A stretch of 64,000 nucleotides of DNA from Clonostachys chloroleuca. Lineage: Eukaryota > Ascomycota > Sordariomycetes > Hypocreales > Bionectriaceae. The stretch covers positions 6,448,001 through 6,512,000 of the forward strand of contig JBANAY010000003.1 of the NCBI GenBank assembly GCA_037952775.1. The letters are read 5' to 3'. Below the pieces are notes generated by a model. That model made no database searches. It was not told the origin of the DNA and saw only the letters and a list, made by a program, of their open reading frames with translations. Shown here in pieces: positions 1 to 64,000 of the stretch (within the stretch, counting starts at the first letter, position 1; the number at the start of each line of letters is the position of its first letter). The position numbers and the translations under genes are program-made.

Positions 1-2331
1 TACCGAGAAGATATGACGGAACATATGTATTTGGAGGGATGCCCAGCTCTTTACACGCTTTAGTCTGCGCTGCGCTGGCCGAGCCAGGAGCATGAGGCAT
101 CTCGGCCGTGATGTCGTACGTTCCGCTTGACCGATTTACGCGACTTCTCTGCAAGGCCTTGGACTGGATAACATGTTCTTCTGGAACCCCGGAGAGCCGC
201 ACACGCTTGATCCTCTTCAACTCGAATCGACCTTCCTCTGGCCTCAGCGTGGCCGTCGCTCTGTCGCCTTGCAGATGGGTCCAGCCAAAGTCGTGTACTA
301 AGTGCGTGTCGCGCAGATGCTGCCTGAGCTTGTCCATACTGTCGAATACTTGGCGAGAGCCGCTCGAACTGGGATTGCACCCTGGCCATGGACAGAGCGT
401 TGTTGCTTCTGGAGAGACGAAAGGTCGTGAAGAATGCCTGGTGTCATCTGGCATTCTTGACAGTGATGGAGCTGATATGCCCACATCTTCAGCAGGATCT
501 CCGGTTTTGCTAACTTGCCTGAGAGGTGGTGGGATCAACTCGGTTACATCCTCCAGAAGATTCCGAGGGTCCTTTGGTGATTTGTTGGAAACTACCAATG
601 TAGTCTCTCCGTCTTCTACAAGAGGAAAAGCGTAGTTCTTGGCGGCCTTGTCCTCTTCTGCTTTTGCTGGGACGATTACTGGCTCGGTCACGGTGTCACA
701 GTCCTCCACATCGGTGGCATCTAATGTGTCCGACTCCCAAGTCTCCAAAATTTCAGAGTGCGACAGGTCTGTTTCATACGAGACTGGGTGGTGACCACCT
801 TGAGGACGTGACCGATCACTGCAGCAGAGGCCATGGTAGGCTCCCTCCAGCTTGAAGATCCTCCGGACCAGGTCACTTGCCGTAAGCCTTTCTTCCTTTT
901 TAGATCTGCACATGGCTTCCACGACATCAACGAGAATGGCATCCTGCGGGTTCTCGTCGTTCGATAAGATGCCCCGCAGGTATTGCAGCCACGCTTGGAG
1001 GCCTCGCTCGTTTTCATAATAAGCAGTTGACCCAGAACCATTGGTTTTGTCCAGCAGGAACTGGTTGAGGTCCTGCATGGACTTGCCGGCAAGCACAGTC
1101 AACATCTCGACGAAGACACAGCCAAGAGACCATATATCACTTGCACGTGTCCGGGTCTATCAGTTTTGTCAGCTTGTTGACGCGTGGTGAAGGTTTTATA
1201 GCTAATGGGAGTGTCACTTACCCCGATGACCGCCTCGAGGGGCGCATATCTCTTGGAAACGAACTTCATGCTGGGATTTGTGGACGACTCGGCAGTGTCG
1301 TCAACGTCTTCTCTTCTTACTTGCGCAGTTCCAAAATCCGTCAGATACACCTTGCTCTCCTTGACGAGAATATTCTTGGGCTTGATATCCTTGTGCTGCA
1401 CACCCTTGATCTTGTTATTGTGCAGGTAGTCAATGGCGGTCGCGATGCAGCCGAAAAGAGTTCGTATGCGTAGACGTCGGTCAGCTTCACCAGCAGGAGG
1501 GAGCTTCTTCTCCAAGAACGCCGCAAGATCTTGATCTGCGACTGGCGTCATGAGAATACCGACGACGCTCGCATCGGTGTACGACCCGACCACCTTGACA
1601 ATGTGCTGGTGGTCGACAAACTGCAAGACTTCCAGCTCGTTTTGGAAGAGCTTCAGGATCTTCCGGTCTTTTGTGTCGTCGATATGCTGCCGGGGTATCG
1701 TCTTGAGGGCAAAGTGCATCAGACTATGCTTGCCAATCACATGGTCGACTTGCGATCGATAAATCTGAGATCCTCCCTGGCCTAGCCTCCGTTTGGTGTA
1801 GAAGAATTTGCTTCGTGCGTCTCCTTGGCAATTCTGATGTCTCGCTCCCCCCGATTCTAGACTGACCCCTTGGCCGTCAAGCACATGATTCTGATATGCC
1901 AGAAAATGCGCCCTATTCTCCCCCGTCAGAGCATCTGGTAAGTTGTCCTCCGTATAGGGCAGAAAATAGTCACTACGCTCGTCGGTGACAAAGGAGTCCA
2001 TGACCTGCTCGAGGCCGATCATGTAGAGTATCACAAAGTGCCTCGGCCTCAGAGCCCACTCTTTCTTGCCGCGCATGAGAAGGAGCTCGGTGATGTAGTT
2101 GAATTCCTGATCGCGCAGACGAATCTTTTGTGGGCGTTGGCTGTCCTGGCACACGGGCAGGAACTTGTGCAGCTTTTGGCGGAAGTCATCGTCGGAGATC
2201 AAGCAACTGGCAGCCGCCTCTATCAGGTTGCTCCTAGACCGCTTTGCCCTCTTGATTGATGGTCTGATGTTTCTGAGCATATTGCACGGCGATTCCGCCA
2301 TGGTGTATCTCTCTCTGTCGTGGGAATGCAT
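1..2331 (-). CDS. protein kinase with degenerate C-terminal zinc-finger-like segment (partial, runs off left edge)
   Basis: Probable Ser/Thr protein kinase. Exon 1 is 2331-1222 and the reading continues in frame from 1156 after a phase-0 intron (1157-1221; GTAAGT donor, GCTGAC branch, GATAG acceptor). Visible kinase parts are a glycine loop (RRLGQGG), the VAIK-like FALK, the catalytic loop HKDIKPKN near residue 312, TDFG near 331, PLEAV, and SDIWSLGC just after the splice. About 200 residues before the kinase have no recognised domain. The tail after the kinase is acidic and Ser/Pro-rich. It carries a C-P-W-x-G-C ... H-L-R-x-x-H pattern around 290-390 that resembles a C2H2 finger. No stop occurs before base 1, so the C-terminus is missing. 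ATG 2331 and ATG 2301 (ACCATGG) are both good starts; I took the first. The gene is divergent from the HeLo-kinase. The substrate is unknown. Confidence 0.75.
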
Positions 2332-3126
2332 TGTGGGGGTTGCAAGAGGTGATTCACCATCCCCCCTGTGAACAATGCGCCATTGATTGTATTTAATCTC
2401 TAGGCTAAATCGAGATTTGCAGCAATTTCTCCAACCTTGTGCAAGGCTGCCTGAGCCGAGATGATCAGCCGCATTTCGTATAGTACAACTATTCTGCCCA
2501 TTTGTGAGATTACGGCACAAGTCTCAGTCCAGGGCTGGATGTTCGCCCAAACAAGCCCAATAAGGAAGCCCTGGGACTGTAAAGCAGGGGTTTCTGATCG
2601 CCCGGGGGAGGGAACTGCCTTACATATCATTTTCCAGCCGCACAGTGGTGTGCTGGCAAGCTGGTTGTCTGGTAAGCAGGTCTGCAGATCCGGAGACATC
2701 GCTGGACTGACGTGGATCATTTCCCCTCGCCAGCGAATAACTAGTGGCAATGGTCGCAGATACAACAATGACAAATAGAGTGTCGTACGCAAACTGGGGC
2801 AGTGCAGCATCGACCGGGCGCGATGCCCAATGAGCCCGGCGTTGCAACACTCCCAGCCAGCCTCACTCATTACACGTGGCGAGGCTTGGGTCGATGACCT
2901 GTGACGAGCCCTGCTCAGCCCTCCAGCCCTATGTGTACGTTTGGGCTCGTAGATTGTCGCCACCCCCAGATGGCGCAATTATGAGGCTTTCCCCAGGTCG
3001 ATGGCTGATGGCTGGCAAAGTGTTTCGTTAAAAGGCTGACATTTGCATCTGATTGACGATGAAGACGGTTCCCAATCACTGGTAAATTACGAATAACCTA
3101 CATTACGTTTAATACCTACTTGGACC
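2332..3126. other. divergent intergenic region between two kinase genes
   Basis: About 800 bp between two divergently transcribed kinase genes, presumably holding both promoters. Open frames here have no recognisable domain and no fungal gene structure. I see no clear TATA box. Confidence 0.5.
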
Positions 3127-4946
3127 ATGGACCCTATCAGTGCTGCCGGTATAGGCTTGGGCGTCACATCGCTCTCGCTCCAGGTATTTTCAGGATGTAT
3201 CAAGGGTGGGTTGAATCCGATTCGAAGGCGCCAATTACGGTACTAATCAAGAGGCTGGCAGGTTATCAGATGTTTATCGAAATGGTGGGAATGCCTGCCG
3301 AGTTTGAGCATCTTCGCACTCGGCTCAGGATCGAACAATCACGATGTCTGCTATGGGGAGAGAAGATAGGCCTGGTTGAGGAACTACTGGACAGACCACG
3401 GGGAATGCTGCAGATGAACCACAATCTGGTCCTTGACATGCTGTATCAGATGCAAACAACTTTCAGGGCGTGCATTGATACTACGTCGGCGTTTGGCCAT
3501 GTGGCGACGGACAGAAACTCAGAAGCACAAAGGAATACAACAGAGACTCTGACGAAGCCAAGATCGACATTTCTTAGAAGAACCCTCGCAGTATGGGAAA
3601 GGAGCGGAAGAGTTGCCGCGAGACTCGAGTGGGCAATGTTGAAAAAGGATAGTTTTGAGAAGCTGGTCACCAAACTGGTCCAGTACAATGACCGCATCGA
3701 ATCATTTCTAGATCGCAGTGCGCTCGAAGACCTTCGGACGATGCAGGCTCAGCACAATTTGGCCTTGCTACAGATGACGGACAGGATCGACCAAATCCAA
3801 GACCTGATCCGTGCCATGAGTGTGGATCGCAGAAGCCCAGCCGACGATTCCGACCTCGACAGCCTCTTCTCCAGAGTAGCTACACTCGCGGAAGAATCGT
3901 CTGATGCCGCGAACCAGTCCGTCGTCTCACTCGCCGAGTTCAAGAGGCATCACCTCAGCATTGAAATGAACATGTCAGTTGGTGAGACGTTTCTAATATC
4001 GCCCAACGACATGGACCTGGATGGAGCGCCAAAATGCTCCGGTCGCCAGCTCGCAAATATAGATGGGCAGAAGGTGTGGCTCGAGTGGCGGGAGAGCGTC
4101 GACGACGCATTCTCCCAGAAGACGTACAGCTCAACCGTCGAGACCCGGGTCAAGAAACTCTCCGCCATCCTCGCCGCGCCCGACAGGCCGAAGGCATTCC
4201 ACTCCCCTCAATGTCTGGGTTACTACCGCAGTGAGGCGAGTGACAAGCCCGGGTACGCTCTGGTGTACAAGTGGCCCGCCGACACGCACGGCCAGAACGC
4301 CGATATGTTGTCGCTCCGCGAGCTGCTCAGCAGGATGAGCGTCCCGCCGGCGTTCAATACCCGGCTCCAGATTGCAAAGATGCTGGCCTCGTCGCTGCTG
4401 TACCTCCACGCGGTCGACTGGATTCACAAGGACGTTCGTAGCGACAGCATCCTCTTCGCAGCCGATCCTGACCGCACCATCAACCTCAAAGAGCCCATCT
4501 TTTCTGGTTTTGAGTTTTCGCGGCCGGCGTTGCCAGAAGAGGTCACCGTGTCGCATCAGTTCTCAGACAAGCATGATCTGTACCGGCATCCGGACCTCCT
4601 GACGCTCGACGCGGGCAGATCGAAGAAGTCCCACGACATCTACAGCCTCGGGCTTGTCCTTGCGGAAATCGCTCTCTGGGAGCCCGTTGAGGACATTGTG
4701 GATATCAAGGTGCGCAGGAAGGAGCTCAAGTCGGTAAGGAAGCGCATGCTGAGTTCCACCGTTTCCTCGTTCCTCGGCGAACGTGTAGGCTGGATCTACG
4801 CTGACGTTGTGAGGGACTGCATCGAGGGCGGCCAGGCCCTCGACCTGTTGCCCGGGGACGACGAGGAGGATCCGGAGACGGGCGTGAGACTTTCCAACGC
4901 CTTGCATGAGAGAGTGATTCAGAAGCTTGAATCCATCAGAGTCTGA
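3127..4946 (+). CDS. HeLo-domain (Het-s/LopB-like) protein with C-terminal kinase-like domain
   Basis: 587-residue protein. Exon 1 is 3127-3205, the intron is 3206-3261 (perfect TACTAAT branch, CAG acceptor), and exon 2 is 3262-4946; the splice joins CIK to GYQMF. The first 25 residues (MDPISAAGIGLGVTSLSLQV) form the hydrophobic N-terminal helix typical of HeLo domains. It is followed by the family pattern R-L-x-I-x-x-x-R-C-x-x-W-G-E near residue 60. A central helical region follows, then a kinase-like lobe with HKDVRSDSIL in place of HRDxxxxN, no proper DFG (SGFEF), and HDIYSLGLVLAEI. The missing Asn and DFG suggest a pseudokinase. In fungi, HeLo domains act as membrane-targeting cell-death effectors in allorecognition; that role here is inferred from the family. 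The intron also explains why the first in-frame ATG of the long exon is not the true start. Confidence 0.8.
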
Positions 4947-6081
4947 CCTGCAAGGAGTGTGATTTAGATCAATAGCTTCATGTAATGCTCGAATATGGCT
5001 AGACTCCTTATTTGAGCACAGTAAGTTACTCGGCCTCATAATATTACTTTCGGTGCCTAAGATCAGTGGTAGTTTGCCACCATAAAACCACTGGTCGTCG
5101 TGAAATACCCAAGCCTCAAAAGAGGCCAAGCCTTCCAGATAAAGTAGTCATTTACTATAATCACCTTCAATCGCATCGTGTCTATCCATCAGCAAATCTT
5201 ATGCATGTTCACGTATATTGGAATGATAATCATCATATTGAGATGTCGGGACTGGCCTCTTGCATCACTGGTTTTGACTTTAGACTCAAACTCTCGCACA
5301 GTTCACGTATATCACATTTAGCCGCCCCTCATGCATTTCGCGATAATTAGCACTTATCCATGACATCGGGGCAAAATTGTCATCTTTTGCGGTCAGTGTT
5401 AAGTCATAAGAGACTATGATAAGCCTTGAGAGCAATAGTCATTTTGCGATACTACTTTGTCGCAAGCCTTTTTCGAAAGGATGTATTTTCAGTTTCCATA
5501 GTTGAACACTTTCCAACAATGGACCCTCCCCGCACAGTACATACACATACACACACATAGACAAACCCTCAACCTGAAAGTCACACAACACGGCCTCTCT
5601 TATACTCCGCAAAAGCCCTCTGCCACTTACACTTGCGACCCATTTACAAACCTACGTCTCGAATACTTCGCAAACTTATGTCCTGAGCATCGTCCCAGCA
5701 AACTCGTCTCCCAAAGTGATCGATCATCTCATCGATCTCCAGCATAGCGCAAGCCTTACCAGCTGTCTCTTTTCCACTCTAATGCGGCACAATTATCTAA
5801 TGCCTTGTCAAATATCATGTGGTTTGTAGGGCTAGAAAAAAGGAGCCAACATTTCAAACTTTGTGTGAGAAACAAAAAATAACTCTTTGCCACCCTGATG
5901 CCGCACAATTTCCTTTCCACGCCTTTGATAAGGTTCGTATTTTAGATTTGTCCTGACTTGAAGAATTTTCAATGTTTTTTTTCACAAAACTGTAGCTGTC
6001 GCTTTTCCCTCTTGGAAATCTAGGACAGCAACCAGACAACACTGGCATTTCTAGTTTCTGCGAACAACCAACCATGGCACA
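4947..6081. other. intergenic, no gene recognised
   Basis: About 1.1 kb, moderately AT-rich, with scattered short open frames that match no family. The last 200 bp are presumably the F-box gene promoter and leader. No repeat boundary was seen. Confidence 0.4.
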
Positions 6082-7317
6082 ATGGAATCCGGTACTCCAA
6101 CGCAGCCGCTCTCAACACTACCAGGAAACAGCCTTCCCGGACTCCCAACAGAGCTTCTTTACATGATTCGTCTTTCGCTACCGTTAGCGTCTCGTATTGC
6201 TCTCGCTTTGACCTGCAAGAAGATTCGCGACAATTTCGGGATTGAACAACTAAAGGGGAAGAATGCAACTAAGCTCTTACTACTTCTCGAAAAGGATAGT
6301 CCAACTAAATTCGTCTGCTTTGGTTGCAGCAAGCTCCGGCCACTGATCAGACATCTAACACGGGGTTGGGTCGATAAGGGCCATAAACTATGCGGGGATC
6401 ACCGGAAGAGGATCCTCACCTTCTTACATGAAACTTCCGAGGACCAGACCTGGTGTCATCTTCGCAAAGTCACAAAATACACAATCCGGTACAATCTTCA
6501 CGTCTGGAAGCCTCTCAGGACCGGCCCCAAAATCTCATTTTCAGAGGCTCACTTGGTCATGAACCGGCATCGATATGGGCCAAGGCATGGAATATCGCTT
6601 GATTTTCTAAAACAAGACTTTGACATCGAGACTTTCATAAGATGTTGGAACCATGACTATTTCTCTTTGTGCAAGGATTCACCCAACGGACGGTACGGAC
6701 TGCGACCAGAGGAACAAGGAAACGTCAACCACCCCACGCCAGCAGGCCCTGGAAATGGACAAGGACTGTGGAGCTTCGGCTTCAAATATAGTGCTATGAT
6801 CGTTGATGATGAACTACATGTGGTTCGTCTTCATCGAGTAAGTGGCTTGCCGGTTCGACGATGTCGCTTCCTCAGCGTAATGTATCATCTTCATCTCCCT
6901 ATCTGCAACCATTTGGCTGAGCAAGAGTCTTGGGAAACCGAAAATTCAATTAATCCATGGTACATTCTGTTGAATAAAGCTCTGGACAGTAGTGTTTCCA
7001 ATGATATTGGTGAAGTATTCGCGGGAAACCTAGCTGGCAAATATGTTGATAGTAGCTGCGGCTATTGTTTCACGGACTATGAAATCTTAGTTAAGAGAGA
7101 TGAAGATACGTGGACGCTGGAGCTAGTAACATACCATCGACTTGGGCGATGTGAGACGCCAGATGATCCCATTTGGCAGTGCCTAGCTAGTCCTTTAAAG
7201 CAAATCAGTATCGGCCGTGAGAGGGTCGATCCAAGCTTTGGGCCAGGCCGTACACGAGAGAAATGGTATGAGGCTCTCGCCGGTACCACCAACACCCGAG
7301 GCGGTGGTATGTTCTAG
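6082..7317 (+). CDS. F-box-like protein
   Basis: 411 residues, one exon. An F-box-like motif lies at about residues 17-60 (LPGLPTELLYMIRLSLPLASRIALALTCKK). It is followed by a short cysteine/histidine cluster (CFGCSKLRPLIRHLTRGW ... CGDH) seen in many fungal F-box proteins and possibly zinc-binding. A second CGYCFTDYEI pair lies near residue 330. The remainder has no repeats or catalytic motif. F-box proteins recruit substrates to SCF ubiquitin ligases; large, fast-evolving families of this kind are common in filamentous fungi. The substrate is unknown. The start is the ATG just before MESGTPTQ; no intron is needed. Confidence 0.75.
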   Translation: MESGTPTQPLSTLPGNSLPGLPTELLYMIRLSLPLASRIALALTCKKIRDNFGIEQLKGKNATKLLLLLEKDSPTKFVCFGCSKLRPLIRHLTRGWVDKGHKLCGDHRKRILTFLHETSEDQTWCHLRKVTKYTIRYNLHVWKPLRTGPKISFSEAHLVMNRHRYGPRHGISLDFLKQDFDIETFIRCWNHDYFSLCKDSPNGRYGLRPEEQGNVNHPTPAGPGNGQGLWSFGFKYSAMIVDDELHVVRLHRVSGLPVRRCRFLSVMYHLHLPICNHLAEQESWETENSINPWYILLNKALDSSVSNDIGEVFAGNLAGKYVDSSCGYCFTDYEILVKRDEDTWTLELVTYHRLGRCETPDDPIWQCLASPLKQISIGRERVDPSFGPGRTREKWYEALAGTTNTRGGGMF

Positions 7318-8849
7318 GCCGGGGTTCTGCATTTCGATTCCATCCTCCGAATTCCCATCAGGTTTGCATCAGAAACGAAATCCGACAGGATAATTTTACT
7401 TCGGAAAGTGTACTTTCACAAGAAAGCGCGCTTAATGAACCAACAAGAAGATGCGTGTACTTCTGGTTTCGTATAGACAAATTAGAGAATGAGACCAAAT
7501 TGAACTTAAAGGGTACAATATCGCTACAGGGGGTAAAAGGTAACAGGGTGTGACACGAGAGGGTTTGTTCCGGAATGGGCCCAGGCATATTGGAATATTT
7601 CAGATGCAAGGAATGCTTGTCTTTGGAGATCAATTGAAACCTAAGTTTGAGGAATCCCTGAGACTGAACCTGGACAGCATGCAGAGAGTTCTCTCAAATA
7701 GCCTACTTTCGTGGATCTCTGTTAAGATACCTCTACTAATGCGAAGATTTATGACGAGTACAACGTTTCATACTTGGGATCATAGATAGGTGGCTAATCT
7801 CCACCTCGTGACTACTATCATTAGCTCAGCACTCGTATGTTATCACAGTATCCTCTTTCATCGTCGATTCTACCACACATGCATGAGTAAGCGCAGCCCA
7901 GAGTCGCTCGTTTATCCAGTTCAAATCATACTTAACTTGCCATAGACGTAGCTATTGCTGCTATTCCTGTAAAAGAATACTGACATGAGCAATCTTTTCT
8001 AACAGCAGAGATCACATTCAGCATTCTCCATATAGAGAAATCCTACGACCGTAGAGAGGAGAAAAAGAAATAAGGAGCTAGCCCGGGAGGTGGAAATCGG
8101 GTTAAACCAAGGTACACTAAGATCGACCCTTGGTGCAAGACTTGGCTGTTTTGGTTGAGTAGCACTTGGATAAAAGCAGCAAGATCCAGAGCCAAAATCG
8201 GTAATAAAGTTGACTATGTCATCCGTCAGCGCTTTGAGCTCTTGTCATAAGCCAGGTCAACTGAATACAGTGCGGCAGGTTTGTCAGCTGGTTGTCATCG
8301 CTGGACCATTCCCATCGCGTGCATGGCCAAGCAACAATGTAGCATCAGCTCTGTACTTTCACCGCTTGAATTTGGGCATCAGGGCACGCGACTCTGCCAA
8401 TATTCCATACCCTAACTGTTCAGCACAGCCCAACGGCGTAAGCCTTCGCGAGTAACGAGAGCATAGTTCAGCCACTCCCTAGCCACGTCGGCAGTCTCCT
8501 CTCCTTGTCTGCCAATAACAAGACACACTTACTGCTCAGCCCAAGCACCCCTGCGTCAGGGCGGCCCGCCGGCACATAAAGCTAGGTATAAGCTAAACAA
8601 GCCTCATTGCCAGTAGTAACCATTAGCGAGCTTGTAGTGTCAGACATGTTGATGTCCTCTAATTTTCAAACACGGAGCATCTGCACAGCGGTCAGCACTA
8701 GGAAGTCAGGTCTTACATGAGAGACTTTCACGACGCGAGCGTATATAAACAATAGGGGTGGAGATGTACAGCTCTTTGTTGGCCCAGCTTGCCACCTCTC
8801 TTTGACCTTTGGTGCGCACTCAGTGACTTGCTCTTCTATCAAAATCAAA
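7318..8849. other. intergenic, promoter of the membrane-protein gene at its right end
   Basis: 1.5 kb with no supported coding region. Short open frames are not conserved-looking. The right end has a TATA element about 100 bp upstream of the next start codon. Confidence 0.4.
8742..8749 (+). promoter_or_regulatory. TATA box
   Basis: TATATAAA sits 101 bp upstream of the ATG at 8850, a usual distance for a fungal TATA-driven promoter. It probably drives the four-helix membrane protein. Confidence 0.5.
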
Positions 8850-9530
8850 ATGCCGTCCAGTAGTCAGTTGCTATATCCGGCTGTTGGCCTCTTAATGGTC
8901 ATAGCGATAATTGAACTGTCCTTTGTCTCCGCCACGGTTGGCTTCTTGCATGACCCTGCAAGCGGCACATTTGCATTCACTAGCGATGGAGCTACGATCA
9001 ACCTCAAGGGTGAACCAAAATATCTCATGACCGATCAAGGGCACACGAGCAACGCAGCCGCCGGTACTGCCTTTATTCTCGTCGGCCTCGGAGGATCCCT
9101 CGCTCTTTTCCTGCGCTCCCGCCCGAATCCCAGCGATTTTGCCATCTATTTTCATCATCTCTGGGTGCTGGTCAATTTCCTAAGCTTCCTTCTCACCTTT
9201 GGCGCACTCGTCTACGTCTTTGTCGTCACCAATCGCTATGCCGGCCAGGCGATCGACGTTGCCGTCGCTGCTGGTCTTGGCGGACAAAAGTATGACGTGG
9301 GGACTTGGACACCCCAGGGCTGGTTCTCTGCTCTCCTTGAGCTCGACCTTGTGAACCCCGGCGACAGATCTAAAGTATCTTCCATTGTGCGCATTACTCA
9401 AGGCTGGCAGTACAACTTGATCCCCTTTTTCATCATCCATCTGGTCGAGACTAGCATTGCGATTTGGGATGCTTTGCAGAGACGCAAACCCGTTTCCCTG
9501 ACTGGGAGCATCGAGAAAACGGCAGCCTGA
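8850..9530 (+). CDS. four-transmembrane hypothetical membrane protein
   Basis: 226 residues from the ATG at 8850, which sits in an AAAATG context; the upstream in-frame start at 8802 is less likely. Hydrophobic segments lie at about residues 9-30, 68-87, 102-130 and 185-205, with a hydrophilic loop between the first two and a short cytosolic-looking tail. The arrangement resembles small fungal four-helix membrane proteins of unknown function. No catalytic motif was seen. A TATA box lies 101 bp upstream. No intron. Confidence 0.7.
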   Translation: MPSSSQLLYPAVGLLMVIAIIELSFVSATVGFLHDPASGTFAFTSDGATINLKGEPKYLMTDQGHTSNAAAGTAFILVGLGGSLALFLRSRPNPSDFAIYFHHLWVLVNFLSFLLTFGALVYVFVVTNRYAGQAIDVAVAAGLGGQKYDVGTWTPQGWFSALLELDLVNPGDRSKVSSIVRITQGWQYNLIPFFIIHLVETSIAIWDALQRRKPVSLTGSIEKTAA

Positions 9531-10439
9531 ATGGGAGGTCTCCGATCTTCTCACAACTAGTGAAGCATCAGGCATCGGGTATTTTAGTGCGATTCAAATA
9601 CCCTTCTTGTCATATTTCTTAAGCATTTGGTGTTTCTCGAGCCTTACAGCAACACGTTGCCTGGAAACTTCAACACTTGTCCCAATTAGATGGGTGCGAT
9701 GTGTTCACTTCCACCCAAGATGCATCTCACTATACTCTTCTCACTGTATGTTACATTTCCAGTGATAGAAATTCTAATTATATTGAATATCTTCATCACT
9801 ATATCTTACTCCTACACCCGTAGAGGTTCTTGTTAGACGAGCTTGTGTGGATACACGCAAGGCTTGTGCTGCTCAGGGTCTGCTGGCTTCTGTAGACAAT
9901 GAGCCCTCATAATATATATTCGTGTGACGATTCCCTTCAGTGCTTTAACACTACCGGTTCCAATTGCTGCTCGTTACCATGGACTTGAACTTGTACGAAA
10001 CGGGGATTCATGAGACGAAGCTTCTTGTCCCGAATCCAAGTCTAATTACCCTGGTTCGTGTTCACCGGGCACTTCCCTCAACGAATGGCAGCTTTGATTT
10101 TTCTCTCCCACGATTAAATTTAGCAGGCAGACCCGCCTGGTTGTGGCGTGGGCCCTCAGCCCGACCATTCCGGGCAGATGAACAGAGCAGGGGTTGTCAG
10201 CGAGGATGTCAACTGATCTCGGCTGGATTCGAAACATACGATAATGATATCAGCCCAACCGGAATTTTCTTTTCACTTTACGCAGGAAAACTGATATCCC
10301 CTTGCTCTCCGACTCGTCTACTTCCAGAATTCTCTCCCTTCATAGGTCCCTTTGATTCCCACATCTATCAATTGACCTTCCCACGGTGTTTCCTACCCCT
10401 GTATCATCGTTGCAATCGCTGGCTCATGTCTCCACTGAG
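9531..10439. other. intergenic, no gene recognised
   Basis: About 900 bp. The open frame running into the next gene from 9964 has no domain and ends in the frame after the first exon of the monooxygenase. I treat it as non-coding. Confidence 0.4.
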
Positions 10440-12231
10440 ATGGGGGGATCTTACGATGTCATAGTGGTCGGAGCAGGTTGGTCCCCCCTTTATATCAAAC
10501 TCACAGTATCGAATATAGATTTGACAATCATCGCCAGGATGGTACGGTCTAGCAGCCGCCAAAGCATATCTGCACATGCACCCATATTCCAAGCTCGCTA
10601 TATTGGAAGCTGGAGAATCATGCGGCGGCACTTGGTCACGGAACCGGCTGTACCCGAGTCTCAAGTCCAACAATTGCGTGGGCACCTATGAGTTCCCAGA
10701 CTTCCCCATGTCAGAGGAGATATACGGCCTCAAACCACCCAGCCACATTCCCGGTGCTGTATTATTCCGGTACTTGACGGATTATGCTCGATACTATGGC
10801 ATTCTGGACATGATTCAATTTCACACCCGGGTTGATTTGGTACAGCCCAGCGGCGACGGCTGGCGGCTTCTGGTGACTGGCCAAAGAGGCGTAAAGCCAA
10901 TTGAAACTGACCGGCTCATCATCGCCACAGGACTTACCAACACCCCCAATATCCCTTCTTATCCAGGGTTGAAGACGTTCGGCGCTCCCTTCTTTCACGT
11001 TCGAGACTTTTGCCAGGAGATGCAGGCCATCCGTGGAGCAAAAAGTGCCATCGTCATCGGGGGAGGCAAGTCTGCCTTTGATACTGCCTACGCCTTGGTT
11101 GAGGATGGAACCGAGGTGGATATGATTATCCGGTCAAAGGGAAGAGGTCCGGCCTGGATCTCGCCGCCTGTGGTCACGATGTTCAAAAAGTTTCTAGATC
11201 GGCTGCTCAATGTGAGATGGGTCACCTGGTTCAGCCCATGTCCTTGGGGTGCTGAGGATGGATTCCCCCGCACTCGACACTTTCTTCACCAGACAAGACT
11301 GGGTCGCTTTCTTGTTGACTGGTTCTGGAGAACTTTTGGCAATTACGTCATCTCCGCCAATCGTTACGATTTCCACCCAGAGATCAAAAAGCTCAAACCC
11401 TGGCATTCGTCATTCTGGATCGGGAGTAGGCTGAGTATCCTCAACTACGACAAACCAATATGGGACTTTATCAAGCAGGGCAAGATCCGAGTCCATGTTG
11501 ACCAGATAGAGTCTCTCGAATACAAGAGGGTGTTTCTGGCATCAGGAAGCATCATAGACACCGATGCTCTTATATGCGCGACGGGGTGGAGGAAGAACAA
11601 TTCTATCAAATTTATTGGGCTAGGTGATGAAGGGCTTGGTTTACCATTTAACAAATCGGACAAAAGACTGCTGGAACAAAAAGCAGATGAACGAGTTCTC
11701 TACATGTTCCCCGGTCTAGCAAACCAGCCCGAAATTTCCCACCAGCAAAGGGGTGAAGAGCCTTTACGATATTACCGATTTATGATCCCTCCGACATTAG
11801 TTCCGTCTCGAAACTTGGCGTTTGCCGGAATGGTCTCGTCAGTAGCATCGCCAATCATCGCGACCATCCAAGGCCTATGGATCTCAACATTCTTTGACGG
11901 CAACCTCGATCGCACACCGCACACTCTTGAAGAAGTCACGTATGAGGTGATGCTTCATACTCAGTGGGGGAAGTGGCGTTACCCGTGCGGGTATGGCTCG
12001 AACACTCCCGACCTCGGCCTGGATGGTATCCCGTACGCAAATATGTTGATGAGAGACTTGGGGCTACGGGTAAATCGAAAACCGACGATATACACCGAGC
12101 TCACCAGCCCTTATGTTCCCGCAGATTTCCGGGGACTGTCTGAAGAATGGGAGAGGACGCATGAAAAGAACGAGAAGGAATACTGGGAGGACTATGAAAT
12201 AGAGGAGCCTCTAAAAATCGTAATTAATTAA
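10440..12231 (+). CDS. FAD-dependent monooxygenase (FMO / N-hydroxylase-like)
   Basis: 576 residues. Exon 1 is 10440-10476, the intron is 10477-10537, and exon 2 is 10538-12231. The splice completes the FAD dinucleotide motif VVGAGWYGLAAAKAY, which neither exon encodes alone. Other FMO features are LEAGESCGGTWS (FAD), LIIATGLTNTP, FFHVRDF (an FMO/BVMO-fingerprint-like element), the NADPH Rossmann motif VIGGGKSAFDTAY near residue 190, and ALICATGW near 385. There is no signal peptide. Such enzymes hydroxylate or oxygenate small molecules, often in secondary metabolism. The substrate cannot be inferred, because no biosynthetic core gene is adjacent. Confidence 0.8.
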
Positions 12232-12493
12232 TTATGGCCTCTGGGCCACGTGTGTGTATATAGACGAATTTAATAGCTTCCGATTCTATATTGTGTTAGA
12301 TGTTCCCGGGGAGAGAACAACCGTTTCATGATGATGGGAGGGGATTTTGGCGATCGGGAGGAATCATACTGCTCGCAAATTGGATCATTAAAAAGTCATG
12401 TTTCAAATAACGTAATGCCGGCTGTCGGATGCCGGATACAGAGAGACTAATAGATTACCTCCAATAGCAAGGAGTAAAAATGAAGAAAAAAAT

Positions 12494-12585
12494 CGACAAC
12501 GGCATGATTCGAACATGCGCGACCGAAGTCATAGCATCACTAAGATGATTCGAGTGCTACCCATTAACCACTCTGGCACGTTGCC
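12494..12585 (-). tRNA. tRNA-Ser(CGA) with an 11-nt intron
   Basis: On the minus strand the acceptor GGCAACG pairs with CGTTGTC (one G-U) with discriminator G at 12494. The T arm is GCATG-TTCGAAT-CATGC. A variable-arm hairpin GAC-TTCG-GTC makes it type II (Ser/Leu). The anticodon stem TAGCA/TGCTA encloses an 18-nt loop. Removing 11 nt after the base 3' of the anticodon leaves a 7-nt loop with anticodon CGA. Intron position, long variable arm and discriminator G all fit serine. Confidence 0.85.
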
Positions 12586-13252
12586 TTGTGAAAGCTTCGT
12601 AGTAAAATAACATATAACCTGACGATTTCTACCGCTCAATTCATCTCAACCAGCAGGCTAGGTCTGGAGTCTATCAATGAAATAAAACAGACATTCTAGG
12701 TCCCATTGCATTTTCTCGGGGTTTGAATTGAAATTGTACCTTTCCCTGGCTTACGACACCAAAATCTCTTTTTCCCTTCTTCATTGCCACAAGATGGCCA
12801 TGTTTACACGCGCTTTGCTACACCTCCGTTCACAACCATGATAATCCACATAATTTCGCGCACTTGTGAGATTTAGAAATCGAGCATGACATTATTTTCT
12901 TCGTAAAATATAACTTGCTAACTACAATTCACCATTTTATGAGTCGACTTGTCGTGTCGCGGTCGGGTGAGGCAGCTATGGGGTAGGTGAGTCTTGAGAA
13001 TTTGCTTAAGCTGGTATCATCTATTTATTAATCTCAGGAGCTAAGATATAGATACCTACTAAAAGATATAGGGACGAACCTCTAATAATTGATTTACTAA
13101 GACTTCGTATCTGTTCATATCAAAAAGCCAGACATACCCTAGTAAAGTAGACTGCAGATAAATAACAGATCACTTTCGTTCTTCAAGGGCTTGCGTAAAA
13201 AAGGGTTTAAACAAAGTATAAGACACGACCCTACACCAGCATGTACATCTAC
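12586..13252. other. intergenic, AT-rich
   Basis: About 670 bp between the tRNA and the 3' end of the HET-domain gene. Nothing is recognised besides AT-rich sequence. Confidence 0.4.
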
Positions 13253-15535
13253 TCAACCAAGAACTAAAGACACACTCTTCATTTCTAACTTGTCCCACTC
13301 GGCAGCCTTCAAAGAACCACTCGCAAGACGATATGCAACGCCGTCTTTCCACTCCACCCATAAGACGTGGATCAGATCCTCCTTTTTGATTGGGAGGTCA
13401 TAAGCCTTCTTTTCCTTATTAAAGGTCTTTGAATATGTCTTCATCTCGCATATGACCACCAGATCCACCAGCAACCCCGGTTTCGCATCCTCGCGATCAG
13501 CTGCGCGATCTGGGAAAAGGGCCCGCGACTCTTCGTTGGGCAGCCACAGACTCCCTATTGGTCTCCCTTCCCCGCTGAAAAGGGTTGCAACGTTTGTGGG
13601 TTCGTCCGCTCCGAGATAAATCTGGTCCCCCTTTGTGCTCTTGTATGCGGCAACACTAGCCTGTCTTGTTTCACAAAACAGGTACCGGGTCTGTTCTGGC
13701 ATGAATCGGGGCGCCGAGAGGGTGTCGACGACCGGGAATGGGAAATACCATGAGTCCATGGCATCATCGGAGTTAGGCAGGGCCGGGTGTTTGAAGATGT
13801 ACTTGTCGCACCCATCAGGGTGGAGGAAAGGCTCGTCCCGAAAAATCCCTGTCGTGGGGCCTTCGTGGCGTGTCCAGCCAGGAGGCAGAGGTCTCGTAAA
13901 GTCCTTGTAGGTATCTCGGTTCTTGTACCAGGTCGACTTGATTCTTCGCCTTTCGGTAGGCGGGGTGTTGGGTGATGCACCCGTAAACCACTCCGTCGTA
14001 GGGTTGGTTTCCGTGATATGGTTTTGGCGATGGTTGATTCTGGCTGCTTCCCCATATCCGTGGGATATCATGCCCTGCCAGCCCATCCATGACCACGAAG
14101 GAAGACCTGATGATGCCGACTGATCGTCAGGGGACGCAGTACTTATAGTACGCCGACGGATGTTAGTATGATTCCAGTACCGCCTCCAGATTAGACCAAG
14201 TTCAAACATCGTTTCTGGGATTCCAAAGAGGAAACCTCCCTCAAACGTCCGGCTGGCTACGGACAGAAAGGAAGAAATGGCCGGGACAACGTCCTCGTCA
14301 CGATCGAGCGTCCTCTCGTTATAGTTGGTGAATGCGTGGCTCAGGCTACCATAATCTGGGAATCCAGCCGCCACAGTCGGCAACCGTAGGTCGATGTACT
14401 TGTCGGTCTCGAAGTCGGGTACCAACTCTTCGTGCCAGACGCTGCACTGACATTGCCAGTGGATCTCGCCCGAGCGGAAGAGGATCCTTCTCCGGGCCAT
14501 ATGAAACTGCTGGTACGTCCAGCCATCCTCGTAGTACGGGGCTGTGCCGTGAACAAGGCTGAAAATATTCGTGTTGCGAACCATAATGTGCTCATCTCCG
14601 AAGGGGATGACCTTTTGGCCAAGGACTCGAGGTTTCGATACATCCTTGATACCAGCCAGAACAGGTTCGGCACTTCCTGCTTCATCGCCATCACAATCAT
14701 CATTGGGATCGGCTGCGATAATCGTGATGACTGCATTTGCGAATACGTCTCCCATCAGCTCAATCTGCCCAGTCTCATTCTCGGGGGTTGTGGGAATGCT
14801 GCAAGGCCTCTCGGCCCATAGATAGCGCTCTCCGATGGCAGATGTCAGATACATGGCTTGTTGGATGAGGGGCGTTGCGTATTCCGACATGATTGAGTCG
14901 CGAAAAGAGCCGGCCTGTTGCAATTTCTTCAACGTATCTGCGTCTAGAATCTTCCTCTTGTCTCTCTGTTCCACGTAACTCAACGCGACATAGGCCCCAG
15001 GAGTTTCCCCAGTAACGAGGCATTTTTTTTCGACATCGATGATCCAAGCAGGTCGTGTCTGTGCGAGATTGAGCGGATTTTCACATTTCTCACCATGAGA
15101 CGACAAACAAGTCTGCTTCCACTGCTTGAGAATATTAACATCTACCCAGTCAGGATCCAAGATGCGGCCGGTTCCGGGATGATCTGGGACAGAGTCCTTG
15201 TGAGCGAGGATCAGACCCCAGTACACGCCCAGCCGCGTAATGGACTCATACATTGTGATTTTCGGGCCCGATCCGTTTCCGATTCCTATATTCTCGCTTG
15301 CCGGCCTCTTTCCTTCCAGGTTGGCCTTTGATTTTACACCTGCCATGTGGTCGATGAATCCCTGGACCAAAGGCTTGTGTGCTAAACACTGGGTAGAGAG
15401 GGCTTGTTCGGCCGAACCAAAGTCGACTTCATCGTGGCAATCAGGATCGACGAACCGTTTCCAGAGAGTCTGGCAGGCTGCGCAGTCTGAGGCCCATGTT
15501 GGATATTCTTCAGTGTTCTTTGATGGTGGCGACAT
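13253..15535 (-). CDS. HET-domain (heterokaryon incompatibility) protein, degenerate core
   Basis: 760 residues, one exon. The ATG at 15535 (MSPPSKNTEE, AACAATG context) is chosen because the frame upstream has only a TTG. The HET-like core lies at roughly residues 195-300: YVALSYVEQRDKRKI, then GERYLWAERPCSI and LMGDVFANAVITIIAA. Fungal HET domains usually read LSYVWG and RYLWVDxLCIxQ here, so two hallmark elements have drifted. Downstream, SSGLPSWSWMGWQG is the PSWSW element common in HET proteins. HET proteins trigger cell death after non-self recognition. Whether this one can still act is uncertain. Confidence 0.75.
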   Translation of the reverse strand: MSPPSKNTEEYPTWASDCAACQTLWKRFVDPDCHDEVDFGSAEQALSTQCLAHKPLVQGFIDHMAGVKSKANLEGKRPASENIGIGNGSGPKITMYESITRLGVYWGLILAHKDSVPDHPGTGRILDPDWVDVNILKQWKQTCLSSHGEKCENPLNLAQTRPAWIIDVEKKCLVTGETPGAYVALSYVEQRDKRKILDADTLKKLQQAGSFRDSIMSEYATPLIQQAMYLTSAIGERYLWAERPCSIPTTPENETGQIELMGDVFANAVITIIAADPNDDCDGDEAGSAEPVLAGIKDVSKPRVLGQKVIPFGDEHIMVRNTNIFSLVHGTAPYYEDGWTYQQFHMARRRILFRSGEIHWQCQCSVWHEELVPDFETDKYIDLRLPTVAAGFPDYGSLSHAFTNYNERTLDRDEDVVPAISSFLSVASRTFEGGFLFGIPETMFELGLIWRRYWNHTNIRRRTISTASPDDQSASSGLPSWSWMGWQGMISHGYGEAARINHRQNHITETNPTTEWFTGASPNTPPTERRRIKSTWYKNRDTYKDFTRPLPPGWTRHEGPTTGIFRDEPFLHPDGCDKYIFKHPALPNSDDAMDSWYFPFPVVDTLSAPRFMPEQTRYLFCETRQASVAAYKSTKGDQIYLGADEPTNVATLFSGEGRPIGSLWLPNEESRALFPDRAADREDAKPGLLVDLVVICEMKTYSKTFNKEKKAYDLPIKKEDLIHVLWVEWKDGVAYRLASGSLKAAEWDKLEMKSVSLVLG

Positions 15536-16317
15536 TGTTTGACTGTATCGGGGCGCCGGCAAGATGGTGGGTTCAAGCAAAACTATGATTCTGAAATTTA
15601 TTCAAGGAATCAAATGGTAGGAAGAATCAAAAACGTATAATAGAGACTCAGAGAGAAAGACAGAAAGCCAGAATGAATAGAGATCGGATGGACCTAATAA
15701 GTAGTTAAGTAATTGATGACGAGGCAGCTCTGAGTGTTGGTTGGATGATCTCGCCTCATTCGGTTCTTTGCAGCAATAACCAATAACACTCCAGAGTCTA
15801 CACCAGGCAACAGTCGGGTAGCTTAGCCATTATGTAATATATGTATATAGCCCTTAATAAACTAGTGCAAGGCAATCACTGAGGGCAACAAGGCAACTAC
15901 TATTAAACCATATCTGCAAGTATTACTTGTCATTTGCATTAGCAAGTGTGGGATTGTCGCGCAATATGACCACAAACCGGCAGGCTAGACATGCACCGGC
16001 CAACAACAGTAACACGATTAGACAAGCATATCACTGGTAATGCATCATTTTCTTGATCCGTTGAACCTATTTAAGTTGTGTCTGTGAATCTGTCAACACC
16101 ACTTGGCTGATAATGAGGCTTAGTATATGACAATTCGCTTGAACAACTACTTTGGCAAGAGCAGTAACCTGCAAACAATAATCTACTTTGAGTTGGTCAT
16201 GTACGTTGCAGTCAACGTTTATAAATAAGACTCTCGATGGCATATGTTCACAGATGGACGGAGTTCATATTTATTTCATGGTGTGCTTCATCGTACGATC
16301 CTAACGATGTTAACATA
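15536..16317. other. intergenic, HET gene promoter side
   Basis: About 780 bp of AT-rich sequence. The first 150 bp are presumably the HET gene leader and promoter. No other feature seen. Confidence 0.35.
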
Positions 16318-17070
16318 TCACCCTTTACACTGCAATATGTGATATCCAAGCTTTTCTCTCGCCTCAGCAATTGTAGATCCCTCGGATATCATCTTCCGAA
16401 TACCTTCCTCACTCTTTTTGATACTTTCTGCAAGTGCAGCCACCTCACGAGCCCTATATCGGGGTATGATGATAATACTATTCGCATCGGCCACAATAAT
16501 ATCACGAGGGCTTACTCGGACCTTATTGATACCGACCGACTTGTTGATACTACCTACTTGAACTCAGTTTTTGCCTGTTTGTATCTAGCGGCCTGCTGTG
16601 AAAACAGGATAGTTATTACTGAGGGCGTAATTGATATCATGGTATATACTGGTAATAACGGTGCCCGTAAGACCTTGTAGACCGGCATACTGAGTTATGA
16701 TATTGCCCCAGATAATGCAGTCCGTGTGACTACTATTATTAATAATGATAGAATCTCTAACCGCTATATTATTAATAAAGTCCCCTATACTACCAGATGG
16801 GTTACTAGCGGGCATGAAATGAACTGTAAAGGCTGGTCTACTGTTGTTCTCTTGTAGTTGGCGAGCGGTATGATGTTGAATGCCTGTCCTGGAATACCGA
16901 GTCTGTCTAGAGTATCCGATACCCCGGTAGTGCTCGAAGTCGGTGAATAGGCTGACTAACTCTATGTCTTCTGGTGATGGCTTTTTAGGATTCTGGTTCG
17001 AATTGCCCTCTTTCTTAGGTGCAGTAGAGTCAGAAGAGGATGCAATAGCTTCAAACTGCTTATCATGCAT
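16318..17070 (-). pseudogene. RraA-like / HMG-aldolase-type gene remnant
   Basis: Minus-strand translation shows an RraA/4-hydroxy-4-methyl-2-oxoglutarate aldolase-like fold: PAFTVHFMPASNPSG, then SSHTDCIIWGNIITQYAGLQGLTGTVI (compare the family G-x-T-x-x-A-x-W-G-x-x-x-x-x-A). After two in-frame stops (TAG and TGA near 16585 and 16560), VSPRDIIVADANSIIIIPRYRAREV follows in the same frame. The stops are the kind made by C-to-T change. The 5' start is uncertain. It is divergent from a second aldolase remnant. The family makes pyruvate from aromatic ring-cleavage intermediates; this copy looks dead. Confidence 0.65.
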
Positions 17071-17204
17071 GAATTCTGCTACCGGACGACCAGTCCGAAC
17101 TTCCTGAACTATAACATATACTGATTTAATAAAATATACTCTGGATACTAGTACCTATAGTACTATTATACCTATGATTTATACCGCTTAAGATACTAGG
17201 ACTG

Positions 17205-17735
17205 TCGTCTAGTATACAAAGTTCCTACTGCAGGGTATCAGGGACCAGGGCTCGGTGTTTCCCGGATACATATTTAGGGCTGACCTGCTCATATATCTGA
17301 AACGGCCAATGAAATGCTTATTATGGTTCTCCAAATCGAGTCTAAGCTGGGTGTTGAGAATGTGGATGCTATCTACGCGGTATCTGGTGTCGGTAAGTGG
17401 CTTATGCCAGTAAGCTATGATAAAACATGTCTTTTTGTTCTAATAAGGAATGAAGATATGCTATTTATAGGGCCAAATAACCTCGCTCTTTCTATTCTTA
17501 CTTATATCCCTGCTAAAGGTAATAAGTGTGAGTTTATTAATACTATATTAATACTATAGATAGAATCGTTAAGGCGGCTAGGAAGTATGGCAAGTAGGTT
17601 GGTTGCTTGTTTAATGATGGCGCTTCAGTAAAGAAGCATTTCGAAATCTTTGATATGGTCACTATAAGCTACGACGTTCGTGCAATTCAGAACCCGTATA
17701 AGGCTGAGTTACAGATTGCACGGCTGCAGCAGTGA
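17205..17735 (+). pseudogene. HpcH/HpaI-family aldolase remnant
   Basis: Plus-strand fragments in family order: GYQGPGLGVS, two stops, ETANEML..LQIESKLGVENVDAIYAV, LFIGPNNLALS (family GPNDLA), KAARKYGK, then CFNDGASVKKHFEIFDMVTIS. The block from 17393 starts GTAAGT and interrupts the AVSGV / MLFIGPN junction, which looks like a retained fungal intron. Internal stops and frame breaks show decay. HpcH/HpaI aldolases cleave 2-keto-4-hydroxy acids to pyruvate. Confidence 0.6.
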
Positions 17736-18513
17736 AAGCACAATTGGTAAGGCCTTATTTATAGCTAATAAAGCCGTGTATAAACCGCTGAGGAATCTTT
17801 TCAAACACAAAATGTAGAAGTAAGTAAGACGAAGGATATCAAGCTGAAGAGGAATCTTCAGAGGTTTATTGGAAATTAGGCGCGGAGAGGGAGCCTTGGC
17901 AGCCATGATACCTAAGACCTCGTTATTCATTTCATATCTTCAAGGGAAGGATATTATTAGGATATGTCAACATAAGCCAATGTCTAGAACCGGAACTATG
18001 AGCGGTTGACCACCTACTGGCAGGGTGACTCGATTTATTCTTGCAACTATCTGGTTCTTTTCCAACAGCTGTCGCAGAACGGAGTCCCCGCAGCGATAGA
18101 GTTCTATGCACATACCAAGGGGGTAAAAGTGACCCTGGAGAACTTGAGAACGGCTCATCTCCTCCGGATCAATTGATTGTATTTGAGGACTCCGTATTTT
18201 AACTGGCTACTGGTGTCCTACCCTTGTAGATGCTGCACCCGAAGAGGGCGCCTCTGGTTTGGTCAAGAAGGTGAGCCTGCCACTCCCGCTGGCTATCAGC
18301 ACAAGAGATTCGTTTCCTCCCCTGTTATCATCTAGGTCAACTTGAGTCGTTTTGCTGTTGAGGTCTATTTAGCACATTATCAATAGGCATATATGATAGA
18401 TATCACAGGTCTATTTCCCACAACAACGTGCGCTTCTACATGTCCACTCGATGAAATGTATCAGTATCTCGGTAAAGACTATCTATAAATTCAACACTGC
18501 AGGACTTTATCGT
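17736..18513. other. decayed sequence beside aldolase remnants
   Basis: Short open pieces on the minus strand (around 17967-18158, YPLGMCIELYRCG) look like coding relics, but I cannot name a family. They may belong to the same lost catabolic group. Confidence 0.25.
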
Positions 18514-18960
18514 TTATCGTTTGGCGTAATCAACCGATGTAAAGGGCCAGTCTGACGCAATCCAGCTCAGTACTGCTTCATACAGGGGTTTGCCGAGCTC
18601 TGCCTGGTCTGCGCACACCCAGGACCGGACATCGACATCATATCCCTCCCGCTTGGGTGCTTCCAAATAGACACAACCGATGACCTTGCCATTTGTCGGG
18701 GACAGCACTGTATAGGCGAAACCGACACGCTCGGCAGCTTCCTTCTCGTGCTGAACGAGGTCGGCTAGGTTCTGTTCCACCGGGAAGTCCTCAACTGGCC
18801 ACTCGCGGCCCGCGAACCCGGGCGTTTTCTGAATGTGCTCGATGCTGTCATGCCATGCTTGATAATCGGAAACGTTATGGGCGGTAGTCAGTGGCTCGAG
18901 CCGGAAGCCCTCCCCATGTAAGGATGAGGGGATGACGAAGTCTTGAGGAACAAGGACCAT
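18514..18960 (-). CDS. GNAT-family N-acetyltransferase-like protein
   Basis: 148 residues, one exon, ATG at 18960. The N-terminal half has RLEPLTTAHNVSDYQAWHDSIEHI. The C-terminal half shows the GNAT pattern of paired strands, FAYTVLSPTNGKVIGCVYLEAP, then DVRSWVCADQAELGKPLYEAVLSWI (cofactor-binding strand and helix). The length is short for the fold, but many fungal members of this group are similar. It probably transfers an acyl group from CoA to a small amine; the substrate is unknown. It stands alone beside decayed genes. Confidence 0.65.
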   Translation of the reverse strand: MVLVPQDFVIPSSLHGEGFRLEPLTTAHNVSDYQAWHDSIEHIQKTPGFAGREWPVEDFPVEQNLADLVQHEKEAAERVGFAYTVLSPTNGKVIGCVYLEAPKREGYDVDVRSWVCADQAELGKPLYEAVLSWIASDWPFTSVDYAKR

Positions 18961-20276
18961 GGTGCTCGCTATTTGGCGATTTAGGCGTTGAGACCAATTA
19001 CGCGACGGTGCATGAGAAAGCTGTTAAATTCATGTAGAAGGCGAAATTATCAAGTCTCCATTCCTGTATTAATGGTCAAATATTTGTTGATGTGTTGCCG
19101 AGAGTTGAGTGGAAGTGTGTGGTGCATCGTCGGAGTTCCGTCAGCTGGGGAGTTCCGTCAGCTGACCAGGGTCCATGGAAGACTTTGAGGGTCCATTCGG
19201 AAACAAGTTACCAACCAACCAACCACAACTCCTTACAACCCTGCTCAATGCTCCAAGGTCGGCTTCTTTATTGTGACTTACCGTGACAACATCGAATCGT
19301 GAAATGTCCAAACACTATGTATTTTTCCCTTGCCCAATTTGCGAGCCTGGCGATGCGTGCATGCACCGGCGAGGCACTTGGCTGACGCCTGGACCTAATG
19401 ACAGGCCATTCAACTGATCTCTTAGACCTCAGGATTGAGCATAGCCTAGTAGTTTGCATCCGATTTGCGGTTGCAGAGAGGTGAATCAGCAAGAAGACAT
19501 CCTGCAGAGTATGCATCATCATCGGTCCAGCACTAGATCCTCCAGGAGAGATGCATCCAACAGGCGAGAGGTGCCCCCTCAAGCCTTGTTGGGACTACCG
19601 CAATCTGGAGGCCGCCCGGGTCCCATTGAAGATGTTCAAGAGCACCTCTTTAGTCGGATTGGCTTCGCTCGGGTGATAAGTGCATCAAAGAGCTTCCCTG
19701 CAGTGGAGACATCCACCCGCCCAGGTGCGGCGGCCGCCATATTCGACGGGTTCCAGCCGAGCCATGATGGCAGCACGGTAAGGCTCATAGACAGGTAAAA
19801 GAAAAGTGCTCTGGTGGTAGTTTCCGTGATCTCAAAAAGACAGCATGTTTACGAAACTTGGGGAAGAGAGACTGTACCATAGAAGATGGTAAGAGCTGTA
19901 TACAACATATGCGGCGGCGGCGGCCCATTCTGTTATAAAAAAATTACAAGAGCTTTAGTTACGGTAGGAAAGCAGCTACTGTAGGAACTTTGAAGTATTG
20001 AAACAATAGTTAGTATTGCTATAATATATAGACCATATGGGCAGACTTGGTTTCTGATCAAGGTGCCCGCTGGACTCGGGGATTATTCCTCAGAGTCAAG
20101 GCTAGCATAACACTTATTTTGCCATCTGAACCATTTTCCTGGGCTAGACTTTGGCCGCTTCATAGTCATATCATGGCCATTATCAAACGTCTCTGAGTGT
20201 ACCATTTCGGTCCTCCTTCGGCTACAGGTAGACTAAGAATGCCGTGGGTCATTCATGTTATGCCGTGTCACTGATC
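18961..20276. other. intergenic, no gene recognised
   Basis: 1.3 kb. Open frames at 19268-19582 and 19454-19798 overlap on opposite strands and have no domain. A short GGC-rich run occurs near 19910. Nothing else supported. Confidence 0.35.
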
Positions 20277-21311
20277 TTATCTCTCTAAACTGGGAGCCTT
20301 GGGCATGACATCTTGTACGAGGCTGACAATTCTATTGCCAAACGCTTCGGCGTCGGGGGGATATCGGGCACTGATATAGTTGTAGTTTTCGTCTTCGACT
20401 ATGAACCTGTTTTGGTTGTTAGACCAATAAGCTCAAACAAATCTAAATTCGAAGATGATCTTCTTCATGTGAGAAATATCATACGGCACACTGATATCGA
20501 AGTCTTCAACTGCGCTGGGTTGGATAGCGCCTTCTGAACCTAGGGAGGGCTGTTAATGTTCTCTTCTATGCTTTGCGTAGAAGAGGGCTCAAGCAACTCA
20601 CAAACGTAGCAGTGTTGTCACTCCAGGCTCCATATGTCTTGTAGTAACTGCCAAGAACTGGCCAGGTCGTCCAAAATATGAACCGCTCGAAAAAAGCGGG
20701 CAAGGTGGTGGTGGTGCAACTGCTAATCACAGATCGGCCACTGGTATCCTTGGATTCGGATAAGACCATTACTCCATGACATATAGCCGCAGCTACCTTG
20801 CGGCTAGGCTTCTTGGTTTGAGGAAAGTATAATGCTACAAGCTCATGCACCCGAGGAGAATCAATGAGCTGCCTCAAGCCCTTGTCGTGGCCTCCAGGGA
20901 ATAAAACTAGGTCGAAGGTGTCGAGGGCGAAGTCTGGCGCAGTCCAGGAAAGGGGCCTCTGTATCTCCGTGGATGTGGCCATTATAGTGTATAGATCTAC
21001 TACAGCCTGGGTCGCTCCCTATCTTGCTGTTAGCAGCCTGTATGCAATGCAGGGTGTGGACTCTACGGTACCAGTAACTTCTGCCATACGCCTTCCAACA
21101 TGCGTTTATCACATTGAGGGACCTTGCCGTGTTCCGTCGCAAAAGATATGTCAAAGCCTGCCTTGGATATGGCTGTGTAAGGGACCACAGTCTCTGTTTC
21201 AGATGAGTCAGTGGCATAAAGAAAAGGGAAGACTTGTCTATGTTTCCCAACCATACCTGTAGGATCATGGCCGTAATCAGCCATCATTATCAACGCTTTA
21301 GGGACGGACAT
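20277..21311 (-). CDS. DJ-1/PfpI (ThiJ) family protein
   Basis: 257 residues from five exons: 21257-21311, 21072-21193, 20602-21018, 20490-20539 and 20277-20406. All four introns are GT-AG, two with a clear TAAC branch, and the exon total is an exact codon multiple. Motifs are VPKALIMMADYGHD, FDISFATEHGK, FDLVLFPGGHDKG and the nucleophile elbow AAICHG (Cys139, followed by His140). The end, NYNYISARYPPDAEAFG, is typical of fungal ThiJ/PfpI proteins. Family members include glyoxalase-III-like, chaperone-like and isonitrile-hydratase-like enzymes; which applies here is not clear. No signal peptide. Confidence 0.85.
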
Positions 21312-22673
21312 TGTAGCGTGAATTGTGGTGAAGTGAAGAATGCAAGGGTTCGGTAGTAAATAGACTTGTTTCGCCATGATTAATATACTTGTTTAGTGAC
21401 TATATATATATATGAATATACACGCCGATAAGCGGAATGTTTTTACGAGTATCCAGCTATGTACCATGCCGTTACCTTCATGGCTGTTAGCGCCGGAACT
21501 TTGCGTTTTTTTTTTGTTCGCGGAGACAATACCATATTTGGCGACAAGGACCTGCAAAAAGAGACTCAAGGCCACAGTGTTTCGAGCCTAACCATACGGG
21601 GTTGCTTAGACGCAAATTCTCCGACTGGTCTTGCAATACGAGGTGGAACCCGTGATTGTTGCCTACCTGAACATCTATTGGCACTGTTGGTGGCACCCAT
21701 CTTGAATTCGGAACCCAAGCCCCAAGTACGCTGCTGCCGAAGGTAGGCTATGGGCGGGAGATTATAAAAAGTTTCATGGAAGAAGCTATATGCGAGGTGG
21801 TAACCAAGACAACGGATGGTACAAAAAGATTGAGGCTGGTGGGTAGCACTACGGCTGGCGTCTTAGTTGGGCTGCCGGAAGACCTTCTGTAGATCTGATG
21901 GGAGGCAAGTTAGGAAGGGGGTATTGGGCAGAGGCCTCCAAACACACACTCGGACAATCTTGAAGCCTCCAGATGCCACGAATGGCAACCGCTGTGCTCT
22001 TTTAGATGCACGTGGGCAACACATGACTTAGCAATACCCCTGGTATACAGTGGCTAGCTGACGCAGTAGTGGAGGAACTCTCACGAGGGCTACCGCGGGT
22101 CAATAATATCGTACTTGACCTTGAAAAGAATGGGAATGTCAGCTTGGTCATGTAGGCTGACACACTGGCCCATTGAAATATGACGGAACTCCGGCGTCTG
22201 ACAGCAACACATGACATTGAAGGGATCAAACATACGCCGTGACAAGTCATTGTGCCCGGAAAGTTTGTGATGAGAATCAAGCCAACAAGAGTCCGAACGA
22301 GGATTACACGCTTAGCACTTTCCAGCGCTCTCCTTGTCCTGTTTTGGCTCGTTGGCATTCTGTAGTCAGCAAGATCTCGGCACTCGGAATATGTACTTGA
22401 ACCACATTCGCACACTCGAAGCAAAACCTCTCTCTTTTGTCTCTTCGAATTAACATACAATCGCCTTGTGCCATTACCCTCATCTCTCTACACCAGACCA
22501 ACGCTCTATGCCGTACTACGCCGACTAGAAAGGCCCCTAGACTACAGTTGTATATCGACCAAGGAGGCCCCGAAGAGTTCCTCATTTCCCCTACTCGGCA
22601 ACAGGCAACTGATCTTGGGTTTACTTAAACACCCCCATTTCTATCTATCAATTACTGCTACTAAATCCTTGAC
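21312..22673. other. intergenic, no gene recognised
   Basis: 1.36 kb between divergent genes (DJ-1-like and FAD monooxygenase), so both promoters lie here. A (TA)n run is near 21405. Open frames such as 22002-22460 (minus) show no domain. Confidence 0.4.
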
Positions 22674-24164
22674 ATGGAGCCGAGACGATCCAGGTTCATC
22701 ATAGTCGGCGGAGGCCCGGTTGGACTCACTGCGGCCCACGCGCTCTCGCGAGCCGGTATTGACTTCATCCTGCTCGAGTCGCGCAAGAGCATCGTGCTCG
22801 AGGCTGGGTCCAACCTCGTGCTGCTGCCCATCGGTCTCCGCGTCCTGGGCCAGCTAGGCTTGCTTCCGGCCATCAACAAGGTCAGCTCGGCAATGAGCCG
22901 TTTCAAGCGGCTGGACCATGACGGCCGCGATATGGGCGACACCATGTTCTTCAGCCATCTAAGGGACAAGTACGTTGTTCAATTTTACCACCTAAAAGTC
23001 TTGTCGTAATCGCTAACATTCTCCCAAGTTTCGGTGCCTATCCTCGCGTCATCAGCCGGCACGACTTGATGCAGGTGCTTTGGGACGCCCTCCCAGCGGC
23101 TGACCGAGCAAGGCTGCTCCCAAACAAGAAAGTGGTGGATATCACTGCCGCCTCTGACGGCGTCGTCGTCCAGTGCAGAGACGGCACGTCCTACGAAGGC
23201 TTCATGATTGTCGGGGCCGACGGTGCCCACAGCATGGTACGCGAGCACATGCGCGACTTTGCTCTGCAGCAGGGCAGCCCAGAGCAGCCGCCGGGGTCTC
23301 TGCCGCCTCAGATAAACGACCAGCAGCCGTTTCTGACATCGTACCGCTCCCTCTGGGTCCGCTTCCCGACGCTGCAGGGCCTGCACGCCGGCGACGCCAT
23401 GGAGACGCACGGCCACGACCTGACGCTTCAGCTGTTCGCCGGCGAGGAGTCGACCGTGATTGGCATCTACGAGCGGCTCGACAAGCCCACGCGCGAGAGC
23501 CAGCGGTACGTGCAGGCCGACGAGGACGCCTTCATCGCCCGCTGGGGCCACCTGCCCATCAACGAGAGTGGGAGCGGCAGCAGCGGCAGCGGCAGGGGCG
23601 GCAGCCTCACCACAGCCGACGTGTACAAGGCCCGGAGCCAGTCCGGGCTGGTGAACCTCGAGGAGGGCGTGGTCCAGCACTGGAGCTGGGGGAGCCGCGT
23701 CGTGCTCGTCGGCGACGCCGCCCACAAGTTCACGCCCAGCACCGGCGCTGGCTGCAACAACGGCATCGTCGACGTCGTCGAGCTGGCCAACCAGCCTCAA
23801 CCGCGCCTACCGCCTTGCGTGTGAGGACGAGGATCCAGGACAGACGACGGCCAAGCAGCCGCCTGTGCCGCCGTCGGCCGAACAGATCATCGCCGCGTTC
23901 GCTGACTACCAGAAGGCTCGATACACGGCGGTCAAGAACAGCATGGATGAGGCGAGCCGAGCCACAGCATCCGCGACCTGGTCGAACACTGCAAGCAAGT
24001 TTGTGGACCGATATGTCATATCGCACCAGGGCTTGCAAAAGCTGTTTTCGCAGATGGGTTCCCAGCAGATGGCAAAGACGCCCGTGTTCGACTACGTCGG
24101 CGGCGAGGAGCCCTTTACCGGGAAAGTCCCCTGGGAGCACCCCATCAAGCCTTTGGCCATTTGA
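22674..24164 (+). CDS. class A FAD-dependent monooxygenase with apparent +1 frameshift
   Basis: Exon 1 is 22674-22969, the intron is 22970-23028 (TAAC branch, CAAG acceptor), and exon 2 is 23029-24164. Motifs are RFIIVGGGPVGLTAAHAL (GxGxxG), an isoleucine-rich LESR at the end of strand 2, IVGADGAHS (the DG motif) near residue 165, and VVLVGDAAHKFTPSTGAG (the GD motif) near 330. A Gly/Ser-rich insert (SGSGSSGSGRGG) is unusual. At about 23791 the frame changes by one base: GIVDVVELAN continues as SLNRAYRLACEDE only if one C is skipped. The exon sum is one base more than a codon multiple, which agrees. If the base is real, the protein ends prematurely at 23824. Similar enzymes epoxidise or hydroxylate terpenoids and aromatics. 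The substrate is unknown. Confidence 0.75.
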
Positions 24165-24857
24165 GCTTTGCGAGGCTCCGGCACACCTAGCCTTGCTCTT
24201 AGTCGTTTTGTTACTGGTGAATTCACTTTGGCTGTGGAGCATTACTTCTGCCGCCTCTAGTTGTCGTAATCTTTCACTCCACTCTGCCTACACAAACATA
24301 TGCACAATTCGTCGCGCCGGGGGGGCTACTTTCGCAAGGATAACCAAACCTAGTGATACATGGTTTTATTATGTAGATTCCGTCTCAATCCACGTTTATT
24401 GATGTCGACTGGTAACCATAAGTGAAGATGGTGGTACAACATCCCCAAATTGAGCCCTTCGTTTAGCCTGCCTGGCAACATACATCGTCAAACGTAAAGA
24501 CACATTTCCAAGACGACATCCCAGCAAAACTGCCGTATTAGTGCCACCATTGGTGAACAGGTGGAGACGAGTGCGAGAATTTCGTCGGTGGTTCCGGAAT
24601 TCCGCCGACTAACAGGATAGACCCGAGTGTGAGGAGCCTACTGGACACGGTAGAATGATAGTCAGTTCCTGTTTCTGCAACAGCTGATGCTGCTAAATAG
24701 GGGGGTCAATCGGAAAGCCACTAATGAGTACTCCGTACTCGTATTATCACAGGAATGTGGCAGCTTCAATAGTGGATGGGGCTTGTTCTTCTTGGGCCAG
24801 TCGGAGAATTTACGTCTAGGATCCTCTTGTGGTTAGAGTCGAATCCGGGAATGTACT
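24165..24857. other. intergenic up to the transposon
   Basis: About 690 bp, no gene. A roughly 25-bp block at 24794-24820 (CAGTCGGAGAATTTACGTCT core) resembles one at 38220-38246. Confidence 0.35.
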
Positions 24858-24859
24858 TA

Positions 24860-24903
24860 AGTCGCGACCCTAGTCAACCGCCCACCCCCCTCAACCGCCC
24901 ACC
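24860..24903 (+). repeat. left terminal inverted repeat (44 bp)
   Basis: Begins AGTCGCGACCCTAGTCAACC and ends CCGCCCACC. It matches the reverse complement of 34326-34368 except for one G/A change and one C insertion. TA at 24858-24859 is the target duplication. It contains two CAACCGCCCACC sub-repeats. Confidence 0.92.
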
Positions 24904-25004
24904 TTTTTCTGTCCCAACCTCCCTCTTTTCCTTACGCGTCACTCCGCGATTGCTCGTGTAATTTTCGTTCCTTTTAATTGAAAATAATATCATTCGAATC
25001 GCCA

Positions 25005-26130
25005 ATGTCTGAATATCCTGAAAATAACCTCCAATCAGCTATCCGCGATGTGGAAGCAGGTGTCTCGCAGCGAAAGGCTGCCGAGCGATAGGGAATTCCT
25101 CGGATAACCCTTCGTGATCGTCTGTCGGGTGCTAAAACGCGGGCGATAGAAGCAGAGACCCAGCAGCAGCTCTCAAGGGTCCAGGAAGCCTATTTAACAA
25201 AATAGATACTCATCCAAGACTCAATTAGCTTCCCTCCTAGTTATACAAGGGTTAAAGAGATCGTACAGTTCCTCTTGTACGAAGAGGGTAATCTTGACCC
25301 TGTCGGCAGATATTAGATCAAGGGATTTTTATACTATAACCCGGAGGTTAGAACTCTCCAAGGCAAGAGACTTAACTTTCTTTATATTAAGGGAGCTACA
25401 GCTAACAAAGTAAAGGAGTTTTTTATACTTCTGTATATACCTAATATCTGTAAAATCCCTCCTTATAATTATTAGAATATAGATAAAGCTGGTATTATAG
25501 AAGGAATTAGAGATAATAGCCTGGTTCTTAGATTATCTCGTAAGAACTAGGCTGCCCAGATATAGTCAGGAAATTACTATTAGACTTTAATAATTAAGTA
25601 TATTAGTATAACAGATTAGTACCTTAAGCCTCTTATTATTTATAAAGGAAAAGGTGTTTAATAGTAATAGTTCCCTAATAAATTAGAATATCTCAAGGAG
25701 TAGTAATTTATAGCTTCTCCTAAGGGGTAGACTTCTAATTTAATTATATTAGAGTAGTTATAAGATATATTTATCCTATTAACTAAACCTATAATACTAG
25801 GTTAGTATTTACTTATTATTAATAGCTATAAGAGTTATAAAATAATTGAATTTATATAGGAATACTTTAAGAATAAGATCTAGCTTCTATTCCTTCTATT
25901 ATATTTATTGTACGTATTACAGCTGCTTGACTTATCTATCTTTTCTATCCTCAAGAGAGCCTATTATCTTTATCTCTTATAATAATAAATATATACAGAT
26001 TTATCGCTGATCGGGAAGATAATATTCCTTAAGTATTATTACCTGGCTAGGTAAACAGCCTTAACAGTTTCCAATATCCTAGCAGGCTGGAAAGCATCTG
26101 GATTATAGCCAGTCAATATTACGGTCCCCC
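25005..26130 (+). pseudogene. Fot1/pogo-like transposase, N-terminal and DDE part
   Basis: Starts MSEYPENNLQSAIRDVEAG, the Psq-type helix-turn-helix of Fot1/pogo transposases (QRKAAER..GIPRITLRDRLSG), followed by a CENP-B-like helix-turn-helix. The DDE domain follows, visible as NIDKAGIIEGIRDNSLVL (family N-x-DE-x-G) and LSIFSILKRAYY (family QPLDxxxFxxLK). Codons for Trp, Gln and Arg have become TAG/TAA/TGA throughout. The reading stops at the retroelement boundary after ILAGWKASGL. Confidence 0.8.
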
Positions 26131-26132
26131 TG

Positions 26133-26497
26133 ATATTATGAATTTGACCAACGTGCACTGTCACATGTGGACCCCACTTTTTCTCTCCAATTATACCTGG
26201 ATTATCCGGATCTTACGATGATCCTTATGATCCTTAACTCAGGATTATTACCAAGCCTTAATAATCCCCTAGTATATATATATATTTATTTTACTAGATA
26301 GAATACCCTTTCAGATAGTTATTAATAATATTATCTATATATCTATTGTTACTAGTTCTATAATACTTATATATTAATAGTAACTTATATTATACAGCCT
26401 AAAACAACCTAATTGTACTACTTAGAATAATACTCTGATTGGTTTAACCCTAACCTACCCTAGACCCCCGTTTAGTATAAGTTATCTAACTGTTATA
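26133..26497 (+). repeat. 5' long terminal repeat
   Basis: Aligned over its whole length with 33193-33557. Differences are almost all C/T or G/A. A shared TATATATATAT run and AGACCCCCGT near the 3' end are landmarks. Confidence 0.88.
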
Positions 26498-26859
26498 TAT
26501 TAATAACTCTTATTCAGCTGATTACCTTGTCTTAATTACTGTATAATAATAAAGAAGATATTATAGCTGCTGTAGTACCTTAAACTCAGTAATAGTATAC
26601 TCCTGCTGCTAATAATAACCTACCTACTCTAACTATCGAGGATGATACTATAGATGAGGATAGTAACGATAGTAGTAATAATAATAATTATACTGAAGAT
26701 ATATAGCTCTTATGAGACTAAGTTAATTAGCTTAATATATACCTTACAGATACTCGCTAAGAGTTAGCTAATATAATAGCCCTTATAGTATAGTAAGCTA
26801 CTATATATACTAACCTCCAGGCTTAAGCTGTAACTGCTATTTAAGGAAGAGAGCTAGGA

Positions 26860-29800
26860 TAACTACTTAAGCTACTACTACCTGAGATATTTAATAGAAT
26901 ATAAGACTAACTTTAAGGATTTATAACTTAACTCTAAATATACTTTAATTACTTCCCTATTACTCTCAGAATAGAGGAAAGGAAGATTATATATATCTAC
27001 TTATAACTTAAGGGAGGTATACTTAATTAGTTCGAACCTATTATAAGGAAATACTTTAGTAGATAAGGAGACTAATAAACTATTAATATTATAATAAATT
27101 TTAATTACTTTATAGAAGTCCTTTAATAAACCTTTGGAATCCAGGATAAGAAATAAAAGGTAGAATATAATATTAATCTACTCTTTTAGAAAGGATTATA
27201 TATAACTTTCAGTACTAGGTACCTCTAGCTCTTAGCTAAGACTGGATAGGATAAAGAATAAGCTATATCTTATTACTTTAACAGGCTAAAAGAAGAAGTA
27301 TAAAAGGAACTCTATAAGGAAGACTAGCTAGTAAGTATTTATAAATATATAACTATAGCTATAAGAATTAATAACTAATAGTATTAGTAGTGAACTTATA
27401 GTAAGAAAATAAATTACTCTGCTAATACTAGGAAACTATAATAATAATATACTATAGTCTCTGGGATATATATAGGTCCTATAGAGCTAGGAGCTATAGA
27501 AAAATATAAATACTATAACTATAATAAGGTTAAATATATTTTACCCTAATATTTAGAACCTAAGAAAGATAGGAAGAAAGATTAGAAATCTACTAAGGAT
27601 AATAAGAAGTAATTAGGAGTAATTAGGAAAACTGATACTAAAGTTTTAGGAATAATATATAAAATTAACCAGGAAGAAACCCTTATAATTATTATAATTC
27701 CTAAGTATCCTTTAAAAGATATACTTATTTTCTAAGAAGTATTAGAACCTGAGGAATATATAAAACTTAGTATAGCTAGGAAATAATAGGAAGAAATCTA
27801 GTAGATCTTCTAAGAGCTTAAGGAAAAGCTTAAATAAGGGGAACTAGTCCTAGGATTTAGACTACCTACTAAATATAAATATATATTCTATTATACTAAT
27901 AGAGTTATTCTGTAGAACTCTACTAAGAAAGAATAATATTAGTAGATAAGGATAGAAATTAAAGCTGAATATAGTAAACTCTATATATACTATTAAGAGA
28001 GGATAAAGGAATAATATCCAGATATATTAGAAGAACTAGTTATTTTTAGAAATAATACTATTAGTATTATATAGCTCGGTAATAGTATATATAAAATACT
28101 AACCTATATAAAGATAATATAGATATATAACTACCCTCTGGAATTATAGATAACCTGCTATAATAATTAATACTAAGTATATTAGATAGAGAAAGCTAAG
28201 AATAACTTCTTTCTATACTCTAACGGAAGGATACCTAATAAATATACTATAGAATAGATATAATAATTTATATACTAATAATAGGGTATAAAATAATATA
28301 CTATTTTTAAAGAAGATTTAGAAGAATACTCTAAAGAATATATCTATAGTAAACTACTAGCAGAATTATATACTGAATTAAGATATAAGGTTTATAAAAA
28401 GGCTAAAATCGAATTATAGTATAAGAATAAGGACTTTAAAGATTAAGTAATAGCTGAATATAATAGTTAAATTGAATAATACTGTAACTGGAAGTATAGG
28501 AACTACCTAGAAGCTAAAACAATAGTACTAGAACTAGCTAAGTATAGTAATAATAATATAAACCCTGCTAAAATATACCTCTAATAGTACTAGTAGTAGG
28601 AAGAAGAAATAAGATAATACTATAAATAAGGTATACTATCCCTAACGGATAGTAAAAAAAGTAGTAATATAGAGGAATAGGAAATTACCTCTACTAATAA
28701 AAAGAAATAGGATAAAACCTACTCTAATAATAGGATACTAATAATAATTAGCAAATTAAATAACTGGAAAAAGAAATATAAATAATTTATCCCTAGTTCT
28801 ACAGATAAACTAAGAACCCTTATAGATATCCTAAAATAAGTATCTAAGAACAAAGAAGAGTAAGAACAGTTTAAATAATAAGTTAATTAGGTAAAAAATA
28901 ATATAAACTATCTGTAATAGGGCTATAGTATAGTAAAATAATATTAAATTAGAAGATCCTAGGAGCTATTAAAGGAGGAAATTTAATTAATATTATTATA
29001 GATATTAAGATTGAGAGATACTAGCTTATAGTATAGATAGACTGTGGAGTATTATATAACTATATTTTACTAGTAGTAATTAACTAACTCTGCTTACTAT
29101 AGAGGATAAAGAAGAAGTTCTATAATATTATAACTCCGGATAGAATATTATTTAAGTATAATAATAGAATTATTAACTCTAAGACTAATTACCTTATAAC
29201 TAAAATCCAAGGGAAAAAATTTGATATTATATATAATTTAGTACTATTAAATTCCTATAATATTATATTAGGATTACTATAGCTATAAGATATAAACCTA
29301 CTAATAGACTGGTTTACTAGCTGTATAGAGTAAAGGGATATTCTTATAAACCTATATTAGGATTAATAGAAATTGAAATTTTATTAGATATTAGAGGAAT
29401 ATAATAATTCCTTAATAACTGAAAGTACTACTATAAAAAACTAAAATAATAACTTATAATAATAAGTAGATATAGTAGTTATAGTCTTAATAGTACTATA
29501 ACCTGGTATACTAAAAACTCTATCCTGCTAAGAATTATAATAAATAAAATAAATCTTAGGCTAAATATAAAAATTAGAATAATCCCTAGAAATAGATTTT
29601 ATTAATTGGATATATATAATAAATTAATAAAAATATAATTATAATATTAAGTTTAATCTATAGTATAAATAAGTAAGAAAGGAATAACTATAAAAAGATA
29701 AAGAAGAATACCTTAGAAGGGGAAGACTAGATTATATTCTAAAGGAATACTGGAAATATAATAAGCTATTTAAAGAAACCCTAGAAACTGGATTACTATA

Positions 29801-32520
29801 ATATAACTAATAGAATTATAAAATCTCTATTATTAAAGGAGGAGAACTAGCCTTCTATAAACTCTATAACCTTATAGAACCTTAGTTATAAATACTCTAT
29901 AAATATATTAATAATATATTAGTAAAAAGCTATATATAGTTATTAACTTTATCTATAGGATACCCTGTAATATTTATATCTAAAAAGAATAGTAAACTCT
30001 ATTTAGTTATTAATTATTACTAACTAAATAAGATTATATATAAAGATAGAATATCTTTACTGCTAATTATAGAACTCAGAGACTAGTTACAGGGTAAATA
30101 GTAGTTTACTATACTAGATCTGAAGGGAGCTTATAACTTGATATAAATAAAAGAAGGAGATGAATAGAAAATAGTATTTAGAATAAAGTTTAGTCTATAT
30201 AAATACCTTATTATACCCTTTAAACTAATAAATATATCTATAATATTCTAATAAATAATTAATTAAGTACTCTGGGAGTATCTTAATATCTTTATAATTA
30301 TATACCTTAATAATATTTTAATATTCTTAGATAACCTAGATATATATAAGGAATATATATATAAGGTCCTGAAGAAATTAAAAGATATAAATCTCCTAGT
30401 AGAACCTAAGAAAAGTTAGTTTTATATTAAGGAAGTTAACTTCCTAGGATATACTATTCAGCCTAATAAAATATAAATAGAAAAAAGTAAAATTACTATA
30501 GTTTCTAAATAGGAGGAACTAATAAATATTAAGAAAGTATAAGCTTTCCTTAGATTTACTAATTACTACTAATAATTTATTAAAGACTATAGGAAGATTA
30601 CTATACTATTATATAATCTAATAAAGAAAGAAAAAGAATTTAGATAGAATTTAAAATATTAAGATATATTTGATAATATTAAGAATTATATAACCTATAA
30701 ACCTGTACTATAGATATTTGATCTAAATAAGGAAGTAGAACTCGAAACTAATACTTTAGATTTTACGATTAGTATATAAGTTAGCTAAAGGGATAATAAA
30801 GGAAGACTATACTCTATAGTATTCTACTCGAAGAAACTATATAGTATAGAACTTAACTATCTTATCTATGATAAAGAATTTATAGCTATAATATATATAT
30901 TTAAAGAATTTAAATACTATTACCTGGAAATATAATATAAGGTTAAGGTATATATAGACTATAAGAATATTTAGTATTTTACTACTACTTAATAACTTAA
31001 TAGATAATAAATATATTATACTGAATACTTATCTAAGTTTAACTATAAAATTATATATTGAAAAGGATTAGAAAATAGATAAGCTAATACTCTTAGCTGG
31101 AAACCTGAATATAAATAAATAATCCTGAAGACTAGTGGATAACTATTTTTAATAAATAATAAGAGATATTTAGTATAATAAGCTCTAGGTACTATATTAA
31201 AAGAAATAGTATATACTAAAATCTAGATAGATACTATATTAGATATAAAAATACTATAATAAGATATAAGAATAGTACTTATTAAAGAAATCTATAAGTA
31301 TTTACTCTTAGGATATTAAGGAGTTAAGAAAATATTTAATAGGATAAGGTAATATTATAATTACCCTAGTCTATAAAAAGATATATAAACTGTGGTCTTG
31401 GAATATAATACTTATATATAGATTAAATCTGTAAGATATAAACTATATAGAGAACTTAAACTAGTTTTAGTACTAAAATAACTATAGTAATTAATATCCT
31501 TTAATTATATTATTAAACTACTATTATTAATAGAACCTATAATAGGAGTATAGTATAATAGTATTTTAGTTGTTATTAACAGACTTATAAAGTATAGATA
31601 TTTTATTCTATATAAGGAAGTAAGCTCTGTAGAAGACTTTATATACTAATTCCTATGATATATAGTTAGTTACTATAGATTATCTGAAGAAATAATCTTA
31701 GATAGAGGAATAACTTTTATCTCTAAATTTTAGTAATTCCTTATAGTATAAATAGGTACTAAATATAAGCTTTTAATAGCTTATTACCCCTAGAGTAATA
31801 GATAAATAGAATATTTAAACTAAATACTAGAATAATACTTATAAGTATATATTAATTATAAATAAAACAATTAGGTATAACTATTACCTACAGCTTAGAT
31901 TATATATAATAGTTTAGTATAAGAATCTACCTAGCTTATACCTATATATATAAACTATAATTATAAACTAGAATTCTAGAACTAATAAATACTTAATGGA
32001 TTAAATATACCTGCTATTATACTTATAAAAGAAATATTATACTTATTATATATAGAAATAAAAATAGAATTAGAGTTTATCTAAGAAAGAATAAAAAAAT
32101 ACTATAATAAAATAAGATTAAAGGGACTAATTTTAAAGGAGGGAGATAAAGTCTATCTACTTTATAAAAATATTATAATAATATAACTAAGTAATAAATT
32201 AGACTATAAAAAACTTAGACTATTTAAAATTAAGAATAAAAAATCAGATACTAATTATAAACTATTACTACTGGATATAATATATATCTACTTAGTTTTT
32301 TATATCTTATTACTTGAAAAAGTACTAGAAAATACTCTAGATTAAGACTATCTGATTAAGGTCTATAAAGAAGAATATAAACTAGAAAAAATACTAAAGA
32401 AAGAAGTTAGAAATAGATAAATATTCTACTTTATTAAATAGAAAGGGTATACTAATAATAATAATATCTAGGAACCCGCTAGGTACTTAAAGAACTGCTA
32501 GGGGCTTATTTAATAGTATT
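26860..32520 (+). pseudogene. gag-pol polyprotein remnant of the chromovirus
   Basis: Across TAG/TAA-broken frames these parts are visible in order. Gag (LPEIFNRI..GFIT near 26880; LKGGILN.FEPI near 27010; a KCYNCGK-like knuckle near 27510). Aspartic protease (IDCGVLYNYI near 29040). Reverse transcriptase (KKNSKLYLVINYYQLNKI near 29980; the active site as YLNNILIF at 30304, where YLDD is usual). RNase H (around 30730-31100). Integrase with a His/Cys start changed to Tyr (EIYKYLLLGYQG, 31285) and DRGITFISKF near 31700. Chromodomain (YKLEKILKKEV, KGYTNNNNI near 32380-32480). Cannot be functional. Confidence 0.85.
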
Positions 32521-32577
32521 ACTAGGCCTGGAAATACCTATTCTAATAAACTAAGAAGGAGAAAGCTCTATACCCTC

Positions 32578-33170
32578 TTAAAGAAATACTGGATTAATCT
32601 TAATCTCTGAGAAAACAGGTTTAAATAAAGGAGTAGCCTCTGAGGAAGAAGCTGTCTTATAAGCTGCCTCTTCTGCCTCCTTCTTCTTAATATGCTTAAG
32701 TTCTTTAATACTGTTGATACTATAAGATACTACTTGTATTATTTTATTAAGTTATAATTTCTTTTGTTAATAAAGATATTGAATTTTTATATCTATAAGC
32801 TAATATTACTCCTCTACTGCCTTAAGCTCAGACTTAAGCTTTTTATACTAATTAGCAATCTGATACAGCTAGCTAGGAGTTAGACCCTAAGTATTATAAT
32901 AAGCTTAATTATTTTTAATATAATGGAAATACCTTGATAAAGAACCTTCGGATCTAAAATACTTATAGCTATATGCTTTATAGTAGCTATACTCTGTCTT
33001 TATTGTGAAAGGATTAAGTAAGATAGTATTAATTAGAGAATTATACTGAATAATCTTCTTATGAAGAGATTTCTGTATATAGTTAGATATTATTCCAGGA
33101 AGTATAAAGGAATAATAGGAGGAAGTTAGTATATCTACTAACTAGGCTGCTAAATCTGGTTTTAAGGATA
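32578..33170 (-). pseudogene. antisense accessory reading frame in the retroelement
   Basis: On the minus strand one frame of about 195 codons runs from 33170 to a stop at 32578, interrupted only by TAG/TAA codons of the RIP type. It contains LHKKIIQYNSLINTILLNPF, a lysine/glutamate-rich coiled-coil-like stretch (YKKLKSELKAVEE, IKELKHIKKKEAEEA) and ends PVFSEIKINPVFL. It lies between the chromodomain and the 3' LTR. Function unknown. Confidence 0.45.
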
Positions 33171-33192
33171 TAACTAATAGGGAGGGGATATT

Positions 33193-33557
33193 ATATTATA
33201 AATTTGACTAATATATACTGTTATATATAGACCCTACTTTTTCTCTCTAATTATACCTGGATTATCCGGATCTTATAATAATTCTTATAATCCTTAACTC
33301 AGGATTATTACTAAGCCTTAATAATCCCCTAGTATATATATATATTTATTTTACTAGATAGAATACCTTTTCAGATAGTTATTAATAATATTATCTATAT
33401 ATCTATTATTACTAGTTCTATAATATTCATATATTAACAGTGACTTATATTATACAGCCTAAGACAACCTGATTGCGCTACTCAGAATAATACTCTGATT
33501 GGTTTAACCCCGACCTACCCTAGACCCCCGTCCAGTGTAAGTCATCCAACCGTCACA
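33193..33557 (+). repeat. 3' long terminal repeat
   Basis: Preceded by a purine-rich tract (AGGGAGGGGA), the usual plus-strand primer site. Its right end is less mutated than the same part of the 5' copy, while the left end of the 5' copy is the less mutated there. Confidence 0.88.
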
Positions 33558-34253
33558 CCTGATAAGTCCGTTTATAGTTTCTCTGCAATTCACCTTTCAA
33601 ACTCGACCCTCAATACCTCCGACTATACCAGTAGCCGGAATAAAGAGGAAAGAGATCGCAATAACTACCCCGAAAGGAAGTCACAAGCTTCACAGCTTAA
33701 TACAGGACTTTATATATAAGAAGGAGGTAAACCCGACTATCCGACTGCTGTTCTATAAAATCTGCAAGGTGTCATGCTACGAACAGGGGCTGTACGGAGC
33801 CCCCTATAAAAGGGCTGGAAACAGCCAACAGATAGAAGAGAAGACAAGCCTTAAGAATCATATTATCTCGCACACAAGTGAAGGTATCGTGATCATAGGC
33901 TTCAACCACAACCCGTCATAACCCGGCTACCCTGTAGCCAACAATCCAGAACCCATCAACAACGCCCAGGCTGGTTGCGGCCAGTTTTGAGCGTAACACA
34001 AGGGCCTGGATAAACAGCAAATACAGTTATCTATCTCAAACACCGAAAACACACAACTAAAGAAGTCAAATAAGCTGCTACAGCCGAAGAAAAGATATAC
34101 TGTTCATCCGGATCCAAATAAACACTTCATCAAGATATCTAATATCATTAATACAAGAGATCGCTACAAGGGTCAATTAGATACAGAGATCTGCGCTCAG
34201 GAATTAGAAAATTATATTTTTAAAGAGCTATACTTCACCTGGCAACTTGAATA
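33558..34253 (+). pseudogene. Fot1/pogo-like transposase, C-terminal part
   Basis: Continues the transposase after the LTR insertion: TPKGSHKLHSLIQDF, KKRYTVHPDPNKHF and CAQELENYIFKELY, which match the usual Fot1-type tail. It ends at TAG 34251-34253. It is much less mutated than the retroelement next to it. Confidence 0.7.
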
Positions 34254-34325
34254 GCTTTATTTTTAATTTACGGATTTTTTTACGTTGATAAATACGAAGT
34301 TATAATTCGCGATTCAATCATTAAA

Positions 34326-34368
34326 GGTGGGCGGTTGAGGGGGTGGGCGGTTGACTAGGGTTGCGACT
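34326..34368 (-). repeat. right terminal inverted repeat (43 bp)
   Basis: Reverse complement of the left repeat, followed by TA at 34369-34370. The G-to-A/C-to-T type difference from the left copy is what RIP would produce. Confidence 0.92.
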
Positions 34369-34707
34369 TAGGTGAAGGTGGAGGTGGTTTTTCCTACAGT
34401 AACAATTGTAACGCATGGGGCGTCGAGTGTGTATATGCCAGTTCCCAGGACACCTCATTCCAGCCCGGCTTGCAAGCCAGCTGGCGTCTTGAGAAGCCGC
34501 TCCATGATTCTGGAGTCGACCCGTTTAGCTCGATGCCTATCACCATGCCATATAAATCATATGCACTCTTGCATCATTGTCAGCAACTCCTTGCTTTAAA
34601 TATTTCTGAAAGACTCTTCCCTTACATTTTAAAGTTTCCCACGTCTACGGCCACCTAAAAAACTCCTACCAATGGATACAAGAAGCACTCAGTAAGTTGA
34701 ATAGAGC

Positions 34708-36255
34708 AGATGGGTTCAATCCTACTGTTGGCTAGCCAGTGCATTTGGTTATATACTTATGCACCAGTTCTTCTTAGACCCAGCTTCCCATCCGAGGACG
34801 CCCCAGCCTTGCGCTGGATTTTACTAACTGCCGCTGCGCATTATGCCAGCAAGTCGGGTGGGCTGCATGACTATGAACAAACCTTTCGGTTTCACATGGT
34901 CCAGAGCATTGATATGCTTAATAGTTGGATCAAAAACGACATTGGCACTTCGACAGAGTCGTTGCTGAGCTGCGCAAAATTTGTCACCGCCCTTTGTATA
35001 ATTGAGGTATGGATATCTACTGATAGTTGTCTTCGGTCCGTCTTGGAATTGGCATGTTACTAAACTACCTACTCTAACAGGCACGCCTCGGCAATAGAGC
35101 TGCAGCAAAATCTCACCTCAATGGACTGTTGGCGATGATTGATTTTGCAACTTCGGGAGTGTTGAACTCTGCCACCAGGGAGATGTCCGGTGAGGTCGAG
35201 TGTCTCGAGCGCTATATGATCATGTAAGACGCCTTTTTGAAACCTCAACGTTGCTACAAACTATGTTGATAGTTTCAGACTCGCAAAATCGGTACTATTG
35301 AATGATAGATAGAGGCCATCTACTGACATGAGCGTAGAGCAGATGCATTTCAGTCTGGGCTATGGGATCATACACCGGGCCCGGCTACATCGCATTGTCG
35401 CTCCAGCCCCCACGAAAAACACCACGTATCCTATACTACAGAATGGGACACCCACTTACAGGCGCTGTCGCTGATACCTTACCTGGTCATCAAAGGCCCG
35501 TATATTCTCGGCCCAAGCCTAATCGATCTCACCAATCTCCTGCCACAAACGCGCCTAAGTATATCCACAGACGTGAAGCAGAGGCCACTGCCCATTACGA
35601 CTGGAGGCTTCCATAGAAGCACATATACAGACCATTCCCATAATGGGGCGATTTCAGTACCCATCGCCAATGGCGCTTCGGCTCTACTGACCTGGTTCGG
35701 CAACCAATACCTGCCAAGTCCCGAGGGGGCTGCCGAGCAGCATCCCGTGCCACAACAGCCGCGTTGCCTTTTTATCTGGCTTCCGGACTCCTGTTTAGAC
35801 GAATAATGGACATCATGCGCTCGGATCCAGAAGACATGACCAATTCTCGTTTACAGCGACGAAAGCTTTTTGTATTATGCCGGTGTTTGCGACAATCCGA
35901 GGCTGATATGAAGGCTGGTCGTGTCAGCGATACGATATGGTTTTGGGGGGCGTACTGTGCTCTACTAGGATGCAGGCTCTTTATGCTCCAAGTTGAGAGA
36001 TACACGCCGCAGCTTCTCCCGGACCACATGCTTACAGAATTGCAACATGGACTGGCAGAGTTGGTCAGATGTTGGGCGATGGGTCGCAATATAACAGCGT
36101 GGCAAGATGCCCGTAACGTTCTGCTGTCGGTATTATGGCCACATTCAGCGGAGAATTCCCCTAATGAGACTCTTGCCGAAGTCCTATGGGAGGAGACGAT
36201 CCAAAGTAGCTCAAAAGGATATATGCAGGCACACAGTCGAATAGCGAGTATATAA
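34708..36255 (+). pseudogene. C-terminal half of a fungal transcription-factor-type protein
   Basis: Fungal-specific regulator domain pieces in order: LLLASQCIWLYTYAPVLLRPSF (34720), APALRWILLTAAAHYASKSGG, then after an intron (GTATGG donor at 35008, CTAACAG acceptor at 35080) ARLGNRAAAKSHLNGLLAMI. Later comes LFRRIMDIMRSDPEDM with WFWGAYCALLGCRLF and a Leu-rich end at 36255. The start sits directly after an AG (GAGCAG). No zinc cluster precedes it; 340 bp upstream is the transposon end. The middle part (35340-35760) has several frame changes. It is probably the severed tail of the minus-strand gene at 37156-37928. Confidence 0.5.
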
Positions 36256-36405
36256 TGGGGCCCTCTTGAACAGATTCCGCATGGATTAAGTGTAACTATG
36301 TTATGGCACGAGATTCTACCTTATAGAATTGTCGACATCTGATGTTGTGCGCTGGCCTGTGACCCAGACCCGACCAAACCCGCACACCAGCTTGCAATTT
36401 CACTT

Positions 36406-36804
36406 TTATGTGGATGAGATTGTTTTGGCCACCGAAATGAGAGCTTTCGCTGAGAGGAGGATGGCCTGGCCCAACGAGCCAGTGGTGGTCAACCAGGCCT
36501 GGAGTTTGTCCTCACGCCCCGTTGTCTTGCCGCTGGCCCAGGTCAGGACGTCCATGCCCCGGAGTGGCTCGCCACAGTATCTCTCCCATGATGAATGGTG
36601 GAAGACCCATGACTCGGATGTTGTAGCTTCCCAGACGTGCGTTGGATACGGTAGTGGGATGTCCGGAAAGCCTGTGTATATTGTTGATAGAAACCCCTTG
36701 CGGATGTTGGATGCGATGTCAAGAGATTGTGAGGCAAAGAAGTTTCTAGACCCCCTTTGGTCAGTATTAATCTTGAGCAGACCACATGCAGCGGCAAGAG
36801 ACAT
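36406..36804 (-). pseudogene. regulator-domain fragment (fungal transcription factor-like)
   Basis: The minus strand reads FPDIPLPYPTHVWEATTSESWVFHHSSWERY, close to the LP-x-x-x-x-x-W-E-A-x-x-x-x-x-W pattern of C2H2/Zn2Cys6 regulator middle domains. No start, finger or end can be set. A fragment. Confidence 0.4.
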
Positions 36805-37155
36805 CCCAACCTTCGAGTACTTTCATCTATTATCCAACTGTTCCAGTCGGAAGGCTTAACATTGGTCTCGGGCTCAAGGTAACCCATGTTCTGTCGGAAA
36901 ATGTGCTAAAACGCGCGTTAACAAATCTTTAAGCAAGTTTTGATGGAAATTACACAAGATACCTGAGTAAAGGCTGTGGCCAGTACATCTATTAGACTCT
37001 CTGAAAAAGAGCTTGTATCGTAAATATGCATAGCGTTATAAATAATAACAGCTTGAACAGCCGACAATCTCATTAGTTGGTCAAATATTTTTCTCTTCCG
37101 GAAGTGTATGTCAGCTAAAATGAAATGGCATGGAAGTTGTAGAACCTAGGCGTAC

Positions 37156-37928
37156 CTGCAAATATAAATGCTGTACTTCGCAATAGATGAGATCAAAAAC
37201 CTCTGGCCTAGACTCGGGAGTGCTTGATACGTAAAGATGAGCGATCCCCGATAGTTTACTCAGAATACTCGATCGCTGGTCTGGAAGCATATGCTGGTGG
37301 TGGATGAGAGATAGCCGCTCGCCTTCGTATGATAACCGATCGAAATGGTATCGAAAGACTTGAACGATCAACTCCAATTCGGAGCTGTTTAGTACCAGAG
37401 TTGGACCGGGCCTGCCCACCGTGGCTTGGATAGTGGGCTCGATCAAACCCGACTCTTCTTGCCGGTAGACCGGTTCCAGAGCCTTCACATCCCGCTCCAG
37501 GCTTGGTGCAGGTAGAAACCCTTGGTGGTCCAAGAGTTGAAAGTCAAAATACGAGCTTATATTCTGCTTGGAACCCGATCCACCGCTCGACATGGCATCC
37601 TCGTTGGCGGGCAATTCCAGATGTGCCATCCTTGAAAAGGTTGTCGAGTTCAGCGTCCTACTAGCCTGTGATACAAGGAGCAAGTCAGCATGTAAAGCTA
37701 ACAAGACCGTATTGACCGACCGCCGACGGATCCTCCTACTTCGTCGGTGGCGGGCGAAGTGCCGCTCGAGTATTGGCAGCTCAGCGACCTAGCTTCACAT
37801 CTACCGCAATGAGGGAATATATTATCGCAGCGAGCCTTGGAACGCGTGCACTCGGTACAGGCCTTCTTGCAGCTCCTCGGTCGCAATTGGCATCTAAGTT
37901 GATGCCGCTGTTTTGTGCTCACTGGCAT
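37156..37928 (-). pseudogene. N-terminal half of a Zn2Cys6 transcription factor
   Basis: The zinc cluster is perfect: ACTECTRSKARCDNIFPHCGRC with spacing C-x2-C-x6-C-x5-C-x2-C-x6-C, starting at ATG 37928. After an intron around 37676-37730 (weak GTCGGC donor, CTGAC branch, CACAG acceptor) the frame runs SRTLNSTTFSRM ... LIYCEVQHLYLQ and ends at a good donor (GTACGCC) at 37155. No matching continuation follows on the minus strand, while a fitting continuation lies on the plus strand at 34708. It may instead be a short functional gene ending in the intron. Confidence 0.6.
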
Positions 37929-39470
37929 GGCAGTAAGCCTACGAGCGATCTTAGCTGGCTTTCTGTCAGATCATACCTGACGTGAATGCTCTACAACATG
38001 AGGAGCACTGAATTTGGTCCATAATCAAAGACGCCCCGGAATATATCGATATGATCAACGTCCATGTGTGCACTTAACCACTTACATTGAGATGCTGAGG
38101 TGTTGAGCAGTCTTGCGCAATGTAAATCATCAGCAAGTGGCGGTCTCCTATATAAGCGTTTCTACGGTCGCCACCAAAATTTCGTCAGACAGTATTGCAC
38201 ACTAGCAGAGTGGGCGGCCCTCGAGCCAATCGGGGAGTTTACGTCTAATCGCTATATCTAGTTAAGCTCGATGCTACGATGCATTCTCGGTTTCAGGATA
38301 ATGTTTAGCTTCAGCAATGCGAATTCAATCTCAAATACTGCACTGGAGATATTGGAGAAAATACGAGATATTTTCCAAATGGACATTCCAAGGACCAATT
38401 CCATGGCGACAAGCTAAGCCAGCATAAGCAGTTGATCGGTGGAATGTCCTGGAATGTTCCCCCTTTGCGATTTCAACGACTGTCAGCAGCAGAGGTTGGT
38501 CGAGCTATGGCCTCAATGGTGCTTGGGTAAGAGTCAGCAGATCTAGCGTAGCCACATATAAATGGAATGTGGAATTGGTTATTGAGAGTTTTGGCTTGTG
38601 GCCTTGGGGAATAGCCTTAGATAAGATTGTTTTATAGGATAATATTTAGCTATTCTAATTATATATAGAAAGAAGAGATAATATAGAAATAATCAAACTT
38701 TTTATAAATAGTTATTTTTATGATTTTTATTAATTAAATTTTTTAAAACTTAAATTATAATAAAATAATAATAAGATTATAAAATATGAAACTTATATAA
38801 CTAGTTGTTTTACTTTACATAATATTTCTCATTAATTTAGAAAAAGTTAATATTTTTTTATATAATTATACTATTTAGCAGTCCTTTAGCAGACTTTCTA
38901 ATCAGACTCTTACATTCAGTCTGTCTAAATAAGATATCGCCTATTCTCTTACTGAGGCGAAGAAGTACAAAACTTCTACTCTCAGCGTAGCATGGACTGG
39001 ACCTGTCTGAGCGATGTGAGTTCTGTTCATGATCGCTTGGAAGTGAGACTGCTATTTTCGTGCTCCAACTTCAATATTGTTGAAGTCACTCTTCGATAGC
39101 TGCGTGAACCGTATCATGCCCATCCATTCAGGCCACCGATGCTTGAAGGTCGTGATACCATTCGATTTGAGGATTTGAGTGAAAATTTTGAATGTGGTAC
39201 AAATTCACCCACCGCTCGTATTGCGTTCTTAGACTTTACGGTACATGATCAAGCACTGCCTTTGGAGAAATCAGCAGACTCACTCACAATCACAGTTTAG
39301 GTACCACGATATTTGTAAATGAAACATTCTATTGTTGGTGAGTTTTAGGCCATTGTACAGCAACGTATTTATCCCAACACAGCCCTATAGTTAGTCTTGG
39401 ACATCAAAGATGAAAAGCCCTTTGCAGTCTCTGCCGTAAATGAAAAGCCGGGTTTCCCTTTGGATGGCTG
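37929..39470. other. intergenic with AT-rich relic
   Basis: No gene supported. 38220-38246 resembles 24794-24820. An abrupt AT island lies at 38630-38890. Confidence 0.35.
38630..38890. repeat. AT-rich island, probable RIP-degraded repeat relic
   Basis: About 260 bp consisting almost only of A and T with sharp edges against normal-GC flanks. It has the same base use as the RIP-ruined retroelement, so a small mutated repeat copy is likely. No family can be assigned. Confidence 0.4.
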
Positions 39471-39941
39471 TTAATTGAAGTCATTCTTGGCCTTGGAAAC
39501 CGCCTTTTCGGCCCAGAATAGGTCCACAAGCTCAGGGACCGCCTTTATCATTTCCTCTTCAGGCTCCCAGGTCATCTCCTTCTCGTCATACCCGACCCAT
39601 TCGGTTAGCAGCAATCGTTTCGTGCCTCGCTTGCCTGCCTTATCATCCCTGAATCGAAACACTTCGAACACTTCGTCGTCGTCTGGGTTCATCGGGCGGC
39701 CGTTGGGCAGGCTTTGCCAGTAGTGTAACAGAGCGGCTTTCGAATCTCGATGCAGGCTCCGCTCTCGTACCCATGTAGGATCTACACCGACCCATTTAAT
39801 GTGAAGCTGGAATTCGCATTTCTCCCATCTGTGGCCGAGGATCGCGGTGAATTCCCGTCTCGGCCGTTGAGGTGGCGAGCTTGGACATCGATACGTGACT
39901 GGAGTATCGCCATCTGCGGATGCGGAGCCCGTTGTAGACAT
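39471..39941 (-). CDS. small tandem-chromodomain protein
   Basis: 156 residues, one exon, ATG 39941. Two chromodomain-like repeats make up most of it. Repeat 1, about residues 30-78 (EFTAILGHRW..FQLHIKWVGVDPTW), has the aromatic KW-x-G core but a weak TWEP. Repeat 2, about 90-145 (VFEVFRFRDDK..LLLTEWVGYDEKEMTWEPEEEM), has W-x-GY and TWEP. Chromodomains bind methylated histone tails. The protein has no enzymatic domain, so it could be a chromatin adaptor or a domesticated fragment of a chromovirus integrase tail. Its surroundings are repeat-rich. Confidence 0.65.
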   Translation of the reverse strand: MSTTGSASADGDTPVTYRCPSSPPQRPRREFTAILGHRWEKCEFQLHIKWVGVDPTWVRERSLHRDSKAALLHYWQSLPNGRPMNPDDDEVFEVFRFRDDKAGKRGTKRLLLTEWVGYDEKEMTWEPEEEMIKAVPELVDLFWAEKAVSKAKNDFN

Positions 39942-41326
39942 ATTCGGAGAGGCAGGATGAGAATTCTGGACGAATCGATGAAAAAAGCGTGGTGGCCTTC
40001 CTGGATTTTCTCACGGAGTGAAATTCGTAGCGACTTGGCCATCAATCTGGCGCGGTGATGAATATTTGACTTGGCGTGATGCAACGGAATAAAACTTGAG
40101 GTTGAAGTGGAGCAAAAGTCATGAATGAAAAACTTTTAGAAAAGAGCACGAGAGTCACGGCAGAAGTGAATGTCGGCTTGCGTGTTTGATTCAACGCGTA
40201 ATGACCAAGTATCGACCGGTAGCTGCACAAGTGCACCAGTACCGAGCCCTTCATACGTGCACAGCAGCCGCCCAGACGCACTGTTACACAGCCTAGAAAG
40301 AGAAACACGCGTTAGCAAACAGATATTTACATACTGAAGATACTTTCTAAACACATCACTCACAAGTGAAGGTATGCTAAAAAACCACCTGTTTCCAAGG
40401 TCGATTTGGACGTCATGTCCGAGAAATCATTTAAACAATGTGAGGTGATATCGAACCATCAAGGACGTAGCTAAATCTATTCTGGAGACATGAAATAAAT
40501 TTGAAAATCAAAGATATAATAAATTGAAATCTGGTCATCACATTCGTTCGAAAGCTGGCGCATCCTCGATCATTGATCAAGAGTCATTGTTCAAGCGTGT
40601 AGTTCGGTAGCGCGAGTTGATACCTGGTTACAGGCTAAAATAGAGTATTGAAAGCACTACAGAGAGGCTAGAGTATTGAGCATAGGTGTAGATCGGTCTA
40701 TTGTTCTAACCTCTATGCAGGTATCTAAGGCAACTGATGATACTTCTTTAGTTACATACACTGCTTTTGAAACTTGAGCTTAGTTTCAAGGTCACTTAAA
40801 AGTAGGTTTTGCAGTTTGTCAATCTTGCTAGCTTTCATTGCATACGGTTGGTAGTTCCTAGTATTAGTATTGTCCGGGCAACAGATTTGCCAATGCTGCT
40901 GAGGATAACATGAGACCCCTAATAAAGTACTGGAAGCCGTTTCCCGTGCCAGAAAAAACAGAGTGAGGCGGGGGACTTGATCCCTGTTCTGGCATTGATC
41001 GCGAGGAATGGATGACATCAGCCTGCTTGCTTCATGCCGCATCGATGGCCGTGACACCCTCTGCCCTTGAAGACTTTGATCAAGGGCTTGAGATCAAGTG
41101 GGGTTTGGAGGTTGCTCTTACCGTTTGGCCCGCTCGGTCTCTCTTTGTTGATATTTATCTCCCAAATCCACGCTGGTACGAGGAGATTATTCTTCAGAGT
41201 TTGCGCCTTCCAGACGAGTTGCAGCCCGTGACGACAATCCTAGCCGTTATTATGGGATAGAAGAGCCCCCATTGTCTTCGAAGTCTGGGTAGTACTTAAT
41301 CAAGCAGAACATCGGCTCGCGATTAT
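39942..41326. other. intergenic, no gene recognised
   Basis: 1.4 kb. Open frames such as 41012-41260 and 40752-41057 have no domain and overlap each other. Nothing supported. Confidence 0.35.
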
Positions 41327-42498
41327 TCAACGGCCGGGCAGGTTCGTGGAGGCATAATCAAAAGCGAGCTCAGCTTGCGACTCTCCAAAAAATTCAAACC
41401 ACACCATTGAGAGCAGAACCTTTCTTGATTCCGCCCAGGAATGAAAAGAAAGCGCCTCAATTGTGTCGACAAGCCAAGAATTGAGGCGAGCGTCTATCCG
41501 AGCCAAGCCGCCCAGTTGACTTCGGACCATGTGCATCCAGAACAAGACGTGATGGGGCAAATCGATCTTTCCATTTAAGATAGAGACCATGGCCTCATCG
41601 AGTCGCACTGCGGCCCGAACTTGGGCATCATTTCTCGGATGCCATCCAAACATCAATCTCGTCATGACAACCAGCATCCCGGCGCGCAACGCATTGTTCA
41701 AGGAGAAATCGCTGAAGGACAGACAGAGTAGACGGTATTGCATTGAAACCATGATCTTGCTGTAAACGAGTTGATCAAGTCGCACGCCACGTTTCTGAAT
41801 GTCGTTGCACATCAATGAAAATTGTTGCATGTCCAACCAGACATTAGCCAGTCTCCAATCGAGGGACTGCATAGTCTGGAGCTGGATGTAATCTGAGCTA
41901 ATGTTTGTAGGGTTGTATTGATCTACAACGTAACGGTCCCACGGTACTTCGCCCTGGAAGAACATTGGAGGACGGTCAGAAAGGAAGGCAAATGCGGTAT
42001 CAACTCTGTGAAGCATGTTAGCTAGCAAATCAAAGAGGAAAAAGAAGAATAACCAATAAATACGAAAGGAAATTAAGAAGGACAAGTGTAGCGACCCCAC
42101 ACATGTTCACTGACGCACCTGCATATCTTTGTCCGAAGCTCTATGAGGCCCGACTTCAAGTCTTTCAAGCCTCCTCGTGCGTCGACCAGTGCCTTTAGCC
42201 CATTCATGTGGGCCTCAAAGCTTTTGGCGTCTCCAACTGCTTCTGCAAAGTGTGCTAGAATGATGATAGCCAGGGCCGTTGCATCGGAAGTTGCCGCTGG
42301 CTTATCAATCGAGCTTATTCTTTCCCTGAGAAGGCGGATAGTCTTTAGTCTATGCTTGTGTGCCTCCTTGCTGGATGGGAGGCCAGCGAGCAGCTCCCTG
42401 TATGCAAGAGTACCAAATTGGATGGCATTGAAGTAGAGGGGGTCCTCGAGAAGGATGACCCACAAGGATCTGTCGAAGTTGTCAAGACGTGCGCAGAT
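41327..42498 (-). CDS. fungal-specific transcription-factor-domain protein, 5' end undefined
   Basis: Two exons are clear: 42119-42498 and 41327-42005, with a 113-bp intron (42006-42118; GTGCGT donor, CTAAC branch, CACAG acceptor). The protein reads LDNFDRSLWVILLEDPLYFNAI, LKTIRLLRERISS, HMNGLKALVDARGGL and FLSDRPPMFF, the usual core of zinc-cluster regulators of the DUF3468-like type. An AG at 42499 makes 42498 an acceptor, but the upstream exon is not clear and no zinc cluster was found. Many fungal proteins of this type truly lack a DNA-binding domain. At least 352 residues. Confidence 0.6.
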
Positions 42499-44202
42499 CT
42501 GAGAGGGATAAAACGTGTCTCTGACACAAGTAAGGACTGGTCTGATGTTAGTATGATTACATGGCTCCCTTCCCCTGATTCTCTGTCGGGGAGACTCGGT
42601 GATGGGGGAGACTGACAGTCAGCACAGGCTTCCGACATGTATGGCTCCTTTGGCTCTGCAAAGGTGACCCAATGCAAATCACACCCGAGGCATTGGGGAG
42701 CGGCGAGAACGAGGTTCCTGTGCCGATCCTGCTTCCCCGCCGGGGCTTTCAATGGGCCCTTTCCTCGACAGGCTCGGCCAACCTGCAGCTGCTTTGATGC
42801 CGGTTTGGAAGCTAAGCCGTCGTGAGATCCATTCCCTTTGGCACCGGGTCGTGGGGTGGGATTGGGCACCAGTCGGAGCCCGATCTGGGCTTCCAGGTTG
42901 ACCCCCAAGGTATGAAGGTGGGTATTGTCACAGAAGTTCATGCTTCCTCTAAGTATTACGGCAGCTGACATGCACACTGAGCCTTGAAGGGTAAACATCA
43001 AAAGGTCAAGTTCATCCATTCTCCATCCCCTTATTTGTTCTCACTGACCGTGTGGGACCGGTCATGGCAGACCGACCCACCAAGCACAGTGCAATCCTTC
43101 GAGAGAGCAAATCTAATTTTAATTCGTGACGTAAGCTATTCGTAAGGAAGAGTGTGTTGTATACTTTGTTAGCACCCAGGATGTACTATTCGTAGTCAAT
43201 GGAAAGAGAAAACAGCCAGAAGATACTGCCACGAGGTCTTTATAGGCCCCTTTCGTGGGTTATGTTGGCAGTCTTGGGGTTCACTAATACCCCTGAGCTG
43301 CTGTGCTAAATTTGGCCACACCGTGCAAACTACCAGCCCTAAAGTCGATCTAACCGGCATTGACCGGCTCCATGATTCCCCAGTGTTGGGACGTGGTTGC
43401 TTGGTAATGGGTGCCCCTTGAGCACACAACTTGAGCCGTCACGAGATACAGAAGTGATCAAGTTAAAGATCTCTCAAGCATAGAGACAAGAAACATGCAA
43501 GAGATTTGCCCTCTTGAGACTACTGAAACGGAGTTATCGGTATCAAGAGATAAATGCGTTGTGAAATGGACACGAGGGTGCCAAGCCCGATGTCGCGTCA
43601 CAGCCCCAGCAATCTAGTCATGCTAGCCTTGGAGATCTTCCTAGCACAATTGCCCTACCATTTGCGTAGCGAGAGCCGTAATCAAATCCATGATGAGCAA
43701 ACAAAAGTTAGATGTAGAGCATTGATAAATTTCTAGCCGAGACAATAGAGCCACGAAAAATTCAAATGCTATTTCTTAATATCCCGATAATAGCTACTCC
43801 GAAATCGAACACGCCGCGGAGAGAAATTGATGATGTCATTTGCCTCATTACCTCGGCTTAGTCAGGACCGTGCTGCTGAGGACTCTGAGCGCGATCGCGA
43901 CTTTGTACCCCTGCTTCAAAAGATATTAAAGAGGCATCAACCTCATACTCATATCCGCCGTCCGTTAATTGTGCAGAAAACAATACGATTCCTCACGTCA
44001 CGTGAAAAGCCCTCTTAAAAGTCAAGTGACAATTTGTATCTAATATAGGTACTTGACCGGTCTTGTAGATCGACGAAACTTAGACAAGACTGAGGTGCTG
44101 TTCACTTGGGTTCAATATCGCCCACAATTCGATTTTGAAGTACTTGAATGAAGTCATGAGTCAACAACTATAGTCACCAGGAGAGTCAACTCTACACCAG
44201 TC

Positions 44203-44210
44203 TATATAAT
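44203..44210 (+). promoter_or_regulatory. TATA box
   Basis: TATATAAT lies 219 bp upstream of the regulator start codon at 44429 and 80 bp upstream of the CGG-N5-CCG site. Confidence 0.4.
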
Positions 44211-44289
44211 ACACCGTGATGTGGATAACATGGGTTATTATCTGTGGGGATGGTTTATCATCGACGCACGTGAGCTTCAGCCATATCTT

Positions 44290-44300
44290 CGGATAACCCG
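44290..44300 (+). promoter_or_regulatory. CGG-N5-CCG site, regulator promoter
   Basis: CGGATAACCCG, 129 bp upstream of the Zn2Cys6 gene start. It matches the cluster-wide pattern CGG-ANAAC-CCG, an inverted CGG pair with 5-bp spacing of the kind bound by Gal4-type dimers. Its place suggests autoregulation. Confidence 0.65.
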
Positions 44301-44428
44301 ATGCTCTCCACTTCTAAGTTTCCAAACCAAAGTCAACTGTAGCATTCCCCCCGGGCGGCTTCCGGTTCACCTTGCATTTGCACAACACGTATTCTCCGCT
44401 GCTCAGTTAAAGAGCAGCCGTTCAAGGG

Positions 44429-46530
44429 ATGCCGCGAACCTTTACGAGAACCCCGCTTGCATGCGGCTCATGGTGAGTGCCGTCTTCTGAGCCTTGCCCC
44501 GGATGTGGTGGCTCGAACGACGATCTGTGTGCCATTTGCTAACTGCAGTTCCACTCACAGCCGGCGGCGTAAGACGAAATGTGACGGCATGCGGCCCCGT
44601 TGCAAGCACTGCTCTAACAAAAACCTGCAGTGTGTCTGGGCAATGCCTGATCACGATGCCCCGCCCATCGACTCTATTGCACTGACCCCTGACACGTCGG
44701 CGACGGACAGCGTGCCTCACCTCGAAGCGCCGCCGCCGTCCTCCTCCGCGTCCGTATCCGAACCGACGGACAAGGGTTTGCAGTCGTGTCTCGACTTGTT
44801 CTTCGAGCGTCACTTTGCAAGTGACTTTTGTTCGTTCGACTCCAGATCAGACTTTGAGTCTAAATGCAGACAGGAGGCCGTCTTAGCAGCATGTGTCATT
44901 GCGCTCTGTAGTCGATACCTCTCGCTCGAGACTACTCAGACCGAGTTTGGACTCGCCTCACCGAACGATGTGTTCCGTCTTTACATGCGCAGAGCCCGGA
45001 CTCTCGTCAAAATGGCGTCGGATGATCCGAGCGGTAAGTCATCATCCATTGGGAACCCTGTCGAGTTACCGGATCGCTAATCACCCTCAGCATCATGCAG
45101 TTACTCACATCCAGGCTAATCTTGTCCTGGCATTGGCAGAGCTACTCTCTAGCTCTGGATCGAGGCACTGGCTCTTCACAGGCACGGCAATCCGGATGGC
45201 CGAGATCATGCGGTTGAACAAGGAGTTTCACCAGAAACACAGCTACAGGGAACAGGAGATTCGGCGCCGGACGTTCTGGGCCTGTCTCATGTTCGATCGG
45301 GTATTGGCTTACTTCCTTGGTAAGCATAGAACTGTCAACGAGGAGAGCGTTTCCATATCTGTGCCGGGCACGGATCTATCGATGCTCTACCAAGAAGAGA
45401 CAAGAGGCGTCACATTGGCCAGCCTCGCCGCATATGCACGTCCTTCTGATCTGGGGTTGGCTTCGTACTTTATCAAAACAATCATTCTGTGGAGTGATCT
45501 AGCAGACTTTGCTGCATATTCCCGGCGTCGTCTCGAAAAGCATCCCCCCACCAGCCCGGAGAGCCTCTTCTTCGCTCGATCTGAGGCTGCGCGGGAATGG
45601 CGCGACTCTCTACCCGAAGGCCTCCGTTGGAGCATTCGAAACTACGATACCCATTGCGCACTTGGCCAGAAGAAGCTTTTCCTTTCGATGCAGTTCCTAC
45701 TGCATGGCGCTCTATCCATTGCTCACCAATGCTATCTGCCCCATCCTACTCTGTACACTAACCTCGTCGATCTTGTTGACGCGGCTGGTTGGTCTTATCT
45801 CTACAGGGATGAGCCCCTGGTTTCGAATTGTGTATCCAATGCCCTTATCATCGGCGAGATACTGGACTACCTAATGGATCCCGAGCAGGCAAACGACTTG
45901 CCAGCCCTGCAGACTATATGGGTTGCCGCTACTACCTTGACGGCAGCTAACGTGTATCTCTGGATGCAGTACGCCCACGACGAGACCTTCTCCACACCCG
46001 AGTATCAGTTCAAGGCCAGCCGTTACTTTGATCTTGTCCGCCAGCTTGTCTCGTCGTGGACGGGGGAGTGGAAAGTGGCTAATCACTGGCTCCGAGCTCT
46101 TGATGTGATGCGTGATCTCTACAAAGCGGCATATCTCGGCGACGTCAACGAGAGATTCTTCACAAACCATGGCATTGAGTTGAATCCAGAGGAACAGGAC
46201 GAACTGCTCGACGACTTCCGCCCCCAACCAGGAGATGGGTACCCCACGCTGATTGCACTCCCCAACTTGCAGGCATCGGTCAAATTCGCCACGTGCGACA
46301 CATCAGCGAGATCCATTGATATCCCCTCCATTTGGCTGCAGCTTTCCGGTGGTTGGCCGTTCGGATTCGCGGGGCCGGAGTGTGCCGTGGAGCCTCCTGG
46401 TAATATCCAACTGACCAATGATGACTTGGAGATCCCCCCGCTTGATAGTGACGGGAATCCCGATATACTGATCGGCTTCTGTGAATCCACAGCCCCCACG
46501 AACGAGGAGCTCCTTTCTGATAGTCCTTGA
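44429..46530 (+). CDS. Zn2Cys6 transcription factor, likely regulator of the muropeptide cluster
   Basis: 648 residues. Exons are 44429-44472, 44561-45033 and 45101-46530; the sum is an exact codon multiple. The first intron splits the zinc cluster: LACGS from exon 1 joins CRRRKTKCDGMRPRC from exon 2, giving Cys12, 15, 22, 29, 32 and 39 (C-x2-C-x6-C-x6-C-x2-C-x6-C). The second intron (GTAAGT, GCAG) joins DDPS to VTHIQANL. The fungal-specific regulator domain covers about residues 170-430 (IRRRTFWACLMFDRVLAYFLGKHR is typical). The C-terminus is acidic, a possible activation region. It is followed 102 bp later, on the same strand, by the secreted hydrolase. A CGG-N5-CCG site stands in its own promoter. 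Confidence 0.88.
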
Positions 46531-46632
46531 TATTACATGTCACCGCACCACACCGATAAGTACCCCAGTGGGAGAAGTTGATACTCCGTATTCGCTTGGC
46601 AGTTCATCTTCTTCACCTTGCAACTCGCCAAC

Positions 46633-47928
46633 ATGAAGCTTTCGTTCTTGCTGTATCCTGCGTTTGTCTCAGCGGCTCACGCGAATGGCCAGAACCGTGT
46701 ACTCAAGCATGGCAGCCCAGAGTCAGTCGGCTTGTTACCTCAGCCGCTGAACGCGATGATCCAGAACATCACCTCCTACACCGAGCCTCGCAACTATGGA
46801 GACGCATCCTTTCAAGAAGTTAGGGCATTGGAGCCTGGCTCTGTCAACCTAGTCGCTCGCCACGGCACTATCGTCAGTGCTTTCGCGGTTGGCCACAGGA
46901 AGCTCTACGCCGATGCTAATGGCACCCTGCTCGAGCCTCAAGAGCAGGAAAATGCGACCTTTGACACTGTCTATGACATGGCAAGCCTCTCGAAGCTTTT
47001 CTGCGCCATTGCGGTACTCCGGGAGGTCGATGCAGGGAGAATCGATCTAAATCAGACGGTGGCTACATACTTGCCTGAGTTTGGGGCCAATGGGAAAGAG
47101 AACATCACCGTCATCAATCTTCTCACGCACTCAAGCGGCCTCTTGCCGTTGCCAACCCCTGACCTCTGGAAGTCTAATTACTCGTCCATTGATCAGCGAG
47201 TGGCCACCCTTCTGAATCTGCCCCCTCAGGTGCCACCCAGAACGCAGTTCATATACTCTGACATTGGCTTCATGGCCCTGAGATACATTCTTGAGAGGGT
47301 CACCGGTAGAAACTTTGAACTATTGGTCTACTCATACACCATACCACTGGGGATGAACTCTACGTTTTACAACCGTGGAAACCTCGAGGGGCCGCTCAAC
47401 CCTTTTTATCATCGCACCGCACCAACAGAGTTTGAGATCGAGGCCCAAGGCCCAGAGGAACCGGCTAGACCGCAGCCTGTCCGGGGAACCGTCCACGACG
47501 AGAACACGTGGGCTTTAGGTGGACTCTCTGGCCACGCCGGGCTGTTCTCTACCGTCGGCGACGTCGCTATATTCTGCCAAATGATCCTGAACAACGGCAC
47601 CTACGGCGAGCATCGCATCCTTTCCCAGAAATCCGTTGATCTCATATTCACCGATTTCAATGCAAAGTTCCCCGGGAATAACTACGGCACTGGCTTTGCA
47701 CTGAACCAATCGTACACCCAAGGGAGCATGCAGAGCTTGAAAACGGCCAGCCACTCTGGTTTCACCGGCACCACGCTTGCTATCGATCGTCCTTCGGACA
47801 CCTTCTGGATTCACTTTAGTAACCGAGTCCACCCCAGCAGGTACTACGGTACAAATAACCCTGTTCGAAGGGCGATGGGATATTGGGTTGCCAAGAGTCT
47901 TGGTAGGGATGTTCCGTTCCCTAACTAA
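46633..47928 (+). CDS. secreted serine hydrolase of the beta-lactamase fold, AmiE/YbbE-type (putative muropeptide amidase)
   Basis: 431 residues, no intron; ATG 46633 (CCAACATGAAG). It starts with a signal peptide (MKLSFLLYPAFVSAAHA). Class C/S12 catalytic motifs are Ser118-L-S-Lys121 (MASLSK), Tyr208-S-Asp210 (FIYSDIGF) and His374-Ser-Gly (HSGFTGT). GTVHDENTWALGGLSGHAGLFST (286-307) is a signature of the bacterial YbbE/AmiE group and of serine-hydrolase domains fused to NagZ. In Bacillus subtilis AmiE is an N-acetylmuramoyl-L-alanine amidase used with NagZ in muropeptide salvage. Several N-glycosylation sequons (NIT, NAT, NQT, NYS, NST) fit secretion. The predicted role is to strip stem peptides from muropeptides outside the cell; esterase activity is the alternative. 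It lies immediately downstream of the regulator. Confidence 0.8.
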   Translation: MKLSFLLYPAFVSAAHANGQNRVLKHGSPESVGLLPQPLNAMIQNITSYTEPRNYGDASFQEVRALEPGSVNLVARHGTIVSAFAVGHRKLYADANGTLLEPQEQENATFDTVYDMASLSKLFCAIAVLREVDAGRIDLNQTVATYLPEFGANGKENITVINLLTHSSGLLPLPTPDLWKSNYSSIDQRVATLLNLPPQVPPRTQFIYSDIGFMALRYILERVTGRNFELLVYSYTIPLGMNSTFYNRGNLEGPLNPFYHRTAPTEFEIEAQGPEEPARPQPVRGTVHDENTWALGGLSGHAGLFSTVGDVAIFCQMILNNGTYGEHRILSQKSVDLIFTDFNAKFPGNNYGTGFALNQSYTQGSMQSLKTASHSGFTGTTLAIDRPSDTFWIHFSNRVHPSRYYGTNNPVRRAMGYWVAKSLGRDVPFPN

Positions 47929-48350
47929 TGCAAGGATCGGATTGAGCCTCTAGCTTGGATTTGATCGAATGTTTGTCCTAGGTCATTATAGTTTGCTTGA
48001 ATGAAACCGGCACAATAACGACTGGATTGAAAGGTTGCATTTGAAGATGTGTATTTGTTGAAAGCTTGCTCCAAAATGAGCTCGTGCCTGGCTCTCCTCC
48101 AGTTGCCCTGTGGATGCCTTACACGAGGCCGTAGCTCGGCTAGCTCAAGGGTCCTTTGATATGTAGGTTTTGAGATACCGCATACGCCGGCTAAAGTTTA
48201 AGGTAGCATGAGGGAGATATGTAGTTGCCGTTGTAGTGGCTTTCTACATAAGCTTTCTAAGATCTTTAAAAATCAGTTGAAATAACACCTTGACGGGCAT
48301 GTAAACAAGACTTCCATCGTAATTTCCTTTACTCAAAGGGAGGTGGCGGA
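47929..48350. other. convergent 3' region between hydrolase and nagA
   Basis: About 420 bp between two converging genes. It should hold both terminators. No gene seen. Confidence 0.4.
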
Positions 48351-49798
48351 CTATTCAACAGAACTAAGCGGGCTAGTTGGCTCAGGAATCTCTACCCCTT
48401 CCCGACGAAAAACGCGTTTCCCATATTTCCATACTTCATCAATAAGTAGCTGAGAAGTACCATTGTCTGTTTTTATCTCTGAGAAGATTGCGAGGTCTGC
48501 ATCAGCACCGGATGCTAGTGACCCCTTGGTTCCTTCAACGCCCAGCATGGCTGCGGGCGTGCTGGTCACGCTTTTCAAGGCTTGAGGGACAGAAACCCCT
48601 GACCATTCCAGAAAGTTGTTGACACACTCAACGAGTGTGATGGAGCTAAATTTTCAGATGTGTAAGTCACCATGAATAGTTACGACCTCTAGAGAATCAT
48701 ATGACTCACCTTCCGGCGATCTTGTCGGTGCCTTCAAGCCGCAATGTAGGGCCGGTTTTGATGATTTTGCTCGACATCGCCATTTTCCCAGGGGTATGCA
48801 CCGTCAGGGAGACCAACCAAGTGCATGGCATCCGTCACCAAGATACACCCTTCTGGGTGCGCATTATACGCGATCTTGATGACTGTGGGATGTAGATGAA
48901 TGCCATCAGCAATGATGCCAAAGTACGGCCTAGGTGATTTTTCAGCAATGCCCAGCACCCCAAAGATACCCGGATTCCGATGATGTAGCGGCCGCATGGC
49001 ATTGAAGAGATGCGTTATCATGGTTGCTCCCACAGACACAGCACTTGAAGCTTCCTCGTATGTGGAATCGGAGTGTCCGATAGAAACAATGATGCCTCGC
49101 TCGCGTAGTTTGGGGATGAGGGCGAGCATGTTTCCAAGTTCAGGAGCGAGTGTGATTTTCTTAATAGCGGATGTTCCAGAACCCGGTCCTCCGAGATTCT
49201 CCCTGCCATAGCAAGACTCGATATCAGCAAAGCTGTTGGCTTCGAGAAGGACATTCACATCGTGAATACCGTTCTTTCTCGGGTTTAGAAACGGTCCCTC
49301 AACGTGGGATCCAAGTGACTCTGCCCCATGGTCGCCAACGCGAGGGCTATTAGGGCGAAGAAAAGGGAGTGCCTGCATTTGTTAACAATGTTAATGAGAT
49401 GATCAACCGAAGCATAAGCTCACCTTCTGATATAGCGTCGGCTTCTGGCTGGTGAGAGTAGGAACATAAGAGGTTACACCAGTCTGAACTAACTTCCGAT
49501 TCACTTCTGCGATGGATTTGGCATACGATGACCCTTCGGGGGCTGTAGAGAAGTTGAAGCCAAAAGCCCCGTTCAGCTGCACATCAATCAGGCCGGGAGA
49601 GATTATTCGTCCCTCAAGGTCGATCACTTCATCGGGAAGAGTCTGGTTGTCGAAGAACGCTGCCTGGCTGGAGAGAATAGTCCCAGTCTCAGAGCTCACC
49701 CAAAGATCCTCAAAGACGAACCTGTCATTCCGGACCAGGCGACAGTTGGTAAACTTGACAATGCCACTTGACTTTGGCGCGTAGAGTTGTCCAGGCAT
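48351..49798 (-). CDS. nagA: N-acetylglucosamine-6-phosphate deacetylase, with apparent +1 frameshift
   Basis: Hydrolyses GlcNAc-6-P to glucosamine-6-P and acetate in the cytosol. Exons are 49424-49798, 48710-49372 and 48351-48645, with two GT-AG introns. Conserved NagA elements are SHVEGPFL (His148, Glu150), IGHSDSTYEEA (His225), THLFNAM (His246), ADGIHLHP (His284) and LVTDAM (catalytic Asp306), plus the C-terminal GADADLAIF. Between WENGDVE and KIIKTGPTLRLEG, at about 48769-48778, the frame shifts by one base. The exon sum is also one over a codon multiple. An intron cannot explain it, because the only AG/GT pair gives 32 nt. If real, the protein ends at 48734 without its last roughly 125 residues. 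The gene faces the secreted hydrolase and shares its strand with anmK and murQ. Confidence 0.85.
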
Positions 49799-50990
49799 AT
49801 CTTCGTATTGTAAATTGCTGAGAGAACAAAAGATTCGATTTTCAACTGGCCCTGAGTGTACAAGTAGGCTTTGGTTGTAGGGTTTCTTGATACTGGAGGG
49901 CGTATATGCAATGCAATAGTTATCAAATAACAATGAAGCTACTAGACCTTGCCACACATTCAGCATATGTGGCTGGCGGCTCGCTATGAATTGTATAACG
50001 AAGTGCCGGCATTCTCCACTGAGATTAGATCGACATGAAACGTAGCATCCAAGCAAACGTCTTATCCAAATCATGGAAATCCCAATGGCTCCAATTTCTT
50101 TCCATGAAGACTTGGCTCCCGTATGTACGCCGATTGGCCATGAAATGGGTCCCAATGATGGGTCGAGGGCGGATTTTCCGTCACGCGACCCTGAGTCATG
50201 GCTATGCCTCTTGACTAATTCTAGTAATGTCAATATCATCAGTGAAGGGGATAATACACAGACGATTGTACTGGTTAGCCTGACTCTATCATCGGGTTCT
50301 CCGCGGCGAATAGCCCACGGGATTTCCGGCTCCCCACTATACCTCGCTAAGATGCTTAGGAGGCTGCGACATACGTAGCCTCTTATTATTTAGCTGCTAG
50401 AAGGGCAAATTAGACAGAGCGTATCTAAGCGAACGACACGCTGGAGTTAGCTAGGTTGAGAGGGAAAAAGAAGCAGAACAACGCTATACCTATGATCTTC
50501 ATGTACGTAGGTGTACCTAATGATTGCCCCCACTCCAAAAGATATGAGGGTTGATCCGAAAGAGAGTCATAAAATGTTGTTCCTGATGTGGGAAATACTC
50601 TGAAGTCAATATATAGGTCAATTTTAGGACTGTCAAAGAAGAAATGAGGATTTGTTGTGGGTAAATATACCTGAGGTTAGAAGCCAGCCTATGTCATGGT
50701 ATACTCTGTTAGAACGGTGAGACTCAATGTTGTAAGCAGCCGAATAGTGATCATTGAGACTTTCTTGTAGTAGATGGGTATTTAGCAAAATCCATTTCTT
50801 GCAGATGCACATCTGAAATAATCACTTGCATAGAAACAATTAACATATCATTTCCGAGCGAGATCTCACCATAAAGAACCAATGTTCCTGCAAAACCATC
50901 TGCCAACGCCTTACTTTGTCTAATCTGATGACTTTGATATAGAGATACAACTCGGTATTGTGACTAACTTCTGAACTGAGCTGAACGTGT
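49799..50990. other. nagA promoter and anmK 3' region
   Basis: 1.2 kb. It contains a CGG-N5-CCG site at 50293-50303. The open frame continuing upstream of the nagA start has no conserved content. Confidence 0.45.
50293..50303 (-). promoter_or_regulatory. CGG-N5-CCG site, nagA promoter
   Basis: The reverse strand reads CGGAGAACCCG, 495 bp upstream of the nagA start. It shares GAACCCGATG-type flanking bases with the regulator-promoter site (CCCGATG in both). Confidence 0.6.
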
Positions 50991-52475
50991 TTACATTTGA
51001 ATACGCCCCAACACTCCGTTTTCCAAGAACCCTTCACTTTTAGCCACAATCTCGATAATCTGCCGATAATTCTCACCAGGTGTGATGACCCCCATGACAG
51101 CAGGCTCTGTAGACTCTGAATCATCCGCAAGTGGAACAGTGCGGCCACTAATTGACAGAAACCCCAATAGCCCAAACATGACGGCCTCCTTCGCGTTTGG
51201 CTCAATCTTGGTGGGTGCCTCGCTGAGCCTGGTCACTCGGCTAGCAGGAAAGCGTGTTTGCAGGTGCTTCATAATGTTTGGGTTGTATGCACCACCGCCA
51301 CAGATGTATATTTCATCGATTGTCTTGCCCTTTTCAAGGTGAGGCACGACGTATTGCTCGTACGCGCGGGCGATCGACTCGGCAGTGATTCTTGTAATAG
51401 TGGCAATGATGCCTTGAGAGCTCATGTGGCGAGATCTCATCTTTTCAACGAGTGCTCGTGCGACATCATCCGAAAAGAGCTCTCGCCCTGTTGTTTTGGG
51501 TGGTTTGACTTGAAAGTAAGGCTCTCCGGCTAGGTAGTTGTTGACAACCTCTTCATCGATCTCGGACTCTCCCTGCAATCCAAGTGCTCCATCTTTGTCG
51601 AAATGGGCCTCGCCGTTACTTATGATTCTCATTGCCGCATCTATGAAGACATTTCCCGGGCCGGTGTCAAATGATAGATAAGTTGGGCGGGACTTTTCCG
51701 TACTTGATTTCTTAGCTGGCAACACACTTGCGTTTCCTGTAAATCTATCAGTTAATGATGCTCCATCTATTTTCACACGGTGCTTTTATACACACCTATG
51801 CCGCCTATGTTTTGGCTGATACGTGTCAGCTCAGGATGGGAGAGGAGGCAGGCCTCGAAGAACCCAGCAAGTGGTGCTCCCTGACGCCCTGCAGCCAATT
51901 CGGCAACGCGAAAACCGCTGACCACTGTCCTGATTTCAAGTTGCTTAGTTAGAACATGTATTCAACAAAGACGGAGAGAAAGAAAGATTAGGTAACTTGC
52001 TTCTTTGTCTTGTGGGCGATGACGGCAGGCTCTGCCATCTGGAGGGTCGAGCGATGCTCTCCAAGCGGTTGGTGCCATAATGTCTGCCCATGGCTGGCAA
52101 TGAGGTCAACGTGAGCCAAGTCAATTCCAGATTCTATGACTGCGCGGGAGAACTCGCGGCCGAGCGCGAAGTTGAGATCGCATACTTCAGCAAGAGACGT
52201 TGCGGCCTCTTTTTCATTGGGCCGACATAAGCGGAGGACTTGATTTCGGATAGCAGGGTTGACAGGTATCTCTACATAAGACAGCAGATCGATGTGCACA
52301 TCGTTCGATGATGGGATAGTTGAGATCCGACAATATGCAACGTCGATGCCTGTTGCAATAGTTTAGCTGAGTTGCTTGATACAAAGCAGATGCCAGCTCA
52401 CTAACCATCAATGCTTGTCCCGCAGTTGAGGCCCAGCACGTTAAGCGATAGCATGTCGGATGTAGGCAAGGTCAT
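50991..52475 (-). CDS. anmK: anhydro-N-acetylmuramic acid kinase-like protein
   Basis: 432 residues in four exons: 52406-52475, 52001-52349, 51796-51929 and 50991-51736, an exact codon multiple. Bacterial AnmK hydrates and phosphorylates 1,6-anhydro-MurNAc to MurNAc-6-P. Family motifs are [12 protein letters not shown] (residues 15-26; bacterial MSGTSxDG), [38 protein letters not shown] and [12 protein letters not shown]. Two points are odd. Intron 2 appears to be GC-AG (donor GCAAGT), giving the smooth [13 protein letters not shown]. And Glu150 occupies the position of the bacterial catalytic Asp (DxAxGGQG), with Arg155 replacing a Gly. The sequence is longer than the roughly 370-residue bacterial enzyme. 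ATG 52475 is chosen; ATG 52454 is possible. It lies between nagA and murQ on the same strand. Confidence 0.88.
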
Positions 52476-53049
52476 TTCCAGAGTTTGTTTCACAAAGAGG
52501 GCTGCGAACCGTTTTGTCTCTACTGCCGAGATAAAGCTTTACCCGTATCTCAGGACTGATCCTGTTCTCATCTTACCACGTCTACATGTATTGAGGAGAT
52601 GAGTAGATCAAGTTGATATACGCCTGCCAGGGAACAGGATGTTCATGGTCAAGTCTCGTGTGAAAATCAAGTCTCGAGCTTAATCCGGATCTGGCCCGGT
52701 TTGCGGCTAACTTGGTGGTTGGCGGGTCTGCCAGTTGTACGGAGAACCCGAAGTCTTTCGCGTCACGAGACCTCCTCTCCTCGATTGAGTTCTAGCGAAA
52801 ATGAGATAAGCTCCCAAATGGTTCGGTCATTGATGAAGCCTGCTCCACACTACTACAAGTCAATTGTCGCATGAAGACAGACATTGAAACGAGCCTGGCC
52901 CTCAGCCTCGAGAGTTCTAGTCGGGACATCGCTTATTCTTGAGGCCGTTGGAGGACAAAGTATTTCAAAATTAGTTGCAAATGATATTATCTATGTCTCG
53001 TCTAGGCTAATGGATGCGAAAGGTGTCATGTCTATGCTAGCTCTAGGTA
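52476..53049. other. anmK promoter and murQ 3' region
   Basis: 570 bp holding the anmK promoter with one CGG-N5-CCG site (52740-52750) and the murQ 3' end. No gene. Confidence 0.45.
52740..52750 (+). promoter_or_regulatory. CGG-N5-CCG site, anmK promoter
   Basis: CGGAGAACCCG, 265 bp upstream of the anmK start. Identical in its 11 bases to the nagA-promoter site. Confidence 0.65.
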
Positions 53050-54310
53050 CTATCTCATCTCCAGTGCAAGTCTCAATGATCCGTGGTAAGCCTCTAGCTT
53101 TGACCTACCCTCTTCCGGCGAACAGCCTAGAGTAGCTACTAGGATACTGAGCTTGACATGGCCATCGCAGTTGGCTAAGACTTGGTCTAGAACATCCTCT
53201 TTGTTGATATCAAGCGCTGCCGTAGATGGCACCACCATCCGAACAACGCGTCTTGCCCTGTCACGTAGCTTCTCGTTGGACATTTTCAAGTCCACCATCT
53301 ACCGATATTCAGTTAACCGATGCTGCTTGTTTTCATAGAGCAGAGAAATGTAACGTACCAAATTACCGAAAGTTTTCCCAATCTTGATTTGTGATCCAGT
53401 TGAGATCATGTTGAGTATCTACCAATGAGTCAGCGATAGAAAATACAGCCATGGATGCAGAGAGATTTGAGGCATAAGACTTACCATTTTTGTGGCCGTT
53501 CCAGCCTTGAGCCGAGTACTTCCTGTTACAACTTCGGGCCCTGTGACGCACTCAATCAGGACATCACAAAGTCCTTTCAACGAACTTGGCTGTACGCATG
53601 CCAGTCCAACCGTGGCAGCGCCAACGGAGCGGGCATATTTCAACCCTCCAAGCACATACGGAGTTCTTCCGGAGGAGGCAATCCCAACGACAACGTCGTC
53701 CTTACTCAGCGTTGGTGTCAAGCGGATGAGGTCAGCCGCGCCATCTGGTTCGGAGTCTTCAGCGCCTTCGACCGCGTTTCGAATTGCATGATCGCCGCCT
53801 GCAATCAACCCAATGAATTGATTCAGCGGTGCTGAGAAAGTCGGGGGGCTGAAAACCAATTGCTCTACCAGTCAACCCAAAGTGTTCCATAGCTGGGATA
53901 ACAAATGTATTGTAGCATCAGTACTCACATCTCGGAGGCGTCCAAGACTCCTAAGCTAACAGCATTCAATACTTAGTAGGGGCGTGAAATCGACACGGAG
54001 CTCTTGTCTTACCGCCCACTCGTCCCAGCGCCAATGTAGATGACGCGTCCGCCTACCAACAGCCGGGGCACAATCATGTCGATCGTGGCTGCGATCTGCG
54101 GCAGGCATTTCTGCACAGCCTTGGAGACTGTTGCGTCCTCTTCATTGATCACCTCTGTGGCATGTTAGGAATGCCCCATTGTGCTCGTGTGATTTCGATC
54201 ATTTCTTCAGTGGAGGACGCACCGCAGAGACGAGTAGTTGACACAATGTCAATGTCCCATGTCTTAGAGTTCTTTTGCTCCGTCTGGAGGTCCGCCAGGC
54301 TCGAAGGCAT
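53050..54310 (-). CDS. murQ: N-acetylmuramic acid 6-phosphate etherase
   Basis: Cleaves the D-lactyl ether of MurNAc-6-P to give GlcNAc-6-P and D-lactate. 309 residues in six exons: 54223-54310, 54013-54154, 53929-53955 (27 bp), 53485-53848, 53359-53418 and 53050-53298; the sum is an exact codon multiple. SIS-domain and etherase motifs are VINEEDATV, VIYIGAGTSGRLGVLDASE, GLIAGGDHAI, AVEGAED, VVVGIASSGRTPYVLGGL, GPEVVTGSTRLKAGTATK and NLMVDLKMSN. Glu85 and Glu116 match the two catalytic glutamates of E. coli MurQ (83 and 114). The C-terminal helix bundle (KEDVLDQVLANCDGHVKLSIL) is complete. MPSSLADLQTE is chosen as the start because bacterial enzymes begin similarly; in-frame ATGs at 54355 and 54415 exist. 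Divergent from the transporter. Confidence 0.93.
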
Positions 54311-55427
54311 TGTGTCAAGTCCAGGGGGCGGAGGGACAAGAGGAGAAAGAATCATGCAAGCGGCGGGGGCGAAGATGGAGAACCAATGCCGGCCTCTTGT
54401 GAAGCATGCAGCCAAGGACGTGAGGAAAGATACTGGATAAAATCGAGATAGGATATAAAGAGAGTCTCAGATTTGGTGTCTTCGCACACACATCGGTTGT
54501 TCGTACGTACAATAAGATAAGATGGAATTAGCCGCCTCCTTTCCAGGGTAAAATCGCAGCTTGGACTTGAAATCCGGTCACCCGGAAGCTTGTTTTCGGA
54601 TGACCAGGTTCGATAAATGAAAACAATGAATCTTCCTGGAAGAAAAGACGGGTTTTCCGGAGGGTAGTGGGGCCCGCGGCAGAGAATATCGTCTCGCCAT
54701 GTCGGACAACCCGGCACTACTCGTTTGGTACACAGTCTCGACCAGCTTTATACAATCAATTATTTTCAGGGTGCCGAGGTAAATTTGCGGGTTCCCTGGG
54801 CCAGCAATTAGCTTTGTACACTTACGTAAAGAGCGTGATTCTCTTTATGCAAGGAACAAGATCAAATTAGTAAGGCGACATCACGTTGCCATATCCGCGG
54901 GGAAATAGGGGTTACATGCGGGGAAAGACTTCCAAAGATGCATGATGATCCTTTGATGACACTTGCCACCAAGTTACTCTTATCATGAATGAAGATATCG
55001 TGGCCATGGGTTGTGGAGGCTCAATATCCTGGGGTGTTTACGTAGACTAGGACGCACCTCTCTTCGGGTGCATAATATGGGTTTCCACCAAACCAAACCA
55101 GCACCATTGATAAATTCTCAGGGAGCTACAAGGGATACTGGTGTACTGATAGCCAAGATACTTTATCCCCTCTGATTCGGCAATGAGTTGGTGTTAGCGT
55201 TGATAGCAGATTCTCGGCTGTGGGGTCAGTTTGGGGGACCCCAGTTTTAAGGTAGAACCGTTCCATTCCGCCCGAGTATTTAATCTTGAGCTCCAAAAAA
55301 GTCAGAGCCATGCAACCTCAACTTGTTCTCTTCAGTCTTCATCCTTTCTCCACGTCTCGATCCAGTAGAAAGTGCTATATTTCATTGCTCACAACTAAAT
55401 TTGGAGCTCTCATCACCTCTATCAGCA
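54311..55427. other. divergent promoter between murQ and the transporter
   Basis: 1.1 kb shared by murQ and the MFS gene. It contains a CGG-N5-CCG site at 54703-54713 and further CGG-rich words nearby (CCGGTCACCCGG at 54574-54585). Confidence 0.5.
54703..54713 (+). promoter_or_regulatory. CGG-N5-CCG site, murQ/transporter promoter
   Basis: CGGACAACCCG, 393 bp from the murQ start and 715 bp from the transporter start. Fits CGG-ANAAC-CCG exactly. Confidence 0.65.
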
Positions 55428-57481
55428 ATGGGTACCACGTTGCACAGCGTTCGTGTCGCCGTCTGGGGTGAAGCCCCAGATACTCCAGAGGAGCGCAAGG
55501 TGTGTCCATGCTCCCAATCAGTTGGGTCTGTAGATTCAATACTAATACCACATGCATTGTGAATAGCTTCTCCGGAAAATAGACTTTTTCATCCTAGTAA
55601 GCACTCTCTTCGGGATTACTCTCTTAAGAAGAACCAAATATTAACCAAGATACACAGACATACTGCTGCGTGGCGTTTTTCTTCAACTACCTCGGTATGA
55701 GCTTACGATTATCTGATGACTGACCTTGAACTTGTCTTATAATATTTCGACAGATCGCGCCGTGTTGGGAAATGCGTATGTGTCCGGCATGAAAGAAGAC
55801 ATCAACCTCACAGGCAATGAGTACAACATTCTGGTCACGGTTCTCTCTGTTGGATGTGGGTGCCATCTCCTGGCCGTTCTGAGCTCGAAGGTTGCTAACA
55901 GGTACGAAGACATTATCGGACAAGTTCCTCATGGCCTCATCATCCAGAAAGTTCGCCCACGCATATGGTTCCCGCTCATGACTCTTGTGTGGGCACTCCT
56001 CACCATGGCATGCGCAGCTTGTAACTCCTTCGGCCACCTCGTGCCTGTGCGATTTTTTCAAGGCATCGCTGAAGCATCGACCTACAGTGGCACACAGTAC
56101 ATCATCGGTAGTTGGTACAAGGGACCAGAGGTCGGAAAGCGAGTGGGCCTGTTTCAGGCTTCTGGAATGGTTGGGACAATGTTCGCTGGTATTCTTATGA
56201 CTGCCATTTATAATACCATGAACGGCGTCGCGGGGTTATCCGGTTGGAGATGGGTAAGTTTCATTCGAATTTTCTCTCCCACGGTCCGGGGACCGATTGC
56301 TCATCTAACGTGCTCCTCACCCAGTCTTTCATCATTGACGGCATCATCACCATCCCGGTCGCCGTCTTTGGATATTACTTTTTCCCCGACTTACCCGAGA
56401 CGACCCAGGCGTTTTACCTGAAGCCCCACGAGAAGCAGCTTGCACTATCGCGTCTACCCCCCAAGAACCCAGAGGGTCACAATATTGGCCCCTCTCTGAT
56501 CAAGAGGGTCCTTTTTGCGCCAAATTTGTGAGCCGTCCCACATCAACTTTCAAGATACGTGGTCGCTAATTGTTTTCTCAGTTGGATCTTTACCATTTTC
56601 TGGACCCTCGGAGGAGCCCTCGAAGCGTTCTCTACTCAGACCTGCATGGTCCTCTGGATGAAGGCATCCAAGCTCTTTACAGTCCCAGAGAATAACACCT
56701 ACCCACTGGGGATAACAGCCATTGGTAGATTTCCCCAAGTGTTTCTGTAGAGGACATGAAAACTAATTCTTTACTCTAGGCATCTTTCTCACGCTTTTGA
56801 CGTCCATCTTAATCGACGCCACAGGCGTTCATGGCCCGTACGGCTTGATTGCGTGCGGTGTTCAACTTGTCACTTGCGTAATTATTCTCTGTTGGGACCT
56901 TGTCGGCACCGAAGCCAAGATGGCTGGATTTTGTGAGTCTTGATAGAGCCCGTAATTTCATGCTAGTTGGAGCATTTGACTGATCGTCTTTGTCACTGTT
57001 AGATTTGGCCGGAACTGCCTACCTTATCCAGCCCGTTGTTTTCACGTGGGCTAACAAGATCCTCGCAAGAGATGGCGACGACGCTGCACGTGCTGTGATC
57101 CTATACGCAATGAATGGTGAGGCTCTTATGTGACTTTCTACTAGACTATCTGCTTATCTGGAATAGGGTCATCCTCGGTTCTGTTTTCTTTCTGGGGTAT
57201 CGCCCTTTACCCGGCCACTGACGCCGCCACAGTAAGTTCTTAGTCCCAGTGTCTATTTGAGGATAAACCCATACCTGACCTGTATTTCTCAGGGATTCCG
57301 GAAAGGTGCCATTGCTATGGTAGTTGTCTCCGTTCTCCTCGCCGCTTGGATTGGTGTCGTTTGGTGGCAGGATAGAAGGACTCAAGTGCCGGAAATTACT
57401 CAAGGCGAGCTTGAGACCAAGATTGAGGAAGGTGCAGAGATGGAAGTCATACCTACCAAAGATGGACATGCCAAGAATTAA
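55428..57481 (+). CDS. MFS transporter, anion:cation symporter (Dal5/Liz1-like) type
   Basis: 487 residues from eleven exons (55428-55499, 55567-55596, 55658-55694, 55754-55859, 55902-56253, 56325-56527, 56582-56724, 56780-56932, 57003-57116, 57167-57231, 57293-57481), an exact codon multiple. About twelve membrane helices. Family marks are FFFNYLDRAVLGNAYVSGM after helix 1, a QVPHGLIIQKVRPRIWFP loop, RFFQGIAEA and the central loop PDLPETTQAFYLKPHE (family P-x-T-x-x-W/F-L). The C-terminal tail is cytosolic and acidic. Relatives carry carboxylated solutes such as allantoate, nicotinate, pantothenate and biotin. MurNAc and its anhydro form also carry a carboxylate, so by context it may import one of them. 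Divergent from murQ. The fourth donor is slightly uncertain. Confidence 0.88.
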
Positions 57482-57921
57482 GAGGCTGTGGTTCGGAAGG
57501 TCAAAATACCGGCCGGTGGCTGATCTCTGTTCGTAACTTTGACTACTTACATAGGAGGAATCACGTAATCGATAAATAGCCACATTGGCTGCTTAATTTG
57601 TGGTGAACTATTCGTGGTATTTGTGGAGGGGCACTGGTGATGATCGCAACAGGGAATTTCGCGGATTGTATCATAAGACTTGATCTATGAGTTTGAAGTA
57701 TCATGCTGTACGAGGTCTGGTTATATGAAAGAGCAATCCGGTCTCCAAGTGTGTATTTTTACGATACAAGAAATATCATTATCATTTGGGCAAGGACCAA
57801 AATAGGCAAGAAATGCGAAAAAAAAAATCGAAAAAAAAAATAGAACACTTCAGATTTAAACTATTGATTGATTGCTGGGGAGTGGAATCTGACTTCTCAT
57901 AATCCTACCGTCATCGACCTG
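57482..57921. other. convergent 3' region between transporter and nagB
   Basis: 440 bp between converging genes. A-rich runs near 57816-57841 are T-runs on the nagB strand and may mark its terminator. No gene. Confidence 0.4.
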
Positions 57922-59128
57922 CTAAGCCTTAATCTCGATTCGCGAACTCATACTATCTAGAGTAGGCTCAGGAGTCACGGTCCTGGAAATCGGCCGAGAG
58001 AGCACTGGACTATTGGCACGAAGCAGATATGGTTGTACTTCAATGGGCTTGAGAGCCACCGGAGACTGTATCTGACCGTTACCGTTGGTGTCACTAGAGA
58101 CTGCTACACGCGCCCCTTTACGAAGGCTTCGGGGAGGAGCCTGATCAAAACCTTCTTCCCTAGCAACCTTTTCGATCGATTTGAAATACTTGATTTGAGT
58201 TGTTAGCGTTATGATCGACATGGCGTGTAGATGGCGGTTCCGAACCTTGACAGTCTTCACTTGCAGCTCGAGCGTCGCATCTTCGTCCGCAACCACCATG
58301 GAGTGTCTATGGAGCTGAAGGGCAGAAAGCGTCCACATGTGGTTCACACCGTTCTCAATGCACTTTTGCAGCGCTACTGCCTTGCGGGCTCCCAAGGCAA
58401 CTGTGACAACCTCCCTAGCATCCAAGATGGTCTGAACTCCAACGGTCAGTGCCATTTTTGGCACTTGGTTGACATCGTTGTCGAAAAACCTCGAGTTAGC
58501 CAATATAGTGTCATAGGCTAGGGTCTTCACGCGAGTGCGGCTGGCCAAGCTTGAGCCGGGCTCGTTGAAGGCAATGTGACCATCTTCGCCGATCCCCGCG
58601 AGGAACAGATCAATACCCCCGACTGCTTCGATTGCCGCTTCGAATTGAGAGCACTCTGATTCCAGATCTTCTGCATTACCATTTAGAATGTGAACATTCT
58701 CAGGTCTCACGTTCACGTGGGAGAAAAAATAATGCCACATGAAGGAATGGTAGCTTTGTGGGTGATCCCTCGGGATGCCGACATATTCGTCCTAGACGTA
58801 GGTTGTGGGTGAGAAAATAGCAAATATGAAGGAAGAAGCTTTCTTCCGCGTCAACGTACCATATTAAAGGTAATGACATGTTCAAATGATATCTACAGTA
58901 AAATTAGTTCAAGCCTCAGTTGAATAGAATGGTGCAAACTCGGCGTACCTCGCCGGCCTTGTGTTTTGCAGTCAGGATTCGGTACACCTCAATAGGACTA
59001 CTGCCAGTAGGGAGGCCTAACACAAAAGGACGCTCCAGGCTAGGGCCAAATTCTTTGATTCGTGTTGTTATATAGTTGGCCACGTATTCTGCCACTGAAG
59101 TCGAATCCTCGCGCACAATGAGTCTCAT
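57922..59128 (-). CDS. nagB: glucosamine-6-phosphate deaminase
   Basis: Converts glucosamine-6-P to fructose-6-P and ammonia. 360 residues; exons 58949-59128, 58860-58892 (33 bp) and 57922-58791, an exact codon multiple. Motifs are [13 protein letters not shown], the spliced [19 protein letters not shown] (Asp72 right after the second splice) and [15 protein letters not shown] (Asp141, His143, Glu148). The four catalytic residues fall at the same numbers as in E. coli NagB. A C-terminal extension of about 95 residues, rich in Ser/Pro with [15 protein letters not shown] at its start, is usual in fungal enzymes. It is the last step of the cluster. A (GAA)n run in the leader region (59161-59185) is a pyrimidine tract on its strand. 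Confidence 0.94.
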
Positions 59129-60008
59129 AGTGACGATATTTCTGTGCGCTAATTGTTAAAGAAGAAGAACAAGAAGAAGAAGAAGCAGAGGTACAACGAG
59201 TAAGATTGTTTATCTTCCAATGAATAAGAAATCTGTGCATGCCAAACCCTCTGGAATGTATAAATGTCGAGAGGTGGCGTAACAAGCGCCGGCCAATTAA
59301 ATCTCCCATTGGATAGAGCTTGATTTGCTACGAACGGCTTTTCCGTTACAGCACTAGAGTCTATGCCATTGAGTGCCGACTATACCGAAGTATTGGAATC
59401 GGCCCATCTCTGGAACTCTTTTATAAGGCGACTACGCTACGGTGTTGACAGCGCTTTGGCATGTGGAGATCTGATGCAGTTATCCCGAGATAAAGTCGTG
59501 CTTATCACGCCCCCAAGTACCGCAGTGGAGCTTGAAATTGCCATTGGTGACTTACGACTCATGTAGGCACTGGCGGAGTTCCCGGACAACCAGGGAGGAC
59601 TCGTCGGATAACCCGCGACGTCGAAAAGGAGAGAAACCGGGCTGGCTGCGGCAACAGGTTATAGCTATCATGTTCCAGTAGAAGCTTGAAGTGCTCGCGC
59701 AAATGCATTCGATAGGATGAGTTTCAGAATAATGAAATTCACTGTAGGCTAAATATTAAACATGTAGTGGGGCCACCACCAAACCCTGCCACCGAAGTTC
59801 CTGTTCCGGCTATACATACGGTTGATTTGAGGGTCAGAGGATCGATATTCCTACTCTTGGCGCAGTATGAGTTTCAAAAGGATTCTGGCTGAATCCTGTT
59901 GTTGCATTTGCGGTCTACTCGTTGCCGCGCTCCCTTCCCCCTTTAACTTTCTTCTCCATGAATCTTCATCCATTAAACAACCTTGAAAGTAACCGGCTGC
60001 TGAGCAAC
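59129..60008. other. divergent promoter between nagB and the SDR gene
   Basis: 880 bp with one exact and one near-match CGG-N5-CCG site, 22 bp apart. The open frame 59363-59566 has no domain. Confidence 0.45.
59605..59615 (+). promoter_or_regulatory. CGG-N5-CCG site, nagB/SDR promoter
   Basis: CGGATAACCCG, identical to the site before the regulator. It lies 477 bp from the nagB start and 394 bp from the SDR start. A one-mismatch copy, CGGACAACCAG, lies at 59583-59593. Confidence 0.65.
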
Positions 60009-61136
60009 ATGTCGTCCAGAAACAAAATAGTACTCACAGGAGCGACTGGATATGTGGGTGGGACTGTACTGGATCATTTGATCAAGGACACAAGCCAGAG
60101 TCTGAAAGACGTTGCGATTGACGTCTTAGTGCGCAAGGAAGGCCAGGCGGAAAAGCTTCGTGAGGCCTACAAAGACCGAATTGGAACGATCCTCTGGAAA
60201 GGCCTCACGGACGAGGAATTCATTATCAATACAGCAGCGAATTACGATATTGTTATCAATGCGGGATCTGGGTTCTTCCCCGCCGGTGCCGCGGCCTTTG
60301 TCGAAGGCCTCGCTCGCCGTGTTAAGAATGGGGAGAGGGCACCATGGATGATACATATTGCGGGCTGTACCAACTTGTCAGACTTGCCCATCACGGGCAA
60401 AGCTTATCCGGACAGAGAATGGGATGACGCGGACGGCAATGCAATCTACGAGTTTCTCAAGTCGGAGGACGAGAAGAGCCCGTATCTACAGCGCACGGCC
60501 GAGGTGGCAGTCCTTACTCGGGCTGAAGAGACTGGCGTCCAGGCTGTCAGCTTAAACACACCTGGAATCTACGGGCTCGGAACAGGGCTTTTCAATCAAG
60601 CCGGCCTTGTCATTCCATCTGGGCTGCGATACGTCATTACCCGAGGGTATGGTCGCAAAGTAATTGATACAACCAGTTTTGACTTGGTGCATGTGGAAGA
60701 TCTGGCCGACCTCTATATTCTTCTTATACGGGCGATACTTGAAAGGGAGGATAGAGGTGTCGGTTTCATTCCGTCGGGCAAGAACGGCATCATATTCCCC
60801 GCCGTACTTCGGGCTTCCAGTATCGAGATCATGCAGTTATGCTTGGATGCAGCCTTCGAGGAAGGGGTGTTGCCAAGGGAAGATACACCAAAAGAGAAGG
60901 AGATAAGGCGCGTCACTTTGAAGCAGATGGCAGATGAAGTCACTTTTGGAATGCAAGAGGTAGCTGAGCGGTTGGTGGGTCATAAGGCCCAGAAGGGAAC
61001 CGTGGCTAAGAGGCTTCTTGGTTGGGAGCCAAAGAGACTTGACGAAGCCTGGAAACAAGACTTTAAAGACGAACTCTTAGCATTGAGAGCTGGAAAAAGA
61101 GGCAAGATAGGTGATGGGGCTATTGGGTTGAATTAG
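60009..61136 (+). CDS. extended short-chain dehydrogenase/epimerase-like oxidoreductase
   Basis: 375 residues, one exon. ATG 60009 (CAACATG) directly precedes the nucleotide-binding motif IVLTGATGYVGGTVLDHL. Earlier in-frame ATGs at 59922 and 59958 would only add a non-conserved leader. Further features are a Rossmann second strand DVLVRKEG, INAGSGFF, MIHIAGCTN, YLQRTAEVAVL (where Y-x-x-x-K would be expected, so the catalytic Lys is not obvious), LNTPGIYGLGTG and VHVEDLADLYILLI. It resembles NAD(P)-binding NmrA/epimerase-type fungal proteins. It is divergent from nagB across a promoter holding the cluster motif, so it may be an accessory member. The substrate is unknown. Confidence 0.75.
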   Translation: MSSRNKIVLTGATGYVGGTVLDHLIKDTSQSLKDVAIDVLVRKEGQAEKLREAYKDRIGTILWKGLTDEEFIINTAANYDIVINAGSGFFPAGAAAFVEGLARRVKNGERAPWMIHIAGCTNLSDLPITGKAYPDREWDDADGNAIYEFLKSEDEKSPYLQRTAEVAVLTRAEETGVQAVSLNTPGIYGLGTGLFNQAGLVIPSGLRYVITRGYGRKVIDTTSFDLVHVEDLADLYILLIRAILEREDRGVGFIPSGKNGIIFPAVLRASSIEIMQLCLDAAFEEGVLPREDTPKEKEIRRVTLKQMADEVTFGMQEVAERLVGHKAQKGTVAKRLLGWEPKRLDEAWKQDFKDELLALRAGKRGKIGDGAIGLN

Positions 61137-61969
61137 TTTGCCAGAATTTTGCCCTCAAGCATTTGTCATCATCAGTCGCGTTGATTCTATTTGTATCGTT
61201 ATCGGAGGCATCTAGCCGTCAACTTAAAGCTAAATGTGAGTCGATAAGTTTTGACCAAAGAGGACGTCTACGTAATCTCAATAACGCGTCACCTCTACGC
61301 GGTGCTGGGCAACCAAATATAAAGTTCATGGAAGGTGATAGAGAAAACTTTCAGTAATGGACACATCTGGCACTGCAATGTTTGTTTATTCACTATCTGG
61401 GCAACTATGTACTGGCTGGTCTTGGCTTCGCCAGTCCCCATGTAAGGAAGTCTGGCTAATGACCCAGAACACCGCGAGAAGGTGCCAGCCAATCGTTCTG
61501 GACCGGCCAGACTTCTGACAAGCGCCTCCACTCATGATTCACTTGAACCAAGGCTTCTTTGGCAGGGCAGTGGCCGCTGGGGGAAAATCAAGAAAGAGCA
61601 AGAACAAAACAAGAAACAAAAACACCAAACAGGAAAACAGTGAAAAGCACACGCTGAAGAGCATCAAGAAACGCTGAACCTGAATACTGTGAAAGCAACG
61701 CTGGGAAAACACGCAGGGGATGACGCTGGGGAAGCCCACAGGGGATGATGCGGAGAGAAGGAAAGGGGGAAGAAACAACATGAAGTGGGGAAAAAAAAGA
61801 AAAGAAAAGGATGTACGTACCTCACTCCCAAGCCGACCTGTACACTATTAGCAAAAGCTCCCTCTACCCAACCTGTGCACAGTTAGCAAACCCTCTACCA
61901 AACCTTGCCCCACGATACCCTGCCACTCGTGATTTCCTCCACTCCTCCGCTCCTCCGCTCCTCCACCCC
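61137..61969. other. intergenic, purine-rich patches
   Basis: 830 bp with long A/G-rich and C/T-rich tracts (61590-61810, 61930-61990) and no supported gene. Confidence 0.35.
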
Positions 61970-62392
61970 CTACCTCTTCCTCCTCTTACTCAGCGTCCCC
62001 ATTACCATCGCTCTTTCTCGAGGGTCGTAAATCGTCTCGCCGGTCGACATAAATCGTGTGGCCCGTCCAAACCGTATCTTCTTCGGGGATTTGCGTACCG
62101 GGTCGGCCGTCTGCTTTCGCCTCTGGTTGACTCCGTCGACAAATTCATCGTACCGATCTATGTCTCGATCCCTCAACCACCACTCCAACTTCTCCTTAAC
62201 CCATCGAACCGCTCTTCGTAATCGGCTCCGGCAGCGTCCGTGTCGGTCGTCGATCGCAGCCGCTACGCAGTCATCATCACTGCACCCGGGGTGGCGCAGC
62301 TCCGACAGGTAGGACTTGTCGAGCATGGCGGACGCGTCGATTCGCTTTTGTAAGAGTGTTGCGGAGATCCTCGTGGAAACTTGGCTTGACAT
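61970..62392 (-). CDS. small basic hypothetical protein
   Basis: 140 residues, ATG 62392 in a CAACATG context. The protein is highly charged (RSRLRRAVRWVKEKLEWWLRDRD, PVRKSPKKIRFGRATRFM) with an amphipathic helix-rich middle and ends KRRKR. I recognise no family. A CTATAAA element on the same strand lies near 62785-62791. The 400-bp leader contains a TTCGTAG just before the ATG that could be the acceptor of a 5'-UTR intron. A real short gene is plausible but not proven. Confidence 0.45.
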   Translation of the reverse strand: MSSQVSTRISATLLQKRIDASAMLDKSYLSELRHPGCSDDDCVAAAIDDRHGRCRSRLRRAVRWVKEKLEWWLRDRDIDRYDEFVDGVNQRRKQTADPVRKSPKKIRFGRATRFMSTGETIYDPRERAMVMGTLSKRRKR

Positions 62393-64000
62393 GTTGATCT
62401 ACGAATTCATAAACATCCGCGGGTTAGCAATCAACTGAAGAGAAACGGAGATGTAGCAAAGGGTGTTGTGATAGAAGCAGGTCAATGGTAGATGGGTACT
62501 TACATCCGTTGGTTGTTGGAGAAAGTTGGGGTGATTCGAGAGATGCCGATTTACGAGGCGACTGTGACGCGTTGAATAAGGTGAGTAAACATGGTATTAA
62601 TACAAAGAACAACTATAGAAAGATACTAACAGTGTTATGGTGCGTGCTGTGTTGCTTTCCGTTCCGCTTGTGTGTCCGTTCGTTCGTTCGTTCGTTCGTA
62701 ATCGTGTGCTTGTGTGGGAGTGTGCTTTCGATACCGGTTGATGAAAGGAGGAAAGGAAAGTCAGGAAGGAGGGGAAAAGGCCTGGCTTTATAGATTTTGG
62801 GGCCCAGGACAGACAGCGAGTGATCCAGGTAGCTTTCAACAATAAGTGATTTACTTTCAAGTTCTTATGACAATTTTGCTGATTTAGTCTCAGGGTTTAC
62901 GTGTCGAGGTTAGCTGAAGGGTTGGAATACTTTGTTTTGACTCATTCCTGCTCGAAAGTTTGAGAATGACTGGAAATGCAACAAATTTAGATCTAATATG
63001 GAACGAAAAAGAACGCAGAGTGGGTTTAAATGTCAGATGATGTGGTTTGACTCAATATCTGCTCAATATCCGGGCAATATCTGGGCAACTGATGCCGTCA
63101 TCCATTGAGTTGGGCTGAACACTGATGACTGAATTGCGGCGAACTTGCAAAAGAACTTTCATTCATGTGGCCCAGACCACTGAATTTGCCGTAAGCGTAA
63201 CCCCATCGAGCGAAATCATAACACATTTGGAGAAATGACAACAGAATTACCCTTCGACAGAGATGTAACTCTTGCTGTGTTGCCCCTTCAACTGGAGAGG
63301 ACGACGTGACAGGCGAACTTCAAACCTTCGCAAGAGTCAGCAATTCTATCACCTGTAGAGTGAGTCACAAAAAGAAGTATGAATGTACCGGTGATATCAT
63401 TGTGTTGAGTTGTCGGTCTCTGACAGCTTCCATGGCTGTTGAACTTTGTTCTCTTTTCTGTCACGTAGTTTCCGATGATATGATGCTGTTGTTGCTTTCA
63501 TTCATTACCCTACACTTCCACAATTCGAATCAAGAGAGTATCCATGTTCTGAGAGGAATCGATGACTACCTACTTGTGACAACTTGCAATGCTTCGTCTG
63601 GTAACATGTATGATCTGAAATGAAAGATGGAATCCGAAATGATTATCCTGCGAAAATAATTAAGAAGAAAAAAGCGTAGACGCGGGTTATGACTGCTTCA
63701 CATCTCGGCAAAGGTATGCAGCACTGTCTTTAAGGTCATAGTTTGATGCGGCTCAAAATCCGGTTTCTTTCGTAAAGTTTAAACTGGCCAATCAATTATT
63801 TGATTCTCCAAATTGAAGGAAGCTGCCTTCTGATTTGGAATTTTGGCGAGCCGTATTGGAATTTCCATCCAATCAGAAAAAAAAAACAAGAAAACAAGAA
63901 AGGACAAAAGTAGAAAATCAACGCCATGTTATTTCTTTTTGCGGAGGCCTCCTTGATTTATTGGCCAAGAATATTTGTATGGCCATCAGTAATGATTTGT
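62393..64000. other. leader of the small gene and intergenic sequence
   Basis: Contains a (CGTT)n microsatellite and AT-rich sequence. Open frames such as 63306-63623 have no domain. Confidence 0.35.
62677..62699 (+). repeat. (CGTT)n microsatellite
   Basis: Five to six tandem CGTT units in the leader region of the small basic protein gene. Confidence 0.8.

What the first reader, a model, noticed from the sequence alone, without database searches (positions are those of the whole stretch)
44429..59128. A fungal gene cluster that encodes a bacterial-type muropeptide (MurNAc) salvage pathway
Within 15 kb lie a zinc-cluster regulator, a secreted AmiE/YbbE-type hydrolase, NagA, AnmK, MurQ, an organic-anion MFS transporter and NagB. 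MurQ and AnmK have substrates that occur only in bacterial peptidoglycan, and fungi have no MurNAc of their own. With NagA and NagB they form a continuous route: (anhydro)MurNAc to MurNAc-6-P, to GlcNAc-6-P plus D-lactate, to glucosamine-6-P plus acetate, to fructose-6-P plus ammonia. GlcNAc catabolic clusters are known in fungi. I am not aware of a functional description of one extended to muramic acid. It would let the fungus feed on cell walls or wall turnover products of bacteria.
Basis: partly seen in the sequence, partly recalled or inferred. Interest (0 to 1): 0.96.

Follow-up and report, generated by a model that had tools for sequence, protein, structure and literature searches.

The report
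Fungal gene set for eating peptidoglycan
A soil fungus of the genus Clonostachys appears to carry a bacterial-type set of genes, partly clustered and with a shared promoter motif, for taking apart and eating the muramic acid sugar of bacterial cell walls, something for which we found no functional account in a fungus.

Summary
At 44.4-59.1 kb lie genes for a Zn2Cys6 regulator, an AmiE/YfeW-family hydrolase, NagA, an AnmK-family kinase, MurQ, an MFS transporter and NagB; the MurQ model is identical to a Clonostachys chloroleuca protein. MurQ passes the etherase equivalog cut-off. In the 80 kept bacterial loci encoding relatives of the hydrolase, NamZ lies beside it in 80 and MurQ nearby in 67. 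NagA and NagB are paralogues of those in a separate canonical GlcNAc cluster. New: 10 of 19 CGG-N5-CCG palindromes in the window fall in the cluster's promoters. A strict form occurs twice or more within 10 kb at only two other places in the genome: beside a NamZ exo-muramidase and beside a MurNAc/GlcNAc-kinase-like gene, both picked by family search beforehand. Corrections: the kinase is nearer to fungal levoglucosan kinase than to bacterial AnmK, though in a separate clade; free MurNAc needs a kinase outside the cluster; NagA has a frame break. Best reading: a peptidoglycan-utilisation regulon. No growth or enzyme data were available; five literature searches found no functional description.

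The parts
44429..46530 (+). Zn2Cys6 (zinc-cluster) transcription factor, 3 exons, 648 aa; probable pathway regulator
   Evidence: Zn_clus 36.5 bits and Fungal_trans 78.4 bits, both over cut-off; model
46633..47928 (+). AmiE/YfeW (PBP4B)-family serine hydrolase, 431 aa, signal-peptide-like N-terminus (judged by eye); S118, K121, Y208-S209-D210, H374 and G376 invariant in 12 aligned fungal proteins
   Evidence: PF00144; best NCBIfam PBP4B 154.5 bits, below its cut-off of 385; alignment; bacterial relatives next to NamZ in 80 of 80 and MurQ in 67 of 80 kept loci
48351..49798 (-). NagA (GlcNAc-6-P deacetylase) paralogue, approximate limits; reading frame shifts within exon 2 near 48.77 kb
   Evidence: TIGR00221 149.5 bits for the exon 2 piece, below the whole-protein cut-off of 226; frames; 70% to the NagA of the canonical GlcNAc cluster
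50991..52475 (-). AnmK-family sugar kinase, 4 exons (intron 2 modelled as GC-AG), 432 aa; inferred anhydro-MurNAc kinase
   Evidence: PF03702; PDB levoglucosan kinase 335 bits vs AnmK 140 bits; separate clade from LGK; the 91%-identical C. rosea orthologue fails every NCBIfam AnmK equivalog cut-off listed
53050..54310 (-). MurQ, MurNAc-6-P etherase, 6 exons, 309 aa; E85 and E113 match H. influenzae MurQ E89 and E117
   Evidence: TIGR00274 358 bits, cut-off 302; PDB MurQ 276 bits vs GKRP 84 bits; residues
55428..57481 (+). MFS transporter, 11 exons, 483 aa; organic-anion type recalled from family motifs; inferred importer
   Evidence: PF07690 131 bits; model; starts divergently from MurQ
57922..59128 (-). 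NagB, glucosamine-6-P deaminase paralogue, 3 exons, 360 aa
   Evidence: TIGR00502 288 bits over cut-off 237 for exon 3 alone; against NagB of the canonical GlcNAc cluster 77% over 201 residues, 61% over an N-terminal 56 and 40% over a C-terminal 84
44290..44300 (.). CGGATAACCCG upstream of the TF (strict motif)
50170..50328 (.). three CGG-N5-CCG sites upstream of NagA (50170, 50293 strict, 50318)
52740..52750 (.). CGGAGAACCCG upstream of AnmK (strict motif)
54649..54713 (.). two strict sites in the divergent MurQ/MFS promoter (54649, 54703)
59335..59615 (.). three CGG-N5-CCG sites upstream of NagB (59335, 59574, 59605 strict)

Best explanation
The locus is the core of a fungal peptidoglycan-utilisation regulon. 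Outside the cell, the unlinked NamZ would cut MurNAc from glycan ends, the AmiE-type hydrolase of the cluster would remove stem peptides, and a YkfC-like NlpC/P60 peptidase would trim the peptides. An MFS carrier imports MurNAc and anhydro-MurNAc. Inside, the cluster's AnmK-family kinase makes MurNAc-6-P from anhydro-MurNAc, and an unlinked NAGK/MurK-like kinase would make it from free MurNAc. MurQ splits MurNAc-6-P into GlcNAc-6-P and D-lactate; dedicated NagA and NagB paralogues carry GlcNAc-6-P to fructose-6-P. A zinc-cluster regulator, probably the one in the cluster, binds CGG-N5-CCG palindromes at the four loci. Shown by sequence: gene families, linkage, separate NagA/NagB paralogues, motif. 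Inferred: substrates, secretion, transport direction, regulator-motif pairing, growth on peptidoglycan.
For: MurQ is over the equivalog cut-off with two aligned glutamates in place, and the fungal-named MurQ proteins form one clade with bacterial relatives outside. MurQ, AnmK and AmiE genes carry neighbouring locus tags in two Fusarium species (ACJ41O_013618/013621/013622; ACHAPJ_006653/006654/006655), MurQ and AnmK in a third, and MurQ and AnmK are merged in two gene models. In the 80 kept bacterial loci for the hydrolase, Actinomycetes by their titles, NamZ is beside it in 80 and MurQ nearby in 67; Pfam on two of them shows GH3 beside NamZ in both, and in one the order GH3-NamZ-AmiE-MurR-MurQ. 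The same fungus has its own NamZ (PF07075 224 bits, PF20732 139 bits). Motif: 10 of 19 window palindromes lie in 5.7% of the window, binomial 2.2e-8; none of the other 17 spacings tested is enriched. The strict form occurs 85 times in 59.4 Mb, and two or more within 10 kb only at this cluster, the NamZ locus and the kinase locus. A separate GlcNAc cluster exists and its fetched stretch lacks the strict motif.
Against: The AnmK is closer to levoglucosan kinase than to bacterial AnmK and its substrate is unproven. NagA has a frame break. NamZ and AmiE would release free MurNAc whereas AnmK acts on anhydro-MurNAc (both recalled), so the two halves meet only if the unlinked kinase does what is proposed; that kinase matches a solved MurNAc/GlcNAc kinase only weakly (61 bits). 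The AmiE score is below the PBP4B cut-off, and the 102 bases between the TF and AmiE hold no palindrome (nearest 46452, inside the TF gene and not the strict form). The YkfC-like gene shows an in-frame stop that may be an intron or a lesion, and its SH3b match is below cut-off. A GH25 lysozyme gene and a second BadF-type hit carry no nearby strict site. Linkage is not universal: in Mariannaea MurQ and AnmK lie on contigs of different length.
Confidence: 0.84

Rival explanations
1. The kinase is a levoglucosan (1,6-anhydroglucose) kinase and the cluster is an anhydrosugar/amino-sugar scavenging cluster that happens to include MurQ.
For: Best solved relatives are Lipomyces levoglucosan kinases, 335 bits vs 140 bits for Pseudomonas AnmK. 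Six fungal proteins of this family were tried as levoglucosan kinases in yeast; in crude extracts one (Rhodotorula) was clearly above the empty-vector control (PMC9476349, passages).
Against: The gene lies in a clade of 33 fungal proteins separate from the 65 rows that group with LGK. Where the two bacterial AnmKs agree, both clades are conserved and just one clade keeps the bacterial state, the cluster clade keeps it in 7 columns and LGK in 3. It is linked to MurQ in other fungi, and MurQ has no known role in levoglucosan use (recalled).
Confidence: 0.1
2. It is a duplicated GlcNAc/chitin catabolic cluster; MurQ and AnmK are passengers with altered function.
For: NagA and NagB are 70% and 77% identical to the canonical cluster's genes over the best aligned stretches; Clonostachys eats chitinous hosts (recalled).
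Against: The canonical set (hexokinase, NagB, Ndt80-type regulator, NagA) stands elsewhere. The window cluster has no hexokinase and a different class of regulator, and its strict motif is absent from the fetched canonical stretch but present at NamZ. MurQ keeps the aligned glutamates.
Confidence: 0.06
3. The hydrolase is a fungal beta-lactamase-like or esterase protein for antibiotic detoxification, unrelated to sugar salvage.
For: The fold is shared with class C beta-lactamases and esterases.
Against: In the 80 kept bacterial loci its relatives sit beside NamZ in 80 and near MurQ in 67; its best NCBIfam family is PBP4B, whose gene lies in the E. coli murQ operon (PMC5061867, passages).
Confidence: 0.1
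4. Defence or sensing: the fungus degrades muropeptides as signals or for antibacterial attack, not as food.
For: In ants a horizontally acquired murQ was read as defence (PMC13320244, passages); muropeptides act as signals (PMC6448482, title and listing only).
Against: Dedicated NagA and NagB paralogues in the cluster point to use of the carbon and nitrogen; the MurQ model shows no obvious signal peptide (by eye) and its known substrate is a phosphosugar inside the cell (recalled).
Confidence: 0.12

Closest known systems
Bacillus subtilis murQ-murR-murP-amiE-nagZ-ybbC (namZ) muropeptide rescue cluster
   Same: AmiE-, NamZ- and MurQ-type proteins; outside hydrolysis, then inside etherase (gene layout from PMC5061867 passages; ybbC = NamZ recalled)
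   Different: No PTS MurP seen in the cluster; kinases instead; MFS carrier; NagA and NagB in the cluster; introns; Zn2Cys6 regulator and palindromic sites; parts spread over at least four loci
E. coli murQ-murP-yfeW operon with anmK
   Same: MurQ, PBP4B/YfeW-family hydrolase and an AnmK-family kinase feeding MurQ (operon from PMC5061867 passages)
   Different: Same as above; the fungal AnmK is about 31% identical to Pseudomonas AnmK and closer to fungal LGK
Actinomycete GH3-NamZ-AmiE-MurR-MurQ loci (e.g. L060)
   Same: Relatives of the fungal AmiE (40-46%) and of the fungal NamZ (41-49%) side by side
   Different: No AnmK found in any of 80 loci; fungal MurQ is 37-51% to theirs, against 52-53% to named planctomycete and Thermoflexales proteins
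RON1-type GlcNAc catabolic cluster of Trichoderma reesei (PMC4950302)
   Same: NagA and NagB and their end product fructose-6-P; clustered in ascomycetes
   Different: That cluster type is present separately in this genome; Ndt80-type regulator; the paper's main text holds neither 'muram' nor 'etherase' (passages)
Levoglucosan kinase of Lipomyces starkeyi
   Same: Sister fungal clade to the cluster's kinase, 42% identity
   Different: Separate clade; several bacterial AnmK residues kept in the cluster clade are changed in LGK

Membership tests
MurNAc-6-P etherase MurQ (TIGR00274) | Score over the equivalog cut-off | tested here: met
   358.1 bits, cut-off 302
MurNAc-6-P etherase MurQ (TIGR00274) | Catalytic glutamates (role recalled, not read) | tested here: met
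   E85 and E113 align with H. influenzae E89 and E117
MurNAc-6-P etherase MurQ (TIGR00274) | Etherase activity | not testable with these tools
   needs enzyme assay
Glucokinase regulatory protein | About 620-aa two-SIS architecture of solved GKRP | tested here: not met
   309 aa; PDB MurQ 276 bits against GKRP 84 bits
Anhydro-MurNAc kinase AnmK | NCBIfam equivalog cut-off | tested here: not met
   C. rosea orthologue P0121 (91% identical) best 330.9 against 387; an LGK-clade protein (P0173) passes at 391.3, so the test does not discriminate
Anhydro-MurNAc kinase AnmK | Pfam AnmK fold and catalytic Asp (Pa D182, role recalled) | tested here: met
   PF03702 over cut-off; Asp kept
Anhydro-MurNAc kinase AnmK | Specificity for anhydro-MurNAc over levoglucosan | tested here: inconclusive
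   7 against 3 discriminating columns favour AnmK; no ligand data
Levoglucosan kinase | Groups with LGK in a tree | tested here: not met
   Separate clades, FastTree supports 0.93 and 0.98
AmiE/PBP4B (YfeW) hydrolase | PBP4B equivalog cut-off | tested here: not met
   Best family, but 154.5 bits against 385
AmiE/PBP4B (YfeW) hydrolase | Bacterial relatives in NamZ/MurQ loci | tested here: met
   80 of 80 kept loci with NamZ, 67 of 80 with MurQ
AmiE/PBP4B (YfeW) hydrolase | MurNAc-L-Ala amidase activity and secretion | not testable with these tools
   no signal-peptide predictor, no assay
Canonical fungal GlcNAc cluster | Hexokinase and Ndt80-type regulator beside NagA and NagB | tested here: not met
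   Neither seen among the window cluster's genes; both present at C3:18.52 Mb
NamZ exo-muramidase | NamZ_N and NamZ_C domains in a full-length gene | tested here: met
   223.9 and 139.4 bits on the 430-aa model

The most novel reading that the evidence does not exclude
A eukaryote has assembled, from bacterial-type genes and duplicated fungal amino-sugar genes, a complete peptidoglycan-eating pathway (exo-muramidase, amidase, stem-peptide peptidase, two muramic kinases, etherase, deacetylase, deaminase, transporter) under one zinc-cluster regulator whose palindrome ties together at least four unlinked loci. A related form, MurQ fused to a NAGK-type kinase, is spread in other fungi (Aspergillus, Beauveria, Purpureocillium, Pluteus), so muramic acid catabolism would be a widespread, overlooked fungal trait.
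Probability: 0.65. Interest if true: 0.92.

Novelty: new variant of a known kind. Interest (0 to 1): 0.86.

Why it matters
Peptidoglycan is a large pool of carbon and nitrogen in soil, and its muramic acid is usually taken to be recycled by bacteria (general knowledge). A regulated fungal pathway would make fungi direct consumers of bacterial walls, give a new angle on the ecology of a mycoparasite used in biocontrol, explain fungal proteins now named only by similarity (MurQ, AnmK, NamZ, YfeW), and give a test case of how a bacterial catabolic pathway becomes a eukaryotic regulon. It also bears on the fungal levoglucosan kinase clade, whose natural substrate could be re-examined.

Tried and rejected
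Rejected: that MurQ is a GKRP-type regulator; that the cluster is the ordinary GlcNAc cluster; that the kinase is an LGK orthologue; that actinomycetes gave the fungal MurQ (the AmiE relatives kept by the one bacterial scan are actinomycete and their NamZ matches the fungal one, but MurQ is nearer to other bacteria). Strict motif looked for in 16 fetched stretches of the genome (155 kb): absent from those with the 6-phosphogluconolactonase/NagB-like gene at C3:32.13 Mb, the canonical cluster, the third NagA locus and the second AnmK-type locus. GH25 lysozyme (C4:9.21 Mb) and a second BadF-type hit (C4:4.51 Mb): no strict site near. Four of the 72 remaining single motif sites were read (L116-L119): two lie inside open frames; no peptidoglycan gene was recognised, by eye on the longer frames only, so lone sites look like chance. 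Structure prediction was not used.

Led nowhere: fungal synteny by DNA (no fungal genome collection on hand), MurQ-kinase fusions at full length (protein searches spent), literature on ligand contacts of AnmK, the MurNAc etherase review PMC11131651 (not held).
Full report
Host and genes. The window lies in a 59.4 Mb genome held as 4 contigs. My MurQ model is 100% identical over 309 residues to a protein of Clonostachys chloroleuca, so the source is that species or a very near relative. Spliced models for six genes were built by hand; NagA was not joined because its frame shifts within exon 2. Family evidence: Zn_clus and Fungal_trans, MFS_1; Beta-lactamase fold, AnmK, SIS/GKRP_SIS_N, Glucosamine_iso; TIGR00274 MurQ 358 against cut-off 302, TIGR00502 NagB 288 against 237 for exon 3 alone, TIGR00221 NagA for the exon 2 piece at 149.5, below the whole-protein cut-off of 226.

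MurQ. The best solved relatives are bacterial MurQ (276 bits); GKRP follows far behind (84 bits). The glutamates at H. influenzae positions 89 and 117 are kept (their catalytic role is recalled). The 40 fungal-named MurQ proteins in my tree fall in one clade of 54 (support 0.999; the other 14 were not counted as fungal-named by me), which also holds basidiomycete and yeast proteins; none of the 67 actinomycete MurQ lies in it. This fits one acquisition from bacteria, but the sample is the best 120 listed of 8000 scored hits plus those loci. The MurQ-linked Pfam model GKRP_SIS_N has one match in the genome.

Kinase: a correction. The cluster kinase matches Lipomyces levoglucosan kinase at 335 bits and Pseudomonas AnmK at 140, so its substrate cannot be taken for granted. 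It is not the LGK orthologue: in a FastTree tree of 100 full-length rows it lies in a clade of 33 fungal proteins, against 65 rows with LGK (same after mending one mistyped letter). Of 100 columns where the two bacterial AnmKs agree and both fungal clades are conserved, 62 are the same in all, 23 are shared by the two fungal clades only, 5 differ in all three, 7 keep the bacterial state in the cluster clade alone and 3 in the LGK clade alone. NCBIfam does not help: the C. rosea orthologue fails every AnmK cut-off listed while an LGK-clade protein passes one. The genome holds another AnmK-type gene at C3:20.776 Mb, 29% identical, and a degraded copy at C3:4.384 Mb, 57-61% identical in the three longer matched pieces and 50% in a short fourth, with stops and frame breaks.

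Linkage in other fungi. From protein listings only (each capped at 120): AmiE, MurQ and AnmK carry tags ACJ41O_013618, 013621, 013622 in Fusarium nematophilum and ACHAPJ_006653, 006655, 006654 in F. lateritium; MurQ and AnmK are CEP52_004236 and 004235 in F. oligoseptatum; they are merged in one model in F. decemcellulare and Paramyrothecium foliicola. They share a longest contig, judged by equal contig length, in C. rosea IK726, Dactylonectria (with AmiE), Penicillium riverlandense, Cephalotrichum and Naematelia, and do not in Mariannaea. That is 10 of the 11 taxa that I could pair; same-contig is weaker than adjacency. F. falciforme and Purpureocillium lilacinum were left out because the listed proteins come from different strains, and many taxa appear in only one of the two lists. 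The AmiE-like proteins of P. riverlandense and Mariannaea lie on contigs of other lengths than their MurQ.

The hydrolase. Residues of an SxxK motif, a YSD motif and an HxG motif are invariant in 12 aligned fungal proteins. NamZ lies directly upstream on the same strand in 80 of 80, MurQ on the same strand in 67 of 80; AnmK was found in 0 of 80. Of the 13 loci without MurQ, 3 are under 15 kb long. Pfam on L060 gives GH3, NamZ, then an HTH_6-SIS regulator and MurQ around the AmiE gene, and a GH3 gene beside NamZ in L038; three further L038 frames matched nothing. This places the fungal protein in the AmiE family of muropeptide loci. The E. coli murQ operon carries yfeW (PBP4B), and B. subtilis has murQ-murR-murP-amiE-nagZ-ybbC (PMC5061867, passages); PBP4B is the best NCBIfam match of the fungal protein, though below cut-off.

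The rest of the pathway. Four searches of the genome for further peptidoglycan families (PF01869, PF01183, PF07075, PF00877) gave five places. A NamZ gene lies at C3:4382868-4384202, two exons, 430 aa, both NamZ domains, just upstream of the degraded AnmK copy. A BadF/NAGK-type kinase lies at C3:192479-193670 (376 aa after splicing); its best solved match is a MurNAc/GlcNAc kinase at 61 bits, from the unspliced frame. Its N-terminal motif (VLCVDAGGTSCKA...GGPCNV) recurs at the tail of MurQ models of Beauveria, Purpureocillium, A. nidulans, Pluteus and an unnamed protein: 5 of the 12 MurQ tails that I printed, chosen mainly because they were long. Three of the five have a NagK family hit, two show only the motif. 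So other fungi seem to fuse MurQ to this kinase type, which points to it as the kinase for free MurNAc; no full-length fusion was seen. A gene with a YkfC SH3b2 stretch (24.9 bits, cut-off 27.4) and an NlpC/P60 stretch lies at C3:4989.2-4990.1 kb, with an in-frame stop between them. A GH25 lysozyme is at C4:9.21 Mb, and a second BadF-type hit at C4:4.51 Mb.

Separate GlcNAc cluster. Hexokinase, NagB, an Ndt80-type regulator and a NagA-type gene lie together at C3:18.52-18.53 Mb (that NagA piece matched no Pfam family and is named by its 71% identity to the window's NagA), the RON1-type cluster of PMC4950302 (passages). The window's NagB is 77% identical to its counterpart over 201 residues (61% and 40% over two shorter pieces) and NagA 70%. 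The window cluster therefore has its own downstream enzymes.

Shared promoter motif. Zinc-cluster proteins often bind CGG-Nx-CCG (recalled). I counted all spacings 0-17. Only N5 is enriched: 19 in the window, 10 in the six upstream regions (3675 of 64000 bases), binomial 2.2e-8, about 4e-7 after 18 spacings; the other spacings give 0-2 in those regions. The TF upstream region was set at 500 bases by choice, and one of the six regions (before AmiE) holds no site. A strict form, CGGANAACCCG, was then defined on the cluster's sites: 6 in the window, all in cluster promoters (TF, NagA, AnmK, two at MurQ/MFS, NagB). That part is circular. Genome-wide it occurs 85 times, against 174 for the reversed control. 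Two or more within 10 kb occur at three places only: this cluster, the NamZ locus (C3:4382545, 4385244, 4385307) and the kinase locus (C3:192329, 193943, 193962). The last two had been picked by family search before any motif was looked at. With the 79 sites outside the window thrown at random, any three within 3 kb arose in 9 of 20000 runs; two such places were seen. Of the five places from the four family searches, three carry a strict site shortly before the gene: 139 bases before the kinase's first ATG, 312 before NamZ, 131 before the first ATG of the YkfC-like frame (single site); in the window the TF site is 128 bases before its ATG. The two sites beyond the kinase and the two beyond the AnmK relic have no gene assigned. 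None occurs in the fetched stretch of the canonical GlcNAc cluster. The regulator in the cluster is the natural candidate for binding but this was not tested.

Literature. Five searches for fungal MurQ, MurNAc or muropeptide catabolism gave no functional description in what was listed. One search returned no paper; searches matched 21,385 and 162 papers, of which 20 and 25 were listed. PMC9159588 names a Monascus murQ by KEGG matching only, within a chitin map (passages). PMC13320244, on ants, states that horizontal transfer of murQ had not been reported before (passages). [quoted passage not shown] Only openly licensed papers were searchable.

Verdict. The finding is real and its reading largely right, with the corrections on kinase substrate, the free-MurNAc step and the NagA break. 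The new evidence of a shared motif across unlinked peptidoglycan genes raises it from a cluster to a probable regulon. Function remains inferred from sequence.

Noticed in passing
window 48770 (approx.), within NagA exon 2: Reading frame of NagA shifts by one beside a run of A; real lesion or assembly error. Two other NagA-type genes, open over the matched stretch, exist in the genome.
   Followed up: partly
L015 4483-5085 (G000 C3:4384482-4385084): Degraded copy of the cluster-type AnmK, with stops and frame breaks, just downstream of the NamZ gene; suggests NamZ and AnmK once sat together.
   Followed up: partly
L023 9052-9831 and L024 392-5272 (G000 C3:12.929-12.935 Mb): A third NagA-type gene beside a hexokinase, an Ndt80/PhoG-type gene and a GFO/IDH/MocA oxidoreductase: another possible amino-sugar cluster.
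   Followed up: partly
L013 4490-5758 (G000 C3:20.776 Mb): A single-exon second AnmK-family gene, about 29% identical to the cluster gene and of another type, near an MFS sugar-transporter-like ORF (named by eye).
   Followed up: partly
proteins P0046, P0044, P0038, P0048, P0054: MurQ models of A. nidulans, Beauveria, Purpureocillium, an unnamed protein and Pluteus run on into the start of a NAGK/BadF-type kinase: a probable MurQ-kinase fusion.
   Followed up: partly
proteins P0043, P0047, P0055, P0060, P0092: A [Candida] jaroonii MurQ and four unnamed ones carry a different C-terminal extension of about 100 residues or more; the three scanned (P0043, P0047, P0060) matched no NCBIfam family there. 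Purpose unknown.
   Followed up: partly
L033 4585-5865: MFS/UNC-93-like transporter frame divergent from the NAGK-like kinase, with the motif between them; possible second importer.
   Followed up: partly
L035 5166-6128: YkfC-like SH3b plus NlpC/P60 frame with an in-frame stop between the two parts; intron or lesion not resolved.
   Followed up: no
window 51930-52000: AnmK intron 2 appears to be of the rare GC-AG type.
   Followed up: no
window 3063-4943 and 13256-15601: HeLo-domain/kinase-like gene and a HET-domain gene, of the kind seen in fungal self/non-self recognition.
   Followed up: no
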